Shown here: piece after piece, positions 1 through 64,000 of the stretch
Layout: every line of letters begins with the position of its first letter
Position numbering within the stretch: position 1 is the first letter of the stretch
DNA from: Glaciimonas sp. PAMC28666
GTDB taxonomy: Bacteria; Pseudomonadota; Gammaproteobacteria; Burkholderiales; Burkholderiaceae_D
Reading direction: 5' to 3'
DNA length: 64,000 bases
Assembly (NCBI RefSeq): GCF_016917355.1
Contig: NZ_CP070304.1
Location: 310,001-374,000 of the forward strand
The notes under the pieces: model-generated
Seen by the model: only the letters and a program-made list of their open reading frames with translations
What the model was told of the DNA's origin: nothing
Database searches by the model: none
Translations under genes and position numbers: made by a program

Positions 1-1651
1 AGAGGCCAAAATGACCAATATTTTCTGGGCTATACACTGCTTGTTGCATTGAACGCAACAGCATAGTTTGCAGCAGCAACGCGTCTGGGCGTGCCTTGAT
101 CGTCGGCATCAGAGCAGCGTAATCTGAAGCTGACGGCGTATCACCACCGGCCAGGGTCAGGCCAACCTGCTTCAAAAATGTCCGCAAGACTGCTAGCTTT
201 TCTTTAGTCGGGCTGGCATGAATACGATACAGGCCGGGGTGCTTATGACGCTCGAGCAAATCGGCAGCGCAAACGTTAGCGGCCAACATGCATTCTTCGA
301 TCAGTCGATGCGCATCGTTACGGGTACGAGGCAGGATTTTTTCAATTTTACCAGCCGCATTGCAGACGATGTAAGTCTCAGTGGTCTCGAAATCGATAGC
401 GCCACGGGCCTGACGCGCTTGTAGCAAAGCATGAAACACTTCGTACAAATGCAGCAGATGCGGGACCAGTCCGGGACGCTTGGCCGCTTCAGGACCTTTG
501 GTGTTGCCCAGTATTGCGGCCACCTCGGTGTAGGTCAGACGCGCTGCAGAGTGAATCACCGCGGGATAAAACTGGTATGCCTTGATTTCGCCTTTGGCGG
601 TGATTACGGCATCGCATACTAACGTCAGACGATCAACATCTGGATTGAGCGAACATAGCCCGTTTGACAGTTTTTCCGGCAACATTGGAATGACCCGCCG
701 TGGGAAATACACGGAGGTGCTGCGCTCCAACGCATCAACATCCAGCGCGTCGTTCGGCTTAACGTAATGACTGACATCGGCAATCGCGACAATTAAACGA
801 TATCCAACGGTGCGACCGATCTTCACCGGCTCACAATACACCGCATCATCAAAATCGCGTGCGTCTTCGCCATCGATTGTGACCATCGGGACGTCACGCA
901 AATCGACACGTTCTGCCAGATCGCCATCAACGACTACGCTAGGCAGCTTTGACGCGGCCTTTTGCGCGGCAGCAGAAAACTCATGCGGGACACCGAACTT
1001 ACGCACGGCAATTTCGATTTCCATTCCAGGATCATCGATATCGCCTAACACTTCGGAAATTTTGCCTACTGGCTGTGTAAACCGCGATGGTTGCACCGTC
1101 AGTTCAACACTGACAACCTGCCCGGCTTTCGCTTTGCCGGGCGAACCGGCCAGAATAATATCCTGGCTGATGCGCTTGTCTTCGGGTGCAATCACCCACG
1201 CGCCGTTTTCATTCAGCAAACGACCGATCACATGGGTGTTGGCACGCGTAATGACTTCTACAATCGTGCCTTCGGGACGACCGCGACGGTCAGTTCCGAT
1301 GATGCGCGCTTGTACGCGATCGCCATTCAGCACTTTCTGCATCTCTTTTTCAGGCAGAAAGACATCACCGCCACCGTCATCAGGAATCAGAAAACCATAT
1401 CCGTCGCGATGACTACTGACACGACCGACAATAAAGTCGGGTGAATTGGTGAGCTTGTAGATTCCCGCGCGGTCCGGCTTGATTTGACCATCTCGGTCCA
1501 TCGCATTGAGCCGTCGCGTCAACCCCTCCATTTCGTCGGGTTTAACGCCGAGCGCCGCAGCAAGTGCGTCGATATTTTGCGGTTCGGAAGAAGTCCGCAG
1601 AAGGCCGAGAATTTCCTCTCGGCTAGGGATGGTGTAGGAGAATTGGCTCAA
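1..1651 (-). CDS. rnr: Ribonuclease R, N-terminal part (3' end outside window)
   Basis: Processive 3'-to-5' exoribonuclease that degrades structured RNA and takes part in RNA quality control in the cytoplasm. The visible product (about 550 residues) begins SQFSYTIPSREEILGLLRTS, the usual RNase R N-terminal helical segment. Cold-shock/OB domains follow, then the RNB catalytic motif TIDGEDARDFDDAV near residues 259-272 (minus-strand reading of about 838-878), which carries the metal-binding aspartates. An in-frame stop lies seven codons upstream and there is no ATG between, so the start is taken as TTG at 1651; no convincing Shine-Dalgarno is seen. The C-terminal S1 domain lies beyond the left edge. 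In related bacteria rnr commonly follows the purA-phosphoribosyltransferase pair, which here is 17 kb away, so the DNA between looks inserted. The family call is secure. Confidence 0.95.
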   Translation of the reverse strand, partial: MSQFSYTIPSREEILGLLRTSSEPQNIDALAAALGVKPDEMEGLTRRLNAMDRDGQIKPDRAGIYKLTNSPDFIVGRVSSHRDGYGFLIPDDGGGDVFLPEKEMQKVLNGDRVQARIIGTDRRGRPEGTIVEVITRANTHVIGRLLNENGAWVIAPEDKRISQDIILAGSPGKAKAGQVVSVELTVQPSRFTQPVGKISEVLGDIDDPGMEIEIAVRKFGVPHEFSAAAQKAASKLPSVVVDGDLAERVDLRDVPMVTIDGEDARDFDDAVYCEPVKIGRTVGYRLIVAIADVSHYVKPNDALDVDALERSTSVYFPRRVIPMLPEKLSNGLCSLNPDVDRLTLVCDAVITAKGEIKAYQFYPAVIHSAARLTYTEVAAILGNTKGPEAAKRPGLVPHLLHLYEVFHALLQARQARGAIDFETTETYIVCNAAGKIEKILPRTRNDAHRLIEECMLAANVCAADLLERHKHPGLYRIHASPTKEKLAVLRTFLKQVGLTLAGGDTPSASDYAALMPTIKARPDALLLQTMLLRSMQQAVYSPENIGHFGL

Positions 1652-1804
1652 GAGGCGTGGGGGTAGTTGTTATAGATAAGATCGGGAAATTGGTTAAGGC
1701 GGTGCATAAAGACTTGTAATCACGGCTAGTGTAACGGAGGAAAGGGGCATTCACCTAGTCAGCAACTTTTTATCGCCATAAATCACGCTACAAGGCTTCG
1801 AACA

Positions 1805-1832
1805 TTGACTTATTCTCAATTTCATCTATAAT
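1805..1832 (+). promoter_or_regulatory. Sigma-70 promoter of first tRNA-Leu
   Basis: TTGACT (1805-1810), 16-bp spacer, TATAAT (1827-1832). A near-consensus promoter placing the transcript start near 1839, about 60 bp before the tRNA. It also lies 154 bp upstream of rnr, which reads the other way. Confidence 0.7.
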
Positions 1833-1899
1833 CTTGGTCTTCGCAGGGTTCAGTCTAGGCTAAATCTTCGAAATCAGCTTGAGTAGTTCAGACTTTCAA

Positions 1900-1984
1900 G
1901 CCCACGTGGCGGAATTGGTAGACGCGCATGGTTCAGGTCCATGTGCCTTCGGGTGTGGGGGTTCGAGTCCCTCCGTGGGCACCA
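1900..1984 (+). tRNA. tRNA-Leu (anticodon CAG), copy 1
   Basis: An 85-nt class II tRNA with the 3' CCA encoded. The acceptor stem GCCCACG pairs with CGTGGGC, the D-arm has GGCGGAATTGGTAGACGC, and the anticodon stem CATGG/CCATG encloses the loop TTCAGGT, giving anticodon CAG. A variable arm (GCCTTCGGGTG) and the T-loop GTTCGAGTC follow. It reads CUG leucine codons. It is base-for-base identical to the copy at 3862-3946. The sequence just after CCA can pair back on it (CACCAG/CTGGTG). Confidence 0.97.
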
Positions 1985-2028
1985 GATAACTGGTGCAATA
2001 GTTGTCAAAACATTGGTAGTAATATTAG

Positions 2029-2067
2029 AAAAACCGCATAAGCATCAATGTTTATGCGGTTTTTTTA
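2029..2067 (+). terminator. Rho-independent terminator after tRNA-Leu copy 1
   Basis: AAAACCGCATA / TATGCGGTTTT stem with loop AGCATCAATGTT, followed by a run of T. The stem also has A-runs on its 5' side, so it could stop transcription from either direction. The same hairpin follows the second tRNA copy. Confidence 0.9.
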
Positions 2068-2227
2068 TTTCCCGGTCCGAATCAGCATGGCGCGAATACG
2101 CATGGTCAGTCATTCCAGCGCAACGCCCAATTGCCGCTGAACGCTGGCCGCTGCCGCGATCCCACACGGCGGCGAGATGAAACGTGAATAGATGCATTGA
2201 CGGAACCTTATCGAGTCGGTTGTCAGA

Positions 2228-3226
2228 TTAATTCGCCACAGCGGCGCAACGCGTCGCGGCCTGCTGCCCTCTTTTCCAACATAGCTCGTCCGCGCCTCGT
2301 ACCGGATGAGGAATACCTTCGCGATCAATATGCGCAGTCACAGTCCGCCACGCGCGTGCCCCCTGACGATCCAGCTCAAGACGTAACAACCAGCCTGTAA
2401 TGTTGGCCTTCTCCGAAAATCCATTAAATACAAAGTTGCCCAAGCTGTAAATGATCGGCTTACCCCGATATTGCTCAACGTTCTGCGTTACATGCGGATG
2501 ACCACCAACCACAGCATCGGCACCAGCATCAATCATCGTCCGTGCCAGCTGCCGCTGGCGATCGCTGGCGAGCGGCTCGTCTTCCCAACCCCAATGCATA
2601 ACAGGAATAACAAGATCAGCCCCAAAAACTGTGCGTGCCCGGACGATATCGCGCTTTACCTGCTCATCCTCGCTCCAGGCAATTCCCGGCTGGTCAACGT
2701 CTGCCTCAAAACTCCTTGGTAGAAATTCGTCATAACCCAAAAGTGCAATCCGCAAACCGTTTCGCTCGATAATCAAAGGTCGGTGCGCTTGTTGAAGATT
2801 GCGACCACCACCGAAGTAGCCGATACGATGGCTATCCAACAGGTTAAGCATTTCAGTAAAGGCAATAGGACCGTAGTCGCCGGAATGGTTATTTGCCAAA
2901 CCCAACGCGTCGAAATGACGCTTAAGAACATCTAAAGTACGCGGATTGGCACGAAATGTGAAAGGCTTGTCAGGTTGAGGCGCACCCTTTGTAGCCACCA
3001 CACATTCAAGATTCCCGACGCGAATATCGGCCGCGTTCAGGATAGCTGCAAATGGTGCGAATGGATCGCGGCCGCTACTGACAACCTTCCCAGGAGTTTC
3101 AGCAAGCATAATATCGCCAACGAAAGCAATCGATACTGAAGGCTCGGCAATTTGCGCCGACGCGCCGCTGATGCCAACGAAAACGCTTAAAAAAACTCCT
3201 GCTGCCAGCCAATAAGCTGGCTTCAT
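2228..3226 (-). CDS. CapA-family (PGA_cap) secreted metallophosphoesterase-like protein
   Basis: A member of the family named after the poly-gamma-glutamate capsule protein CapA, with a calcineurin-like fold; the substrate here is unknown. Start chosen at the Met of MKPAYWLAAGVF (3226), which forms an ATGA overlap with the stop of the upstream gene; a longer frame to 3250 adds eight unlikely residues. A signal peptide ends near ASAQIA. Family motifs are visible: FVGDIMLAE, VGNLECVV, LGLANNHSGDYG, VIPVMHWGWEDE, GGHPHV and YSLGNFVFNG, which include the usual metal-site Asp, Asn and His residues. There are no other capsule genes in the window. The gene sits in a two-gene unit bracketed by two identical tRNA-Leu genes, so it may be a recent arrival. 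The family is confident, the role not. Confidence 0.88.
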   Translation of the reverse strand: MKPAYWLAAGVFLSVFVGISGASAQIAEPSVSIAFVGDIMLAETPGKVVSSGRDPFAPFAAILNAADIRVGNLECVVATKGAPQPDKPFTFRANPRTLDVLKRHFDALGLANNHSGDYGPIAFTEMLNLLDSHRIGYFGGGRNLQQAHRPLIIERNGLRIALLGYDEFLPRSFEADVDQPGIAWSEDEQVKRDIVRARTVFGADLVIPVMHWGWEDEPLASDRQRQLARTMIDAGADAVVGGHPHVTQNVEQYRGKPIIYSLGNFVFNGFSEKANITGWLLRLELDRQGARAWRTVTAHIDREGIPHPVRGADELCWKRGQQAATRCAAVAN

Positions 3227-3654
3227 GGCGCAACTTCCAGTACGGCACATCCGTATTGCAGATTCCGCTGGAAAGGCAAAGCGTACACGTCATTCAATCC
3301 TGTAAGCGCAGCGGGCGAGGTAGTTGCCAGCGCCACCGGCGCGATATATTTGGCTTCGTGCAATAGCATCGGTTTGGGCTCGGCATGGTCATAAATATAC
3401 AGTTTGATATAGGCAATCTGGCGCGCATCTCCGATCACAACAGCCTTGAAACGAAAGCGGCCATTAATGTCGATTGCCTTAACTTGATAGGGATCGCTTT
3501 CCGGTTTGAAATCCAATGTTTGCGTGCTCCCATTTTGCATTATTTGACAACGCAAAAGAGGTGCAGCGATGACCTGTTGAGGAACTAACGCGGAGATCAG
3601 CAAATACACGAATATGCCAGAACGGCTCAAAAATATAGACAATTGGTTAACCAT
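3223..3654 (-). CDS. Hypothetical secreted protein, cotranscribed with CapA-like gene
   Basis: A 143-residue protein that I do not recognise. Residues 1-31 form a signal peptide (a hydrophobic stretch FVYLLISALVP and a cleavage-like site VIAAP). The mature part is about 112 residues with two Cys (LLRCQIM near the new N-terminus and YGCAVLEV near the C-terminus), which could form one disulfide. It has alternating hydrophobic strands (IAYIKLYIYDH) suggesting a small beta-rich periplasmic domain. Its stop codon overlaps the start of the CapA-like gene, so the two are very probably translated together and may act together at the envelope. Confidence 0.6.
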   Translation of the reverse strand: MVNQLSIFLSRSGIFVYLLISALVPQQVIAAPLLRCQIMQNGSTQTLDFKPESDPYQVKAIDINGRFRFKAVVIGDARQIAYIKLYIYDHAEPKPMLLHEAKYIAPVALATTSPAALTGLNDVYALPFQRNLQYGCAVLEVAP

Positions 3655-3786
3655 TAATTTATGTAGGGGACAATAAAATACTGAAATTAATACAGTTTAT
3701 TAATCATTATCAAAAATGAACTTATATTTCCATATTTTCATAACCGCATAATTACTTTAAAGAAAGTTTATTCTCTCACTCTTTCG

Positions 3787-3816
3787 TTGACCAAACCATA
3801 TAAATGAAAGTATTAT
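3787..3816 (+). promoter_or_regulatory. Sigma-70 promoter of second tRNA-Leu
   Basis: TTGACC (3787-3792), 18-bp spacer, TATTAT (3811-3816), giving a start near 3823, 39 bp before the tRNA. The sequence differs from the promoter of copy 1, so the duplication did not include that promoter, or it has been replaced. Confidence 0.6.
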
Positions 3817-3861
3817 TCGTCTCTTCGCAATTGCTGCGAGCCTTAATCGGTGAGTGCAAAA

Positions 3862-3946
3862 GCCCACGTGGCGGAATTGGTAGACGCGCATGGTTCAGGT
3901 CCATGTGCCTTCGGGTGTGGGGGTTCGAGTCCCTCCGTGGGCACCA
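3862..3946 (+). tRNA. tRNA-Leu (anticodon CAG), copy 2
   Basis: Identical over all 85 nt to the tRNA at 1900-1984, with encoded CCA. Identity also covers the downstream terminator hairpin, while the roughly 20-40 bases between tRNA and terminator have diverged and differ in length. The post-CCA sequence again can fold back (GCACCA/TGGTGC). Confidence 0.97.
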
Positions 3947-3968
3947 GATGATTGGTGCGAAAAGTAGA

Positions 3969-4006
3969 AAAACCGCATAAGCATCAATGTTTATGCGGTT
4001 TTTTTG
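3969..4006 (+). terminator. Rho-independent terminator after tRNA-Leu copy 2
   Basis: Same AAAACCGCATA / TATGCGGTTTT hairpin and loop as at 2029-2067, followed by six T. The next 220 bases up to mmsA hold no gene I can support. Confidence 0.9.
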
Positions 4007-4226
4007 CGCCTAAATTTACCTCTGATTTCGCATCCAGCTATCCATTGTTGATTTCAGCGCCGTCGGGTCAAATTCCGTAGAAAAATTTGTCACAATCGCA
4101 GTCTAATCAACCTGTTGACGGCCACAGCGGATTAGCTTTGAGACAAAATCTGCCTCGCAAGAGTCAATCACCAAAATCGGCAGACTATCCGATGCGGGGC
4201 AGTAATTTCAGCTATCAATCATTTTT

Positions 4227-5744
4227 TTATTTCATCGTCGGCATGGCAAATTCTGCACCGGCGGCAATCGTTGCCGGCCAGCGTTGCGTGACTGCTTTTT
4301 GTTTGGTATAAAAACGGACTGATTCCGGTCCGTGTGCATGATGATCACCAAACAGACTCCGCTTCCAGCCGCCGAAACTGTGGAACGCCATCGGTACCGG
4401 AATTGGCACATTGACGCCGACCATGCCGACCTGCACCCTTGACGTGTATTCCCGCGCGGTATTGCCATCCCGTGTGAATATGGCGGTGCCGTTACCGAAT
4501 TCGTGTGCGTTGACCAGGTCCAGCGCTGCTGCGAAGTCAGCAACCCGAACGATACACAACACTGGTCCGAAAATTTCTTCCTGATAAATTTTCATATCCG
4601 CGGTGACATGATCAAACAGTGTGCCGCCGAGAAAAAAGCCTTTTTCGTGGCCCGGCACCGTGATGCTGCGTCCGTCAACGGCCAGAGTCGCACCAGCTGC
4701 GATACCGTCGTTGATGTAACCGAGTATTTTGTCCTTGTGAATTTGCGTCACGACCGGACCCATTTCTGCTTCCAGGTCCATACCTTGATTGATGCGCAGT
4801 TCCCGTACCCGCGGTGCCAGCGCCGCAACCAACTTATCGGCGACATCACCAACGGCCACAGCCACCGAAATTGCCATACAACGTTCGCCCGCGGAACCAT
4901 ACCCAGCGCCAATTAAAGCGTCCACGGTTTGATTCAAATCGGCATCCGGCATCACGACCATATGATTTTTAGCACCACCGAGCGCCTGCACCCGTTTGCC
5001 CTTCGCGCAGCCAGTGGCATAAATGTATTCTGCAATGGGAGTCGATCCAACGAAGCTGACAGCCTTGACATCAGGATGATCAAGGATGGCATCGACCGCC
5101 ACTTTGTCGCCCTGCACCACGTTGAAGACGCCGTCCGGCAAACCCGCTTCTGTCAATAACTCAGCCAGCAGTAAACTTGCTGAAGGATCGCGCTCGGACG
5201 GTTTTAGCACAAACGTGTTGCCGCAAGCAATCGCCATCGGAAACATCCACATCGGCACCATCACAGGAAAGTTAAACGGTGTAATACCGGCACAGACGCC
5301 CAGCGGTTGACGCATGGTCCAGGCATCAATGCCGTTGCTAATCTGCTCGGTATATTCACCCTTCAGCAATTGCGGTATGCCGGTCGAAAATTCTGCGACT
5401 TCGATACCACGCGTGACTTCCCCTTTTGCATCGGTGAAAACTTTACCGTGTTCGTTGGTAATCAGGGCTGCAAGACGATCATGATTTAAATCAAGCAGCT
5501 CTTTAAATTTGAACATGATGCGGGCGCGACGCAATGGCGGCAACGCAGACCATGCCGGAAACGCGGCTTTGGCGGCTGCCACGGCAGCATCGACTTCGGC
5601 CGTAGACGCAAGGCTGACCTTTGAAGTGACTGCACCAGTGGCAGGATTAAATACATCGCTGGACCGTTCGCCTTTTGAGGCAACGTGTTGACCATTGATA
5701 AAGTGACCGATGGTGGCGGGTGTGGACGCGTTCTGAGATGACAT
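4227..5744 (-). CDS. mmsA: Methylmalonate-semialdehyde / malonate-semialdehyde dehydrogenase (CoA-acylating)
   Basis: NAD-dependent aldehyde dehydrogenase that converts malonate semialdehyde to acetyl-CoA and CO2, the last step of inositol breakdown (called IolA in that setting); it can also act on methylmalonate semialdehyde from valine. The length of 505 residues is normal. The N-terminal FINGQHV, the NAD-site [10 protein letters not shown] and [10 protein letters not shown], and the catalytic Cys in GERCMAIS (near residue 290) are all visible. It lies alone, 186 bp from iolB, but in the same direction as the iol genes, so it may have its own promoter or be the last gene of that operon. It was assigned to inositol use from the neighbourhood. 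Confidence 0.93.
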
Positions 5745-5930
5745 GATGATGGCCTCGAAAGTGATGAAACGACATGCGCAATATTGTCCGGAAGCGATTC
5801 AGCGGCAGTTTGCCATATAAAATCAAGGAGGACATGCGGCATAAAAAATTTGGTTCGACGCATAATATAACGGATCACTATGCTCCTCCGTCATGCTTGC
5901 ACCATCCTTACAACTAGGTACGATTAACGA

Positions 5931-6725
5931 TTATCGCCGCATCAACCAATCATGCGCAGGATCATTTTTAAAATGCCAGGAGCGCCTGGAGCCAGCCATT
6001 ACATTGAGGTAATAACAATCATAGCCGTGCGGCGCAACGACTGGATGATACCCCTTTGGCACCATGACCACATCGTGATTTTCGACGGCCATTGATTCAT
6101 CCAGCGAGCGGTCATCCGTGTAGACGCGCTGGAAAGCAAACCCTTGTGAGGGGTTTATACGATGGTAATAAGTTTCTTCCAGCGCGCTCTCATCAGGGAT
6201 GTTATCAGTATCGTGCTTATGCGGCGGATAGCTCGATGAATGGCCGCCGGGCGTTATCACCTCGACGATCAATAAATGATCGGCTGGCGCACTTTGCGGA
6301 AGGATATCGCACACATAGCGGGTATTGCTCCCCTGCCCTCTGATTGAACGGACCGCGCTGGCCGGTTCGATCAGGCGTGCGCTAAAATCGCCGTTTCCAG
6401 GTGCGCTGCAAACGGCGATTTCTACGTCACCATGCGCAGTAATGCACACCGCCTGCCTATGCGGTACATATACCGAATAGGGTGAAACTCGTTCAAACAC
6501 GCTATCGCGCTTGCCAATCTCAGACCAAACCGTTTTTCCCACTTCAACACTGACGATCCCACGCAAAATAACAATACACATTTCGCGCCCGCCGGTATAG
6601 AAACTAAATTCCTCGTCTTTTACCAACCGATAGGCTGCGAAACCCACGTAGCTCCAACCCGCAGATTCCGGTGTGACGGCCACAATCTCGCGACCTTCCT
6701 GCCGGCCTTTCACTAACAAACTCAT
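5931..6725 (-). CDS. iolB: 5-deoxy-glucuronate isomerase
   Basis: Isomerises 5-deoxy-D-glucuronate to 2-deoxy-5-keto-D-gluconate in the myo-inositol pathway. The protein has 264 residues, the standard length, with a bicupin fold. Typical segments include the cupin metal-site region SSYPPHKHDTDNIPDESALEE with clustered His and Glu, the YYHRINPSQGFAFQRVYTDD stretch, and the C-terminal MVPKGYHPVVAPHGYDCYYLNVMAG. The start overlaps the iolE stop by four bases (ATGA), so the two are translationally coupled. Confidence 0.95.
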   Translation of the reverse strand: MSLLVKGRQEGREIVAVTPESAGWSYVGFAAYRLVKDEEFSFYTGGREMCIVILRGIVSVEVGKTVWSEIGKRDSVFERVSPYSVYVPHRQAVCITAHGDVEIAVCSAPGNGDFSARLIEPASAVRSIRGQGSNTRYVCDILPQSAPADHLLIVEVITPGGHSSSYPPHKHDTDNIPDESALEETYYHRINPSQGFAFQRVYTDDRSLDESMAVENHDVVMVPKGYHPVVAPHGYDCYYLNVMAGSRRSWHFKNDPAHDWLMRR

Positions 6726-7678
6726 GCCGTCTCCTTCAGGTCCGTATTCCTACCGCTACTACCGCTACTACCGCTACTACCGCGCTCGATTCCTTGCACC
6801 AATGCCGCCAGATGTCGGTAGCCCATTTCTGCGTATTGATAACTTGGCGCTACGGCCGGGTCCTGCTCGGCTTCGACCACCAGCCAACCTTGGTAGTCAT
6901 GTTGGTAAAGCGTCATTAGCAATGTTTCAAAATCAATTGCACCATCACCCGGAACGGTAAATGCGCCGTTAATCACTGCCTGCAGGAAACTCCAATTACC
7001 GTTGCGCGCCAACTTCACGACGCCTGGACGTATATCTTTGCAATGCACGTGGGACACACGGTTAATATGCTTTCTTAAAACCAGTACCGGATCGCCACCA
7101 GCGAACGCGATATGACCGCTATCAAATAATAATCCTACTGAGTCGCCGGTGAGTGCCATCAACCGATCTATATCCGTAGCCGTCTCCACGTATGCGCCCA
7201 TGTGATGATGGTAAGACAACCGCACGCCATGGGACAGAGTGAAGTTAGCAAAGTCAGTGAGCTTGTCTGCATATTCCTGCCATTGCTGAGCGCTATTAAA
7301 CTGTGGCCGCTTGTATAGTGGTTCCGGCTGACCCTGTATCGCATTAGCAACCTCGCCATACACCATTACTTTGGCGCCGTTTTCAGCCAACAAACGCAAG
7401 TGCGGCCCAACCGCAGCAATCTCGTCCTTTACCGAGCCAGTCGCCAATCGCCCTGAATACCAGCCGGAGACGCACTCCAATGCATACTTGCCGAGAACAG
7501 CCGCCAGCGCCGCTGGCTCCTTGGGAAATTTATTCCCCAGCTCAAACCCGCGATAGCCGATTTGAGCCCCCTCTGACAGCGCAACCTCCAAGGGCGTCTC
7601 GCCCCCCAGTGACGGCAGATCGTCATTCATCCACGAGATTGGATTGATCCCAATTTTGACGTTGAATTGTTTACTCAC
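6722..7678 (-). CDS. iolE: Inosose (2-keto-myo-inositol) dehydratase
   Basis: Removes water from 2-keto-myo-inositol to give 3D-trihydroxycyclohexane-1,2-dione. The protein has 318 residues in the xylose-isomerase-like TIM-barrel superfamily. Recognisable parts are the start VKIGINPISWMNDDLP, the barrel segment SYHHHMGAYVET, DSGHIAFAGGDP, VHCKDIRP and the metal-site VVEAEQDPAVAPS. The last residues read GSSGSSGSSGRNTD, coded by 9-bp tandem repeats at 6751-6780 just before the stop. This looks like a slippage-extended tail outside the fold. It lies between iolD and iolB, coupled to iolB. Confidence 0.95.
   Translation of the reverse strand: MSKQFNVKIGINPISWMNDDLPSLGGETPLEVALSEGAQIGYRGFELGNKFPKEPAALAAVLGKYALECVSGWYSGRLATGSVKDEIAAVGPHLRLLAENGAKVMVYGEVANAIQGQPEPLYKRPQFNSAQQWQEYADKLTDFANFTLSHGVRLSYHHHMGAYVETATDIDRLMALTGDSVGLLFDSGHIAFAGGDPVLVLRKHINRVSHVHCKDIRPGVVKLARNGNWSFLQAVINGAFTVPGDGAIDFETLLMTLYQHDYQGWLVVEAEQDPAVAPSYQYAEMGYRHLAALVQGIERGSSGSSGSSGRNTDLKETA
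6751..6780 (+). repeat. 9-bp tandem repeat in the 3' end of iolE
   Basis: Three perfect copies of TACCGCTAC plus a partial fourth. On the coding strand they encode Gly-Ser-Ser triplets. A unit of nine keeps the frame whatever the copy number. Confidence 0.9.
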
Positions 7679-7690
7679 AATGTTTTCCGA

Positions 7691-9607
7691 TCAGAGTTTC
7701 TGGTTCAGTTGTGCCAACTCGTATTGCTCACGGGCTATTTGTACAGAGGTTCGTGCCGAGACCTCTGGCACCGCAACCTCCCACCAACAGCCGCCGTCCT
7801 CTGTGGTGCGCTTTGGATCGGTATCGATGCAGACCAGGTAAGTGCGGTCGGCAGTACGCGCACGTTCCATTGCCGCTTCCAGTTCTGGAATGGTGCTGAC
7901 ATTTTCAGACAAAGCGCCTAACGATCTGGCGTGCATCGCAAAGTCGATGCGCGGCGCACCCAGCGCGCCTTGCAAGCAATCTTCCAGCATGTTGTTAAAC
8001 GGCGCGCCGCCGCACGCTTGCTGCAGACGATTGATGCAACCGTAACCGCGATTGTCGAGGACCACAATGATCAACTTTTTGTCCAGCATCACCGATGTCG
8101 CAATTTCGGAATTCATCATCAAGTAACTACCGTCACCGATCATGACAATAACCTCGCGGTCAGGCTTAGCCAATTTGACACCCAACGCCCCTGCAATCTC
8201 GTACCCCATGCAGGAATAACCATATTCGACGTGATAGCCGCCGGGGATTGCGGTGCGCCAGAGCTTGTGAAGTTCAGCCGGCAATGTGCCGGCGGCACAC
8301 ACCACGATATCGGTTACCGGTGAGGTCTTGCCAGAGCGTTGCACTGCACCGATCACTTCTCCATCGTAAGGTAGTGCAGGCAGCGGTAATTCACGCCGAT
8401 TGGTGATGCCGTTTACTGTGGCACGCCAAAACTGCGCTTGCTCGTTCGCCTCTACCGTCCACGCATCGCTGGCACGCCAGTCCTTAAGTCCCTCAGACAA
8501 AGCCGTTAATCCCAAACCGGCATCACACAAGAGGCCGGTTGCGTGCCATTTCATGGCATCGCCTGAATTAACATTAATGCTCACTAGCTTTGCTTGTGCA
8601 AATAATGAATGCGATCCGGTCGTAAAATCCTGTAAGCGGCTGCCAATTGCAATGACGACGTCGGCATGATCCGCCAAAGCGTTTGCTGCAGGTGAGCCGG
8701 TTACGCCCAACGCACCGAGTTGTAGCGGATGATCCCAAGCCAGTGCCCCCTTACCGGCCTGCGTTTCAGCCACCGGCACGCCATGGGTCTCGGTAAATTT
8801 GCGCAGCGCCTCCGTCGCGTTGCCGTACAAAACGCCACCGCCGGCGACGATGAGCGGTTGCCTGGCATTTTTCAACAACGCCATAGCCTCCTGCAATGCC
8901 TCCTCGGACGGCGGTTGTGCGTGAAACTTTACCGGTTTTGGTCTAAAAAAAGCTAACGGATAGTCGTACGCCATGGTCTGCACATCTTGCGGCAACGCCA
9001 ATGTGACCGGCCCGCATTGTGCTGCATCGGTCAGCACTTGAATCGCGCGCGGCAAAGCAGTCAATAATTGCTCAGGATAATAAATGCGATCAAAATAGCG
9101 CGATAGCGGCTTAAACGCATCGTTCACGGATACGCTGCCATCTTGAAAATTTTCAAGTTGTTGTAGCACCGGATCGGGTCGACGCGATACAAAAATATCT
9201 CCAGGCAGTAATAGCACCGGCAAACGGTTCACATGCGCCAATGCTGCCGCCGTAAGCAAATTGGTCGCACCGGGACCGATCGAACTGGTCACCGCCATCA
9301 TGCGGCGCCGCATATTGGCTTTGGCGTAGGCAATGGCGGCATGCGCCATCGCCTGCTCGTTATGTGCCCGATAGGTTGGTAACGCATCCCGATGCTGATA
9401 CAGCGCCTCTCCTAATCCGGCCACGTTGCCGTGGCCGAAAATGGCAAAAACACCACCAAAGAGTGGTTCTTCGCGGGTCTCGCCGATGGCGCTGATCGCG
9501 CTCGCATTCTGAAGCTCACTTCCCTCGACCGTCACGCGCAACGCTGCAAGATAGCGCACCAGCGCCTGCGCCATCGTCAGGCGAATTGTGCCGCTTCCGT
9601 TGCTCAT
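7691..9607 (-). CDS. iolD: 3D-(3,5/4)-trihydroxycyclohexane-1,2-dione hydrolase (ThDP-dependent)
   Basis: Thiamine diphosphate enzyme that opens the ring of trihydroxycyclohexanedione to 5-deoxy-glucuronate. It has 638 residues with the acetolactate-synthase-like three-domain layout: the N-terminal PYR domain with the conserved Glu region (FGHGNVAGLGEAL), the central domain, and the C-terminal PP domain with the ThDP/Mg motif near GDGSYLMMNSEIATS and the family insert YGCINRLQQACGG. Its start overlaps the stop of iolC by four bases (GCATGAGC), and iolE follows after 12 bases, so all are one operon. Confidence 0.95.
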   Translation of the reverse strand: MSNGSGTIRLTMAQALVRYLAALRVTVEGSELQNASAISAIGETREEPLFGGVFAIFGHGNVAGLGEALYQHRDALPTYRAHNEQAMAHAAIAYAKANMRRRMMAVTSSIGPGATNLLTAAALAHVNRLPVLLLPGDIFVSRRPDPVLQQLENFQDGSVSVNDAFKPLSRYFDRIYYPEQLLTALPRAIQVLTDAAQCGPVTLALPQDVQTMAYDYPLAFFRPKPVKFHAQPPSEEALQEAMALLKNARQPLIVAGGGVLYGNATEALRKFTETHGVPVAETQAGKGALAWDHPLQLGALGVTGSPAANALADHADVVIAIGSRLQDFTTGSHSLFAQAKLVSINVNSGDAMKWHATGLLCDAGLGLTALSEGLKDWRASDAWTVEANEQAQFWRATVNGITNRRELPLPALPYDGEVIGAVQRSGKTSPVTDIVVCAAGTLPAELHKLWRTAIPGGYHVEYGYSCMGYEIAGALGVKLAKPDREVIVMIGDGSYLMMNSEIATSVMLDKKLIIVVLDNRGYGCINRLQQACGGAPFNNMLEDCLQGALGAPRIDFAMHARSLGALSENVSTIPELEAAMERARTADRTYLVCIDTDPKRTTEDGGCWWEVAVPEVSARTSVQIAREQYELAQLNQKL

Positions 9608-11646
9608 GCTGGATGCTCCACATTTTTTGCTGATTTATTCGTACGACTATTCGTACGACTAATCGCACCAGTATTCGCACGAGTAATCGCACCACCGCGT
9701 CCACGCTCACGGCTTTCTTGCCAAACACCAATGAGCTGTTCAAAGGTCGTCCTCAGTGCGGCAATTAAGGTCGCGTCATCAATCTCGCCTTGTAACCAAC
9801 GGCGCGCCGGCGCATGAAAAATTGTGCGCCCAACCATAAAACCGCGGCAGGTTTTGCTGTCCTTTGATGCGAGAAAACCCGCCGCCAGTTGGTCTACTGA
9901 CGCACTTAATCCCAATAAGACTACGCCGCGGCAATAGGGATCACGCTCGGCGATCAAATTATCGATCCCGGTCCATTGGGCGGCGGACATTGACTCCAGC
10001 TTCCACCACTCCGGATAGATACCAAGGTTGTATAGTCGCTTGAGCGCTCGCAAGACCGTATTATCCGCAGCTGGCAGCGTTTTAGGCGGAATGATCTCCA
10101 ACAACAATTCGTGACCGCTAACCTGCACGGCGTCATACAGCGCCCGTATTTGCGCCTCTTGTTCCAGGCGATTTTCGACCGCGTCGTCCGGGTGCAATTG
10201 CACCAGGCACTTGACGACATGCTCCTTCGGCCAGCTAATCAAATGAGAACCAATCGAACGGCCATAATCAAATTGAAGCGGATTCGACAACGGCAGCTCA
10301 ACCGTGCGACCGACCCACCAGCCGCGGCCGGTGGCCGCATTCAAGGCGTCCTGACCATAACGATCGTCGATCAGTACCCCAATCTTGCCTTGTAGTTGCA
10401 ACCCTTGTTCAGTCTCTGCTACAGCCTTGACCATTAAACATTTCAGCGCAGTGACACGAGACTCCGAAACACCGCTTTCACGCGCCAGTTCAAAAAACTG
10501 GTTACGGTGATCGAACGCAAAGACATTCACTTCGTCCCAGGATGGACGCGGTGCCGAGACCCGATGCAAGCGTGTCAGATGCGCGTCCAGATCTGGTCGC
10601 TGCAGACGTTCACTGTTCGCCAGAAAATACTCCAGCTCAAGCGGCGTCGGCATTGCCGGTGCACAAGCATGGCGCGAAACAACCAAAGCCCCGCATGCAT
10701 TCGCGAGACGACAGCAGGTTTCATCGTTGGCCTCGGTTAGCCATCCTTTCAGAAAGCCGGATATAAAAGCGTCTCCCGCACCCAACACGTTCAACACTTC
10801 AACCTGCACCCCCTGGTAATTGAACGCAGCGTCGAGACTGATCGGCACTTCCCCGTAGATGACTGCACAGCCCAGAGGTCCGCGTTTGACGACCAAGATG
10901 GCTTTGCTGACAGCGCGCACTGCCTGAAGAGAGGTGACAATATCCGCACCGCCCCCGGCGATCATAAATTCTTCTTCAGTACCAACTACCAAATCGAACT
11001 TCGGTAAGATACCTTGCAAATGGGCGGTCACACTATGGTCTGCGATGAAGCGGGTTTCGCCATCGCCTCTGGCGGTCAAACCCCATAACACCGGACGGTA
11101 ATCAATATCCAGCACGGTGCGCACGTTGTGGCGATGCGCGTACTCCAGTGCCCTGCAACTGGCGCGATGCACTTTTTCGGTAGAGAAGTGGGTTCCGGTA
11201 ATCAATAATGCTTTGCTCGAAGCAATGAAATTTTCATCGATGTCATCTTCTGAAATAGCCATATCGGCACAATTCTCCCGATAAAAGATGAGCGGAAAAG
11301 TGTCTTTGTCTTTCAGTCCCAACATGACCAGTGCCGTCAGCCGGTCAGGATCGATTTTAATCTGGCTGACATCACACCCTTCTGCGGTGAGTGCATTGAT
11401 TAAAAACTGTCCATTGTGCTCATTGCCAACGCGTGCGATCATGGCCGATTTCAAGCCTAACCGGGCGCAACCAAAAGCAATATTGGCCGATGATCCGCCC
11501 AGGTATTTAGCAAAGCTGGTGACGTCCTCAAGGCGTGCGCCAATTTGTTGCGCATACAGGTCTACGCCGAGGCGGCCCAGACAAACGATATCGCGTGATC
11601 GATCTGCCACGAACAGGCTAGCCGATGGTTTTAATGATGTAGTCAT
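9604..11646 (-). CDS. iolC: Fused 5-dehydro-2-deoxygluconokinase / DUF2090 aldolase-like protein
   Basis: The N-terminal half (about residues 15-330) is a PfkB-family sugar kinase that phosphorylates 2-deoxy-5-keto-gluconate. It shows GRLGVDLYAQQIG, the GGSSANIAFG substrate segment and the anion-hole motif NVLGAGDAFISG. The C-terminal half (about 345-650) is the DUF2090 domain, a TIM barrel believed to supply the aldolase step that other organisms assign to IolJ; no separate iolJ is seen here. The start is set at ATG 11646 because AGGAA lies six bases upstream; a GTG at 11652 would sit against that site. The last 30 residues are a low-complexity Thr/Asn/Arg tail from five degenerate 12-bp repeats (9637-9696). 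The fusion is standard in Proteobacteria. Confidence 0.93.
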   Translation of the reverse strand: MTTSLKPSASLFVADRSRDIVCLGRLGVDLYAQQIGARLEDVTSFAKYLGGSSANIAFGCARLGLKSAMIARVGNEHNGQFLINALTAEGCDVSQIKIDPDRLTALVMLGLKDKDTFPLIFYRENCADMAISEDDIDENFIASSKALLITGTHFSTEKVHRASCRALEYAHRHNVRTVLDIDYRPVLWGLTARGDGETRFIADHSVTAHLQGILPKFDLVVGTEEEFMIAGGGADIVTSLQAVRAVSKAILVVKRGPLGCAVIYGEVPISLDAAFNYQGVQVEVLNVLGAGDAFISGFLKGWLTEANDETCCRLANACGALVVSRHACAPAMPTPLELEYFLANSERLQRPDLDAHLTRLHRVSAPRPSWDEVNVFAFDHRNQFFELARESGVSESRVTALKCLMVKAVAETEQGLQLQGKIGVLIDDRYGQDALNAATGRGWWVGRTVELPLSNPLQFDYGRSIGSHLISWPKEHVVKCLVQLHPDDAVENRLEQEAQIRALYDAVQVSGHELLLEIIPPKTLPAADNTVLRALKRLYNLGIYPEWWKLESMSAAQWTGIDNLIAERDPYCRGVVLLGLSASVDQLAAGFLASKDSKTCRGFMVGRTIFHAPARRWLQGEIDDATLIAALRTTFEQLIGVWQESRERGRGGAITRANTGAISRTNSRTNKSAKNVEHPA
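9637..9696 (+). repeat. 12-bp degenerate tandem repeat in the 3' end of iolC
   Basis: Five units of 12 bp; the first two (ATTCGTACGACT) are identical and the other three differ at two to four positions. They encode the Thr/Asn/Arg/Ser-rich C-terminal tail of IolC. Confidence 0.85.
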
Positions 11647-11658
11647 GAACACTTCCTC

Positions 11659-12441
11659 TTAAATCCTGATGCCATCAAGTTGATTCATCAGCGTCTGCAT
11701 CTCTGCACCACCCGCCATCATGTCCAGCACCGCGTCCTTGGACACTGTATCTTTGGTGAATGTCCCCATCGATTTGCCGCGATTAAGCAAAGTAAATGAA
11801 TCGCCGATGGGATAAGCGTGATGGACATTGTGGGTAATAAAAATCACCGAGATGCCGCGCTCTCGCGCTGTATGAATCAGTTTCAGGACATTGAACGACT
11901 GCTTTACGCCAAGCGCAGCAGTTGGCTCATCAAGGATCAGCACCCGCGCCCCGAAGTGAATAGCCCGAGCGATCGCCAGGCATTGCTTCTCTCCGCCGGA
12001 CATGGTGCCAATGGCATGGTGCGGATCGCGCACCATAATGCCCATTTCGGCAAGCTTGTCGCTGGCGGTTTTGGCCGCATATTTCAAATCCATCACTGTG
12101 ATGCCAAACACTTTTTTCGTCGGTTCGCGTCCCATGAAAAAATTTCGCGCCACCGAAAGAAGCGGCACCAGGGCCAGATCCTGGTAAACGGTGGCGACTC
12201 CGACATCCAACGCCTCTTTAGGCGAATTGAAGGAAACTTCCTTGCCATCGACCAGATATTGTCCTTCAGAAGGTTTATGCACACCGGCGAGGGTTTTGAT
12301 GAGCGTCGATTTCCCTGCTCCGTTATCGCCCAGCAAACAATGTACCTCACCTTTTTTCAAGCGTAGAGTGACATTTTGCAATGCGATCACCGAGCCAAAA
12401 AATTTGCTGACATTTTCTAACGCAAGAATAGTGTCACTCAT
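11659..12441 (-). CDS. Sugar (inositol) ABC importer, ATP-binding subunit
   Basis: Energises uptake at the inner membrane. The single-domain ATPase has 260 residues, half the size of the double-domain RbsA/IatA type. It has Walker A GDNGAGKST, signature MSGGEKQCLAIARA, Walker B VLILDEPTAAL and the switch His in FITHNVHHA. It lies between the permease (two-base gap) and iolC (12-base gap). The substrate is inferred from its place inside the iol operon; inositol stereoisomers are the likely cargo. Confidence 0.88.
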   Translation of the reverse strand: MSDTILALENVSKFFGSVIALQNVTLRLKKGEVHCLLGDNGAGKSTLIKTLAGVHKPSEGQYLVDGKEVSFNSPKEALDVGVATVYQDLALVPLLSVARNFFMGREPTKKVFGITVMDLKYAAKTASDKLAEMGIMVRDPHHAIGTMSGGEKQCLAIARAIHFGARVLILDEPTAALGVKQSFNVLKLIHTARERGISVIFITHNVHHAYPIGDSFTLLNRGKSMGTFTKDTVSKDAVLDMMAGGAEMQTLMNQLDGIRI

Positions 12442-12443
12442 GA

Positions 12444-13616
12444 TTACCTCGCCTCCGTCACGCGACGGCGGACATAGTTATTAAACAGAACCGCGACCAG
12501 CAACATGACGCCGAGAAAAACGCGGAACCAGTCTGAGTTTAGATTAGTGTAGGAGATGCCTATTTGAACCACCCCGAAAATAAGTGCCCCAAAGCAGGCA
12601 CCGATGACCGAGCCGTAACCGCCTGTTAATAACGCGCCGCCGATGACGGCCGCGATGATGGCTTCAAACTCTTTTTGCAGGCCACGGTCGGCAGCTGCAG
12701 ATCCGACGTCGGCGACCTGAAGCACTGCGAAAAGGCAGGCGCAGAAAGCGGTAAAAACAAATAAGGAAATTTTGACGCGTCGGACCGGCACGCCGACATT
12801 CTTTGCGGCATTCGCATCGCCGCCCACCGCAAATATCCAGTTACCGAAGCGTGTTCTTGCCAATACGAAGCTCGCCACGATTGCCAACACCGCCCACCAG
12901 ACGATCACCTTGGGAATCCCTGCCACTATCGGCGCTCCGGCGTCGCTGGCGGCAATCCAGCCGTGACTCGCCATTGCGCGGAACAATCCGTTTCCAACGG
13001 TACCGCTAAACAACAAGCTGCCCAGCCAATCTTTGGCAGCATATTCACCGACCCCGCTGACAATAGTGCGATTGGCGAACATGATAGAAAGCGCCAGCGT
13101 CAAGCCACGTAAAATAAATAAAAACGCTAATGTGACAATAAAGGACGGCAAGCGGGTCTTGATCACCAAATAGCCATTCAACCAGCCGAGTGCCATTGAG
13201 CCCGCAAAAGCGAATACCACTGCGAGCCAGAATGGCCAGTGAAAATAGACGGTGGGAATCGCCACCATCATTCCTGCAAAACCGATCATTGAGCCTATCG
13301 ACAAATCGAATTCGCCAGCGATCATGAGCATGCAAGCACCGATAGCGATCAAGCCAAGATAGGCAGCAACCTGCATCCAATTGACGATACCATCCAGATT
13401 GAACATCCCGGAATCGCCTGCCGTTAACGCAAAAATAAGGAACACCAACACGACGCCTGCCAAAGAGGCAAATTCAGGGCGGCCTAAAAAGCGTTTCAGA
13501 CCACCTTCTGAACGTACCCGCTCATCTTGGCTAGCGGCCTTGTTAGCCTTCATTTTGGGGCACGATCCGCCACTGACAGGCGTGACTTTCTCAGCATGTA
13601 CGCTATGTGAACTCAT
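12444..13616 (-). CDS. Sugar (inositol) ABC importer, permease subunit
   Basis: Inner-membrane permease of the RbsC/BPD_transp_2 family with about nine to ten hydrophobic segments beginning at ASLAGVVLVFLIFALTAG. The EAA-type loop region with FDLSIGSMIGFAGMM and the C-terminal GVPVRRVKISLFVFTAFCACLFAVL and VIGGALLTGGYGSVIGACFGALIFG are typical of this family. The start is set at ATG 13616 (MSSHSVHAE) because CAGGAG precedes it by eight bases; the frame stays open to 13697 without a better site. The first 60 residues are hydrophilic and unusually long for the family. Confidence 0.88.
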   Translation of the reverse strand: MSSHSVHAEKVTPVSGGSCPKMKANKAASQDERVRSEGGLKRFLGRPEFASLAGVVLVFLIFALTAGDSGMFNLDGIVNWMQVAAYLGLIAIGACMLMIAGEFDLSIGSMIGFAGMMVAIPTVYFHWPFWLAVVFAFAGSMALGWLNGYLVIKTRLPSFIVTLAFLFILRGLTLALSIMFANRTIVSGVGEYAAKDWLGSLLFSGTVGNGLFRAMASHGWIAASDAGAPIVAGIPKVIVWWAVLAIVASFVLARTRFGNWIFAVGGDANAAKNVGVPVRRVKISLFVFTAFCACLFAVLQVADVGSAAADRGLQKEFEAIIAAVIGGALLTGGYGSVIGACFGALIFGVVQIGISYTNLNSDWFRVFLGVMLLVAVLFNNYVRRRVTEAR

Positions 13617-13810
13617 GAAATATCTCCTGCCTATTTGCTTATTTTGATTCTTTTGATTATTCACTAGTGCTGGTCCGTGCCCGATGCCGAGATGCACGCC
13701 GTCACTTTTTTAAATCCCGTCAAACTGTCATTTGGCCGCCCACTTGCACGCTAGACAAAACGCACAATAGCGGGCGGTCACAAACACCTGATGAAGCGGT
13801 AGAAGAGTGC

Positions 13811-14854
13811 TTAACGATATTGACCAGCGTATTTGAGTACCTTACCGATATTGTCTTTGGTAATGTAGCCAGGCCCCGAACTGATGTCACGCGGTCCATA
13901 AATTGGTGTCAGGCCGTACTCTGCAAGACGCGCCTGAAACTTTGGATTCGCCTTCAGTTTGGCTTGTATTGTCGCTATATCGGTTGTCTTGGATTGCGTC
14001 ACGATTGCCAACACAGCAACCGGGATATATCCCTGCAGATAGGGCTGCTGATCAATCGCAAACTGCACCGAGCCATCCTGGATGCCTTTGGCAATTTCAT
14101 CGGACAAATCAAACGTGGCAAACCACATTTTTCCTTTAAGGCCCATTTTTTGCAATGCACGCAAGCTTGGGCCCGCAGAATCAGGACCGAGCGCCAATAC
14201 TGCTTGGGTGCCAGGATTGTTGCGTAAATAGGCAGAAACTTTGCTCTCTATACCGGTTGGATCCTGACCCGCATCAAGCGTTGCTTTTTTATAGTCAACG
14301 CCAATCGCGTCAGCAAAACCACGGCAACGCTCGAACGAGGATGGATTGGTCGCGTAGTGATTGACGCACAAGAACGATTTGATTCCAGCCGCCTTGGCCT
14401 TCTCGCCGGTACCTTTGCCAGCCTCATATTCAGGTTGACCCACGTGCATAATCGCACCCAGCTCTTCGCTTTGCTGCTGCGTTCCGGAATTGATGGTGAC
14501 CAATGGAATTTTCTTGGCTGTGACGGTTTCCATCGATTTTTTTAACACACTGAAATCAGCAATACTGACAATTACACCGTCATAATGACGGGCTGCCGCT
14601 TGCTCGATCAAACGCGACATATCAGCCAGATCGCCATTCGGCGGATTGCGATAGTCAACGGTGACGTTAAAATCTTCACCCGCTTGTTTAATGGCATTCT
14701 TAATGGTGTTCCACCAGGAATCAGAATCCGGCGCATGACTAATAAGGACAAATTTTTCACTCGCTGCGTACGCGATATTCACGGATACCGCTGACATCGC
14801 CAAGGTAGCGATCATCAAGGCCTTGAAAAGCCGTTTGGATCTATAAAGTTGCAT
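13811..14854 (-). CDS. Sugar (inositol) ABC importer, periplasmic binding protein
   Basis: Type I periplasmic binding protein (Peripla_BP_4, RbsB-like) of 347 residues that captures the substrate for the permease and ATPase downstream. Residues 1-30 are a signal peptide with a cleavage site after NIAYA. The mature start KFVLISHAPDSDSWWNTIKNAIKQA, the PPNGDLADMSRLIEQA hinge/ligand segment, VLALGPDSAGPSLRALQ and FAIDQQPYLQGYIPVAVLAI follow the family pattern. It is the first gene of the leftward iol operon, and the gap to the permease is 194 bp, longer than the others, as often seen after an abundant binding protein. Confidence 0.9.
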   Translation of the reverse strand: MQLYRSKRLFKALMIATLAMSAVSVNIAYAASEKFVLISHAPDSDSWWNTIKNAIKQAGEDFNVTVDYRNPPNGDLADMSRLIEQAAARHYDGVIVSIADFSVLKKSMETVTAKKIPLVTINSGTQQQSEELGAIMHVGQPEYEAGKGTGEKAKAAGIKSFLCVNHYATNPSSFERCRGFADAIGVDYKKATLDAGQDPTGIESKVSAYLRNNPGTQAVLALGPDSAGPSLRALQKMGLKGKMWFATFDLSDEIAKGIQDGSVQFAIDQQPYLQGYIPVAVLAIVTQSKTTDIATIQAKLKANPKFQARLAEYGLTPIYGPRDISSGPGYITKDNIGKVLKYAGQYR

Positions 14855-15014
14855 TTTATCTCCGATTTTATTTTGCCCGGACTATGAGGTACGGTACGTG
14901 GTGCGGTCCGCTCGTATTTCACTTGCATCATCGCGCTAACATCTCGCTGACCGGCACTAAACAATAGAACAAGCGAGACTGGAATGCAACTTTCTTTTCA
15001 AAGTATTTTTATTT

Positions 15015-15030
15015 AGAATTTAATTTCTAA
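15015..15030 (+). promoter_or_regulatory. Candidate IolR/RpiR operator, copy 1
   Basis: TTAGAA-TTTAAT-TTCTAA centred near 15021 (15013-15030) has perfect six-base inverted arms around a six-base centre. The core GAA-N6-TTC fits the GGAA-N6-TTCC type of site described for rhizobial IolR, an RpiR-family repressor. The 14 bases GAATTTAATTTCTA recur exactly at 18266-18279 upstream of iolG. Not tested. Confidence 0.5.
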
Positions 15031-15052
15031 TTAATGAGACTTTCTTTATAAT
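15024..15052 (+). promoter_or_regulatory. Candidate promoter of the rpiR-type regulator
   Basis: A perfect TATAAT at 15047-15052 with a poor -35 (TTTCTA, 15024-15029) 17 bp upstream. The candidate operator overlaps the -35, which would suit autoregulation. The leader would be about 135 nt. Confidence 0.4.
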
Positions 15053-15150
15053 GACCTTGATGGCAAATATCGGGTAGCCGTCAATTAGAATTGGGGGTAG
15101 GAAAAATAGTTATGACGACATTACTTATCATCGCTGCCGTCGATAGGATA

Positions 15151-15177
15151 TTTTTTTTGTAAATCCTACAAAAAAAA
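15151..15177 (+). other. Perfect A/T-rich inverted repeat in the leader of the regulator gene
   Basis: TTTTTTTTGTA, five-base loop AATCC, TACAAAAAAAA: an 11-bp perfect stem ending 19 bases before the ATG. It is not a normal terminator because the U-run is on the 5' arm. It could be a second operator or a leader hairpin near the ribosome site (ACGAGGAA, 15183-15190). Nothing else is seen in the 14855-15196 gap beyond the operator and promoter listed. Confidence 0.6.
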
Positions 15178-15196
15178 GATACAACGAGGAAACACC

Positions 15197-16066
15197 ATGG
15201 TGGAAACTGCTACAGTTGATCAACTGATGCTGCAAATTGCGGATAAATACGCCACGCTTTCCAAGCAATTGAAAATTATTGCCAAGTACGTCGAACAGCA
15301 TCGCACGAGCTTGATGTTAGAGCGCATTAGCGATATTGCAGAACATTGTGATGTCCAACCGTCGGCGATCGTGCGCTTTGCCAAACAGTTTGGATTTAGC
15401 GGCTTTAGTGAAATGCAAGCCGTGTTTAGGGATGCTTACACGGCGCAAACCGGACCGTCCCCAAACTATCAACAACGTATTCGCAAACTGATCGAAACCA
15501 AAACTTCACCACTTCCCAGTGGTGCGATGGCTCGCGAATTCATCGATGCAAGTCGCAGTGGCCTCGACGAATTATTAGATGGCTTTGACGAAGCACGATT
15601 CGAAGACGCAGTAAAGCTTCTACATAAAGCTGAGAATATTTATGTCATCGGCGTGCGTCGCTCTTTTCCTATCGCGGCCTATATTGTCTACGCGCTGCAA
15701 CACACCAATAAACGTGTCCATATGTTGTCGGGCCTGGGCGGAATGTTCCGGGAGCAAGTTCGCAGCATCGGCAAAAACGATGTAATGATCGCTATTAGCT
15801 TTACGCCCTATGGGAAAGAGACCCAGGCTTGCGTGCGCCTGGCGCAGCACCATCAGGCAAAGACCCTGGTTATCACGGATAGCCAGTTAAGCCCGCTTGC
15901 GAAACATGCTACGGTCGCATTGACAGTCAAGGAAGGCAGTGCATTTGCCTTCCGCTCCCTCACCAATGCGATGTGTTTGTGTCAGGCGTTATTTATTGCT
16001 TTGGCTTATCGGCTCGAATTGAATGTGGAGGAAGTCAATGTCATTGAAGGTTATGACGATCAATAG
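15197..16066 (+). CDS. RpiR-family transcriptional regulator, probable inositol repressor
   Basis: A 289-residue DNA-binding regulator with an N-terminal RpiR helix-turn-helix (about 1-80, with LERISDIAEHCDVQPSAIVRFAKQFGFSGFSEMQAVFRD) and a C-terminal SIS sugar-phosphate domain (about 125-260, with NIYVIGVRRSFPIAAYIVYAL and KNDVMIAISFTPYGKETQACVRLA). It is the only plus-strand gene in the iol locus and is divergent from the ABC importer. In rhizobia and other Proteobacteria an RpiR-type IolR controls inositol genes and responds to a pathway intermediate. By analogy this protein probably controls both flanking iol units; that is inferred from position and from the shared GAA-N6-TTC elements. 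Confidence 0.88.
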   Translation: MVETATVDQLMLQIADKYATLSKQLKIIAKYVEQHRTSLMLERISDIAEHCDVQPSAIVRFAKQFGFSGFSEMQAVFRDAYTAQTGPSPNYQQRIRKLIETKTSPLPSGAMAREFIDASRSGLDELLDGFDEARFEDAVKLLHKAENIYVIGVRRSFPIAAYIVYALQHTNKRVHMLSGLGGMFREQVRSIGKNDVMIAISFTPYGKETQACVRLAQHHQAKTLVITDSQLSPLAKHATVALTVKEGSAFAFRSLTNAMCLCQALFIALAYRLELNVEEVNVIEGYDDQ

Positions 16067-16124
16067 CACGCGGCTTGCCGGCTTCTCGATTGTTACCATG
16101 ATCAGGTTTAAGCAACGCCACTGA

Positions 16125-16169
16125 CGTCCGCTCCGCGCTATTCTGTGCGCTTCGGCGGACGAGTTTTTT
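16125..16169 (+). terminator. Rho-independent terminator after the rpiR-type gene
   Basis: CGTCCG (16125-16130) pairs with CGGACG (16156-16161), with an inner GCGC/GCGC pairing, followed by TTTTTT (16164-16169). The T-run overlaps the stop codon of the convergent dehydrogenase. Confidence 0.85.
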
Positions 16170-17194
16170 CACAAGACAACTGGTAACTTCGATAGCAACG
16201 ATTCGCGCAAGGCAATGCCGATTCGCGTTGCTTCTGTCGCATCATCAAGCGTCAGACTTAATGGCTGCCGATTCTGGATAGCGGCGATAAAATAGGTCGC
16301 TTCGGTCAAAAAAGCATCTTGAAAACGATCGAAGAAACTGGGCGTGCAGGTATTGCGAATCCCCGAGGCGTCTGCAATTTCCACGCGATTCTGGCGCGGA
16401 TTGCGCCCCACAGTCAAGCGCCCTGCCGTACCGGTAATTTCGGTGACTGTCTCATGTCCGTGCGGCATCGTGCGCGAAGCATAAAACGTCGCAATGCAGC
16501 CGTTCTCGAACTCACAAATTGCGACACCATTGTCGACGTCTCCACAGGCAACCAATGCAGTATGGACCGCAATAGTGCCACTGGCAAAGACCCGGACCGG
16601 CTTAGGATTTCCCAACATCCAGCGTGCCAGATCGATGTCATGCACACTGCAATCGAGAAAAATGCCGCCACTGGTAGGTGCGAATTTAACGAAGAAACCG
16701 TCAGGATCCAGCTGGTCGCAGGTCTGTGAATACACCATAAACGGCTGGCCGATGCTACCGGACTGAATTCTTCGGTAGGCATCCTGATAGCTGGCATCGA
16801 AACGTCGCACAAAGCCGATCATGACCTTGAGATGCGGATGCAACGCCGCCTCCGCATTCACGCGCAGACAGTCTTCAAGATCCAGCGATAATGGCTTCTC
16901 GCAAAACACGTGCTTACCGGCACGCAGTGCCTGAATAATTTGCTGCGGATGCAGGGATGTCGGCGTCACCAAAAACACGATATCAAGTCCGGCGTGCGCT
17001 AGCAAAGCCTCATAATCGCTGTACAGGCTATCGATTCCCAGCGCCTCCTTCGCCCATGTCAACTCGCTTTCAAGCGGACTGCAAGCGGCCACTAAAATTG
17101 CGCCGGGAACGTGCCGCATCAGGTTCTCAGCATGGCGCCTTCCAAGTCGACCGAGGCCGGCGATTCCAACTTTTAATGACCTTTGGGCGCTCAT
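16169..17194 (-). CDS. Gfo/Idh/MocA dehydrogenase, probable inositol (myo- or scyllo-) dehydrogenase
   Basis: NAD(P)-dependent oxidoreductase of 341 residues. It has a Rossmann start VGIAGLGRLGRRHAENL, the family EKPLSLDL loop (KHVFCEKP, with the Lys of the catalytic set) and the inositol-dehydrogenase segment GGIFLDCSVHDIDLARWMLG, containing the catalytic Asp and His. It overlaps the stop-start of the upstream dehydrogenase (ATGA). Two such enzymes side by side suggest the pair handles different inositol isomers, for example myo- and scyllo-inositol, or different cofactors. Sequence alone does not say which is which. Confidence 0.85.
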   Translation of the reverse strand: MSAQRSLKVGIAGLGRLGRRHAENLMRHVPGAILVAACSPLESELTWAKEALGIDSLYSDYEALLAHAGLDIVFLVTPTSLHPQQIIQALRAGKHVFCEKPLSLDLEDCLRVNAEAALHPHLKVMIGFVRRFDASYQDAYRRIQSGSIGQPFMVYSQTCDQLDPDGFFVKFAPTSGGIFLDCSVHDIDLARWMLGNPKPVRVFASGTIAVHTALVACGDVDNGVAICEFENGCIATFYASRTMPHGHETVTEITGTAGRLTVGRNPRQNRVEIADASGIRNTCTPSFFDRFQDAFLTEATYFIAAIQNRQPLSLTLDDATEATRIGIALRESLLSKLPVVL

Positions 17195-18204
17195 GCTTGG
17201 ATATTAATTGCGTTGTTTGACAAATCTATGGTGCGATTTTCACGCCACGATAAGGTCGCAGCTTCTGCCAGGGCTAACGCCTTAACGCCGTCATCAATTG
17301 TCGTGCGTACAGTACCGCCATTGATCAGAACATCAAAGAAATGTGCAATTTCCCGCGCATAAGCAGCGCGATAACGCTCTAAAAAAAAATGCTCTGGTTT
17401 ATCCTGGCTAACATTATTGGCGGTCGAGGACACGACTTCTGTTGGTTTGTGATTTCCTGCCTGCAGCATTCCTTTGCTGCCGAGCACTTCAAAACGCTGG
17501 TCATAGCCGTATGCCGCGCGGCGACTGGTATTGATCTGGCACAGGCGACCGCGACGGGTGCGTATCGTTACGACTGCAGAATCGATGTCACCCGCTTCGG
17601 CAATCGTCGGATCGCTTAAGCAACTGCCAGTGGCTGAGATACTGACCGCGTCATCCTCTAAGATCCATCGAAAAATATCGAAATCATGAATCAACATGTC
17701 TTTGAAAATTCCACCGGAATTTTTTAAATAAGAAACCGGTGGCGCACCGGGGTCACGACTCGTTACCACCAACATTTCCGGCTCGCCTATTTCCCCGGAT
17801 GCCAGACGAACCTTCAAAGCCTCGAACGTGGGATCGAAGCGCCGCTGGAAGCCGATCATGCAGGTGACCTTCGCTTCGGCTACCGCCAGCGCACATGCCT
17901 TGGCACGTGCCAGCGTCAGATCTACCGGCTTCTCACAAAATATGGCTTTACCGGCGGCGACCGCACGCAAAATAAGATCGGCGTGCGTATCGGTGCTGGA
18001 TGCGATGAGTACTGCACCAATCGAACGATCAGCCAAGGCCGTTTCAATATCAACCACCTGCGCACCGCTTTGCGTTGCGATAGCATGTGCAGCCTCGGCG
18101 TTCACATCGCTCACATACTTGAGATTGACGCCCGGTTGCTGAATGAGATTAGCGGCGTGAATTTTACCGATTCGACCTGCTCCGAAAACTGCGACATCGA
18201 TCAT
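17191..18204 (-). CDS. iolG: myo-Inositol 2-dehydrogenase
   Basis: Oxidises myo-inositol to 2-keto-myo-inositol, the first pathway step. It has 337 residues from the Met of MIDVAVFGAGRIGKIHAANL (18204), chosen because ACGGAGAA precedes it by six bases; the frame is open to 18252. The Rossmann motif GAGRIGKIH, KAIFCEKPVDLTL, IGFQRRFDPTF and GGIFKDMLIHDFDIFRWIL, with catalytic Asp/His, follow IolG. It is the first gene of a two-gene leftward unit, and a candidate operator lies 62 bp upstream. The call as IolG rather than its neighbour rests on overall resemblance. Confidence 0.88.
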   Translation of the reverse strand: MIDVAVFGAGRIGKIHAANLIQQPGVNLKYVSDVNAEAAHAIATQSGAQVVDIETALADRSIGAVLIASSTDTHADLILRAVAAGKAIFCEKPVDLTLARAKACALAVAEAKVTCMIGFQRRFDPTFEALKVRLASGEIGEPEMLVVTSRDPGAPPVSYLKNSGGIFKDMLIHDFDIFRWILEDDAVSISATGSCLSDPTIAEAGDIDSAVVTIRTRRGRLCQINTSRRAAYGYDQRFEVLGSKGMLQAGNHKPTEVVSSTANNVSQDKPEHFFLERYRAAYAREIAHFFDVLINGGTVRTTIDDGVKALALAEAATLSWRENRTIDLSNNAINIQA

Positions 18205-18238
18205 GTTGGTTCTCCGTGATATTTTTATCGTGAGCTCT

Positions 18239-18279
18239 ATTGTAAGCAACAATTCGCCACGAAATGAATTTAATTTCTA
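18239..18279 (-). promoter_or_regulatory. Candidate iolG promoter with IolR/RpiR operator, copy 2
   Basis: On the minus strand a -10 TACAAT lies at 18244-18239. The element GAATTTAATTTCTA (plus strand 18266-18279, core GAA-N6-TTC at 18266-18277) covers the -35 position, the same geometry as at the regulator gene. A further A/T-rich inverted repeat GAAA-N5-TTTC lies at 18294-18306. Confidence 0.45.
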
Positions 18280-18477
18280 TTATTTTTTTAATCGAAAATA
18301 AATTTCTAAATAAACAAACATCAGTTGTATTTTCACAATGCCAACAGGTCTTGCCTTGAAAACACTCTCTTTTTATCAAAATTCAAGGTAAGGTTAGGGT
18401 GTCGCACGCCGCTGAGCTGAAAACGCCGCACAGCTTCGATTGAAAATCTGATTGTAAATAATACTGCACACGATTGG

Positions 18478-18888
18478 ATGATTAACATGCCACGTCCACC
18501 ATCTGCTTTTTTGCTAAGCGTCACCATTCTGGTACCGCTATTAGGATGCGTGACGCGAGGTGATAGCCCAGGGCCGAAACCGGTTCCCATGACACCGCTC
18601 GCACTGGCAAGCGGAAACCTGACGAGAACGATGGCGAACCGCGTCACCGTCACGCTGGATGACGGATATTCGATATTGTTAATGGAGGGAAGTCATTGGC
18701 TGTATCGCGGTAGCGTGCCGGATGGTAAAGTTTATCAGCCTAGAAAAGGGACCTTGTTAACTGACGATAAGGACCCGAGAGAATTCAATATTGTGACATC
18801 CGGAAAGCAGCTGGTAGGCCTATATTTCCCGGCTGGGCATCGCTATGTGCCCTTGAAGCAAGCGCTATACTTCGTTTTTCAGGATTAA
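18478..18888 (+). CDS. Hypothetical lipoprotein
   Basis: A 136-residue protein not recognised beyond its export signal. The N-terminus has basic and hydrophobic parts followed by a lipobox VPLLGC, so Cys24 or so would be lipidated and the protein anchored in an envelope membrane. The mature part is short, with DGYSILLMEGSHWLYRGSVPDGKVYQP, suggesting a small beta-rich domain. A second in-frame ATG at 18487 (MPRPPS) is an equally good start; neither has a clear Shine-Dalgarno. It stands alone, on the opposite strand to both neighbours. Confidence 0.6.
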   Translation: MINMPRPPSAFLLSVTILVPLLGCVTRGDSPGPKPVPMTPLALASGNLTRTMANRVTVTLDDGYSILLMEGSHWLYRGSVPDGKVYQPRKGTLLTDDKDPREFNIVTSGKQLVGLYFPAGHRYVPLKQALYFVFQD

Positions 18889-19068
18889 ACCGGGAATTAA
18901 GGGATACCCGTTTTCTCATTCCCCTTCTATTTTTCCCCTCCTATCATTCCCGTTTTTGCTATTTTCAGATAGCGTTTTGACGCGCCGAATACAATGTCGA
19001 TAGATGCTTTGGACGCGCATAGAGCTAAAGCCTATGATCGGTTTTGGATGAAATATCGGCTTGAATAG

Positions 19069-19104
19069 CAAAAGCCCCGGTTTTTGACCAGGGCTTCTTT
19101 GTCT
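19069..19104 (-). terminator. Terminator at the end of the purA array
   Basis: AAAGCCCCGGT / ACCAGGGCTT hairpin (19071-19097) with a TTTTG run on the minus-strand exit side. It lies 30 bases after the phosphoribosyltransferase stop and could also stop plus-strand transcripts from the lipoprotein gene, since T-rich sequence lies on that side too. Confidence 0.75.
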
Positions 19105-19130
19105 TACCAGGCAATTCAACAAACGCGGGG

Positions 19131-19667
19131 TTATCGCGCCATTCCGCGCTTTGACCATGCGTCCAACTGATGGGGACGCAAACTGTCATAGTCTTCGAAC
19201 GGCTGATGAATCCATGGGTTGGTCGGCAAATGATCTACGTAAAAGTCGGGCTTGATGGTCGAGCATTCTTTCCACCAGATAACCGCCGATTTAACCTCAG
19301 TGACCGGCGAATAATTTTCCCGCAAGTGACGTTGAACCCTATCAAGAGTCACACCCGAATCCACCAGATCGTCCACCAACAGAATTCGACCAGCCAGCGA
19401 ACCACGGCTCATGGTAATGTGCGCCGCGATATCAAGTTCACTTTGCACGGTGCCGGCCGCTTCTCGATACGAGCTGGTCGAGAGAATCGCTAAAGGAACG
19501 TCAAAAATACGTGAGCAGACGTCACCAGGGCGCAATCCGCCCCGCGCTAAACAAAGGACCTGATCAAATTTCCAACCAGACTCATGCACCTTGAGAGCGA
19601 GTTTTTCGATAGCGCGATTATAGTCATCCCATGTAACCCATAGGTGCTTGTCGTCAGAGATATTCAT
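19131..19667 (-). CDS. Phosphoribosyltransferase (xanthine/hypoxanthine type)
   Basis: Type I PRTase-fold protein of 178 residues likely to join PRPP to a purine base for salvage. The PRPP-binding motif is ILLVDDLVDSGVTL (about residues 95-108); the basic N-terminal LCLARGGLRPGDVCSRIF segment forms the PPi loop. The C-terminal part with two Trp and IKPDFYVDHLPTNPWI resembles the XGPRT-like group. It follows purA by 21 bp in the same direction, consistent with purine metabolism. The exact base is not known. Confidence 0.82.
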   Translation of the reverse strand: MNISDDKHLWVTWDDYNRAIEKLALKVHESGWKFDQVLCLARGGLRPGDVCSRIFDVPLAILSTSSYREAAGTVQSELDIAAHITMSRGSLAGRILLVDDLVDSGVTLDRVQRHLRENYSPVTEVKSAVIWWKECSTIKPDFYVDHLPTNPWIHQPFEDYDSLRPHQLDAWSKRGMAR

Positions 19668-19688
19668 CTTGCTTATCTTCTATTTTAG

Positions 19689-21005
<1,317 letters not shown>

Positions 21006-22157
21006 TTAGTCCAAATTTTTGATAATCCAGTGGCCATTTTCGAGCACGACCACGCGGTCGCAATCGAACTCATCTTGATCGTTTTCGTGGCCTGGCAAAC
21101 TTTGAATCACTATCTCACCAGCCTGCCGCAACGTCACAATCTTTTCCTTTAGTCCTGCTTCTGTACTCCAGGGAGCACGAATCGCCGCTTTACGCTCGGC
21201 GGACGGCATCAGACGCGCTAATTCACGCAAATCCATCGAGAAGCCAGTCGCCGGTCGCGATCGCCCAAACGTCTCACCAACGTGGTCGTAACGACCGCCG
21301 CGTACCAGCGCATTTGGCAAACCTGCCACGTAAGCACCGAATATTGCGCCGCTCTCGTAATGATACCCGCGTAAATCTGCTAAATCGACTGTTACGCAGT
21401 CTTCTCCCGCCGCTTGCGCCAGCGCCTGCAATTCGTCCAGTGCTTTAGTAATAGCTGGCAATTTGGGCAATACTTCGTGGGCACGCTGAATTACGCTACT
21501 ATCGCCATATAAATGCGGTAATGCCAATACTGCTGCACGTGTTACCGCGCCATAAGATGCACTTATTTCCAGCAAACCAGGTGTATCTTTTGCTTCTAAC
21601 AACTTAACCAACGCCGTTTCATCTTTTTGGGCGCCCGCATCTTCCACGATAATCGCACGTAAAATGCCGACGTGGCACAAATCCAGTCGAACTTTAGTGA
21701 TTCCTGCCAGCGCCAGGGAAGCCAATGCAAGATGCTGAATTTCTGCGTCCGCTTCAAGCCCTGCGTGTCCGTAAATCTCCGCACCAATCTGAAATGGCTC
21801 ACGTGTCGCATGCAAACCGGACGGACGGGTGCGCAGCACACTACCTGCATAGCAAAGACGGGTAAGAGAGGCGCGGTTAAGCAAATGGGCATCGATTCGT
21901 GCCACCTGAGTGGTCATATCAGCCCGAATTCCGAGGGTACGGCCGGATAGCTGATCAACCAGCTTAAACGTCATCGCTTCGGTGTCTTGGCCCGCACCCG
22001 CCAATAACGATTCGACGTACTCCAACATCGGCGGCATCACAAGCTCGTAGCCGAACACGCGGAAATTATCGAGAATCAAACGGCGCAAGTCCTCGATTTT
22101 ACGCGCCTCGGACGGCAAAACATCAGCGATGTTTTCAGGAAGAAGCCAATTAGGCAT
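21006..22157 (-). CDS. hisZ: ATP phosphoribosyltransferase regulatory subunit HisZ
   Basis: HisRS-like paralogue that lacks aminoacylation activity and serves as the regulatory/activating subunit for short-form HisG, the first enzyme of histidine synthesis. Start chosen at [18 protein letters not shown] (22157), the conserved beginning; the frame is open 37 codons further upstream but that part has no resemblance. Class II synthetase-like motifs [32 protein letters not shown] and [10 protein letters not shown] are present. There is no Shine-Dalgarno of note. It sits between hflC (with a terminator between) and purA; the real HisRS gene is 7 kb away in the same array. Confidence 0.92.
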
Positions 22158-22334
22158 ATAAAAATAAACCAAAAAAATCTGCCCCGGAACACACCGGTGC
22201 ATGAAAAACATCATTATCAAACGCGACGGAGGATATAAGTAAATAATCCGCACAATCCGTGCACCCAAAATCCAGCCAGCTTAAAACGCCGCAAAACCAG
22301 ACAGTGCCGAATGTAGCAGAAATTTTCCCCGCCA

Positions 22335-22373
22335 CAAAAAAAAAGAAATGGCGTCTGGATAAATGACGCCATT
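22335..22373 (-). terminator. Rho-independent terminator downstream of hflC
   Basis: Minus-strand stem AATGGCGTC/GACGCCATT with loop ATTTATCCA, followed by a long U-run (plus-strand A-run 22335-22344). It separates hflKC from hisZ-purA. In relatives a small DUF2065 gene often sits in this 329-bp gap; no convincing reading frame for it is seen here. Confidence 0.85.
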
Positions 22374-22486
22374 AAATTGCTTCCGATCAATGACATTAAC
22401 AACTTTAGTAACCGTCACCTGAGATGACAGGCTACTAAAACTTAACGTCAGGTAATCTTTTAAAATTGAGTCTTCAAACTATTAAC

Positions 22487-23368
22487 TTATTTGGTAGAAG
22501 CCACTCCCGGACTCTTAAAATACTTGAAGAATTCCGAATTCGGATCAATCACCATCAGGTCATGACGACTTTTAAAGCTGGCGCGATAGGCTTCCAAACT
22601 ACGATAAAACTTATAGAATTCCGGACTTTTCCCAAACGCTTGTGCATAAGTCTGTGAAGCTTTGGCATCACCCTCGCCTCGCATATTTTCTGCATCACGA
22701 TAAGCTTCTGCCAAAATCACGGTGCGTTGTTTATCCGCATCAGCCCGAATTTTCTCCGACTCAGCAAAACCGGTCGAACGTAATTCATTAGCAACACGAG
22801 CACGCTCAGACTTCATCCGGTCATACACTGACGCATTGATCTGATCAACGTAATCGACTCGCTTCAATCGCACGTCAACAATATCAACGCCGATTTGTCT
22901 GGCCTCTTCCGCGACCTTCTTACGCAGCGCATCCATCACCTTGCCACGCTCACCGGAAATAACTTCACGCACTGTACGTTTGGTAATTTCTTCGTTCAAT
23001 GCCGCTTTGACAATCTGCGACATACGGTCTTGAGCACGTTGTTCGTCTACACCAAAGCTGACAAAAAACAATTTCGGATCGGTGATGCGCCATTTCACAA
23101 AAGCGTCGATCAGGATATTTTTCTTCTCGGCAGTGATAAACCGATCGGCTTCAGGAGGGTCAATCGTCAAGATCCGCTTATCGAGGAACACAACGTTTTG
23201 AAACGGAGCCGGCAATTTAAAATGCAAGCCCGGTTCGTTGATGACCTGCTTGACTTCACCGAAAGCAAACAAAATCCCGTACTGGCGCTGATCGACCACG
23301 TACACGGTCGAAAGCAGCAATCCCAACACGATAAACACGCCAACTGCGAGAGATATTAAGCGATTCAT
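22487..23368 (-). CDS. hflC: HflC, subunit of the FtsH-regulating HflKC complex
   Basis: Inner-membrane SPFH/prohibitin-family protein of 293 residues that with HflK forms a cage around FtsH and modulates its protease activity. A single N-terminal transmembrane segment (ISLAVGVFIVLGLLLSTVYVV) is followed by the SPFH domain (GILFAFGEVKQVINEPGLHFK) and a long coiled coil rich in Arg/Glu/Ala (about 150-240). Its start coincides with the last base of the hflK stop, so the two are coupled. Confidence 0.95.
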   Translation of the reverse strand: MNRLISLAVGVFIVLGLLLSTVYVVDQRQYGILFAFGEVKQVINEPGLHFKLPAPFQNVVFLDKRILTIDPPEADRFITAEKKNILIDAFVKWRITDPKLFFVSFGVDEQRAQDRMSQIVKAALNEEITKRTVREVISGERGKVMDALRKKVAEEARQIGVDIVDVRLKRVDYVDQINASVYDRMKSERARVANELRSTGFAESEKIRADADKQRTVILAEAYRDAENMRGEGDAKASQTYAQAFGKSPEFYKFYRSLEAYRASFKSRHDLMVIDPNSEFFKYFKSPGVASTK

Positions 23369-24675
23369 TAGCGGCTCTCCCGATCACGATTGTCACGGGA
23401 ACGCGAGTCAATGACTGCCTGCGCATCACTCTCCTTTACGGGAACTACCGGCGCAGTCGCTGGACTGACTCCTGTGGAACCTGTATTTGGCATTGCATTC
23501 CCAACAGCACCCGTTGCTACTGATTGAGCGATCAACTTGTCCAATGGCAAATACAATAAATTGTTTCCGCTCTTGGCATCGATCATGACTTTAGTCGTAT
23601 TTGCAAAAATCTGTTGCATGGTATCCAAATACATTCGATCACGCGTGACAGCCGGTGCTTTCTGATATTCCGTCAGCACTTGTTTGAAACGTGATGCATC
23701 ACCCTCTGCATTTGCCGTTACTCGGGCGCTATAAGCCTCAGCTTCCTGCAGCAAGCGCGAAGCTGCGCCGCGTGCCTTAGGAATTACGTCATTTGCGTAA
23801 GCCTGCCCTTCATTTTTTTGACGTTCACGATCTTGTCCGGCTTTCACTGCATCATCAAAAGCCGCCTGCACTTGCTCAGGCGGTTGTACGCCCTGCATAG
23901 TGACATTGGTGACTTGCACTCCGCTTTGATAATGATCCAGAATTTGTTGCATTAACTGACCGACATCCAAAGCGACTTTTTCACGCCCTTCGTACAGCAC
24001 GAAATCCATTTGGCTTTTACCGACAATTTCACGAATTGACGCTTCGGCCACCTGACGCACAGTTTCTTCCGGATTCCGAATCTTGAAGAGCCAATCGGCG
24101 GCATTTTTGAGTTTGTACTGAACGGCAAACTGAATATCGATGATATTTTCATCTTCAGTCAGCATCAGTGCCTCTTTCGGCTGCTTATTTTTAGCATTTG
24201 CACGATAACCGACTTCGATTGTCCGAACACCTGAAACGTTAACAATTTCATGACTTTGAATCGGATACGGCCAGCGCCAGTTAAAACCCGCCATCGTTGA
24301 ATGGCTATATTTGCCAAACGTCATTACGACGCCGGTCTGGCCTTCCTGAACAGTGAAAAAACCGCTAGCCAACCAAAGAAAAACAACGATGACCGCAATG
24401 ACGCCGGCGCCAACGCCAGCGCTTTTTCCCGTAGGAAAACCGCTACCGCCGCTACCGCCGGCATCACCACCGCTACCACCACCGTTATTTTTGTTACCAA
24501 AAAAACGATTGATACGTTGGTTGAAGTCACGCCATAACTGGTCGAGATCCGGGGGGCCGTTGTTCGGCTTTTTGCCGTCGTTGTTTTGTTGGTTATCGTT
24601 TTGCGAATTACGGCCCCACTGCGGGTCGTTCAGCGAAAATTTGACACCAAATTTTTTTAATATAGAACCAAGCAT
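23368..24675 (-). CDS. hflK: HflK, subunit of the FtsH-regulating HflKC complex
   Basis: Partner of HflC, 435 residues. The cytoplasmic N-terminus (1-90) is rich in Asn, Pro and Gly, with a GGSGGDAGGSGGSG run. One membrane segment (AGVGAGVIAVIVVFLWLASGFF) follows, then the SPFH domain (GQTGVVMTFGKYSHSTMAGFNWRWPYPIQSHEIVNV) and the alanine-rich coiled coil (ARGAASRLLQEAEAYSARV). The C-terminal tail is low complexity. It lies 39 bp after hflX. Confidence 0.95.
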   Translation of the reverse strand: MLGSILKKFGVKFSLNDPQWGRNSQNDNQQNNDGKKPNNGPPDLDQLWRDFNQRINRFFGNKNNGGGSGGDAGGSGGSGFPTGKSAGVGAGVIAVIVVFLWLASGFFTVQEGQTGVVMTFGKYSHSTMAGFNWRWPYPIQSHEIVNVSGVRTIEVGYRANAKNKQPKEALMLTEDENIIDIQFAVQYKLKNAADWLFKIRNPEETVRQVAEASIREIVGKSQMDFVLYEGREKVALDVGQLMQQILDHYQSGVQVTNVTMQGVQPPEQVQAAFDDAVKAGQDRERQKNEGQAYANDVIPKARGAASRLLQEAEAYSARVTANAEGDASRFKQVLTEYQKAPAVTRDRMYLDTMQQIFANTTKVMIDAKSGNNLLYLPLDKLIAQSVATGAVGNAMPNTGSTGVSPATAPVVPVKESDAQAVIDSRSRDNRDRESR

Positions 24676-24714
24676 TCGATCGTGATCCGGTATAGAAATA
24701 GGTTGGAATGCTCG

Positions 24715-25848
24715 TTAGAGGCGTTTTATCTGCGAATCCTGGGTATTACCTTCACCGTGGTGTTGTTCGACCCTCGCCGCATTGCTGTCTGTCACAAATT
24801 CTGTAATAGCCTGGCGCATTAAATTCAGACCTGCACCAGTTTGCGCGCTTATAAAAACACGCTGGATTTTATCATACTCATTGCGCTCTATCCCCGGCTC
24901 CAACTCGGCGGCATCAATCTTGTTCCACACGAGAATCTGGGGAATATGATCAGCGCCGATCTCTTTCAAGACGAGGTTAACCTGTTCAATTTGTTCCAGT
25001 CGGGTTGGACTGGCAGCATCCACTACGTGAAGCAACAAATCTGCATGAATAGTTTCTTCGAGCGTTGCCCTGAATGCAGCGACCAGTTGATGCGGCAATT
25101 CACGAATAAAACCCACGGTATCGGAGATCACTACATTGGCACCTTCACCAAGGTAGATTTTGCGTGAAGTGGTATCCAGCGTCGCGAATAATTGATCCGC
25201 AGCGTACACGCCAGCTTTCGACAAAGCATTAAACAAAGTCGATTTCCCGGCATTGGTATAGCCAACCAGGGAAATTGAAGGTACGTTGCTGCGGCCACGT
25301 GCCCGTCGTTGGGTTGCATGTTGCCGATGCAGTTTTTCTAACCGACCACGTAACGCCTTGACACGATCCCCAATCAAACGGCGATCCGTCTCAAGTTGCG
25401 TTTCTCCGGGCCCGCGCAGTCCGATCCCACCCTTCTGACGTTCAAGATGGGTCCAGCCTCGGATGAGGCGCGTCGCCAAATGCTGGAGTTGCGCCAACTC
25501 AACCTGCACTTTCCCTTCATGACTCTTGGCACGTTGGGCGAAAATGTCTAAAATCAAGCTGGTGCGGTCAAGTACCCGCACTTTCAATACGCGCTCAAGA
25601 TTACGTTGCTGCGCCGGAGACAAGGCATGGTTGAAAATAACAATCTCAAGTTCTTCATCCAGCACCGCGTCAGCGACTTCCTGCGCCTTGCCTGAACCGA
25701 CGAATAACGCAGCGTCAGGAGACCCTCGCCTTCCGGTGATGGTGATGATTGGCATCGCTCCTGCCGATTTCGCGAGCAAGGATAATTCTTCCAGACTTGC
25801 GGCAAAGTCACCTTTACCGAAGTCCACGCCAACTAAAGCGGCGCGCAT
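24715..25848 (-). CDS. hflX: GTPase HflX
   Basis: Ribosome-associated GTPase that splits stalled or heat-damaged 70S ribosomes. It has 377 residues with an N-terminal HflX domain ([20 protein letters not shown], with [30 protein letters not shown]-like motif), the linker coiled coil, and a G domain with GYTNAGKST (G1), the [14 protein letters not shown] (G3) and VWNKID (G4). It lies 39 bp after hfq in the conserved hfq-hflX-hflK-hflC order. Confidence 0.95.
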   Translation of the reverse strand: [377 protein letters not shown]

Positions 25849-25887
25849 GGGAGGAGTCGAAAAGCTGCCCAGAAGGACAGCGATTGG

Positions 25888-26124
25888 TTACTCTGAATCT
25901 GCTTCAAGATTAAGCGTCACAGCTCGTGCAGGAACAACGGTCGAAATGGCGTGCTTGTATACCATCTGCGTGACGGTATTGCGCAAGAGCACAACATATT
26001 GGTCAAACGATTCAATATGGCCTTGAAGCTTAATACCGTTTACTAAATAAATCGATACCGGAACGTGTTCTTTACGTAAGGCGTTTAGGAACGGGTCTTG
26101 TAACAATTGCCCTTTATTACTCAT
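25888..26124 (-). CDS. hfq: RNA chaperone Hfq
   Basis: Hexameric Sm-like protein that helps small RNAs pair with mRNAs. It has 78 residues, normal for betaproteobacteria. The start [35 protein letters not shown] contains the proximal-face Gln and Sm1 motif, and [13 protein letters not shown] holds the Sm2 YKHA. The acidic tail is short (NLEADSE). Confidence 0.98.
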
Positions 26125-26248
26125 GGCTACTCCACTATGTTGTTGTGATTAGAAGTCAAACAGACCCTGCCTATATTGGCGGAGCTACCTTGAATGACTA
26201 GGTGGTGTATGACGAATGTAAACGATTTCTCACATTACTGCCAACGAA

Positions 26249-27592
26249 CTATTTTATCGGACGCGCAAACGGGTTTTTCCCTGACTTGAACTCGATACGT
26301 AATGGAGTCCCAATTAGTGAAAAAGTTTCACGAAAGTATTTTTCGAGATAGCGCCTGTAGTTGGCGTCAATCGCTTCAAGTGAATTGCCGTGTATCACGA
26401 CGATCGGCGGATTCATGCCGCCCTGATGCGCATAACGCAGTTTAGGACGAATTGAACCCTTGCGTCGGGGTTGTTGATGTTCAACAGCTTCCAACAATGC
26501 TCTCGTCAGTTTTGGCGTAGTCAAATTTGACATCGCTGCAGCGTATGCAGCGTCGACTGATTTCATCAGTGGCGCAATACCGGTCGACTTCAAAGCTGAA
26601 ATGTAATGAAACTTGGCAAATGAAAGAAAATTGAGCTTGCGGTCAAGATCAATTTTGATTTCATCGCGGCGTTCACTGGTCAGGCCATCCCACTTATTGA
26701 TACCGACTACCAGTGCACGGCCGGTTTCCAAAATAAATCCGGCGATGTGCGCGTCTTGTTCCGAAATGTCCTGTTGTGCATCCAATAGCAGCAATACTAC
26801 ATTGGCTTCAGATATTGACTGGAGGGTTTTCACCACGGAAAACTTCTCAATCGCCTCAAAAACCTTGCCGCGTCGGCGGATACCTGCGGTGTCGATCAAA
26901 GTGTATTGCGTACCGTCGCGCTCGAAAGGAATTTCGATAGAATCACGGGTCGTTCCCGGCATGTCAAACGCAATTACGCGCTCTTCGCCAAGCAAGGTGT
27001 TTACCAGCGTTGACTTACCGACGTTCGGACGGCCGACAATCGCAATTTTGATACTTCTTTCTTTACTGACCGGTTCTTCCACCTCAGGAGGGCGTTGCGC
27101 AAAAGCCAGATCGAGCGATTCTTCGACCAGATCTCCAACGCCGTCGCCATGGGCAGCCGAAATAACATATGGGTCGCCCAGACCTAGTTCGTAAAATTCT
27201 GCCGTGACAGAGGTATATTTCATCCCCTCGGACTTATTCACGACCAACATGACTGACCGGCCGGACTTGCGCAAGAAATCAGTGATGGTCTTGTCGTGTG
27301 GAGTCAAGCCCTGGCGGCCGTCTACGATAAAAATCACGACGTCCGCTTCGGCCACCGCTTGTTTGGTCTGCTTCGCCATTTCATGCATGATGCCATCTTT
27401 AGCTACCGGCTCGAAACCACCGGTATCAATGACCAAAAATGGCCGCTCGCCCATACGACCTTCGCCATAATGGCGGTCACGGGTCAGACCAGGCATATCG
27501 GCAACCAACGCATCACGCGAGCGCGTCATGCGGTTGAATAGAGTCGATTTACCGACGTTCGGGCGTCCTACAAGTGCGATTACTGGCTTCAT
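26249..27592 (-). CDS. der: Ribosome biogenesis GTPase Der (EngA)
   Basis: Tandem GTPase needed for 50S subunit maturation, 447 residues. Two G domains each begin with GRPNVGKS (near residues 8 and 186), with matching DMPGLTRDR and DMPGTTRDS switch regions and NKSEG / NKWDG G4 motifs. A C-terminal KH-like domain ends with [15 protein letters not shown]. It lies eight bases after bamB. Confidence 0.97.
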
Positions 27593-27599
27593 TAAGTTG

Positions 27600-28754
27600 T
27601 TACTCTGTCGCTAATGCGATCAATGTCCCTGATTTAGTTTGAAAAATTACATTCGAGCCCACTACAACGGCATTGGGCAGAACCGCGCTTTTATCGGCAC
27701 GAACACGACCGACCAATGTCCCATTTGCACGTGACAAGAAATGAATATACCCTTCGAAATCGCCGACGACGACCGTTTCACCCAATACTGCAGGACTAGA
27801 CAGGCGCCGATTAGCCAGTTCTGTATTGTTCCACTCAGGGGTCCCGCTACCAACGGCAAATGCGCTTACTCCGCCATGCTCGTCAGCGGCATACAGATGT
27901 TGGTCATCTCCACCTACGCCGACATCGCTGGAAAAGTTTTTAACCCAATGTGCTGCACCCGAGCCAGCATCGAAACATCCAACACGGCCTTGATACGCTA
28001 CCGCGCAGATGTCATGACCGATCAACAGTGGCATACCGGAAGCGTCGGCTACCCGCTCCAGTTCGGTCGTTCCACGAGGATCGCCGATCGCCATTTCCCA
28101 CCAGGGTCCGCCGTTGGTCAGATTCAATGCTGACAAACGACCGCCAGGTAACGCAACAAAAGCGGCTTGCGGCACAATAAGAATCCCTGGCGCAGAGCGC
28201 AAAGTGAGCGACGGAACGCTACGTTGTGCTGTCCATTTACGCTCGCCGGTCTCAACGTCATACGCAGAAATCCGATTATCGAGGCTGCGCACTATGACCA
28301 AACCCTGGCCAACTGCGGGCGACGACAATATCTCGCTTGATGCTTGCGCTTTCCAACGCAGTTTCCCTTCTGCATCATAGACCAATACAGCGCCCTTTTC
28401 ACCAGCGACTGCGACAAAAAAACCATCGGTGCCGACACCGGCTGTCAATTTCATCCCGGCATTGATTCGCCACACCGGTACGCCGGTCGTCGCGTCGATA
28501 CGGGTAACAGCACCATCCGCCGACGCCGCGTACACGCTTGTTCCTGATGTCGCGGGGGAAAAAGTATACGTTCCGGCATCCCCTACTGATGCCGTCCAGG
28601 CGGTCCGCACTGCGGTAACCTGTTTGAACGCAACCAGCGCCGCGGGTGGATTGCTAGGCGCTTTGCTACCGAATAAAGAACAACCTGATAACGCCACTAC
28701 CGCACCAGCACATGCAAATTTTATAGCTGTACGGACTTTTTGCAGTTTCTGCAT
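27600..28754 (-). CDS. bamB: Outer membrane assembly lipoprotein BamB
   Basis: Beta-propeller lipoprotein of the BAM complex that inserts outer-membrane proteins. The start is set at ATG 28754 (MQKLQKVRT) because AAAGGAAG precedes it; the frame extends to 28820 without a signal. The lipobox VALSGC marks the anchored Cys. Repeated WD/PQQ-like blades are seen ([62 protein letters not shown]). Length is about 384 residues. It sits between yfgM and der, as is usual. Confidence 0.93.
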
Positions 28755-28838
28755 TTGCTTCCTTTTATGCGAAAATTTTCTGAGCGAATCTTGAAACTGG
28801 TATAAATTTTTACGAATCATCGGAAGCTATTAAACAAA

Positions 28839-29489
28839 TCAGGCAGCGGCCCTTGCCGGCGCTCCACCAATCGCATCAAGCTTTATTTGAATCAGTTGCC
28901 GTCCGGGACCACCTTGGGTTGTCTTGTCAATGGCGAACTGGTACGCAACACGCGCCTCATCCAGCTTATTTTGCGCAACCAGAATGTCGCCCTTGCGATC
29001 TGCCACGGCACCCGCGAATTCTGGCGTTACATCACCCGATAGAACTTTGAGCCCTTCGTCGTAAGCATTTTGATCGAGCAAGATACCTGCGAGGCGAATT
29101 TTGGCGATTGTCTTATATTCCTCTTGTTGGCCGTGATCAATCACCCACTGCAATTGCGTCTTGGCACCATTCAGGTCATTGGCGTCAAAAGCGGCCTTCG
29201 CAGCAGTCATTCCGGCCATCTCTGCATAGGCGGTGCCGCTGAATTTTTGTTGCATATCTGCTGTCGCGCGCTGTACTTTAGCGTTATCTTTTGCGCCCAC
29301 TGCTTTTTGCAGCTCCTCATATAATTGCGAGGCTTGCGCTGCCTGGCTGTTTTGGTAGTACTTCCAGCCACCCCAGCCAGCATAACCCGCGAGCGCGATG
29401 ATCACCACCCATGTCACAAGGCTTCCGTATTTTCGCCACCAGTCATTAATGGTTGCTAACTGTTCTTGCTCTTCGAGATTAAATGCCAT
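28839..29489 (-). CDS. yfgM: YfgM-type TPR membrane protein (ancillary SecYEG subunit)
   Basis: A 216-residue protein with a short cytoplasmic N-terminus (MAFNLEEQEQLATINDWWRKYG), one membrane anchor (LVTWVVIIALAGYAGWGGWKYY) and a periplasmic TPR-like domain of Ala-rich helices. In E. coli YfgM associates with PpiD and the SecYEG translocon and hands exported proteins to periplasmic chaperones. It lies between hisS (11 bp) and bamB as in E. coli and most betaproteobacteria. Confidence 0.88.
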   Translation of the reverse strand: MAFNLEEQEQLATINDWWRKYGSLVTWVVIIALAGYAGWGGWKYYQNSQAAQASQLYEELQKAVGAKDNAKVQRATADMQQKFSGTAYAEMAGMTAAKAAFDANDLNGAKTQLQWVIDHGQQEEYKTIAKIRLAGILLDQNAYDEGLKVLSGDVTPEFAGAVADRKGDILVAQNKLDEARVAYQFAIDKTTQGGPGRQLIQIKLDAIGGAPARAAA

Positions 29490-29500
29490 AATAATTTACT

Positions 29501-30871
29501 TTAATGGTGATAGTGAACGTGTTGGTGATCATGGTCGTGTCCATGGTCGTCGTTTCCGACGATCTGATCAACCAGATAATCAGGAACGCCATCAAAGGGC
29601 ACGATGGCCTGATTACTGCCATCCTCTTTAGTACCAATTTCGGCACGAAGTACTTTGACTGCGGCGGTATTATTTGCGACTTCGTCTTCGCCAATAATAA
29701 CGGCATAGGCTGCGCCGCTCGCGTCCGCCCGCTTCATCTGTGATTTAAAACTACCACCGGAGTTTGCCGAAGCGCAATGTAGCACAACATCCAACCCGGC
29801 ACTACGCAAACGCTCAGCGAGTACGAACGATTGTAATTGCGCAGCTTCACCTTGATGCACCAGATAGACGTCGCATTCGTTACGCGTCACAGGTTCACCG
29901 CTTGCGCGCATCAATTCCAATAAACGCTCTACACCCATCGCAAAACCGCAAGCTGGCGTCGGTTTACCGCCAAACATTTCGACCAGCGGATCATAACGAC
30001 CGCCGCCGCAGACCGTGCCCTGGGAACCGAGCTGATCAGTTACCCATTCAAATACGGTGCGATTGTAATAATCCATGCCGCGCACCAGGCGCGGATTGAT
30101 GGTGAAGGGAATATTGTTATGGTTGAGTATTTTCTGTACGCCGTCAAAATGGGCCCGCGACTCCTCTCCCAGATAGCTCAACAATTGCGGTGCCCCGTTT
30201 ACCATATCTTGCATGGCGGGATTTTTCGTATCGAGAATACGCAAAGGATTAGAATGCAGACGACGTTGCGCGTCGGCGTCCAGTAAGTCTTTGTGCTGTT
30301 CAAAATAGGCAATCAGATCGACGCGATGGCGGTTTCGCTCTTCGGCATCGCCGATTGAATTTAATTCGAGTTTGATATTATCAAGGCCCAGATCGTCCCA
30401 CAACCGCTGACAAAGCATAATCAATTCTGCGTCGACATCCGGTCCAGTGAAGCCAATAGCCTCGGCACCAACCTGGTGGAACTGGCGATAGCGCCCACGT
30501 TGCGGACGTTCATGGCGGAACATTGGCCCGCTATACCACAGACGCTTTGGGCCATCATAGGTCAAGTTATGCTCAATGGCAGCGCGCACCACACTAGCGG
30601 TACTTTCCGGGCGCAGCGTCAGATTGTCACCGTTCATCGAATCGGTAAATGAGTACATTTCTTTTTCGACGATGTCGGTAACTGCACCGAGACCCCGTGA
30701 AAACAACGCAGTCGGCTCGACGATAGGTGTGCGAATTCGCTGAAAGCCATAGCTTTTCAGGACCGATTCAACGGTATTTTCGAACAATTCCCATAATGCC
30801 GCGTCCGCAGGCAGAATGTCATTCATCCCTTTTACGCCAACAATTTTTTCAACTTTTTTAGGTTCGGACAT
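29501..30871 (-). CDS. hisS: Histidyl-tRNA synthetase with histidine-rich C-terminal tail
   Basis: Class II synthetase that charges tRNA-His, 456 residues. Motif 2 region [22 protein letters not shown], histidine-binding [15 protein letters not shown] and motif 3 [29 protein letters not shown] are intact. The C-terminal anticodon domain ends near [17 protein letters not shown], and then 14 residues [14 protein letters not shown] hold eight His, coded by both CAT and CAC. Such a tail is outside the catalytic fold. It may bind metal or make full-length synthesis sensitive to His-tRNA supply; both are inference. It lies 158 bp after ispG. Confidence 0.96.
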
Positions 30872-31029
30872 TCTTCTTGGCGCTCACTTGAATATTCATT
30901 AATTTGATGGAAACAGGTCGCTAACGACCTTAGCGACACCCGGCAGTTTTGCCATGGTCATCTACTTTAGGTAATTATTGTTCGACGCTCTATTGCCAGT
31001 TTTAAAACCTCGTCGGGATTTTTCTCCCC

Positions 31030-32304
31030 CTAGATTTGCCCCGAAGGCTGCCTGGAATAGCGTTTTTGTACATAATCCAATACGATACTCTGAAACTCCT
31101 CTGCGATTCGCTCTCCGCGCAAGGTCATCTTTTTCTCGCCGTCAATAAAAACCGGCGCTGCAGGCGATTCGCCCGTACCGGGCAAACTGATCCCGATGTT
31201 GGCATGTTTCGACTCTCCCGGGCCGTTAACGATACAGCCCATGACTGCAACGTTCATTCCTTCAACCCCGGGGTAAGCTTTTTTCCACACCGGCATCTGA
31301 TCTCGCAAGTAAGTCTGAATTTTATCCGCCAAATCCTGAAATACCGTCGAGGTTGTGCGACCACATCCTGGGCAAGCAATGACCATGGGCGCAAATTTAC
31401 GCAAGCCCATCGTTTGCAATATTTCTTGCGCCACGACAACTTCTTTTGTACGATCGCCACCCGGTTCCGGCGTCAGTGAAATTCTGACCGTGTCACCGAT
31501 TCCCTCCTGCAAAAGCACCGATAACGCCGCCGTCGAGGCTACGATACCTTTGCTCCCCATACCGGCTTCGGTAAGCCCCAGATGCAACGGATAATCGCAA
31601 CGCCGTGCCAATTCGCGATATACAGCAATCAAATCCTGCACACCTGAAACTTTACACGACAGGATGATACGGTTTGCTGCCAGGCCTAATTCTTCCGCAC
31701 GGTTCGCATTTTCGATCGCCGACGTGACTAATGCCTCGTACATGACCGCCTGCGCGCCCCATGGATCGCGCCGTTGTGCGTTTTCGTCCATGATACGTGC
31801 CAGCAAGGCCTGATCCAAACTTCCCCAATTAACGCCGATACGTACCGGTTTATCGTATTTGCAGGCTATTTCAATCATTTGGGCGAATTGCGTATCGCGC
31901 TTCGCGCCTTTACCAACGTTGCCAGGATTGATCCGATATTTAGACAGCGCCTGAGCGCACTCGGGATAGTCGTTTAGCAAGGTATGACCGTTGTAATGGA
32001 AGTCGCCAACCAAAGGAACGTCTATACCCATCTTATCAAGTTGTTCCCGAATCGCAGGTACCGCCGCGGCGGCTTCCGGCCGATCTACAGTGATACGAAC
32101 CAACTCTGAGCCCGCACGCGCGAGTTCTTTAATTTGAATCGCGGTCCCAATGGCATCCGCTGTGTCCGTATTCGTCATAGACTGCACTGCGACCGGGGCG
32201 CCGCCGCCGATCATAATTTGACGCGTCCCATAACACACCGCGGCGGCTCGGCTGATGCGGCGGGCACCGGGGCCGGAAGCGATTGGAAGATTCAAGTCCG
32301 ACAT
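31030..32304 (-). CDS. ispG: 4-hydroxy-3-methylbut-2-en-1-yl diphosphate synthase
   Basis: Iron-sulfur enzyme of the MEP isoprenoid pathway that turns MEcPP into HMBPP, 424 residues. The N-terminal TIM barrel ([28 protein letters not shown]) and the C-terminal reductase-like domain with cluster Cys in ACPGCGRT and [20 protein letters not shown] are visible. The length is the long betaproteobacterial form. It follows rodZ by 19 bp. Confidence 0.97.
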
Positions 32305-32323
32305 GGAAAATTCGCTTTCAGAA

Positions 32324-33253
32324 TTATTTTAGATTCAGTCGGGCAATATTATTTTTGGTTCCGGCTTTCAGATCAATCGCCGCACCACGCAAAGTGACAT
32401 CGACGCCCGCCAGATTTCCAATGACAACCGACACCGGTTGATCAATATCAAATGTTTCCGTACTACCGGCTTTGCCCACGCGTGAGAAAAGTATATTTTT
32501 GTCGGCGCGCTTTATTTCAACCCAAGAATCCTGCTTGAACGTCAACTTTAAAAGATTCGCTCCCGCTGCTGCTGCCGGAACGCCATTGGTAGCAGAGGCT
32601 TCCGCCTGGGGCTTCAGGGCGGTGATAGCTGCATTTAAAGGCACCAGGGCAGGAGCCAACGCGCCCTCAACAGCGGCGACCTCATGGCTTGCCGCACTTA
32701 GCGCACTTGACGTCACGCCTGCTGACGCACTGGCTGGCACTACAGCTGCGGAAGCGGACTGCACCGTTGGGCGATGTAATGCTGAGAATCCACCAAATTC
32801 GGCCATCAAAATGCCGATCAATACGAGTACGATGGCACCAAATATCCAATTATAACGAACCCGGTTGCGCCCTCCCAGCAACAGTCGCGACTCAGAAAAA
32901 ATCGTCGCGCTGGTCGGTTGTCGGCCCAATATCTGTGCTTTCACCGCCATAGCAGGCACAGAGCTAGGTAAAATCGTTGCGGGATCCAGCCCTAACATTT
33001 TTGCGTAAGAGCGAATGTATCCACGTGTCATGACAATCGTGGGCAATGCCGCGTAATTATCGTCTTCAATCGCTTGAATTTGGCGAGGTGCAAGCTTAAG
33101 TTGATTGGCAACATCGTCTATAGACCAGCCATGTTGCTGACGCCGATGCGCCAGTTGCTGGCCGACAGACGGTGTCGTACCGGCTACCTGATCACTGTTT
33201 TTAAGCACTTCTTCGCCGGGTGTATTAGCAATCGTTTGTTCCGGCTCACTCAT
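32324..33253 (-). CDS. rodZ: RodZ-like cytoskeletal/shape protein
   Basis: Bitopic inner-membrane protein that links MreB to the wall-elongation machinery. An N-terminal HTH_25 domain ([49 protein letters not shown]) is followed by a basic linker, one membrane span ([21 protein letters not shown]), an Ala/Ser-rich periplasmic stretch and a C-terminal DUF4115 beta domain ([26 protein letters not shown]). ATG 33253 is chosen; it overlaps the stop of the upstream pilF by eight bases. Length is 309 residues. Confidence 0.9.
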
Positions 33254-34070
33254 CAAAAACTCCGCGCTGATAGGACGCATATTCTGCCGATCCTGGATAA
33301 ACTCGACGCAACTGCGTCACCAAATTTGTTTCTGCCACACGATCATTTAACTTACGTTCGACCTTGATGCCGATCCATAATACATCCGCATTAAGTGCAT
33401 CCTGTTTGGTAACCAGGCCCATATAAAAGCGCGCATGTTCAACATCACGGCGACCTGCTGCCATCATAGCCAGATTCACGTTAGTCAAAGGGTTGCTGGC
33501 GTCAAACTGAAACGCCTGTAAAAAATACCGCTCCGCGCTAACACTATCCTTCATTTTCAAGCTGCATACGCCGGCGTTGGTGAGTGCCTTGGCGGGTGAA
33601 AGATAGGACCGACTATTTAAAGCCATTTGAAAATAAGCAATGGACTCTTTTTCCCGCCCATTTTTGCAAAGAAACCAGCCGTAATTATTCGCAATATCGG
33701 GATTATCCGGTGCCAGCTTGAGAGCCTTTTGCAGATTATCGTCTGCAAGTCCGGTTTCACCCATGTCCATGTAAATCAACCCGCGCATACTATATGCGTC
33801 AGCAAATTGAGGATCCGACGAGAGCGACTGTTTTACCTCGTCCAGCGCCACGGTCAATTGACCCTGTCCATAATAGCCGACAGCCAATTCTAAACGGATA
33901 CGTGCACGACGCTGCGCATCGGTTAAATCAGAATTGGTTGCCAGTTCGCGACGGGCACCCGATTCACCGTTATTTGCAGAATTACCGCCCGAGGTCGTGG
34001 CGCAACCCGCTAACAATGTAAGCGCGGCAGCGATTGCCATGAGGAAAACACTCCGGCAGTGTTGTTTCAC
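33246..34070 (-). CDS. pilF: Type IV pilus biogenesis/stability TPR lipoprotein (PilF/PilW)
   Basis: Outer-membrane lipoprotein that pilots the secretin PilQ into multimers. The signal peptide ends with lipobox TLLAGC. Several TPR units follow: [77 protein letters not shown] and [22 protein letters not shown]. Length is 274 residues. Its start overlaps the rlmN stop by four bases. No other pilus genes are in the window; location next to rlmN and ndk is conserved. Confidence 0.92.
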
Positions 34071-35242
34071 TCAGATACCTCAACGAGACGGCCAAAATTC
34101 TTACCGAATTTCTGTTGATATTCAGCCATTTTTTGCATCCGTTCCTGAACCTTGGTACGATCCTGAACTTCGCCGGCGAGCTGGCCGCAGGCGGCGTCAA
34201 TATCGTCGCCCCGCGTCTTGCGGATCGTGGTGACGATATTGGCGTCCATGAGGATTTGCGCAAATGCTTTGATCCGCGGATTATTCGACCGTTTAAGACC
34301 GGACTCCGGGAACGGATTAAACGGTATCAAATTAAATTTGCAAGACACAGCCTCACTGCCGTTGCGCCCCTGCACCAAAGCAATCAACTCACGTGCATTT
34401 GCGTCGCTATCATTGACGCCGTCTAACATACAATATTCGAATGTCACAAAATCTCGCGGGGCAAACTCGAGGTAGCGACGGCATGAAGCCATCAATTCGC
34501 GCAGCGGATATTTTTTATTTAGTGGTACTAATCCGTCCCGCAACGCATCGTTGGACGCATGGAGTGAAACGGCCAGGGCTACTGCGCAATCTTGCGACAA
34601 TTTGTCGATCATGGGCACTACGCCACTGGTTGACAAGGTAACGCGACGACGAGATAGGCCGTATGCATTGTCATCCAGCATGAGTTTTAAGGCTGTGACT
34701 GTGGGTTCATAGTTGAGTAGAGGTTCACCCATACCCATCATGACCACATTGGTAATTTGACGCTCGCCTTTTGGACCTGGCTCAATATTTTTAGATTTGC
34801 GGAGTTCAAACTCCGCCATCCACAACTGGCCAATAATTTCCCCGACGGTGAGATTACGACTAAAACCTTGCTTGCCAGTGGAGCAAAAACGGCAATTTAC
34901 AGCGCATCCTGCTTGCGTGGAAATACACAAGGTTCCGCGTTTTTCTTCAGGGATGAATACCGCTTCTACCGCATTGCCCTGCCCTACATCCAGCAGCCAC
35001 TTGCGGGTTCCGTCCGTAGAGGTGTGATCACTTATGACAGTGGGCGCGGCGATCATCGCACGCGTCGCCAGCTTGTCGCGCAGTGACTTGGCCAGATCAG
35101 TCATTGCATCGAAATCGTGTGCTCCGAACTGGTGTATCCAACGCAATAATTGTTTCGCGCGAAACGGCTTCTCACCCAACTCGCCGCAATAATCGACAAG
35201 TTGCGCAGGGTCCAGATCCAGCAGGTTGGTGAGAGCTGTCAT
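34067..35242 (-). CDS. rlmN: Dual-specificity 23S rRNA/tRNA adenine-C2 methyltransferase RlmN
   Basis: Radical-SAM enzyme that methylates A2503 of 23S rRNA and A37 of some tRNAs. The N-terminal accessory domain ([23 protein letters not shown]) is followed by the cluster motif [14 protein letters not shown] (CX3CX2C), the [10 protein letters not shown] motif and the C-terminal Cys in [16 protein letters not shown]. Start set at ATG 35242 ([12 protein letters not shown]), which has GGAA six bases upstream; ATG 35254 is also in frame. Length is 391 residues. Confidence 0.95.
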
Positions 35243-35435
35243 GACAGATTCCATCTAATTATTGAAACGACTGCAAATATAAAAGAGTGCAAATGAATGC
35301 ATACAGGCATATCGCAGGCGAATCAACGTGCTACGAATTACTAACTTATCAATTATCTGTGCTTCTTTGCACGGCTTAATACAACTTGATACTGATTTAA
35401 AGCGTTTTGATGCCTGACTAATTCTTCTTTGCGAA

Positions 35436-35861
35436 TTAACGTGAGTACACGTTCAACGCTGGGAAAAAGTAAGAGATTTCAACAGCTGCGGTCTCTGCAG
35501 CATCGGAGCCATGCACTGCATTGGCGTCGATCGAATCCGCGAAGTCAGCACGGATGGTGCCTTTATCGGCCTTCTTTGGATCTGTTGCGCCCATCAGGTC
35601 ACGATGCGTCAGGATGGCGTTTTCGCCTTCCAATGCTTGCACGATAACAGGACCGGAGATCATGAAATCAACCAGATCCTTAAAGAATGGACGTGCAGCG
35701 TGCACAGCGTAAAAACCTTCCGCTTCAGCACGTGACAGATGCATCATGCGCGCAGCAATGATTTTCAGGCCGGCTGTTTCGAAACGGCTGTAAATTTGTC
35801 CGATGACGTTCTTAGCGACCGCGTCTGGTTTGATAATCGATAGTGTGCGTTCAATTGCCAT
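35436..35861 (-). CDS. ndk: Nucleoside diphosphate kinase
   Basis: Transfers the gamma-phosphate from ATP to other NDPs, 141 residues. The start [17 protein letters not shown], the [17 protein letters not shown] segment and the phospho-histidine motif NAVHGSDA (His117 region) are standard. It is the first gene of the long minus-strand array, with TTGGAG before the ATG. The 181 bp to rlmN hold no further gene. Confidence 0.98.
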
Positions 35862-35896
35862 TTAAAAAAACTCCAATAAAATAGTAGGGTCAAACT

Positions 35897-35924
35897 GGTA
35901 TAAGTTATTCAATAATGTATTCAA
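35897..35924 (-). promoter_or_regulatory. Candidate promoter of ndk and the following array
   Basis: On the minus strand TTGAAT (35924-35919), 16-bp spacer, TATACC (35902-35897). Only a moderate match; the leader would be about 30 nt. Confidence 0.35.
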
Positions 35925-36034
35925 CTGCATTAGCGCTGGAGCATGCGTGACAGAACTTTAAGCCCTCTGAAACATACGTTGAGACAGCACTATGCGAAAT
36001 TAACTGAAATTGCGCCTGGCAAATCCATGCATTA

Positions 36035-36065
36035 TTGCCATGCTTTAGACGGATTTATTTATAAT
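36035..36065 (+). promoter_or_regulatory. Candidate promoter of the Bax-inhibitor-1 family gene
   Basis: TTGCCA at 36035-36040 and TATAAT at 36060-36065 (19-bp spacer) or TTTATA at 36058-36063 (17-bp spacer). The rest of the 406-bp gap 35862-36267 shows only weak, unsupported open frames. Confidence 0.4.
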
Positions 36066-36267
36066 CCAATCAACCTTTGATTTTACCACGAAACACCGAA
36101 AAGAGAACCATAACGCACCATGCCTGGCACTTTGGCGAACCTCTTGTTCCAAAGATTGTCTGAACTGACGAGCGCCGTACAAGTCTCGCGCGCCGCAGTA
36201 AAGATAGTCTTACTACAACGTGCTATCCTACTTCCTGCTTATGTTCATGCAATTAAAAGGGGCAATC

Positions 36268-36969
36268 ATGAATTCGAATCAAACACATCGTTATGCGCCT
36301 ACGGGCACCACCGCAAGTATCAGTGGCGTTCGTAATCGCGTATTGCGTAACACCTATTGGCTTCTCGCACTGTCGATGATTCCAACAATTGGCGGCGCCT
36401 GGGTCGGCGTCCAGCTCAATTTCAATTTATTTTCCGGCAGCCCGATGGTCGGATTTATCGCCTTTATGGCGATTGCTTTTGGTTTCTTTTACGCAATTGA
36501 AAAAACCAAAGATACCGGTTGGGGCGTCGTCGTACTCTTGGCCTTTACATTTTTCATGGGCCTGATGCTCACGCGACTCATCGAACATACGTTGCGATTT
36601 TCAAATGGCGGAACGCTCATTATGATGGCGTTCGGTGGCACGGGAATTGTCTTTGGCGTTATGGCGACCATCGCGACAGTCTCAAAACGTGACTTTTCCG
36701 GGTTGGGGAAATGGCTATTTGCAGGTGTGATTGTGATAATAGTCGCAAGTGTCGCCAATATCTTTTTACAGATACCTGCTCTTTACCTCGCGGTTTCCGT
36801 GATCGCCATCGCGATTTTTTCCGCTTATATTTTGTATGATGTACAACAAATTATCAACGGCGGCGAAACCAACTACGTGCGGGCAACGTTAAGCATTTAT
36901 CTTGATGTTTATAATATTTTCGTTAATTTGTTGTCATTGCTAGGTATTTTCGGCGGCAACCGTAATTAA
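36268..36969 (+). CDS. Bax inhibitor-1 / YccA-family membrane protein
   Basis: Integral inner-membrane protein of 233 residues with seven hydrophobic spans (for example LALSMIPTIGGAWVGV, GFIAFMAIAFGFFYAIE, VVVLLAFTFFMGLMLTR, LIMMAFGGTGIVFGVMATIA, WLFAGVIVIIVASVANIFL, LYLAVSVIAIAIFSAYILYDVQQII). The C-terminal SAYILYDVQQIINGGETNYV and SIYLDVYNIFVNLLSLLGIF match the family signature with conserved Asp residues. The E. coli relative YccA is a substrate and modulator of FtsH. The start is set at ATG 36268, preceded by AAAGGGGC; earlier in-frame Met codons lack a site. Confidence 0.93.
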   Translation: MNSNQTHRYAPTGTTASISGVRNRVLRNTYWLLALSMIPTIGGAWVGVQLNFNLFSGSPMVGFIAFMAIAFGFFYAIEKTKDTGWGVVVLLAFTFFMGLMLTRLIEHTLRFSNGGTLIMMAFGGTGIVFGVMATIATVSKRDFSGLGKWLFAGVIVIIVASVANIFLQIPALYLAVSVIAIAIFSAYILYDVQQIINGGETNYVRATLSIYLDVYNIFVNLLSLLGIFGGNRN

Positions 36970-37008
36970 GCGCAATTTTAGAGGTTCACTCTAAAAAAAG
37001 TACTCAAC

Positions 37009-37039
37009 AAAAAGCCAACCTTAATGCGGTTGGCTTTTT
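37009..37039 (+). terminator. Bidirectional terminator between yccA-like gene and rlmD
   Basis: AAAAAGCCAACC, loop TTAATGC, GGTTGGCTTTTT: a 12-bp perfect stem. A smaller hairpin (TTTAGAG/CTCTAAA) precedes it at 36977-36997. Confidence 0.9.
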
Positions 37040-37100
37040 GCATTTAAAGATGCAATAGCGCCAACTGGGTTAATGGCCTCAAAAAAATACCGCCAAGTAC

Positions 37101-37170
37101 CACTAAGCATCACTAAGCAACACTAAGCAACACTAAGCAACACTTAACACCAATAAGCGCCATTAAGCAA
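37101..37170 (+). repeat. 10-bp tandem repeat next to the rlmD stop codon
   Basis: Seven units of 10 bp, the second to fourth being exact copies of CACTAAGCAA, the first differing at one base and the last three degenerate (CACTTAACAC, CAATAAGCGC, CATTAAGCAA). It ends exactly at the rlmD stop codon (37171). Confidence 0.9.
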
Positions 37171-38535
37171 CTATGTCAGCGCTTCCACCAGGTCGAAAAC
37201 CGCAATCGATTCCACATGCGCAGTGTGTGGGAACATATTGACCACACCCGCCTGCGACAGCCGATACCCGCCCTGAATCAGCGTTCCCGCGTCCCGCGCG
37301 AGGGTCGACGGGCTGCACGAGACGTAGACAATCCGCTTTGGCATCATGTCTCGATGTAACTCTGCTAAACCAATAATGGCGGAGCAAACGGCCGTTGCGC
37401 CATCACGCGGCGGATCGATTAACATGCGGTCGAATTTGCCGAGCGCAATAAAATCTGCGGTGGTAGCCTCAAAAAGATTCCGGCAATAAAAAGTCGTTTT
37501 TTCTGCTAGTTGATTGACGATTGCATTTTCTCGGGAGCGCGCAACTAACGCTTCGCTTCCCTCGATGCCAACCACCTCGCGAACTAACGTCGCCAGGGGC
37601 AAGGTGAAATTTCCTAAGCCGCAAAACAAATCAGCGACCCGCTCTTCAGGCTGTACGCCGAGGAGGCGCATTGCTTTTGCTACCAGGACACGATTAATCT
37701 GATGATTCACCTGAGTGAAATCGGTGGGCTTAAAGGGCATGCGTACATTAAATTCGGGCAAGGTGTAATACAAATCACTTTGCGCAGGATAAAACGGCGC
37801 TGCCGTCTCCGGCGCACCGGTCTGAAGCCACCATTGCACGGCGTATTCATCTGCGAACGCCTTAAGCTTCACCTCATCTTCTTTGCTTAAGGGCGCCATA
37901 ATCCGCAACACCATTACGGTGACCTCGCCTTGCGCGTTTTCACCCACGGCTAATTCAATTTGTGGCAAATGCTCAATGATGGTGAGAGAGCCGATCAATC
38001 CCCGCAATGGCACTAACATAGCGGATACGTTCGCCGGCAAAATTTCGCAGCTAGTCATGTTGGTGACGTAAGGGGATTTACGTTCGTGAAAACCAACCAG
38101 AACACCACCTTTTTTGGGCACGTTCCGTACTGAAATCCGGGCGCGGTAGCGATATGCCCATGTCGGTCCAAATAAAGGGCGCAATATCAGATCAGCTTTG
38201 ATTTTACTAATATGCCAAAGATTGTCTTCGAGGACGCGTTGCTTTATCGCAACTTGGGCACTTGGCTCCAAGTGCTGCATCGCGCAGCCACCGCAAACCC
38301 CATAAAACTGGCAGCGTGGTTTGATCCGCGATACCGATTCCCGATGCAAGGCGGTCATGGTCGCGAATTCCCATTTCTTTTTTTTGCGAAATGAGTGAAA
38401 GCTGACGTTTTCGCCGGGGAGCGCCCCCTCAACAAAAATGACTTTGCCTTGTGTGCCATCTTCATTTTGCAGGTGACCAATGCCACGTGCGTCCATGTCG
38501 AGCGATTTAATATCGATGGTGATGTCTTGATGCAT
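37171..38535 (-). CDS. rlmD: 23S rRNA (uracil-1939-C5)-methyltransferase RlmD
   Basis: SAM-dependent methyltransferase, about 454 residues, with an N-terminal TRAM domain (ITIDIKSLDMDARGIGHL), an iron-sulfur site (RCQFYGVCGGCAMQHL with spaced Cys), the SAM motif VADLFCGLGNFTLPLA, MLIDPPRDGA and the catalytic YVSCSPSTLARD. The start at 38535 (MHQDITID) suits the TRAM boundary; ATG 38571 is also in frame. It lies 234 bp downstream of rpoS in the same direction, a conserved neighbour in betaproteobacteria. Confidence 0.94.
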   Translation of the reverse strand: MHQDITIDIKSLDMDARGIGHLQNEDGTQGKVIFVEGALPGENVSFHSFRKKKKWEFATMTALHRESVSRIKPRCQFYGVCGGCAMQHLEPSAQVAIKQRVLEDNLWHISKIKADLILRPLFGPTWAYRYRARISVRNVPKKGGVLVGFHERKSPYVTNMTSCEILPANVSAMLVPLRGLIGSLTIIEHLPQIELAVGENAQGEVTVMVLRIMAPLSKEDEVKLKAFADEYAVQWWLQTGAPETAAPFYPAQSDLYYTLPEFNVRMPFKPTDFTQVNHQINRVLVAKAMRLLGVQPEERVADLFCGLGNFTLPLATLVREVVGIEGSEALVARSRENAIVNQLAEKTTFYCRNLFEATTADFIALGKFDRMLIDPPRDGATAVCSAIIGLAELHRDMMPKRIVYVSCSPSTLARDAGTLIQGGYRLSQAGVVNMFPHTAHVESIAVFDLVEALT

Positions 38536-38769
38536 AAAAATAAAATACTTTGCTAATGTCGTCCCTTGCATGGACGCTTAACCCCAAGGCGCAGAATCGT
38601 GCACGCCCGAATCGGTTGCGGACCGCTTCGCGTTGCCGTCCGGAAAAGCGAAAAGCGGTTTTGAAAGGACAATAATGAATCAGGATCGGGAAAGGAGCGA
38701 ATTATAACGACTATCCGGCGTTAAACCGGCGTAATTCATCGGACTAAAAGAAAGGCAAAAAGTCGAGGA

Positions 38770-39840
38770 CTATAAAAAGGCGTCCTTATCTACTCCTTTT
38801 GCTCCCAGCAGGCGCTTCAGCTTTACTAATGCTTCCTGCTGAATTTGTCGGACCCGCTCCCGGGTGACACCGATTTCGACCGCCAGTTCTTCCAAAGTAG
38901 AAGGGTCGTCATTGTCCAGTCCAAAACGCCGCATGATCACATTGCGCTGCTTGTCTGTTAGTCTTTCCAGCCATACCCGTACAAGAATGGACGTTTCTTT
39001 CTGTTCGGCACAAGCATCCGGGTGCTCTTCCGTGGCGCTCGGCAGCAAGTCCATCAAACTGGCCATCGGATCCTGATCGAGCGGAGCATCGAGTGACGTG
39101 GCATGCTCCGAAAGCGCCAAAACCGCCTGTACCTCATCCACCGGACGGCCTACCAGATGCGCGATGTCTTCCGCGTTAGCATCTTTTCCGTCATGATGCT
39201 GTGCTTCCAGATGATATTTGGCACGCAGGATTTGATTTAATTCGCGCACCATGTGAACCGGCAAGCGCACAGTGCGGGCCTGATTCATGATCGCGCGTTC
39301 AATGCTTTGTCGTATCCACCAGGTTGCATAAGTAGAAAACCGAAAACCGCGCTCAGGCTCAAACTTGTCGATGGCACGCATGAGACCAAGATTTCCTTCC
39401 TCGATCAGGTCGAGCAAAGTAACGCCCCTATTGATGTAGTGCTTAGCGATCGAAACGACCAACCTTAAGTTGTGTTCGATCATCTTTTGCCGGGCAGGAA
39501 AATCACCTTGCTTAGCCAGAGTGGCGAAATGCACTTCTTCGGGAATAGTGAGAAGCGGTCGCGTGCCGATCTGGTTCAGGTAGTGCTGAGTGGTGTCGGT
39601 AGATAACTCCGCCGCTAATACTTTTTTCAGCTCATCGACACCATCGACCACGATTACGACTGCGTCAGCGCCGTCCATACCATCTGCGCCTGCCTCGATA
39701 TCCTCCGCATCCAGGTCATCGCTCTCGTCAGGCGCCTCTTTCTCAGCGGCTGAATCGCGATCATGGAGAATGTCTTCCGGCAACTCGCTGGAGGACGCTT
39801 TATCTTGATCGTTTTGTCGAGTAGGAAGGCGTTTGTTCAT
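38770..39840 (-). CDS. rpoS: RNA polymerase sigma factor RpoS
   Basis: Stationary-phase/general stress sigma factor, 356 residues. After an acidic N-terminus (about 1-75) come region 1.2 ([24 protein letters not shown]), region 2 ([65 protein letters not shown]), region 3 and region 4 with the [27 protein letters not shown]. It follows nlpD by 128 bp. In E. coli the main rpoS promoter lies inside nlpD; the same may hold here but was not identified. Confidence 0.97.
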
Positions 39841-39968
39841 TTAGCCGTTCACTTGGTTAATTGCGTAGTTGACAACCTCATTGAGCCCGATGGAAACAGG
39901 CACCCCCAGCAGCCCGCACAGGGAGCAAGAACTGCTAAGAGGTTCTATTCTATCGTGTCGTTTATAGA

Positions 39969-40985
39969 TTAGCGACTGGGTAAAAATTTTGATGGATCAA
40001 CCGGCTTGCCTTGCTGACGGATTTCAAAGTGAAGCTTGATTGAATCACTATCAGAATTGCCCATTTCCGCGATCTTTTGTCCCTTACTGACAACTTGTCC
40101 CTCTTTCACAAGAATAACCTTGTTATGCGCATACGCGGATAATAAATTATTCGTATGTTTAACGATCACCAGATTGCCGTAACCGCGAATGCCGCTACCA
40201 GCGTACATGACCTTGCCCGCTGCTGCTGCCAGCACTGGTTGACCAGTTTTCCCTGCAATATCGATACCTTTTTTACCTTGATCGAAACCGCCCAGCAGTT
40301 TCCCTTCTGTTGGCCACATCCAATCTATGCGGTCGTCCTCACCGCTCGATGCAGCTGGTGATGAAGCTGCCTTGTCGTTATTTTTCGGTGCCTCAGATTT
40401 TATTTCTGGACGTGCGTCTGGCTTCACATCGGACCGCAGGTCTGGTACTGATGGCGCGTCGGGCTTTTGCAACTCTGCGAGCGCGCCATCGGAATACGGA
40501 CGCTTGTCTCCACGAGGGCTTGTTTTGTTGCCGGCGCTTACCGCTCCGGATGTGATAGCCGAAGAAGCTGTGTTCGAAGCCGCGCTGCCCAATGGTCTGA
40601 CTTCGACGCCAGACTCACTGGAAACATTGCCCACCTGCGCGCCACCGGCGAGATTATTGCCGGCTTCCGGGGGCTGTACCCGCAGAACCTGATCAACCTT
40701 GATATCGTTGGCATTATTGAGATTATTCCAACTGACAATATCGCGATAACTTTGCCCGAACTCAAGCGCAATCCGATATAACGTATCGCCCTTTTTTACT
40801 GTGTAATATCCAGGACCGCTAACCCGCGGTGCCTGGGGTTGTTGAGGTGAATTTGTACTTGCACTCACAGTCGGGCCGCCCACTCGGCGATCAACTACCG
40901 GCGCGGGCGTTCGCGTTGTGGTACATGCGGCGATTGAGCCGACAATTATTCCCAGCAATAAAAGGCGTGTTTTCTTCATTCTCAT
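39969..40985 (-). CDS. nlpD: NlpD-type LysM/M23 lipoprotein
   Basis: Envelope lipoprotein that activates cell-wall amidases at division. The lipobox GSIAAC is followed by a LysM domain (YYTVKKGDTLYRIALEFGQSYRDIVSWNNL), a low-complexity linker and a LytM/M23 domain (GIDIAGKTGQPVLAAAAGKVMYAG, KLHFEIRQQGKPVDPSKFLP). Metal-binding residues of active M23 peptidases are missing: the first His is replaced (KKGID) and only one of the HxH pair remains (KLHFE). This fits the non-catalytic activator type. 338 residues; MKKTR six bases downstream is an alternative start. Confidence 0.93.
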   Translation of the reverse strand: MRMKKTRLLLLGIIVGSIAACTTTRTPAPVVDRRVGGPTVSASTNSPQQPQAPRVSGPGYYTVKKGDTLYRIALEFGQSYRDIVSWNNLNNANDIKVDQVLRVQPPEAGNNLAGGAQVGNVSSESGVEVRPLGSAASNTASSAITSGAVSAGNKTSPRGDKRPYSDGALAELQKPDAPSVPDLRSDVKPDARPEIKSEAPKNNDKAASSPAASSGEDDRIDWMWPTEGKLLGGFDQGKKGIDIAGKTGQPVLAAAAGKVMYAGSGIRGYGNLVIVKHTNNLLSAYAHNKVILVKEGQVVSKGQKIAEMGNSDSDSIKLHFEIRQQGKPVDPSKFLPSR

Positions 40986-41245
40986 TACACTAATATTTGC
41001 GACGTATCGCGGTTAAGGTCGATGGAGTGATCCATACGGTTATTTCTGGCAACATAAACCTCTTTTAATCAAGCATTGAAGCCAGCGTAAACCGCCATAG
41101 TATTTCATGGATTCACTATTCGACCAATTTTCGATTAAAAGTTATTATCCACGGTCTTAAGTGACCGACGTTGAACCACCATCATTGGGAGAAAATCATG
41201 TCCGCATTTTTGTAAATTTTGTCCATATCGCTGAATTTATTCAGC

Positions 41246-42175
41246 TCATATGATCCCTGAACGTAGCGGCACGAAGTGGCAATCTTCCAAAGTAGTACTG
41301 GTCCAGTCGAATTTACTTATCCGCTCAATCAACTGCAGTACCTGATGACGCGAGCCCATCGGGGCCACCAGTCGACCGCCTATTGCCATCTGGTCCAGCA
41401 ATGCCTGAGGCACTTCAAGCCCCGCTGCTGCCAGGATAATTCCGTCAAAAGGTGCAACCTGCGGCAACCCAAGCATACCATCTCCGTAATGGAGTCGGAT
41501 ATTTGCCACTCGCAATGGCCGCAAATTGCTTCTCGCCAATTCATGTAGCGGCTTGATCCGTTCAATGGAGTAAACCTCTTTTGCCACCAGCGATAACACC
41601 GCAGCCTGATAGCCGCATCCAGTTCCAATTTCCAGTACGCGATTAAGAACGCCGCCCTGTTGGTTATCCCGCATGACTTCAATCATGCGGGCTACGATGT
41701 ACGGCTGAGAAATAGTTTGATGATGTCCGATGGGGAGCGAGGCATCAATATACGCCTGACTTGCGAGCCCGGACTCCATAAACATATGCCGGGGAACAGC
41801 TTCCATTGCAGCCAATACGCTGACGTCTCTGACACCCTGCTTGGCAATACGGGCCACCATCGCTTTGCGGACCCCCTCTGATACGAGTGGCATCGGCCGC
41901 CCATCGGCAATATAGTGCGCAGCGGGGTTGGAACCACTCGACGACCTGGCAGTATTATTGGTCGAAGTTACAGGATTGAAATAAGGTTGTTTGCTACCGG
42001 TGCCTGGAACAATCGTTGATTTCACCGCGGGTGGTTTCAAATTGTCATATGCGGCATTTCTAGTAGCCGTCTGAGGTGTTGCCACGACGCGCCTCGCGCT
42101 CACGCCTGTTGGTCGCGCTTTTGTGTCCACCACAGATGATAACGTCAAAGGAAAACGCTTCGGCGCTTCCGTCAT
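41246..42175 (-). CDS. pcm: Protein-L-isoaspartate O-methyltransferase
   Basis: Repairs isoaspartyl damage in proteins by SAM-dependent methylation. The catalytic part (about residues 95-309) has [15 protein letters not shown], the substrate motif [16 protein letters not shown], the SAM motif [16 protein letters not shown] and [19 protein letters not shown]. The first 90 residues are Ser/Thr/Pro-rich and probably disordered, about a third longer than E. coli Pcm. Start set at ATG 42175, overlapping the surE stop (ATGA). Confidence 0.93.
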
Positions 42176-42909
42176 GACAAATCCTTGGTCAGCGCTGCCA
42201 TCTGCATCGCGTGGGTTAAATCGATCTGCAACGGCGTAATAGAGACATGGCCCTGCGCTACCGCATGAAAGTCGGTTCCTTCGCTGGCATCTTTGGCTGC
42301 ACCCGCTGGACCGATCCAATAGATTTCTCGTCCGTGCGGATCTTGAGTCTTGATCACTGACTCTGAAACGTGACGTTTACCCAAGCGCGTCGCAAGTGCT
42401 GGCTTTAACTGATGGTATGGGAGATTAGGAATATTCACGTTTAGGAGATACGGCTGCGGCATATTCGCAAATCGACGCTCTACAATCTCACGCGCCACCT
42501 TTGCTGCAGCGTCCAGCTCATCCCAGCCTTTGCTTACCTGCGAGAACGCAATCGAGGGAATACCGAATAAAAACCCCTCAGTAGCCGCGGCGACAGTGCC
42601 TGAATATAGCGTGTCGTCACCCATATTCTGGCCCTGATTTATCCCGGAAACGATTAAGTCAGGACGAAAATTAAGCATTCCGGTCAATGCAATGTGCACA
42701 CAATCAGAAGGGGTACCGTTGACGAAATAAAAGCCATTTTCGGCACGATGAACAGATAACGGTCGATCCAATGTCAGAGAGTTCGAAGACCCTGATCGAT
42801 TACTATCTGGCGCGACCACCACAATTTCTGCGATGGGCGTAAGCGCATTTGCCAATGCAATGATGCCTGGGGCCAGATAACCATCGTCGTTGCTGATCAG
42901 AATTTTCAT
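42172..42909 (-). CDS. surE: 5'/3'-nucleotidase SurE
   Basis: Metal-dependent nucleotidase/exopolyphosphatase, 245 residues. It has the start [16 protein letters not shown] with the metal Asp pair, [28 protein letters not shown] and [25 protein letters not shown]. It is coupled to pcm, and the surE-pcm-nlpD-rpoS order is conserved. No clear promoter was assigned in the 302-bp gap upstream. Confidence 0.97.
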
Positions 42910-43086
42910 AGGGGAATTTTACCTGAAGCCACTCTAAGATTTCTGGAAGATTCGCCGATTTTTGTATGAAGTTGTCAATACGCCCCAAAAAACGTTCCGC
43001 CGTTCCAATTTAACCCTTTTTTACAAAGCGGCACTCTTATGGTGCGCCGCAACAAATATTTCACAGGCAACTCAAAAAAAGAGTAT

Positions 43087-43100
43087 TGTTAGCGCTAACA
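43087..43100 (+). promoter_or_regulatory. LacI/GalR-type operator-like palindrome
   Basis: TGTTAGCGCTAACA is a perfect 14-bp palindrome with central CG, the form bound by LacI-family regulators. It lies 111 bp before the phasin-like gene and 177 bp before surE. No LacI-family gene is in the window. The rest of the 42910-43211 gap shows nothing else clear. Confidence 0.5.
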
Positions 43101-43211
43101 GGCTGTGTTTTGCGTTTTTTTAAGCCAACATAGAGTCGATTTACATTGCATACGCTCAGGTGCCTTTCGCATTCCCCCCAGCGTATTCAACGATCCAAAT
43201 GAGGAGTTACG

Positions 43212-43754
43212 ATGCGAACCAACACGAAACGTTTATCCAACACTGATACGACAGAAAATCCCTATACCATTTGGGGTGATCTCGCCACCCAAACGACCGA
43301 AATGATGACAGCGTCCGCGCAGGTCATCACCCATCGCACCGTCCGCATGGCAATGGCTGGCCCGGTACCCAATCAACGGGATCAGGAAGAGTTTAGCTTG
43401 ATGGGGCAGGAAAAGATGGACGCTCTGTCCGAGTCGGCGCATGCCATGACGATACGGATGCTCAGCCTGCATCAGCAGGTCGCTAAACTTGCACTCCAGG
43501 AGTTCATGACCGGTACGAAAAACTTGATCGCTTTTGCTGCCGGCGCGTTCTTGAAACCCGCCATGCTGGGTAAAAACAAATCAGTTACGCAACATGTCAC
43601 ACAGTCGAATGACGTGCTATCCCAGCTGAACGCTTCACTTGCCGATGTAGCGCAAATTGGGTTGCACCCTTTGCATTCCAGAGCGACTGCTAACGCAAAG
43701 CGACTGGGTGAACTCGAAAAATCTGATTATGCGGCTGCCGGATCAGTCAAGTAA
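43212..43754 (+). CDS. Phasin-like polyhydroxyalkanoate granule-associated protein
   Basis: A 180-residue, mostly helical, amphipathic protein without a signal peptide. GAGGAG precedes the ATG by six bases. The segments WGDLATQTTEMMTASAQVITHRTVRMAMAGP and EEFSLMGQEKMDALSESAHAMTIRML, with regular Met/Ala/Gln, resemble small Burkholderiales proteins annotated as granule-associated phasins that coat PHA storage granules. Identification is from general resemblance, without any domain search. It stands alone on the plus strand, convergent with the pigment cluster, and may be controlled at the palindrome upstream. Confidence 0.6.
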   Translation: MRTNTKRLSNTDTTENPYTIWGDLATQTTEMMTASAQVITHRTVRMAMAGPVPNQRDQEEFSLMGQEKMDALSESAHAMTIRMLSLHQQVAKLALQEFMTGTKNLIAFAAGAFLKPAMLGKNKSVTQHVTQSNDVLSQLNASLADVAQIGLHPLHSRATANAKRLGELEKSDYAAAGSVK

Positions 43755-43762
43755 GCAGTTCA

Positions 43763-43818
43763 CTGGGGCAGGCAAGCTGGAGCAGGCAAGCTGGGGCAGG
43801 CTAGCTGGAGCAACCAAC
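43763..43818 (+). repeat. 14-bp tandem repeat at the distal edge of the pigment cluster
   Basis: Three full units of CTGGGGCAGGCAAG (one or two bases changed) plus a degenerate fourth, filling the gap between the phasin-like gene and the PPTase stop. A unit of 14 does not keep frame, consistent with its lying outside genes. Confidence 0.9.
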
Positions 43819-43826
43819 TAAGCATC

Positions 43827-44645
43827 CTAAGGCGCACTGACACCATCTTCATTCCACCTCTTTTGATCTTCTTCCAGGTTATCGGCATGCAGTGCCCATG
43901 AAAATGGCGAGTCGCCGGTCAATGCGATGACATCGAGGGGCGAAACAAGATGCCTGGTACACAAGCAAATGGCAAGCTGCGTGTGGAGGGGGGACTGTAA
44001 GGTCCAATTGGGCCCGGAGGTCAATTGGATGCCATCTTTCACCAAAATCTCACCTTCGGCCTGACGCTCGCCGTTGGAGGCCAATTTGTACAAAGCCTCT
44101 TTGGCGGTCCAGAGCGCATAAAATGCGGCGACCTTGCCCGCGTCCGCTGTGCTGCCCTGCACCGACAACCATTGATTTTCGCACGCTGTAAATGCCGCTG
44201 CTGCTAAAGCCGCCACATCGCGACTGGTATCCAACATCTCAACATCCAGGCCAAGCGGTGTATCAGCGCTAACTCCACAAGCAACCCATTCACGACTATG
44301 AGACAAGCTTAAAAACGGCAAAACCTTAGCTGCGACAGGGTTATTTTGTCGCAATACCGGCAGCGGAGCGTTATTTTTACGTTCGATGACGCTGATGTCG
44401 TCGATGGCTAAATTAGTTAGCCGCGCCGCGGCAAATCGCAGGAGAATCCTTCCGATCAGGAACTGACGTTGCCGCATTGGTCTTATAAAACAGCGATAAC
44501 GTTGTTGTTCAGCGGCAGTAAGGCAAGCAAGCCAGGGCAACAGTGTATCGTCGGGCCAGTTACTTCCGTCGACCAGCCAGATGAAGGCCGAGCGCTGCAA
44601 TCTCGATTCGGCATCTGGGCTGAGGTGAGTATCCATTTTTTCCAT
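43827..44645 (-). CDS. Sfp-type 4'-phosphopantetheinyl transferase of the aryl polyene cluster
   Basis: Attaches the phosphopantetheine arm of CoA to the two ACPs encoded upstream. About 272 residues, with the magnesium motif GLDVEMLD and the WTAKEALYKL motif of the Sfp family, and FLSLSHSREWVACGVS before them. It is the last gene of the cluster, 93 bp after a ketosynthase. The start is uncertain: ATG 44645 (MEKMDTHL) is taken; GTG 44699 is open in frame and ATG 44636 is also possible. A dedicated PPTase is usual in aryl polyene clusters. Confidence 0.88.
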   Translation of the reverse strand: MEKMDTHLSPDAESRLQRSAFIWLVDGSNWPDDTLLPWLACLTAAEQQRYRCFIRPMRQRQFLIGRILLRFAAARLTNLAIDDISVIERKNNAPLPVLRQNNPVAAKVLPFLSLSHSREWVACGVSADTPLGLDVEMLDTSRDVAALAAAAFTACENQWLSVQGSTADAGKVAAFYALWTAKEALYKLASNGERQAEGEILVKDGIQLTSGPNWTLQSPLHTQLAICLCTRHLVSPLDVIALTGDSPFSWALHADNLEEDQKRWNEDGVSAP

Positions 44646-44738
44646 TTTTCTGCCCGGCAGGAACCACGACGCCAGAGGGCATGAGAAATGTGCTATCACT
44701 CCGGCAGCACGACACTGCCGCGTCCAGGCGTCATCGCT

Positions 44739-45971
44739 TTACCCAAATCTTTTAAAAATCAATGAAGTATTGATCCCACCGAACGCAAAGTTATTCGACA
44801 TAAAGTAGTCACACTGAATGTGTCGTCCTTCGTGCATGATGTAATCGAGATCAGCGCACCGCGGGTCCAACTCAGTGAGGTTGATGGTCGGTGCAAACCA
44901 TCCTTCACGCATCATTTCGATGCCAGCCCATGCTTCCAAAGCGCCGCATGCGCCCAGCGTATGACCGGTATAACTTTTCAGCGAGCTAACCGGGACCCGA
45001 TTGCCGAACAGCTGCGACGTGGCCTGAGACTCGGCGATATCGCCTTGTTCTGTGCCGGTTCCGTGCGCGCTGATATACCCAATCGCAGAGGGTGAGAGTT
45101 GCGCGTCCCTGAGGGCCAGTTCCATTGCAATACGCATCGTATCGGTATTCGGGTGCGTCACGTGACAACCGTCGCTATTGGTACCAAAGCCGACTAATTC
45201 CGCATGAATCGTTGCCCCGCGTGTGAGGGCATGTTCCAACTCTTCCAAAATGAGTGTTCCCGCACCTTCGCCGATCACCAGGCCGTCGCGCCTGGTATCG
45301 AATGGCCTTGGGGTCAACTCTGGCATGTCATTACAAATACTGGTCGCAAACAGCGTGTCGAACACCGCCGCTTCGGTTGCACACAACTCTTCCGCACCGC
45401 CTGCGATCATGATGTCCTGACGTCCACTGCAGATCGCTTCATACGCGTAGCCAATTCCCTGACTACCGGAGGTACATGCACTCGACGTGGTGATCACGCG
45501 GCCAGTGACACCGAAAAACACACCGATATTCACCGGCGCAGTGTGCGCCATCATCTTGATATAAGTCGTGGCGTTGATGCCTCTGGTCGAGCGCTCTTCC
45601 ATCATCTTGCCGAAATCGCCTATCGCTTTTGGCGTCCCCGCGGATGAGCCATACGCAATCCCGCAACTGCCGCTTTTTAATAGTGGATCATCAATCAAGC
45701 CCGCATCGATCAGTGCCAGTTCAGTCGCGCGGGTTGCCATCAGCGCCACCCGTCCCATGCTACGCATCGTCCGCCGCGTATAGCGATCAGACAAAACAAA
45801 CTCGGCTGCCGGTGCGCCCAGTTGTGTATTTAATCCATCATAATCGGCCCATTCCTCCATCCGTACTATAGCGTTACGATAACTCCCAAGATGCGTCCGA
45901 ATGCTGGGCCAATCGTTTCCTATCGGACTGATGCCCGCCATTCCTGTTACCACCACACGACGCTGCGTCAC
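44739..45971 (-). CDS. Beta-ketoacyl-ACP synthase (FabF-like) of the aryl polyene cluster
   Basis: Condensing enzyme that extends the polyene by two carbons. 410 residues, with a full active site: Cys in SSACTSGSQG (near 164), His in SAHGTGTEQGD and His in YTGHTLGACGA, and the Asn/Phe end motif NNFAFGGINTSLIF. Its start overlaps the fabG-like stop (ATGA). It is one of two KS with complete catalytic residues here; the third, at the head of the cluster, lacks Cys. It corresponds to one of the ApeO/ApeR pair of characterised clusters. Confidence 0.92.
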   Translation of the reverse strand: MTQRRVVVTGMAGISPIGNDWPSIRTHLGSYRNAIVRMEEWADYDGLNTQLGAPAAEFVLSDRYTRRTMRSMGRVALMATRATELALIDAGLIDDPLLKSGSCGIAYGSSAGTPKAIGDFGKMMEERSTRGINATTYIKMMAHTAPVNIGVFFGVTGRVITTSSACTSGSQGIGYAYEAICSGRQDIMIAGGAEELCATEAAVFDTLFATSICNDMPELTPRPFDTRRDGLVIGEGAGTLILEELEHALTRGATIHAELVGFGTNSDGCHVTHPNTDTMRIAMELALRDAQLSPSAIGYISAHGTGTEQGDIAESQATSQLFGNRVPVSSLKSYTGHTLGACGALEAWAGIEMMREGWFAPTINLTELDPRCADLDYIMHEGRHIQCDYFMSNNFAFGGINTSLIFKRFG

Positions 45972-46738
45972 GCCATACCTCCATTAACTGAAATCACCTG
46001 GCGCGTGATGTAGGCCGCGTCAGTGCCCATCAGGAAACTGACCGTCGCAGCGACTTCCTCCGGTTGTCCCAGGCGTCGGGCTGGAATCATTTTCAGCGCT
46101 TCTTCAAGTGGAACGTCTGCGATCATGTCAGTTTCGATTAAGCCAGGGGCGACACAATTAACAGTAATCTGACGCTTCGCCAGTTCAATCGCCAACGCTT
46201 TGGTAGCACCAATAATGCCAGCCTTTGCGGCGCTATAGTTGACTTGCCCACGATTGCCGATCAAGCCCGATACCGACGCTAATGTTACGATTCGACCAGG
46301 CGCACGACGATGCACCATCGGCATCACCAACGGGTTAAGAACATTATAAAATCCATCCAGATTGGTCTTCAGTACCAGATCCCAATCATCGCCCGACATT
46401 GCCGGGAAAGCATTATCCCTGGCGACGCCGGCGTTGCAGACAATGCCGTAATAGCAGCCATGCTCCGCAACGTCAGCCAACAAAATATCGGACGTGCTCT
46501 GCCGGTCTCCGATATCACATTGCAATACACGGACCTGACGATCCATTGCACGTATGCTGGTCGCCACCGCTTCCGCTGTTTCGCGCTGGCGATGACAATG
46601 TAAAACGATGTCGTAACCGTCCCGCGCCAACCGCAACGCAATCGCCTTCCCGATTCCGCGACTTGAGCCAGTCACCAGCACCGTCTTGTTTAAGCTGCTC
46701 AATTTGCTATTTTCTGCAGTCATTGTTGCCAACGTCAT
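45968..46738 (-). CDS. 3-ketoacyl-ACP reductase (FabG-like) of the aryl polyene cluster
   Basis: SDR-family ketoreductase, 256 residues. It has the NADP motif VTGSSRGIGKAIA, the NAGVA motif, the catalytic Ser (TLASVSGLIG), Tyr/Lys (NYSAAKAG) and the C-terminal ISVNGGMA. It reduces the beta-keto group made by the KS before dehydration. Its start overlaps the upstream dehydratase stop by four bases, and its stop overlaps the next KS, so these are coupled. Confidence 0.93.
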   Translation of the reverse strand: MTLATMTAENSKLSSLNKTVLVTGSSRGIGKAIALRLARDGYDIVLHCHRQRETAEAVATSIRAMDRQVRVLQCDIGDRQSTSDILLADVAEHGCYYGIVCNAGVARDNAFPAMSGDDWDLVLKTNLDGFYNVLNPLVMPMVHRRAPGRIVTLASVSGLIGNRGQVNYSAAKAGIIGATKALAIELAKRQITVNCVAPGLIETDMIADVPLEEALKMIPARRLGQPEEVAATVSFLMGTDAAYITRQVISVNGGMA

Positions 46739-47391
46739 TCCACTTTTCCTTCAAGAAAACCAGTCACATCATGCGGTTGAAATACGGTGATGGTGGCACG
46801 CACCAAAACCTGCGCAGTATCGAGAGTATCGTCAATGGCATCAAACGGCCGAGTTTCACCTGTCAGCCCGTGATTTCTATCTGCATATCTGGGTGCCTCA
46901 TAGATCGCACATTCAAATGATCCCAATCCATTGTCCGCCTGCATGAGTCGTTTTACCACTATCCACAGGACAACACCCGGCGGAAAAAGTGCACAGCTCA
47001 CGTCATAACGTCGGGTTCCCAACAGGAATCCCACTTTCGCAGGTTCGCCGCGCAAACGGCCCTTATGACCGGCAAAAGCCGCGATAGATTGGGCCATATA
47101 TTCAATACCGATCCAACTTCCGACGCCGTCGGGCCCCATAAATAAGCTGTCCGGTCTGATCACTACTTCGGCGCACAAGCGCTCTTCATCAGCGGCCACA
47201 AAGCGATCAAGCATTACCATTGTGCCCGAATGCGGCAATAAGCTTTCAATACTCGGTGCCAGCAGATCGCTTGAGGCCGGCGGCGATGCCACTATTGGTA
47301 ACACCGGGGGCTCCGCTCCACCAGATTTAACCTTGGGTTCGTTCTCATCCAGATCATAACTTGCCATTTTAATATTTACTTGAACACTCAT
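46735..47391 (-). CDS. Hot-dog 3-hydroxyacyl-ACP dehydratase of the aryl polyene cluster
   Basis: Second dehydratase of the cluster (ApeP-like), 218 residues. The core LLPHSGTMVMLDRFV, WIGIEYMAQSIAAFAGHKG and VGFLLGTRRYDV follow the FabA/FabZ-like hot-dog group in pigment clusters, with a His in the PHSG motif and Glu in IEYMAQ. The first 45 residues are Pro/Ser-rich and look unstructured. It begins with an ATGA overlap on the upstream KS. Confidence 0.85.
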   Translation of the reverse strand: MSVQVNIKMASYDLDENEPKVKSGGAEPPVLPIVASPPASSDLLAPSIESLLPHSGTMVMLDRFVAADEERLCAEVVIRPDSLFMGPDGVGSWIGIEYMAQSIAAFAGHKGRLRGEPAKVGFLLGTRRYDVSCALFPPGVVLWIVVKRLMQADNGLGSFECAIYEAPRYADRNHGLTGETRPFDAIDDTLDTAQVLVRATITVFQPHDVTGFLEGKVE

Positions 47392-48653
47392 TCACGCCCC
47401 ATCACCAACGCTGCGTTCGCGCCACCGAACGCAAAGGAGTTACTCAAGGCCCAGCGCAATGGACGTCCAAGGCGGTACCCTTCAGGCAGGAGATTCAACG
47501 CTGGCAAATTGCTATCTTTTACGCCGTCCCATAAATGTGGCGGCAAATAGCCGGTCCGGTTGTCATCCTGCATGGCCAGCCAGCACAAGCCTGCTTCGAT
47601 AGCGCCCGCCGCTCCCAGGGCATGGCCGGTATAGGCCTTGGTCGAACTTGCCGCCACCCGGTCGCCAAAAAGATCATGTACCACCCGACTCTCCATTGCA
47701 TCATTTTGCTGTGTGGCGGTGCCATGTAAATTGATGTAATCAATTTGCGTGGCATCGACATTGGCCCGCCTTAAAGCCTGCGCAATGGCAATGCGGGCAC
47801 CGCCGCCCTCTGGATCCGGTGCAGAAATATGATAACCATCAGAAGACTCGCCCCACCCGCGCAACGCCACTGTCGCAGGCTTTGCACTCATCAGAAACAA
47901 TGCCGCCCCTTCTCCAATATTTATACCGTCACGGTTAGCGCTAAATGGTGTGCAACGTGTCTTGCTGACCGATGCCAGCGCACTAAACCCGGCAATCGTG
48001 AAAGCGCACAACGAATCGACTCCGCCAGTAAGCACCACGTCCGATAACCCCATCTGGATGAGTCGCGCTGCGCTCGCCATTGCTTTGGCACTGGAGGCAC
48101 AAGCACTGGAATGGACATAAGCCGGGCCAGTAACGCCTAATACCTCCGCTAGCATCGCCGCGGCAGATCCCATTTCCTGTTGACTATAAGTGAAGCTTGC
48201 CGGAAATTTTTTATCAATTCTGTCCTGATCAATTGCTTGTTCATTCGCGGCCCGACCGTTCGCGGCCCGACCATTCGCGGACCGACCGTTCGTGGCCCGA
48301 CCATACGCAAACTGAAACGCGGCTTCGCTCTCGGCAATCCCTGAGGTGCTGGTGCCAAGCACAATCGCTATACGGTGGGGACCATATAGTCCGATGGCGG
48401 CATCCACCGCCGGACGAATCTGCTTCAATGCAGCCAGCAGCAATTGATTGTTACGGCTGCGATGCGCCAACGGATACACACCCGACTCCATCTGCGGCAG
48501 AGCGCTGTCCACGCAACCTACTGGCACCGCACCAGAGGATGAATAACGATCCGTCATGACGACGCCGCTTTGCCCGGCAAACAGGCGCTGACGGATCGCG
48601 GCATGGGTATCGCCGAGCGCACAAATAAGTCCGAGGTCGTTTAAATAAAACAT
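47388..48653 (-). CDS. Beta-ketoacyl-ACP synthase with repeat insertion, aryl polyene cluster
   Basis: Condensing enzyme of 421 residues. Catalytic Cys in HSSACASSAKAM, His in NLHGTATQQND and YTGHALGAAGA, and SNSFAFGGANAALVMGRE at the end are intact, so it should be active. About residues 116-137 are a tandem insertion NGRAANGRAAN-like (units of five residues) coded by four 15-bp repeats (48245-48304). It falls between the N-terminal strand GTSTSGIAESE and FTYSQQEMGSAA, a region that is a surface loop in KS enzymes. It could be tolerated or could affect partner contact. Confidence 0.9.
   Translation of the reverse strand: MFYLNDLGLICALGDTHAAIRQRLFAGQSGVVMTDRYSSSGAVPVGCVDSALPQMESGVYPLAHRSRNNQLLLAALKQIRPAVDAAIGLYGPHRIAIVLGTSTSGIAESEAAFQFAYGRATNGRSANGRAANGRAANEQAIDQDRIDKKFPASFTYSQQEMGSAAAMLAEVLGVTGPAYVHSSACASSAKAMASAARLIQMGLSDVVLTGGVDSLCAFTIAGFSALASVSKTRCTPFSANRDGINIGEGAALFLMSAKPATVALRGWGESSDGYHISAPDPEGGGARIAIAQALRRANVDATQIDYINLHGTATQQNDAMESRVVHDLFGDRVAASSTKAYTGHALGAAGAIEAGLCWLAMQDDNRTGYLPPHLWDGVKDSNLPALNLLPEGYRLGRPLRWALSNSFAFGGANAALVMGRE
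48245..48304 (+). repeat. 15-bp tandem repeat inside a ketosynthase gene
   Basis: Four units of TTCGCGGCCCGACCG type, each differing at zero to two bases. The unit of 15 keeps frame and encodes Asn-Gly-Arg-(Ala/Ser/Thr)-Ala-like blocks. Confidence 0.95.
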
Positions 48654-48667
48654 ATTCGCATTATTAA

Positions 48668-49273
48668 TTATGGTGTAACGGTTCCAGTCGGTCCGGGTGC
48701 GGTTGCGCTTTCTCCGCCCACCGACTCAATTATCAGCCGGTAGTGATAACGCAGATTCGTTAATTCCACCTTACCACCCCACGGTGAGGCATTACCGTAA
48801 ATAATGACAGTTACCGGTACATCATGCAGCAGTAAAGTGCGACGCAAACCCTGCTGTTCAATTTTCCATCCATCGGGCAACGCCTGCCGTATCGCCTCGA
48901 CCGGCCACAGGGTTAGTTGGGTATCTTCCAACACGTCCTCCGCCCGAACCTGCGCTGGCAGCATTGGATGGCGCCACGATTCGAGATTTTTACCATCATA
49001 ATGCAAAGTCAGTACACGCTGACCTAACGCCAGTCCGACCATATTAAGTTGCTGAGGATCAATTTCTAATGCGGCATCCAGTTGATCGGTCCGACCGTTT
49101 CGTTCTACCGTCAAATGCTGTTGCAGGCTGATTGTGGCCCCCAATGAAGCCGGTGAGAGTTTCAAACCCAACCGCTGTGGCGGGGCCGCCAGTTGCGTGC
49201 TGGCGCACCCCGCCATCAGCACTATTAGCATCGTCAGGGCTAACGACCGCTTGACGATTCCGATTAAGCGCAT
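48668..49273 (-). CDS. DUF3261 lipoprotein of the aryl polyene cluster
   Basis: A 201-residue envelope lipoprotein with lipobox VLMAGC. The body QQHLTVERNGRTDQLDAALEIDPQQLNMVGLALGQRVLTLHYDGKNL and VTVIIYGN, KVELTNLRYHYRLIIES matches the DUF3261 group, which is found almost only in aryl polyene and related pigment clusters. It likely helps move or hold the lipid-linked pigment in the outer membrane. It overlaps the flavoprotein stop by 10 bases. Confidence 0.85.
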   Translation of the reverse strand: MRLIGIVKRSLALTMLIVLMAGCASTQLAAPPQRLGLKLSPASLGATISLQQHLTVERNGRTDQLDAALEIDPQQLNMVGLALGQRVLTLHYDGKNLESWRHPMLPAQVRAEDVLEDTQLTLWPVEAIRQALPDGWKIEQQGLRRTLLLHDVPVTVIIYGNASPWGGKVELTNLRYHYRLIIESVGGESATAPGPTGTVTP

Positions 49274-50496
49274 ATCTCCTCCAACGCTTTCAGGCGACGC
49301 TTACTTTCGCGGACATACGGATTGGTCTCGTCCCATGCATAACCAGCCAGAATGGCTGAGATCATCCGACGAATCTCAGGTTGCTGATGTTCATGAAAAA
49401 TAACGTCTTGAAAGCCACCGGTGTACCAGGATTCAACAAACGTCCGGAAAGTATTAACGCCTTTTTTGAGGGGAATCGCATACTCGTTTTCCCAATCGAC
49501 CTGCACACCGCTAAAATGCTTCTGCAATACCTGAGCGGCCAAACTGGCAGATTTTAATGCAATGGTGACGCCCGACGAAAACACCGGATCGAGAAATTCC
49601 CCAGCGTTACCCAGTAACGCATAGCCTTTTCCCCATAACGATTTTACATTGGCCGAATAGCCAACAATCGAACGTGCCGGTGTATCCCAGCGCGCGTTTG
49701 CCAGCAATTCGCGCGAGGCCGGATCTTCATTTACCAGCGCTCGGAGACGTTCCGTGTCCGAACCTTGATACTGATCCAGAAATGCCGTTTTAGCCACTAC
49801 ACCGATCGAACAACGGCCGCCTGCAAACGGGATCAGCCAATACCACACGTCACAATGTTCAGGATGGACGGTGACACGGATCTTGTTGCGATCAAAGTCT
49901 GGCGCCGTAATTCCGTCTTCAATATGCGTAAAAATAGCACCACGAACCGGAAAATTGGAAGGTGTTTCCAAATCCAGCAAACGCGGTAAGATACGACCGA
50001 ATCCGCTTGCGTCAAGAATAAACCCGGCTTCAACCTGATACTCGTTGCCGTCCGCCTGACGCACCGTAAGGCGCGGTTTATCGCCGTCCAGATCGACGGC
50101 CGTAACCGCGTGCTGAAAGCGAATTTCGGCACCCTGCCGTTGAGCTTGTTGCGCCAGCAGATGGTCGAAGTTGGCGCGTTGCACCTGATACGTTGTACCC
50201 CAGCCAGTTGAATGTTTGTCACGAAAGTCGAAAGCGGTATAGCGCTCGCCACGGACAAAAGCCGCACCGTTCTTATATTGAAATCCCGCTTCCACGACGA
50301 CCTGCAACATGCCAGCCTGCTCAAGGTAAGCCATACTTTGCGGAAGTAAGCTCTCACCAATACTAAAGCGCGGAAACTGTTCACGCTCGAGCACCAGGAC
50401 CTGTCGACCTTGTTGCCGCAATAACGCAGCAGCGACCGAGCCCGCCGGACCGGCACCGATCACGACAACATCACAATTTTCAACTTTTAAGTCCAT
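49264..50496 (-). CDS. NAD(P)/FAD-dependent oxidoreductase (halogenase/GGR-like) of the aryl polyene cluster
   Basis: A 410-residue flavoprotein. It has the FAD motif VVIGAGPAGSVAAALL, FPRFSIGESLLPQS, and the later GNAGEFLDPVFSSGVTIALKSASLAA that is shared with flavin-dependent halogenases and geranylgeranyl reductases. The lysine and WxWxIP motifs of true halogenases are not seen (WYWLIPF is present instead). Such proteins are common in aryl polyene clusters; the reaction is not proven and may be ring or chain oxidation. Its start is 13 bp after the MMPL stop. Confidence 0.85.
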   Translation of the reverse strand: MDLKVENCDVVVIGAGPAGSVAAALLRQQGRQVLVLEREQFPRFSIGESLLPQSMAYLEQAGMLQVVVEAGFQYKNGAAFVRGERYTAFDFRDKHSTGWGTTYQVQRANFDHLLAQQAQRQGAEIRFQHAVTAVDLDGDKPRLTVRQADGNEYQVEAGFILDASGFGRILPRLLDLETPSNFPVRGAIFTHIEDGITAPDFDRNKIRVTVHPEHCDVWYWLIPFAGGRCSIGVVAKTAFLDQYQGSDTERLRALVNEDPASRELLANARWDTPARSIVGYSANVKSLWGKGYALLGNAGEFLDPVFSSGVTIALKSASLAAQVLQKHFSGVQVDWENEYAIPLKKGVNTFRTFVESWYTGGFQDVIFHEHQQPEIRRMISAILAGYAWDETNPYVRESKRRLKALEEICA

Positions 50497-50509
50497 ATTT
50501 TCTCTACCT

Positions 50510-52936
50510 TCACAAACGTGAGTCTTGATTAATTTGACTAAAACACGGGGCTATCAGCCACACAATCGCGATGCCAACCAACATCGTGAATCCAAACGCG
50601 TGCAGTGGTGGTGTACCGGATAGCGCAAGCAATCCGAATGACAATAACGCGCTTAGTGCCGACAAACAAACCGCCAGCCAGGCAAACCGCCCGCCCGGGT
50701 CTCGATGATCAGCATTTTCTTGCAAGAAAATGCCGTAATCCACACCCAACCCAAGGATCAGCATCAGCGCCAGCATATGAAACATCTGCAAGGGTTGACC
50801 AATAATGCCGAGCAATGCCAGCGTTGCGATGCTGGCGAGAGCCGGTGGCAGTACCACCCGCCATCCGGCGTACCGGTACCGGGCAAACAGCAGTAAATAA
50901 ATGGCCACATAAGCGCCTAGCAATACGATGCCCATGTAATGTCGGTAATCGCCCAGCACGGTAGAAATTTCGCTCACCTTGTCCACCCATTGGACGCCAT
51001 CGAGCGACGCCGCCGTTTTTTTCAACAAAGGCAAGTTGGCATAATTATTCAAGCCACGTAGGGCCACGATGCTAGCGTAAGTGTCGCCCTGTGTGCCCGC
51101 AACCCGGCCCAGCCAGAGATAGCGAGACGGTTCACTGGCCGCTGTCTTTAAAAACGCTTCAGGCGTCAATACATTGCCAACTGAGGCCGCCTGATTTGAT
51201 CCTGCCAGCGTTCGCTCACGCATCTGCGCGATCCAGGCCTGGTCCTCACCAAGCTGGGCGGCGAGCGCTTTGAGTGGTCCATCCGGTTCGAATAGCGCGC
51301 GCTCTGTCAATGCACGATTCGCGCTCTGGGCGCGTATCGAAGGTACCCAATTTGACATTGCCTGATAACCGCTTATTACGTGCTGCGCGATTAACGGCTC
51401 CAGCCGTACGCTAAGCGCCTCTTCGCGCTGCAATACTTGCTCCGCGCTGCTTCCACGCACCAGATAAAATTGTACCGGCGTAGGGGCATCAAGTATTTTT
51501 GATAATTTAATCTGATCGTCTAACAGTATTTTTGGCGGTTTTTGCAATGACCGAATATCGTCATTGACCTGCAGTTGTGTCAGTCCGTACACCACGAACA
51601 CACCAAATAATATTGCCGCTACCAGTGTGCCCGGATTGCGCCGTAATAGCGGCCAGTGACGACGACTGGCGCCGCTCCAGTCGGCAAACCGCGTCCCTCG
51701 CAGCGTCGATGCCTGTACCAACATGGGAAACCAGCAGATCACTGTCAGCCACGCGAATATCAGACCAAGCACGGAAAACACCGCCATCTGTCGCAATCCA
51801 GGGAACGGGGTTAAAGCCAGTCCCACATAGCCGATCACTGCTGCCACCAACGTCAGCAATAACCCGGGCAGCAAACGCCGCAATAATTGTTGCGATGGCA
51901 AAGCTTTATCACTGCCTGCACGGCTACACAGAAAATAGATACCGTAATCTTGCGCGACGCCAATCAAACTCGCACCGAATACCAAGGTCAATAGATGCAC
52001 GCGTCCAAATATGAGCCAGCAAATCGAAAATGCACCGAGACAACCAATAGCAATCGACAGCACGATCAGGCCGATAGTTCGGAATGTGCCAAAGGTCAGC
52101 CACATCAGCAATATGATGCCGAGCAAGGATCCGACGCCGATGGTTGACATCTCGTTGCTCGCCTGAGCGCTGGCAGCGCCGGCGTGCAATATTACCCCAG
52201 CGCTAATTAACTCTATCTTCGGTACTGCCAGCCGTGCCGCCTTGGCCGCAGTACCAAGCAGCGGCAATACAGCTTGCTGCGTCGCCATCGAAAACGCGGG
52301 TTGGCGCAAGGTCATCAAAAGCATGGCATATTGACGACCGTTGGCTTCGACGAATAAGTAACCATCGCGTGGCCTTACCGGTGTTTCCTGTGCACGTGTC
52401 TGCACCCAACCACTGAAGAGTCCAAAAGGATCATCCTGCCATGCGCTCAATTTCGGTCCAGAAAATGGACTGTATAACTGTCTTAAGGCGGACTCCACCC
52501 AATAGCTCGGCGGTTTTTCTTGCAGCAATTTTTGCTGCTCGGCGGTCAGCAGACTAAGCCTGTTTTTCTGCGATGGTCCCAACCAGTCTGTTTGCGCCTG
52601 CGCAGACATCGGCGCGGTTGCCTCGAACAAATCAGGACGCTTTTTCAGTACCGCCGAATAGGCATCGGCGGCGGCACGCGCTTGCCCCCAGTCGTCGCTG
52701 CCCACCAGCACTATAACGCGCTGTTGGGATGAATCAACCATATGCGTAAATGCCTGCTGTAACACCGGATCACGTTGTTCCACTGGTAATAACGCGAGAA
52801 TATCGGTATCGGGCACGACCTTTTCTACCAACCAAAGGTAGGCGTTATGACTCAATATCAGCCCGACTGCCAGAAGCCACAGCCATGCCAGCCTTCTTGG
52901 CCACTCACCAGTTTCATTACCTGCCCTGCTAATCAA
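50510..52936 (-). CDS. MMPL-family RND exporter of the aryl polyene cluster
   Basis: Large inner-membrane transporter, 808 residues, with two MMPL halves: membrane helices near 15-35, then a periplasmic domain, a helix bundle (about 260-420) with LTLVFGASLIGVAQDYGIYFLCSRAG, a second periplasmic part and a final bundle with ALMLILGLGVDYGIFLQENA. Both bundles carry the GxxxDYG motif with Asp for proton coupling. The start codon is TTG (52936), overlapping the upstream gene by eight bases; no other in-frame start is near. It likely pumps the lipid-linked pigment to the periplasm. Confidence 0.93.
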   Translation of the reverse strand: MISRAGNETGEWPRRLAWLWLLAVGLILSHNAYLWLVEKVVPDTDILALLPVEQRDPVLQQAFTHMVDSSQQRVIVLVGSDDWGQARAAADAYSAVLKKRPDLFEATAPMSAQAQTDWLGPSQKNRLSLLTAEQQKLLQEKPPSYWVESALRQLYSPFSGPKLSAWQDDPFGLFSGWVQTRAQETPVRPRDGYLFVEANGRQYAMLLMTLRQPAFSMATQQAVLPLLGTAAKAARLAVPKIELISAGVILHAGAASAQASNEMSTIGVGSLLGIILLMWLTFGTFRTIGLIVLSIAIGCLGAFSICWLIFGRVHLLTLVFGASLIGVAQDYGIYFLCSRAGSDKALPSQQLLRRLLPGLLLTLVAAVIGYVGLALTPFPGLRQMAVFSVLGLIFAWLTVICWFPMLVQASTLRGTRFADWSGASRRHWPLLRRNPGTLVAAILFGVFVVYGLTQLQVNDDIRSLQKPPKILLDDQIKLSKILDAPTPVQFYLVRGSSAEQVLQREEALSVRLEPLIAQHVISGYQAMSNWVPSIRAQSANRALTERALFEPDGPLKALAAQLGEDQAWIAQMRERTLAGSNQAASVGNVLTPEAFLKTAASEPSRYLWLGRVAGTQGDTYASIVALRGLNNYANLPLLKKTAASLDGVQWVDKVSEISTVLGDYRHYMGIVLLGAYVAIYLLLFARYRYAGWRVVLPPALASIATLALLGIIGQPLQMFHMLALMLILGLGVDYGIFLQENADHRDPGGRFAWLAVCLSALSALLSFGLLALSGTPPLHAFGFTMLVGIAIVWLIAPCFSQINQDSRL

Positions 52937-53585
52937 GCGCAGCCCCTTCTTCGGCGGTCATTGCATTGGGACCGCTTTGTACGCCGGAGAAGGTAATTTC
53001 CGTGCGGTCACCGCTGGCTTCGTTAATCGTCACACTTTTGACTGTGGTGCCACCGGTCAGGGCTAGCGTGCCGATGGCTTTGGCAAGTGCTGGCTGACGG
53101 GCTTTCAATGCGACTTTCCAGCTATTGCCCTGAATGCTGCCGTCGATGTCGAATAAGGATTCCAATTGACTTAAATCACCCGCCACCAGAGAAAACATCA
53201 CACTGTTGATCATTCTGACTACCGGTTCCTGTTTGGCGTCAAGCCGCATGGCAACATGGTCACCCTGCATTTGCACGATCTCGTCACGCTTGAGGCGCAA
53301 TGTATTTGGGAACGGCTGCAAGGTGCGCCATAAAACACCTTTACCATTCACCACACAAAACCGGCCGTTGGAGAGTAATGGCTTTTTAATTCCCATCAGC
53401 TGCTTGGTCTGATCGAAGCGACCGCACAAAACCGCCGGTTTTTCCAGCATTTCCTGAATTTTTGCGATAGGTGCAGCGGCCAACGCAGAAACGGAGATTG
53501 AGGCGGCGACCACGATCAGAAGGCCGGATCGGACAACGAGGGTAAAGATGGATGACAATATGACGGATGACAATAAACGCTTCAT
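52929..53585 (-). CDS. LolA-like outer membrane lipoprotein carrier protein of the aryl polyene cluster
   Basis: A periplasmic carrier-fold protein of 218 residues. The start is ATG 53585 (MKRLLSSVI), in ATGA overlap with the thioesterase stop; the frame is open upstream but is out of place. Two successive hydrophobic stretches form the signal region, ending in ALAAAP. The mature part CGRFDQTKQLMGIKKPLLSNGRFCVVNGKGVLWRT and FPNTLRLKRDEIVQM resembles LolA, which carries lipids across the periplasm. In this setting it probably accepts pigment-lipid from the MMPL pump. Confidence 0.87.
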   Translation of the reverse strand: MKRLLSSVILSSIFTLVVRSGLLIVVAASISVSALAAAPIAKIQEMLEKPAVLCGRFDQTKQLMGIKKPLLSNGRFCVVNGKGVLWRTLQPFPNTLRLKRDEIVQMQGDHVAMRLDAKQEPVVRMINSVMFSLVAGDLSQLESLFDIDGSIQGNSWKVALKARQPALAKAIGTLALTGGTTVKSVTINEASGDRTEITFSGVQSGPNAMTAEEGAALD

Positions 53586-54010
53586 GGTGCGGCAATTCCT
53601 AATTTTTGAAATAACACAGCAGGCGATGCAAAACACATTTCACGGGTTGCGATGGCGACCGCAACTTGCGTGGTGGTGCCTTTGGTCAGGCGCTGGCCGC
53701 TGGCCCTATCGGTGATTAAATAATCTATTTTCAGCCGGTTTTCCCACTCGACAACACTCGCCCGGACAGTAATGCATTGACCGAATGTGGCTGGGTGCAC
53801 ATAACGAAGATGGAGATCGATCACCGGCCAGGCGTAGCCCGACTCCTTCATTTCCGAATAGTTATACGCTATGGAATCGAGCAGCGCGCAACGGGCCTGC
53901 TCCATATACTTAATATAATTACCATGCCAGACAATTTCCATCGGGTCCAGATCATAAAACTGTATTTGCAAGGCGATCTCGGCCGACCAGCGGCTTGCTT
54001 TTTTATGCAT
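53582..54010 (-). CDS. Acyl-CoA thioesterase (4-hydroxybenzoyl-CoA type hot-dog) of the aryl polyene cluster
   Basis: A 142-residue hot-dog thioesterase. The catalytic segment FYDLDPMEIVWHGNYIKYMEQARCALLD has the Asp of the YbgC/4HBT family (DxxxxVWHxxY). It could release the finished chain or remove stalled acyl groups from the ACPs. It overlaps the lyase stop by eight bases and the LolA start by four. Confidence 0.88.
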   Translation of the reverse strand: MHKKASRWSAEIALQIQFYDLDPMEIVWHGNYIKYMEQARCALLDSIAYNYSEMKESGYAWPVIDLHLRYVHPATFGQCITVRASVVEWENRLKIDYLITDRASGQRLTKGTTTQVAVAIATREMCFASPAVLFQKLGIAAP

Positions 54011-55610
54011 ATAAATCCCATGCTTTCGAATTGATACGCACCAACAACAAACGTAAATCAGGCTCCAACATACGATCTTCTTTGATCACCTCTATGTCTT
54101 TCGCCAAAGCTTCCAGCATCCCCTCTAGATTTTCTTGAGGTTTGGCCGTTGCATCTACCCGACAGCGCAACCAAACACCTTGGCGGACGCTAATCAACAA
54201 CGCTGCAATGACTTGCTCGGTTAGCTGTAAAACCCTTAAGCAATCACGCGCAGCAATCGTTCCCATGCTGACTTTATCTTGATTATGACATTCGGTAGAG
54301 CGCGAAAACACCGACGCTGGCATAGTCAGTTTTAGCGCTTCTGCAGTCCAGGCAGACGCACTGATCTGTAGCGCTTTCAAGCCGTGATTGATACTCGCCC
54401 GCGGGCCTTCGGCCCCTGAAAGGTTGGGTGGCAAACCATGGTTATAGCGGCTATCGACTAATAACGCCATCTGCCGGTCTAACAAATCAGCAACATTGGC
54501 CACAGCATTTTTCATGCTGTCCATGGCAAAGGCAATATGCCCACCATAAAAGTGACCGCCATGCAGCACCCGTTCATTTTCGCCATCTATGATTGGATTA
54601 TCGTTGGCGCTGTTGAGTTCATTTTCAATTGATTGCCGCATCCAGGTCAGCGCGTCGGCGAGCACGCCGATGACATGCGGGGCGCAGCGGATCGAATATC
54701 GATCCTGCAAGCGCTGTTCATTGCGTGGTGCCTCGGGAGCGGGTAAATCCTGCCGCAACCATGCGGCTACCTGTTGCTGCCCCACATGGGGTTTGACGGC
54801 AAACAGCGCCTCGTCAAAGTGATGTGCATTACCATCCAGTGCAAAGCTCGACATTGCGGTGATTCTGGTTGCGATGCGCACCAGATATTCTGCGCGATCA
54901 TACGCAAGACAGGCCAGCGCCGTCATCACCGCCGTGCCGTTCATGATTGCCAGACCTTCCTTGGGACGCAAACGCAGCGGTGTCATTCCAACCGCCGCCA
55001 ACGCTTCTGCCGCCGGTACTTTAACGCCATCGCGCCACACTTCGCGCTCACCGCACAGCACGGCTGCCAGGTAGGATAAGGGCGTCAGGTCACCGCTGGC
55101 ACCAACTGATCCCTCGGCTGGTATTAATGGCAACAAGTCTTCCTTCAGCAGGCGTGTAATCTGCTCGAGCAGGCCGACGCTGACGCCAGAATAACCTTTA
55201 CTTAGTGATGCCAGACGCACTGCCAGGATGGCCCGCGTCTGGGCAGGCGTAAAATGCTCGCCAAGTCCACAGCCGTGGTACGTGTACAAGTGGTGCGGCA
55301 ATTCCGCCACCAACTCAGCCGGAACGTTAACCGTACAGGAATCGCCATAGCCGGTCGTCACTCCGTAAATAGTGCCATCTTCCCTCAACAGACGGTCCAA
55401 AAAATCCGCGCCGCGCGTGATCGCCGCAAGAAACACGGGATCGGTCGATAGTTCCACGCGGGCTGAGCCAGAAGCAATTCCGACGATATCTTCTATCGTT
55501 AATGGCGCACGATCGAAACAGACACTGCGCAGCAGTGCATCCGGTGCATCCGGTGCATCCGGGGTGAATGTATCAGAGACGGCGTTCAAGTCATCCGTTG
55601 GTATTGTCAT
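54003..55610 (-). CDS. MIO-type aromatic amino acid ammonia lyase of the aryl polyene cluster
   Basis: HAL/PAL/TAL-family lyase of 535 residues that removes ammonia from an aromatic amino acid to give an arylacrylate, the probable starter of the polyene. The MIO-forming Ala-Ser-Gly lies in GSVGASGDLTPLSYL (about residues 168-170). Other family residues are YGVTTGYGDS, the NANDNP-like LNSANDNPIID, and QDRYSIRCAPHVIG. The selectivity site aligned to His-Leu of tyrosine lyases and Ser-His of histidine lyases reads Tyr-His (HHLYTYHGCGLGE). Substrate Tyr, Phe or His cannot be set from sequence. A 9-bp repeat gives APDAPDA near the N-terminus (55535-55561). Overlaps the LPLAT gene by 20 bases. Confidence 0.92.
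   Translation of the reverse strand: MTIPTDDLNAVSDTFTPDAPDAPDALLRSVCFDRAPLTIEDIVGIASGSARVELSTDPVFLAAITRGADFLDRLLREDGTIYGVTTGYGDSCTVNVPAELVAELPHHLYTYHGCGLGEHFTPAQTRAILAVRLASLSKGYSGVSVGLLEQITRLLKEDLLPLIPAEGSVGASGDLTPLSYLAAVLCGEREVWRDGVKVPAAEALAAVGMTPLRLRPKEGLAIMNGTAVMTALACLAYDRAEYLVRIATRITAMSSFALDGNAHHFDEALFAVKPHVGQQQVAAWLRQDLPAPEAPRNEQRLQDRYSIRCAPHVIGVLADALTWMRQSIENELNSANDNPIIDGENERVLHGGHFYGGHIAFAMDSMKNAVANVADLLDRQMALLVDSRYNHGLPPNLSGAEGPRASINHGLKALQISASAWTAEALKLTMPASVFSRSTECHNQDKVSMGTIAARDCLRVLQLTEQVIAALLISVRQGVWLRCRVDATAKPQENLEGMLEALAKDIEVIKEDRMLEPDLRLLLVRINSKAWDLYA
55535..55561 (+). repeat. 9-bp tandem repeat at the 5' end of the ammonia lyase gene
   Basis: Three exact copies of GTGCATCCG. 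Each unit encodes Pro-Asp-Ala in frame, at about residues 17-25, ahead of the catalytic fold. Confidence 0.9.
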
Positions 55611-56550
55611 AAAGTGATAAATGCCAAAAGTCGTAAAAGTTAAACCACTGCAACGGCGCTTTCAAGCAATAGTGCTCCAGTCGCTCGGCATACGCGGCGG
55701 CTAGTTCACTCAAGACCTGATTGCGATGCTTGCGTGGCAAATGAATGGCATCCCGAAACAACTCAAAGTGACATTCGGAACGACCGCCGATGGTCAATGT
55801 AAACAACAGGTAAACCGGGCATTGCAGTACGCTAGCCAGGACGTAGGGGCCAATCGGAAACGGGGCGGCCTTCCCTAAAAAAGTGGCTTGCGCCACGCGT
55901 GGGTGGGGCGACACGGGAATACGGTCACCGGCAATGGCAACAAATTCTCCCTGCGCCACTTTCTCAGCTAACAACATCGCCATCACGGGGGTCAGTTCAG
56001 TCACCTGCATCAAATTCAACTGACTATCGGGATCGAGCCTGGCCAGTAAACGGTTGAATGCCTTTGCATGCTTGGTATGAACCAACACGGTGATACGCAA
56101 GCCGCTACGCTGCCGCGAAAGCACCCGACATAACTCAAGATTGCCGAGGTGGGCGCAGATCAAAAGGCCGCCGCGCTTAGCCTCAAGATTCTCGCGGATT
56201 AATTCTTTACCGGTACTCGTGACATCTTGCGTCTTGAACAAGCCGCCCCATAACAGCAGCTTGTCCAGAATACTTTCGGCGAACGCCCCAAAATGCTGGA
56301 ATACGCCGGGTAATCCGGATCGAGGTTGCTGATTGTCGCTGTTCAGACCCGTTGCCCGCACCCGCCACAGATAATCCTTCGATGCATGTCGTGCGATGGG
56401 CTTGGTCGCCAGATAGAAACCGAGAATGGGATATAACACTAAGCGGAAAGGCGTACGCCCAGCGATGCGATATAGCCAAAACATCAACCGCATGCCGACC
56501 ACAAAACTGGATTCATTAATTTGCGCCCAATGACGATGTGACCCGCTCAC
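55591..56550 (-). CDS. LPLAT-family acyltransferase of the aryl polyene cluster
   Basis: A 319-residue lysophospholipid/lipid A-type acyltransferase. The start is GTG 56550, overlapping the ligase stop (GTGA). A membrane-associated N-terminus (FWLYRIAGRTPFRLVLYPILGFYLATKPIAR) precedes LICAHLGNLELCR, which replaces the canonical HX4D with HLGNLE, as in the LpxL/HtrB-like LPLAT group, and RIPVSPHPRVAQATFLGKAAPFPIGPYVLA. It probably transfers an acyl or polyene group to the lipid anchor. Confidence 0.87.
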   Translation of the reverse strand: MSGSHRHWAQINESSFVVGMRLMFWLYRIAGRTPFRLVLYPILGFYLATKPIARHASKDYLWRVRATGLNSDNQQPRSGLPGVFQHFGAFAESILDKLLLWGGLFKTQDVTSTGKELIRENLEAKRGGLLICAHLGNLELCRVLSRQRSGLRITVLVHTKHAKAFNRLLARLDPDSQLNLMQVTELTPVMAMLLAEKVAQGEFVAIAGDRIPVSPHPRVAQATFLGKAAPFPIGPYVLASVLQCPVYLLFTLTIGGRSECHFELFRDAIHLPRKHRNQVLSELAAAYAERLEHYCLKAPLQWFNFYDFWHLSLYDNTNG

Positions 56551-59372
56551 TTTCTACCCCGTCGATGGGAGAATTTTCTCACCAGCAAAGTCGGCGCACG
56601 CAATAACATGCCAACAAATAAGGTCGCATGCATACGAGAAATAAGCAGGTTATCCAACACCATCCGAAAATGCGAGACTCCGTCGCTCGGGTAGCCGACC
56701 CTGGTCGGAAAATTGATTATCTGCATCCCCTCCCAATACAGCCTGACAATGACGTCGGTATCAAAATCCATGTGCTGACCAATTGTTCTCCGGTGCACCA
56801 AGGCCACAAACGGGGCGAGTGGATACACCCGGAACCCGCACATCGAATCTTTGATATCTAACGACAACGTGTTGATCCACACCATGACATGTGTCAGATA
56901 GCGCGCGTAAAAGCGCACCTTTGGCACGCTGTCATCATACTGTGGCACACCAGCAATTAACGCCTCAGGCCGAGCCGCAGCCTGCGCCAGAAAGAGCGGA
57001 ATATCATCGGTACAATGCTGCCCGTCTGCATCGATTTGCAAAGCATGGGTATAGCCCGTCTGCGCCGCATGACAAACGCCGGTCACCACTGCCCCACCCT
57101 TTCCCAAATTTGCGGCATGGCGCAGCAGAGTGATCTGACCTGGATGCGCCATTGCCAGCGCATCTAATACCGCCGCGCAGTCCGTCGAACTTCCGTCGTC
57201 GACTAATATACACGGCAGTCGATGCGAAAGAATCGCCGCCACCACCGAACCGATGGCATGGGCATGATTGAAGACCGGAATCACGGCACAGGGATTAAAG
57301 CCGGTAATATTAGATTCATTTTTATGAAAACCCATATTATCGCCGTGTGTTATGGGTGTTGATTTATCTAGGCTGGCGATTGTAGTGCCTGGTTGCTGCC
57401 TCAGATTGTTTTCACTATTCCCAACCTGCCGCTGAGTTTTACTTATCAGATCGCTGTTATGGCGTTGCACCTCAGCTGCCGGCGCCAGTCCGAACAGAAT
57501 GCGTCCGCTTGCATGCTGTCCTTCGTCCGATGTAATACTAAACGTCAGAGAAGATTTTTGTACATCATGCATCAGTGTGAGTTGCAGCACTGCCCCCGGC
57601 ATGACCACACGCTGAAACTTAAGCGCATGCATACTCAAAAAACAGGGGGCTAGAGGTAAATACTCTCGACCATATGCTATCGCCCAGTCAACCTGCGCAA
57701 CGCCGGGCAATATCGGAGAACCGTCGAAATGGCCTTTGAAATACAACAGATCAGGCGGCACAGTGAGTTCCAGCGAGACACGGGATGCCGCCATATCCCT
57801 GTCCAACAAACGCACATTCGGTTTCGTTATACGCTGTGTTACAGGTAGGTTCAACGGAAGAGAGTTCTCCACTTCCCCGGCGGAAGATAACAAATCGGCA
57901 CGCGTTGTTTTGCCCTGCGCATTGACCGGGAATTTGACGAGATAGTGCCAACTGCGCGGTAGTGCAATCGGCTCAATCGCATGCGCGATACTCTCGCGCA
58001 ACCTTCGATTCAAGGACAATTTTCCCTGCTCTGCGAGGATGAGACGTCCAGCATCGTTCAGTACAATGAAGGCAGCAATTTTCTGGCGGCGCTGATGCGG
58101 TCCATCATCCATTAACAACACGCGCGCATCGGCGACCAGGCCGGAGGCTTTTAATTGCCCTTCGATCAGGTTGAGTGAAATTCGCTTCTCTTCCACTTTA
58201 ACAATGCGGTCAATGCGACCGGTCAACACAAAATGGTTTTCATCTGTCGCTTGCGCCTGATCTGCCAAACTAAACCAAGCGTCGTCTGGAAGATGCGGCG
58301 AACGAATTTCCAGGACGGAATCGGTTAAGCCAATACGCCAGGTAATCGCAGGCATGACGTTCCAACTTTCATCTCGCTGCGCATGAGAGTGAGCGCTCGC
58401 CCGAATAGATCGATCAAAGGACCGTTGACGCCATCCAACCCCACCGGTTTCCGAACTGCCGTAGACCTCAATCGGGACATGACCAAGATGTTGCCCTGCC
58501 GCTTGCGCAACCTCCTCGGACAAGGGGCCACCGGAAGAAAAAACTGCTTGTAACGCATGCAACGATTCTGGCTGCATTGATGCTGGAATCCGCTTTAAAT
58601 GAGCGGGACTGGAAACGAGTATCGCGGGCCGATCAGCTATCCTGCGCAATAATGGACGTAGTTCTTCGAGAAATGCGATTTGTTGGGCGTGAATGGGACG
58701 TCCGGCAGTCAAGGGCCACAATACCTTGAATAGCAGGCCGTAAATATGTTGATGCGACACGGTGGCAATAACGTCAGCACCACCACCGATCACGTGTCCG
58801 AAAAGAGCTTCCAGCGTGGTGATCTCCGTCGATAATTGAGACAATTTTTTAACGACTGCCTGCGGCTCGCCGGTGCTTCCCGATGTATAAATCACTAAGC
58901 CCGGAAAGTCCGGTGACAGAGGTTTGAAGTCATAACGATCGGCAGCATGAACGTAGTGCGAAAACTGGCGCGGATCCAGAAGATCATCCACATTCACATT
59001 CGCCTGCGTTGTTTTCGGCAGCGTCAGCGGCAGATAGCGCTCCGAAAAATCGCCCACAAAGCCATCAACCACCGTCGTTAGCGCGGCACAAGTCGCTGGC
59101 AATATATCGCCCGGAAGATAAATGATTTTATCCGCTTGCCATGCGCCAAACAAAGCGCAAGAAAATTCAGCACAATCGGAGAGATACAACGCAAAAGAAG
59201 CCCCCGGTGTCTGTAAGAATACTGTTCGCCACTCGTCAACACGCGCCAAAAAGTACGCTCGATCAAGGCGTTCGCCATCACGCCATGCGAACGGACGTTC
59301 ACTGTGCGGAATGGCAATGTCTGATACCACTGGCCCACTTAGCAAGGACAACAGATCAATAAAATCAGACAT
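56547..59372 (-). CDS. Fused AMP-ligase / hot-dog dehydratase / family 2 glycosyltransferase of the aryl polyene cluster
   Basis: A 941-residue three-domain protein. Residues about 1-505 are an acyl-AMP ligase: LVIYTSGSTGEPQAVVKK (P-loop), VEVYGSSETGGVGWR and TGRIDRIVKVEEKRISL; this should activate the aryl-acid starter. About 515-640 is an ApeI/FabZ-like hot-dog dehydratase with LLYFKGHFDGSPILPGVAQVD, catalytic His near 546. About 690-935 is a GT2 glycosyltransferase: AVIPVFNHAHAIGSVVAAI, LVDDGSSTD, LGKGGAVVTG, ALQIDADGQH (DxD) and a C-terminal membrane-associated helix region. In described clusters these are usually separate (ligase, dehydratase, GT). Reading frame is open throughout. An internal ATG (near 57335, MGFHKNESN) could give a free GT. 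Start overlaps the COG4648 stop. Confidence 0.9.
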   Translation of the reverse strand: MSDFIDLLSLLSGPVVSDIAIPHSERPFAWRDGERLDRAYFLARVDEWRTVFLQTPGASFALYLSDCAEFSCALFGAWQADKIIYLPGDILPATCAALTTVVDGFVGDFSERYLPLTLPKTTQANVNVDDLLDPRQFSHYVHAADRYDFKPLSPDFPGLVIYTSGSTGEPQAVVKKLSQLSTEITTLEALFGHVIGGGADVIATVSHQHIYGLLFKVLWPLTAGRPIHAQQIAFLEELRPLLRRIADRPAILVSSPAHLKRIPASMQPESLHALQAVFSSGGPLSEEVAQAAGQHLGHVPIEVYGSSETGGVGWRQRSFDRSIRASAHSHAQRDESWNVMPAITWRIGLTDSVLEIRSPHLPDDAWFSLADQAQATDENHFVLTGRIDRIVKVEEKRISLNLIEGQLKASGLVADARVLLMDDGPHQRRQKIAAFIVLNDAGRLILAEQGKLSLNRRLRESIAHAIEPIALPRSWHYLVKFPVNAQGKTTRADLLSSAGEVENSLPLNLPVTQRITKPNVRLLDRDMAASRVSLELTVPPDLLYFKGHFDGSPILPGVAQVDWAIAYGREYLPLAPCFLSMHALKFQRVVMPGAVLQLTLMHDVQKSSLTFSITSDEGQHASGRILFGLAPAAEVQRHNSDLISKTQRQVGNSENNLRQQPGTTIASLDKSTPITHGDNMGFHKNESNITGFNPCAVIPVFNHAHAIGSVVAAILSHRLPCILVDDGSSTDCAAVLDALAMAHPGQITLLRHAANLGKGGAVVTGVCHAAQTGYTHALQIDADGQHCTDDIPLFLAQAAARPEALIAGVPQYDDSVPKVRFYARYLTHVMVWINTLSLDIKDSMCGFRVYPLAPFVALVHRRTIGQHMDFDTDVIVRLYWEGMQIINFPTRVGYPSDGVSHFRMVLDNLLISRMHATLFVGMLLRAPTLLVRKFSHRRGRK

Positions 59373-59940
59373 TCCGTGGCTCGGCTAACTGGCGTCGATG
59401 CCGGCGTTTAAACGCTATTCTGACCATAAATTCAACCGAAAATAGAATCCCCATCGCGACATAAGCGACTATGCCGTTATAAATGCTCCAGATAGCAGGC
59501 GATGCCCACAGCGCTGTGATCAACGCCAAGGTACCGTTCACGACAAAAAACACGCACCACACCTGGGTTACACGCCGGGTATAACCAATCGCGTATTCCG
59601 GTAACTGTGGATCGGTTAAACGCGCCATCCGCTCGACGATCGAGGGCGGCGCAATCAGGCTGTAGGCGAAGGCACACAACATGCCCATGTTGACCAATAC
59701 CGGATACAGTTTTAGCGGTAGCAATGCATTGTTCCAAATCGCGAAAGCCGCTAACAACAGTGCCGCCACCAGAAGCCAGCGACTAGCCTTGCTTAACTTG
59801 ATCATTGGCAGGCGCATTGCGACCGCGACTATTAATAACAATGAAAGCACACGGGGAGACACTCGACCGTGCGCCAACCAAATAGCGAGCGGATAGAGCA
59901 AGGTAATTATCAAGGCCAATACGGTTAAGCCCATCTGCAT
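59365..59940 (-). CDS. COG4648-type membrane protein of the aryl polyene cluster
   Basis: Integral membrane protein, about 191 residues, with some six hydrophobic spans (LTVLALIITLLYPLAIWLA, VLSLLLIVAVAMRL, WLLVAALLLAAFAIW, YPVLVNMGMLCAFAYSLI, VWCVFFVVNGTLALITALWA, IYNGIVAYVAMGILFSVEFMVR). The conserved GYTRRVTQVWC and EFMVR match the uncharacterised COG4648 group regularly linked to pigment clusters. Start set at ATG 59940; a TTG at 59997 extends the frame. Function unknown; perhaps a lipid or sugar handling step. Confidence 0.82.
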   Translation of the reverse strand: MQMGLTVLALIITLLYPLAIWLAHGRVSPRVLSLLLIVAVAMRLPMIKLSKASRWLLVAALLLAAFAIWNNALLPLKLYPVLVNMGMLCAFAYSLIAPPSIVERMARLTDPQLPEYAIGYTRRVTQVWCVFFVVNGTLALITALWASPAIWSIYNGIVAYVAMGILFSVEFMVRIAFKRRHRRQLAEPRNV

Positions 59941-60020
59941 CCGGCGCTGCAAGAGACAGGCCGAAATAGACGAAAAGAAGCGCGCCTGAGAACCCAATGA
60001 AAACTGAGCCGGAAAACGTT

Positions 60021-60320
60021 TTATTGTGTCTCCTCCAGCAATGCGGCTACCGCATCAACCACGTCCTGCACGGTGCGGACGGCTTTAAATGCGTCCGGTT
60101 GTAAGCGTTTTCCCGTAAACTGTTTCAGTTTGACGACCAGATCAACTGCGTCAATGCTGTCAATATCAAGGTCTGTGTATAAGTTGGCCCGTGGTGTGAT
60201 GTTTGCTTTGTCGATCTCAAACATGTCGTGCAAGACGTCAACAACCCAAGCATAGATTTCCTCTTTCGTCATACTCGCCGCCGCAACTCCTGCGCTTGCC
60301 ACTTTTATCGATGCCGTCAT
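60021..60320 (-). CDS. Acyl carrier protein (second of two) of the aryl polyene cluster
   Basis: A 99-residue acyl carrier protein with the phosphopantetheine Ser in DLDIDSIDAVDLVVKLKQ and the helix LYTDLDIDSI. The N-terminal 16 residues are Ala-rich; a Met at position 17 (MTKEEIYAW) may be the true start. It lies nine bases after the other ACP. Two ACPs, one for the starter/elongation and one of another role, are typical of aryl polyene clusters. Confidence 0.93.
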   Translation of the reverse strand: MTASIKVASAGVAAASMTKEEIYAWVVDVLHDMFEIDKANITPRANLYTDLDIDSIDAVDLVVKLKQFTGKRLQPDAFKAVRTVQDVVDAVAALLEETQ

Positions 60321-60329
60321 CTCAGACCT

Positions 60330-60590
60330 TCATTTTTTTCTGTTGCTGGCAATCATCGCGGCTAACGCGCGTACCGAAGCAAAATGGTTACGCGTTTCCG
60401 CCGAATCTGCCGATAATGAAATACCGTAACGCTTCTGGATTGCCACACCAAGTTCGAGTGCATCAATCGAGTCTAGTCCAAGTCCATCGCCAAATAGTGG
60501 CGCATCCGTATCGATTTCCGCCGTTGTAATATCCTCAAGTTGCAAGACATCAATAATGACCTGCTTTACCTCGGTTTCAAGCTGCTCCAT
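60330..60590 (-). CDS. Acyl carrier protein (first of two) of the aryl polyene cluster
   Basis: An 86-residue ACP with Ser in GLGLDSIDALELGVAIQKRYGI, the modified residue. The start MEQLETEVKQVIIDVLQLEDI is standard. It overlaps the LPLAT gene by 14 bases. Confidence 0.94.
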   Translation of the reverse strand: MEQLETEVKQVIIDVLQLEDITTAEIDTDAPLFGDGLGLDSIDALELGVAIQKRYGISLSADSAETRNHFASVRALAAMIASNRKK

Positions 60591-61359
60591 CGGAATGACT
60601 TTCTTTTCTAAAATAATTCTGCAAATGGGCAGTCAAGTGTCTTGCTGCCAACGTATCATTTCCCGCCGCCACAACGAAGGCACGGACGTCGATATCTTCT
60701 TTTATCTCAATAGTGAAATGTGCCATGTCTGGCGGCACTTGCCACCATTTTTCGCCTTTTCCCAGTGTTGGTGGCAAACAATGGATAACTACCGGTGTCA
60801 CGTTTGAGCAACACCGAATTGCAATATTTGCAGCACCACGTTTGAAAATGATAGGTCCATCAGTCCGCGTGCCTTCGGGGAAAATGATCAAATTGCTGCC
60901 CCGCTGCAAAGAGGCAATCCCGTCGGATAATAAACCCGTGCCAGTATCGTTCCGTATATAACCGGCTGCACGTGCCGATCCTCGAATAAAAGGATTATCC
61001 CAAAGCAGGCTTTTCACAACGCAATCGGCGTCCCTAACAAACGCCATCAGGAAAACGGTATCCAGCAAAGTGGGATGATTTGCCAAAATCAGCAAACCTT
61101 GCCGCTGTAACCGCTCCAAGCCAATAATGTCGTAGCGCAGAACGCCTATACCGCGCATGAATCCTATAAACGTGTGAAACATCACGCGGATGATCTGGCG
61201 TGCGACTAATGTCCTCGATTCGCGCTCCTTGACAAATAAATTCATCAAGGGAAAAATGACTAATCCCATCCATAATCCGACGACCCCGAACACCAGAAAA
61301 CTTAAGCCGGTTGCCGCGATGCGCCAATAGCGGTTCATCCGTTTGACGACGCTACTCAC
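60577..61359 (-). CDS. 1-acyl-glycerol-3-phosphate acyltransferase-like protein of the aryl polyene cluster
   Basis: PlsC-type LPLAT of 260 residues. A start of GTG at 61359 overlaps the upstream stop (GTGA). Membrane segment LSFLVFGVVGLWMGLVIFPLM, the HX4D motif NHPTLLDTVF and FPEGTRTDGPIIFKRGAANIA are present. Together with the other LPLAT it probably builds the lipid to which the pigment is attached. Confidence 0.9.
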   Translation of the reverse strand: MSSVVKRMNRYWRIAATGLSFLVFGVVGLWMGLVIFPLMNLFVKERESRTLVARQIIRVMFHTFIGFMRGIGVLRYDIIGLERLQRQGLLILANHPTLLDTVFLMAFVRDADCVVKSLLWDNPFIRGSARAAGYIRNDTGTGLLSDGIASLQRGSNLIIFPEGTRTDGPIIFKRGAANIAIRCCSNVTPVVIHCLPPTLGKGEKWWQVPPDMAHFTIEIKEDIDVRAFVVAAGNDTLAARHLTAHLQNYFRKESHSDGAA

Positions 61360-62207
61360 TCGTCACCATCGCGAGCCGCAAGGATGTCATTGTGTTGAGG
61401 CATTACGGCGTGGCTATGTCGCCACCACCAGCGACGGTTGTCGACTAATCGGATCAACTCGCGATCATGTCGAAGTTGAAACGCTAGGATATCCAGCCCA
61501 GCCGGTTGACGAATAGTTGGGTTGATCGTATCAGTCTTATTAGCTAGGCAAACGTACTCTTCCGCCGGATGGTTTTCCATCGCACCCCAGGTCAGGGATA
61601 CTGTTCCTGTACCATTCTTAACAGGTGGCTTGACAAGCCAAGCCCAGGCGAACGGTTGATCTGCGCAATCCCGGAATTCGCTAAATTCATCCGGCAGCAG
61701 ACCATCATAGACGACCAATAATACTTCGGCCGCTCCATCCGCCAATAGCCCACAAGCTTCGATCAATGCATGCTCGACGCCACTGTCACCTGCAGATAAG
61801 GCACTGTGATTTGCCTGATCGTGGCGCGCGATCGAAAACAAGCCCGCGGTTGCATTGTGTACCGACAGACTAAAAGAAGTCGGGGACAACGGTACTTCTT
61901 TTACCAGATCCTGCAGCAACCCCACCGAGCGAGCGCATTCGCCGTGCCGCGAACAAAATACCGTGGGAACGTCTACTCGTCCATCGAGACAGCGATAAGC
62001 AACCTCCAGAGCCATTTTTCCAACCGCTCCAGCCCGCCGCCTCAACATTGCAGGCATCGATAAGACCCGCGGTTCCGAATCACCTTGAATGAGAAAACGA
62101 CTCTGCGCCCAAGTGCGCCAGTCACCGTCTGTTTCCAGTCCGGGTGCCCAGGCAGCATGCGCTGCGATTGAGAACTGCACTCCATTGATTGCGCGGTCTG
62201 GACTCAT
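61356..62207 (-). CDS. Ketosynthase-like N-terminal protein lacking the active Cys (chain-length factor type), aryl polyene cluster
   Basis: A 283-residue protein of the Ketoacyl-synt_2 (KS N-terminal) group, the first gene of the cluster. The site of the catalytic Cys is Ala in LSVHNATAGLFSIARHD, so it cannot condense and likely pairs with an active KS as a chain-length/helper factor (ApeC-like). The later His residues of a full KS are missing because it ends after about 280 residues. Start set at ATG 62207 (MSPDRAING); ATG 62225 is also possible. Confidence 0.85.
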   Translation of the reverse strand: MSPDRAINGVQFSIAAHAAWAPGLETDGDWRTWAQSRFLIQGDSEPRVLSMPAMLRRRAGAVGKMALEVAYRCLDGRVDVPTVFCSRHGECARSVGLLQDLVKEVPLSPTSFSLSVHNATAGLFSIARHDQANHSALSAGDSGVEHALIEACGLLADGAAEVLLVVYDGLLPDEFSEFRDCADQPFAWAWLVKPPVKNGTGTVSLTWGAMENHPAEEYVCLANKTDTINPTIRQPAGLDILAFQLRHDRELIRLVDNRRWWWRHSHAVMPQHNDILAARDGDE

Positions 62208-62248
62208 TTCACCATTTCCCAACATCTATCGAGTTGTTTCACAAAAAG

Positions 62249-62268
62249 CAACTACTTCGAAGAAGTTG
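62249..62268 (+). promoter_or_regulatory. 20-bp near-palindrome upstream of the aryl polyene cluster
   Basis: CAACTACTTCGAAGAAGTTG: 18 of 20 positions symmetric around TTCGAA, 42-61 bp before the first ATG. A TATAAT on the minus strand (62305-62300) lies on its upstream side, so the element would fall about +25 to +45 in the leader. No clear -35. Candidate operator or leader hairpin. Confidence 0.45.
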
Positions 62269-62443
62269 AACTGAGGGTTATACCCGTATTTTCCGCGAAA
62301 TTATATACCAAAGGAGAACGCTTCCCTTTAAAGTATCCAGGGAGAAATATTTTTAGTTGGTTTAGAAGAGCATCCCTCCCGTGGAATATTAATTACGCAG
62401 AGAGAACACCGTAACGACGACGTTTTTAGATATCAAAAGAACT

Positions 62444-62635
62444 TTAGCCCCGTCGCTTCGGATAACCTTCCACAGTGATACGTTCCCAAACAACTGTTTT
62501 CTCCTCATCAGTCATAAATACCCAATGCGCGACTTCGTTGACAGTGCGTCCGCATCCCCGGCAGACATCATCAAACGTGGTGGAACAAACGGCAACACAA
62601 GGGGTATCGGGACGTTCCCGGCGAGACTCGGACAT
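62444..62635 (-). CDS. DUF1289 family small cysteine protein
   Basis: A 63-residue protein with TPCVAVCSTTFDDVCRGCGRTVNEV: four conserved Cys (CX3C...CX2C) and TDEEKTVVWERI at the end, matching DUF1289. These small proteins are widespread in Proteobacteria and function is unknown; the Cys set suggests metal or Fe-S binding. It lies 219 bp upstream of the first pigment gene, same strand. Confidence 0.85.
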   Translation of the reverse strand: MSESRRERPDTPCVAVCSTTFDDVCRGCGRTVNEVAHWVFMTDEEKTVVWERITVEGYPKRRG

Positions 62636-62944
62636 GCAGACCTTATTGGTAATAATTTAACATTGATTTGGTTAATGCAGGACGAAAATAGCGGTCTGAA
62701 CAAGCGAAATTTGCCTCGCGAATTAATGCAAGCCGCCACGTAAATACTCTGCTAAGGCCCCAATTCTATAACATACAGCGTCACCCAAACCTTCAGCGAA
62801 GCCAGTTATTCCACATATCGTCAAATTCCGCATTAAACCGCGTTGAATGGTAAGCGAATGGCATGCGCATTTAGCGCAAGTTAACACTAAAGCAATTCAA
62901 CGCCAAGCAAACACTATTAACAGACTACGCTCTTTATATAAACG

Positions 62945-63003
62945 AAAAAGGTCAGTATATTTTCGCGGTAAGCTGCGCCAATAATACCGACCCTTTTCCT
63001 TTT
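62945..63003 (+). terminator. Stem-loop in the 62636-63073 gap
   Basis: AAAAGGTC-A-GTAT pairs with ATAC-C-GACC-CTTTT (arms 62946-62959 and 62986-63000) around a shorter inner hairpin. T-rich ends on both sides fit a weak bidirectional terminator after the DUF2968 gene. The rest of this 438-bp gap shows nothing I can call. Confidence 0.45.
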
Positions 63004-63073
63004 ACGACTACAAAAAACGCTCAACCAAAGAGGTTCATTTGCACTTTAAGAGGACCTACTTTGAGCAAAGCGC

Positions 63074-63823
63074 TTATTGTTTTTTCTTATCATTTTTATC
63101 ACTAATTATGCTACTTCCGTCAACGATGGTTTGCTGCGTCTCTAAAGCACGAATACGATTTCTCAGCACCATCAGTTGGTTGCGGGCAGACTGTTGCTTG
63201 TTGTTCAATACCTGCGCTTGTTGACGCGCTTGGTCTTGTTGGACTGAGACGGTTTGTTCCTGCTGCCGTTGTACTGCCAGATCATTTTGAAGCGCCAATA
63301 AGCGGGTTTCCTGGGTGGAGATCAATTGCTCAGTGTATTGCTTATCTGCCTCTAACTTAATACGACGAATGTCCACTTCGGCCAATTTTTCCGTTTGCCC
63401 CACAAAGTTCTTATAAGTTTGCTCAGCTTGTACTTCGGAAGAAGTTTTAACCACTCTCCAAAAGTTTTTTTGTTGAAACAATGCGACATAATAAGTTCTC
63501 GAATCCGCTTTAAAAAGCAGGCTGGACCCATAATTACCGTTATAAGTAGTCCTCAATTCGCTAATCGCCTGGCTTTGCATTAGCTGCTGCAATTCGCCAA
63601 TGGTACTGTTTGCAGTATCTATCGCCAGCACGGACGCGGTAGCAGGGGCGCTTGTTGATGGCAAGTTCGCACTAGCGGTTGCGGTGGCGGCCATGCCGGA
63701 AGAACGATTTACTGACTGCGCCATTACATTGGCGGACAACGCGGCGAAAACTATCATCATTCCTACGCTGGTCGCCACACCGTCAGCGTATCGGCACATC
63801 GTATTGCGTGCAATTTCGTTCAT
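63074..63823 (-). CDS. DUF2968 family secreted coiled-coil protein
   Basis: A 249-residue protein with an N-terminal hydrophobic signal (GMMIVFAALSANVMA), an Ala/Thr/Ser linker, and a globular part STIGELQQLMQSQAISELRTTYNGNYGSSLLFK followed by YYVALFQQKNFWRVVKT, typical of the betaproteobacterial DUF2968 family. Residues about 140-235 form a long Gln/Arg coiled coil. Role unknown. A second Met (MCRYADG) at residue 9 may be the start. The remaining bases to 64000 hold no supported gene. Confidence 0.8.
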   Translation of the reverse strand: MNEIARNTMCRYADGVATSVGMMIVFAALSANVMAQSVNRSSGMAATATASANLPSTSAPATASVLAIDTANSTIGELQQLMQSQAISELRTTYNGNYGSSLLFKADSRTYYVALFQQKNFWRVVKTSSEVQAEQTYKNFVGQTEKLAEVDIRRIKLEADKQYTEQLISTQETRLLALQNDLAVQRQQEQTVSVQQDQARQQAQVLNNKQQSARNQLMVLRNRIRALETQQTIVDGSSIISDKNDKKKQ

Positions 63824-64000
63824 CCCTGTTTCCTTATCTTCATTTTATTAGTCAATGTTTGCATTTCAGCGGCGCTGATTAGCGTGATTTTTTTGCTTTA
63901 AGGCCTTGTACTTTTAATCGTCGACCATTTCCTGGCGTTGATTTTTTTCCTTACGAATTGCTCACCTGGTTATTACATTAATACAATTTAGCTGGACGTT

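Follow-up and report, generated by a model that had tools for sequence, protein, structure and literature searches.

How do three enzymes of aryl polyene synthesis come to be encoded by one reading frame, and are they also made as one chain? The question is raised by the window, a stretch of 64,000 nucleotides from Glaciimonas sp. PAMC28666, in which a ligase, a dehydratase and a glycosyltransferase follow one another without an intervening stop codon.

A ligase, a dehydratase and a glycosyltransferase in one frame

A sequence-only reading of the window had reported a continuous frame of 941 residues at 56547..59372 and had divided it into three domains. Both observations hold: the frame is a single ATG-started one that recurs in two further genomes, and the domains and their limits are supported by Pfam matches above cut-offs, with which our own profiles (the source of the domain limits below) agree.

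56547..59372, minus strand: 941-residue fusion of an AMP ligase (ApeH), an ApeI-type dehydratase and a family 2 glycosyltransferase (the glycosyltransferase half of ApeJ), from the open reading frame, Pfam, our own profiles and an AlphaFold model
57888..59300, minus strand: AMP ligase domain, residues 25-495 (PF00501 and own profile)
57489..57821, minus strand: ApeI-like dehydratase domain, residues 518-628 (PF22818 and own profile; nearest solved chains 3esi and 6qsr)
57300..57488, minus strand: linker between dehydratase and glycosyltransferase, residues 629-691, 63 residues (pLDDT below 50 at residues 633-689)
56571..57299, minus strand: family 2 glycosyltransferase domain, residues 692-934 (PF00535 and own profile)

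The Pfam AMP-binding model (PF00501) matches residues 56-315 (E 2.5e-20; 73 bits against a cut-off of 29.9), and this part of the protein also carries the adenylation motifs and C-terminal lysine of a ligase. The ApeI-like model (PF22818) matches residues 528-612 (E 1.2e-13; 51.8 bits against a curated cut-off of 28.5) in a domain that has the conserved histidine, and the general FabA model fails to reach its own cut-off there (20.8 against 23). Glycos_transf_2 (PF00535) matches residues 696-822 (E 6e-14; 52.8 bits against 23.3), which together with an Asp-x-Asp motif places the last domain in glycosyltransferase family 2. Among aligned rows that contain the domain concerned, Lys488 of the ligase and His548 of the dehydratase are each conserved in 23 of 23, Asp781 and Asp783 (the Asp-x-Asp) in 18 of 18, and Asp725 of the glycosyltransferase in 17 of 18; we take these to be the catalytic residues.

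An AlphaFold model of the fusion, built from 38 aligned rows, has a mean pLDDT of 86.0 and a pTM of 0.67, with 620 of 941 residues at 90 or above. Stretches of at least three residues with pLDDT below 50 fall at 122-127, 503-513, 633-689 and 939-941. The model thus contains three confidently predicted domains, the last of which hangs on a low-confidence and probably disordered linker; the low values at 633-689 suggest a tether of about 57 residues, probably flexible, in front of the glycosyltransferase. AlphaFold draws a helix at 632-656, which means little at so low a pLDDT. When the whole model was searched against the PDB, the best 50 rows were all adenylate-forming enzymes or proteins containing one, as expected since the ligase is the largest domain.

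A scan of 56300-60100 returned two promoter-like sites, both on the plus strand (3.4 in shuffled sequence), and two terminator-like sites (4.5 in shuffles), neither count being above chance. One of the terminator-like sites, at 57258-57237 on the strand of the fusion, lies just within the glycosyltransferase.

The fusion lies within an aryl polyene cluster

The neighboring genes, all on the strand of the fusion, are as follows.

61356..62225, minus strand: ketosynthase-like protein in the apeC place (PF13723)
60577..61359, minus strand: acyltransferase in the apeD place (PF01553)
60330..60590, minus strand: acyl carrier protein (PF00550)
60021..60320, minus strand: acyl carrier protein (PF00550)
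59365..59997, minus strand: small protein in the apeG (COG4648) place, assigned by place and relatives; overlaps the start of the fusion by 8 bases
55591..56550, minus strand: lipid A-type acyltransferase, corresponding to the acyltransferase half of E. coli ApeJ but a gene of its own (PF03279); overlaps the end of the fusion by 4 bases
54003..55610, minus strand: aromatic amino acid lyase (PF00221, E 1.5e-161)
53582..54010, minus strand: thioesterase in the apeK place (PF13279)
52929..53636, minus strand: LolA-like protein in the apeL place (PF03548)
50510..52936, minus strand: HpnN/RND-like exporter in the apeM place (no Pfam match; TIGR03480 at E 3.7e-21, below its cut-off)
49264..50496, minus strand: FAD enzyme, halogenase/reductase-like (PF04820; below NCBIfam cut-offs)
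48668..49273, minus strand: DUF3261 protein in the apeN place (PF11659)
43827..48653, minus strand: ketosynthase, ApeP dehydratase, ketoreductase, ketosynthase and phosphopantetheinyl transferase, in that order (profile matches)

The small protein at 59365..59997 matched no Pfam or NCBIfam model. Comparison with Table 1 of PMC8253772 shows that this order is that of E. coli apeC to apeR, the range compared, with a lyase, a FAD enzyme and a phosphopantetheinyl transferase in addition. Ketosynthases, acyl carrier proteins, a ketoreductase, both ApeP and ApeI dehydratases, a starter ligase and the LolA/RND/DUF3261 set are present in ape order, in agreement with the cluster type named in the sequence-only reading; the assignment rests on genes, the exporter among them with its sub-cut-off match.

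In the E. coli CFT073 cluster, as tabulated in PMC8253772, apeH, apeI and apeJ encode the corresponding activities, ligase and dehydratase being separate genes and ApeJ being listed as a glycosyltransferase/acyltransferase. Gene order around these genes and predicted activities are the same as in the window. What differs is the joint: according to that table, E. coli couples the glycosyltransferase to the acyltransferase and has ligase and dehydratase as two genes, whereas the window couples it to the ligase-dehydratase and leaves the acyltransferase as its own gene. Deletion of ApeJ in E. coli is described in the same source as leaving late pathway intermediates, a phenotype consistent with a part in attaching the lipid.

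Gene borders move while domain order is kept

To place this joint among its relatives, genomes were searched in four overlapping sets: family (145), order (399), class (369) and phylum (398). With the window genome included, matches were found in 72 of 145 family genomes (E 1e-25), 48 of 399 in the order (1e-50), 49 of 369 in the class (1e-35) and, among the matches listed, at least 83 of 398 in the phylum (1e-30). Loci were examined in 48 of the 72, 48 of the 48, 25 of the 49 and 48 of the 83, respectively; among listed glycosyltransferase matches outside the examined loci, none has an open frame of 790 residues or more, which is about the minimum length that a fusion needs. The locus set comprises 153 fetched stretches (46, 47, 20, 20 and 20), three further loci and the window, 157 in all, with L004 left out as a duplicate of L046; fifteen lack one of the three domains, leaving 142 complete loci.

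In these 142 loci the domain order of the apeH-I-J stretch stays constant but the gene borders shift, giving five groupings. By far the commonest is a ligase-dehydratase protein with a separate glycosyltransferase and a separate acyltransferase (99 loci, with three more in which the acyltransferase was not seen). Separate ligase and dehydratase genes accompany a glycosyltransferase-acyltransferase in 23, all four domains are separate genes in eight, and a ligase-dehydratase accompanies a glycosyltransferase-acyltransferase in six. The ligase-dehydratase-glycosyltransferase chain occurs in three, all Glaciimonas, and a chain that also takes in the acyltransferase in none of the 142. L006, counted as having a separate glycosyltransferase, has one that continues into another sequence.

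These counts alter what is unusual about the protein. The expectation of separate genes for ligase and dehydratase fails in relatives, where a single protein carries both in 111 of 142 complete loci (108 of them with no glycosyltransferase joined). Related clusters thus ordinarily have that portion of the "triple fusion", and the unusual joint is the one from dehydratase to glycosyltransferase only. Two-domain ligase-dehydratase proteins from the same family, order and class match the window protein over residues 1 to about 630, after which they are followed by a separate glycosyltransferase gene, whereas in the window protein, as in two congeners, the glycosyltransferase continues in frame. 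With three of 142 complete loci, the three-domain protein is, as had been supposed, not the usual form.

Within Glaciimonas the fusion is found in three of five genomes, one of them Glaciimonas immobilis DSM 23240, and the other two carry ligase-dehydratase and glycosyltransferase as two genes. A search for the same three-domain order thus yielded two other Glaciimonas genomes and, among the 142 complete loci, none outside the genus; beyond the phylum, a search of genome contigs with patterns from the window protein returned four loci, with the fusion only in G. immobilis. Large open-frame values of about 800 to 1,390 residues were considered as further fusions and rejected: the translation of L060 contains stops, and frame checks of the fetched loci gave none outside the genus. 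In the titles and abstract openings of the open-licence literature we found no description of such a fusion; nor did we find an open-licence paper linking Glaciimonas with aryl polyenes.

One chain or a separately started glycosyltransferase

The explanation we favor, and consider likely, is that apeHI and the glycosyltransferase gene became one frame in an ancestor of the three Glaciimonas species, most simply once. Two closely spaced adjacent genes, one for the ligase-dehydratase and one for the half of E. coli ApeJ that transfers sugar, would have been joined into a frame for one chain carrying three separately folded enzymes; the roughly 60-codon spacer between dehydratase and glycosyltransferase would have stayed open as a flexible tether. 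This reading draws on three fused genomes of one genus.

The main competing account, which we judge unlikely, has an internal start as the additional or main source of the glycosyltransferase; the working enzymes would then be a ligase-dehydratase and a free glycosyltransferase, as in relatives. A glycosyltransferase joined to neither ligase-dehydratase nor acyltransferase is indeed the state of 110 of 142 complete loci. In the window, however, the best internal start, an ATG at codon 680, pairs with the anti-Shine-Dalgarno sequence at -2.1 kcal/mol, which is the background median (-2.1, n=144); across 130 loci lacking the fusion, the median for the best glycosyltransferase-start candidate is -5.75 kcal/mol, and 87.7% of these loci reach -3. 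The absence of an above-background internal start suggests that the window species probably makes mostly the fused chain, and the full-length protein would be expected to accumulate there.

Outside the window the Shine-Dalgarno argument is weaker. The best internal start of G004 lies at -3.3 kcal/mol, a value reached by 26% of the 144 background in-frame starts, and G003, a split relative, has no more than -3.3 kcal/mol at the ATG overlapping its dehydratase stop (its best candidate reaches -4.2), indicating that separate translation is compatible with a weak site. G. immobilis has an in-frame GTG in its linker at -8.5 kcal/mol, reached by only one of 144 background starts, so that a second, free glycosyltransferase is possible in that species. 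The suggestion that the glycosyltransferase might also start at an internal ATG therefore finds no backing in the window's own codon 680, and gains some from the strong site of G. immobilis.

The linkers bear on the same issue, as they need not stay open if only a free glycosyltransferase mattered. None of the three (63 residues in the window, 59 and 69 in the others) contains an in-frame stop, for which dinucleotide shuffling gives chances of 0.032, 0.044 and 0.057. In a neutral simulation, a simple equal-rate model that leaves frameshifts out of the count, all three remained stop-free in 18% of runs at a pairwise distance of 0.25, 3.9% at 0.5, 1.6% at 0.75 and 0.5% at 1.0. Values of dS between G000 and G004 are 1.12 for the glycosyltransferase and 1.76 for the ligase-dehydratase, near or past saturation; dN values for the linkers rest on an alignment without support.

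A probable single joining event, and the spacing at the joint

In a tree built from six cluster proteins together, the three fused species form one clade with a support of 100 (100/99 on rerunning), outside which G003 and then G002, both split, branch off. Alternative groupings, picked after the tree was seen, were rejected (G000+G004+G003, AU p 0.00013; G001+G003, AU p 0.00004). An rpoB tree of eight genomes recovers the same clade, more weakly than the cluster tree (support 82), as do single-gene trees of the AMP ligase (98), acyltransferase (83) and glycosyltransferase (79); the lyase gene tree leaves the fused species ungrouped (supports 65-84). The split state is ancestral on these trees; with the fused species in one clade, their history is most simply explained by a single fusion in an ancestor that had two genes.

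That the dehydratase-glycosyltransferase joint instead arose more than once within Glaciimonas strikes us as distinctly improbable. The ungrouped species of the lyase tree would accord with repeated origins, as would the linkers themselves, which differ in length and have no detectable similarity (their DNA scores were reached by 36, 110 and 70 of 300 shuffles) between flanking domains that are 67-85% identical. At such divergence, however, an unconstrained spacer is expected to have lost its similarity in any case, and both the combined and rpoB trees place the fused species together. Linkers that cannot be aligned fit separate fusions too.

Spacing, counted before the last 20 stretches were added, indicates what the joint involved. 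In 102 loci without the fusion or an intervening gene, the median distance from dehydratase end to glycosyltransferase start is 12.5 nucleotides (10-90% range 5 to 57.5), and the two genes are already in the same frame in nine. The corresponding distances in the three fused loci are 174, 186 and 204 nucleotides, so that joining took both a shared frame and a lengthened spacer. A different genus in this family supplies L049, which has a 144-nucleotide spacer in frame, in which a single stop codon parts the dehydratase and glycosyltransferase genes.

An assembly frameshift, the error that the sequence-only reading had raised against itself, is exceedingly improbable given that the window genome is one contig of 5,230,360 bases and that the same continuous frame occurs in two other genomes, one of them G. 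immobilis DSM 23240. The fusion is real, inherited, limited to the genus and part of a known pathway.

What the joint may change

From the proposals made for the separate relatives in PMC8253772, each enzyme's role in this cluster can be drawn by analogy: the ligase would load an aromatic starter on the acyl carrier protein, the dehydratase would act during elongation, and the glycosyltransferase would attach a sugar during assembly of the lipid anchor. Each domain retains the motifs seen in its separate relatives, with no sign of new chemistry; most likely the joint alters the production and physical association of the enzymes, not their activities. The main change would be that fixed 1:1:1 production and tethering replace neighboring start sites, and any benefit presumably lies in tethering or stoichiometry. 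The sequence-only reading had suggested, more speculatively, that the joint might keep early and late steps close to the membrane.

A bolder version, which we think very doubtful, makes the tether a small assembly unit, with starter loading, dehydration and sugar transfer on one particle and the polyene lipid finished where it was started. Were that true, the joint should change product length or yield relative to split congeners. The genus offers the natural comparison, since the same two pigment genes are joined in some of its species and separate in others; should tethering not matter, the fusion would be a clear case of neighboring genes merging into a multidomain protein whose functions stay as they were.

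In the arcuflavin pathway of Azoarcus sp. BH72, as described in PMC3949708, the AMP ligase ArcT, which was tested as such, adjoins the dehydratase as in the window, but arcT and arcS are listed there as separate genes and the glycosyl transferase arcE in another gene group.

Arrangements of the glycosyltransferase gene in related loci

Another glycosyltransferase (GT) joint links this domain to the lipid A-type acyltransferase, in the style of E. coli ApeJ, and occurs in 29 of the 142 complete loci, that is, those with ligase, dehydratase and GT domains all present (L087, L005 and 27 more); among these 29, the ligase and dehydratase are joined in six and separate in 23. At positions 7680-8981 of locus L006, from the uncultured proteobacterium RUG14456, the GT frame extends about 190 residues further into what looks by eye like a putative LolA-type chaperone, and this joint is a GT fusion different in kind from that of the window.

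In L049, a locus from another genus of the same family, the GT and the ligase-dehydratase share a frame; the spacer measures 144 nt, and a single stop codon keeps the two genes apart (5228-5400), an arrangement that comes near to fusion. In 17 loci the ligase-dehydratase and the GT lie 1,096-1,301 nt from each other. Locus L060 places an extra gene between the two (4295-5383), on visual inspection a putative SAM methyltransferase. In the fused gene of G. immobilis, a GTG preceded by a strong Shine-Dalgarno site lies in frame within the dehydratase-GT linker (L046, 5575-5577), and translation of the GT might begin there as well.

Additional genes of the window's aryl polyene (ape) cluster

49264-50496, minus strand: FAD enzyme, flavin halogenase-/geranylgeranyl reductase-like, between the exporter and DUF3261 genes
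54003-55610, minus strand: aromatic amino acid lyase gene, within the ape cluster

The table of ape genes for E. coli CFT073 (PMC8253772, Table 1) lists no FAD enzyme gene of the window's kind. The lyase gene within the cluster may point to a cinnamate- or coumarate-type starter, rather than 4-hydroxybenzoate. In many relatives, too, the lyase gene adjoins the acyltransferase gene.
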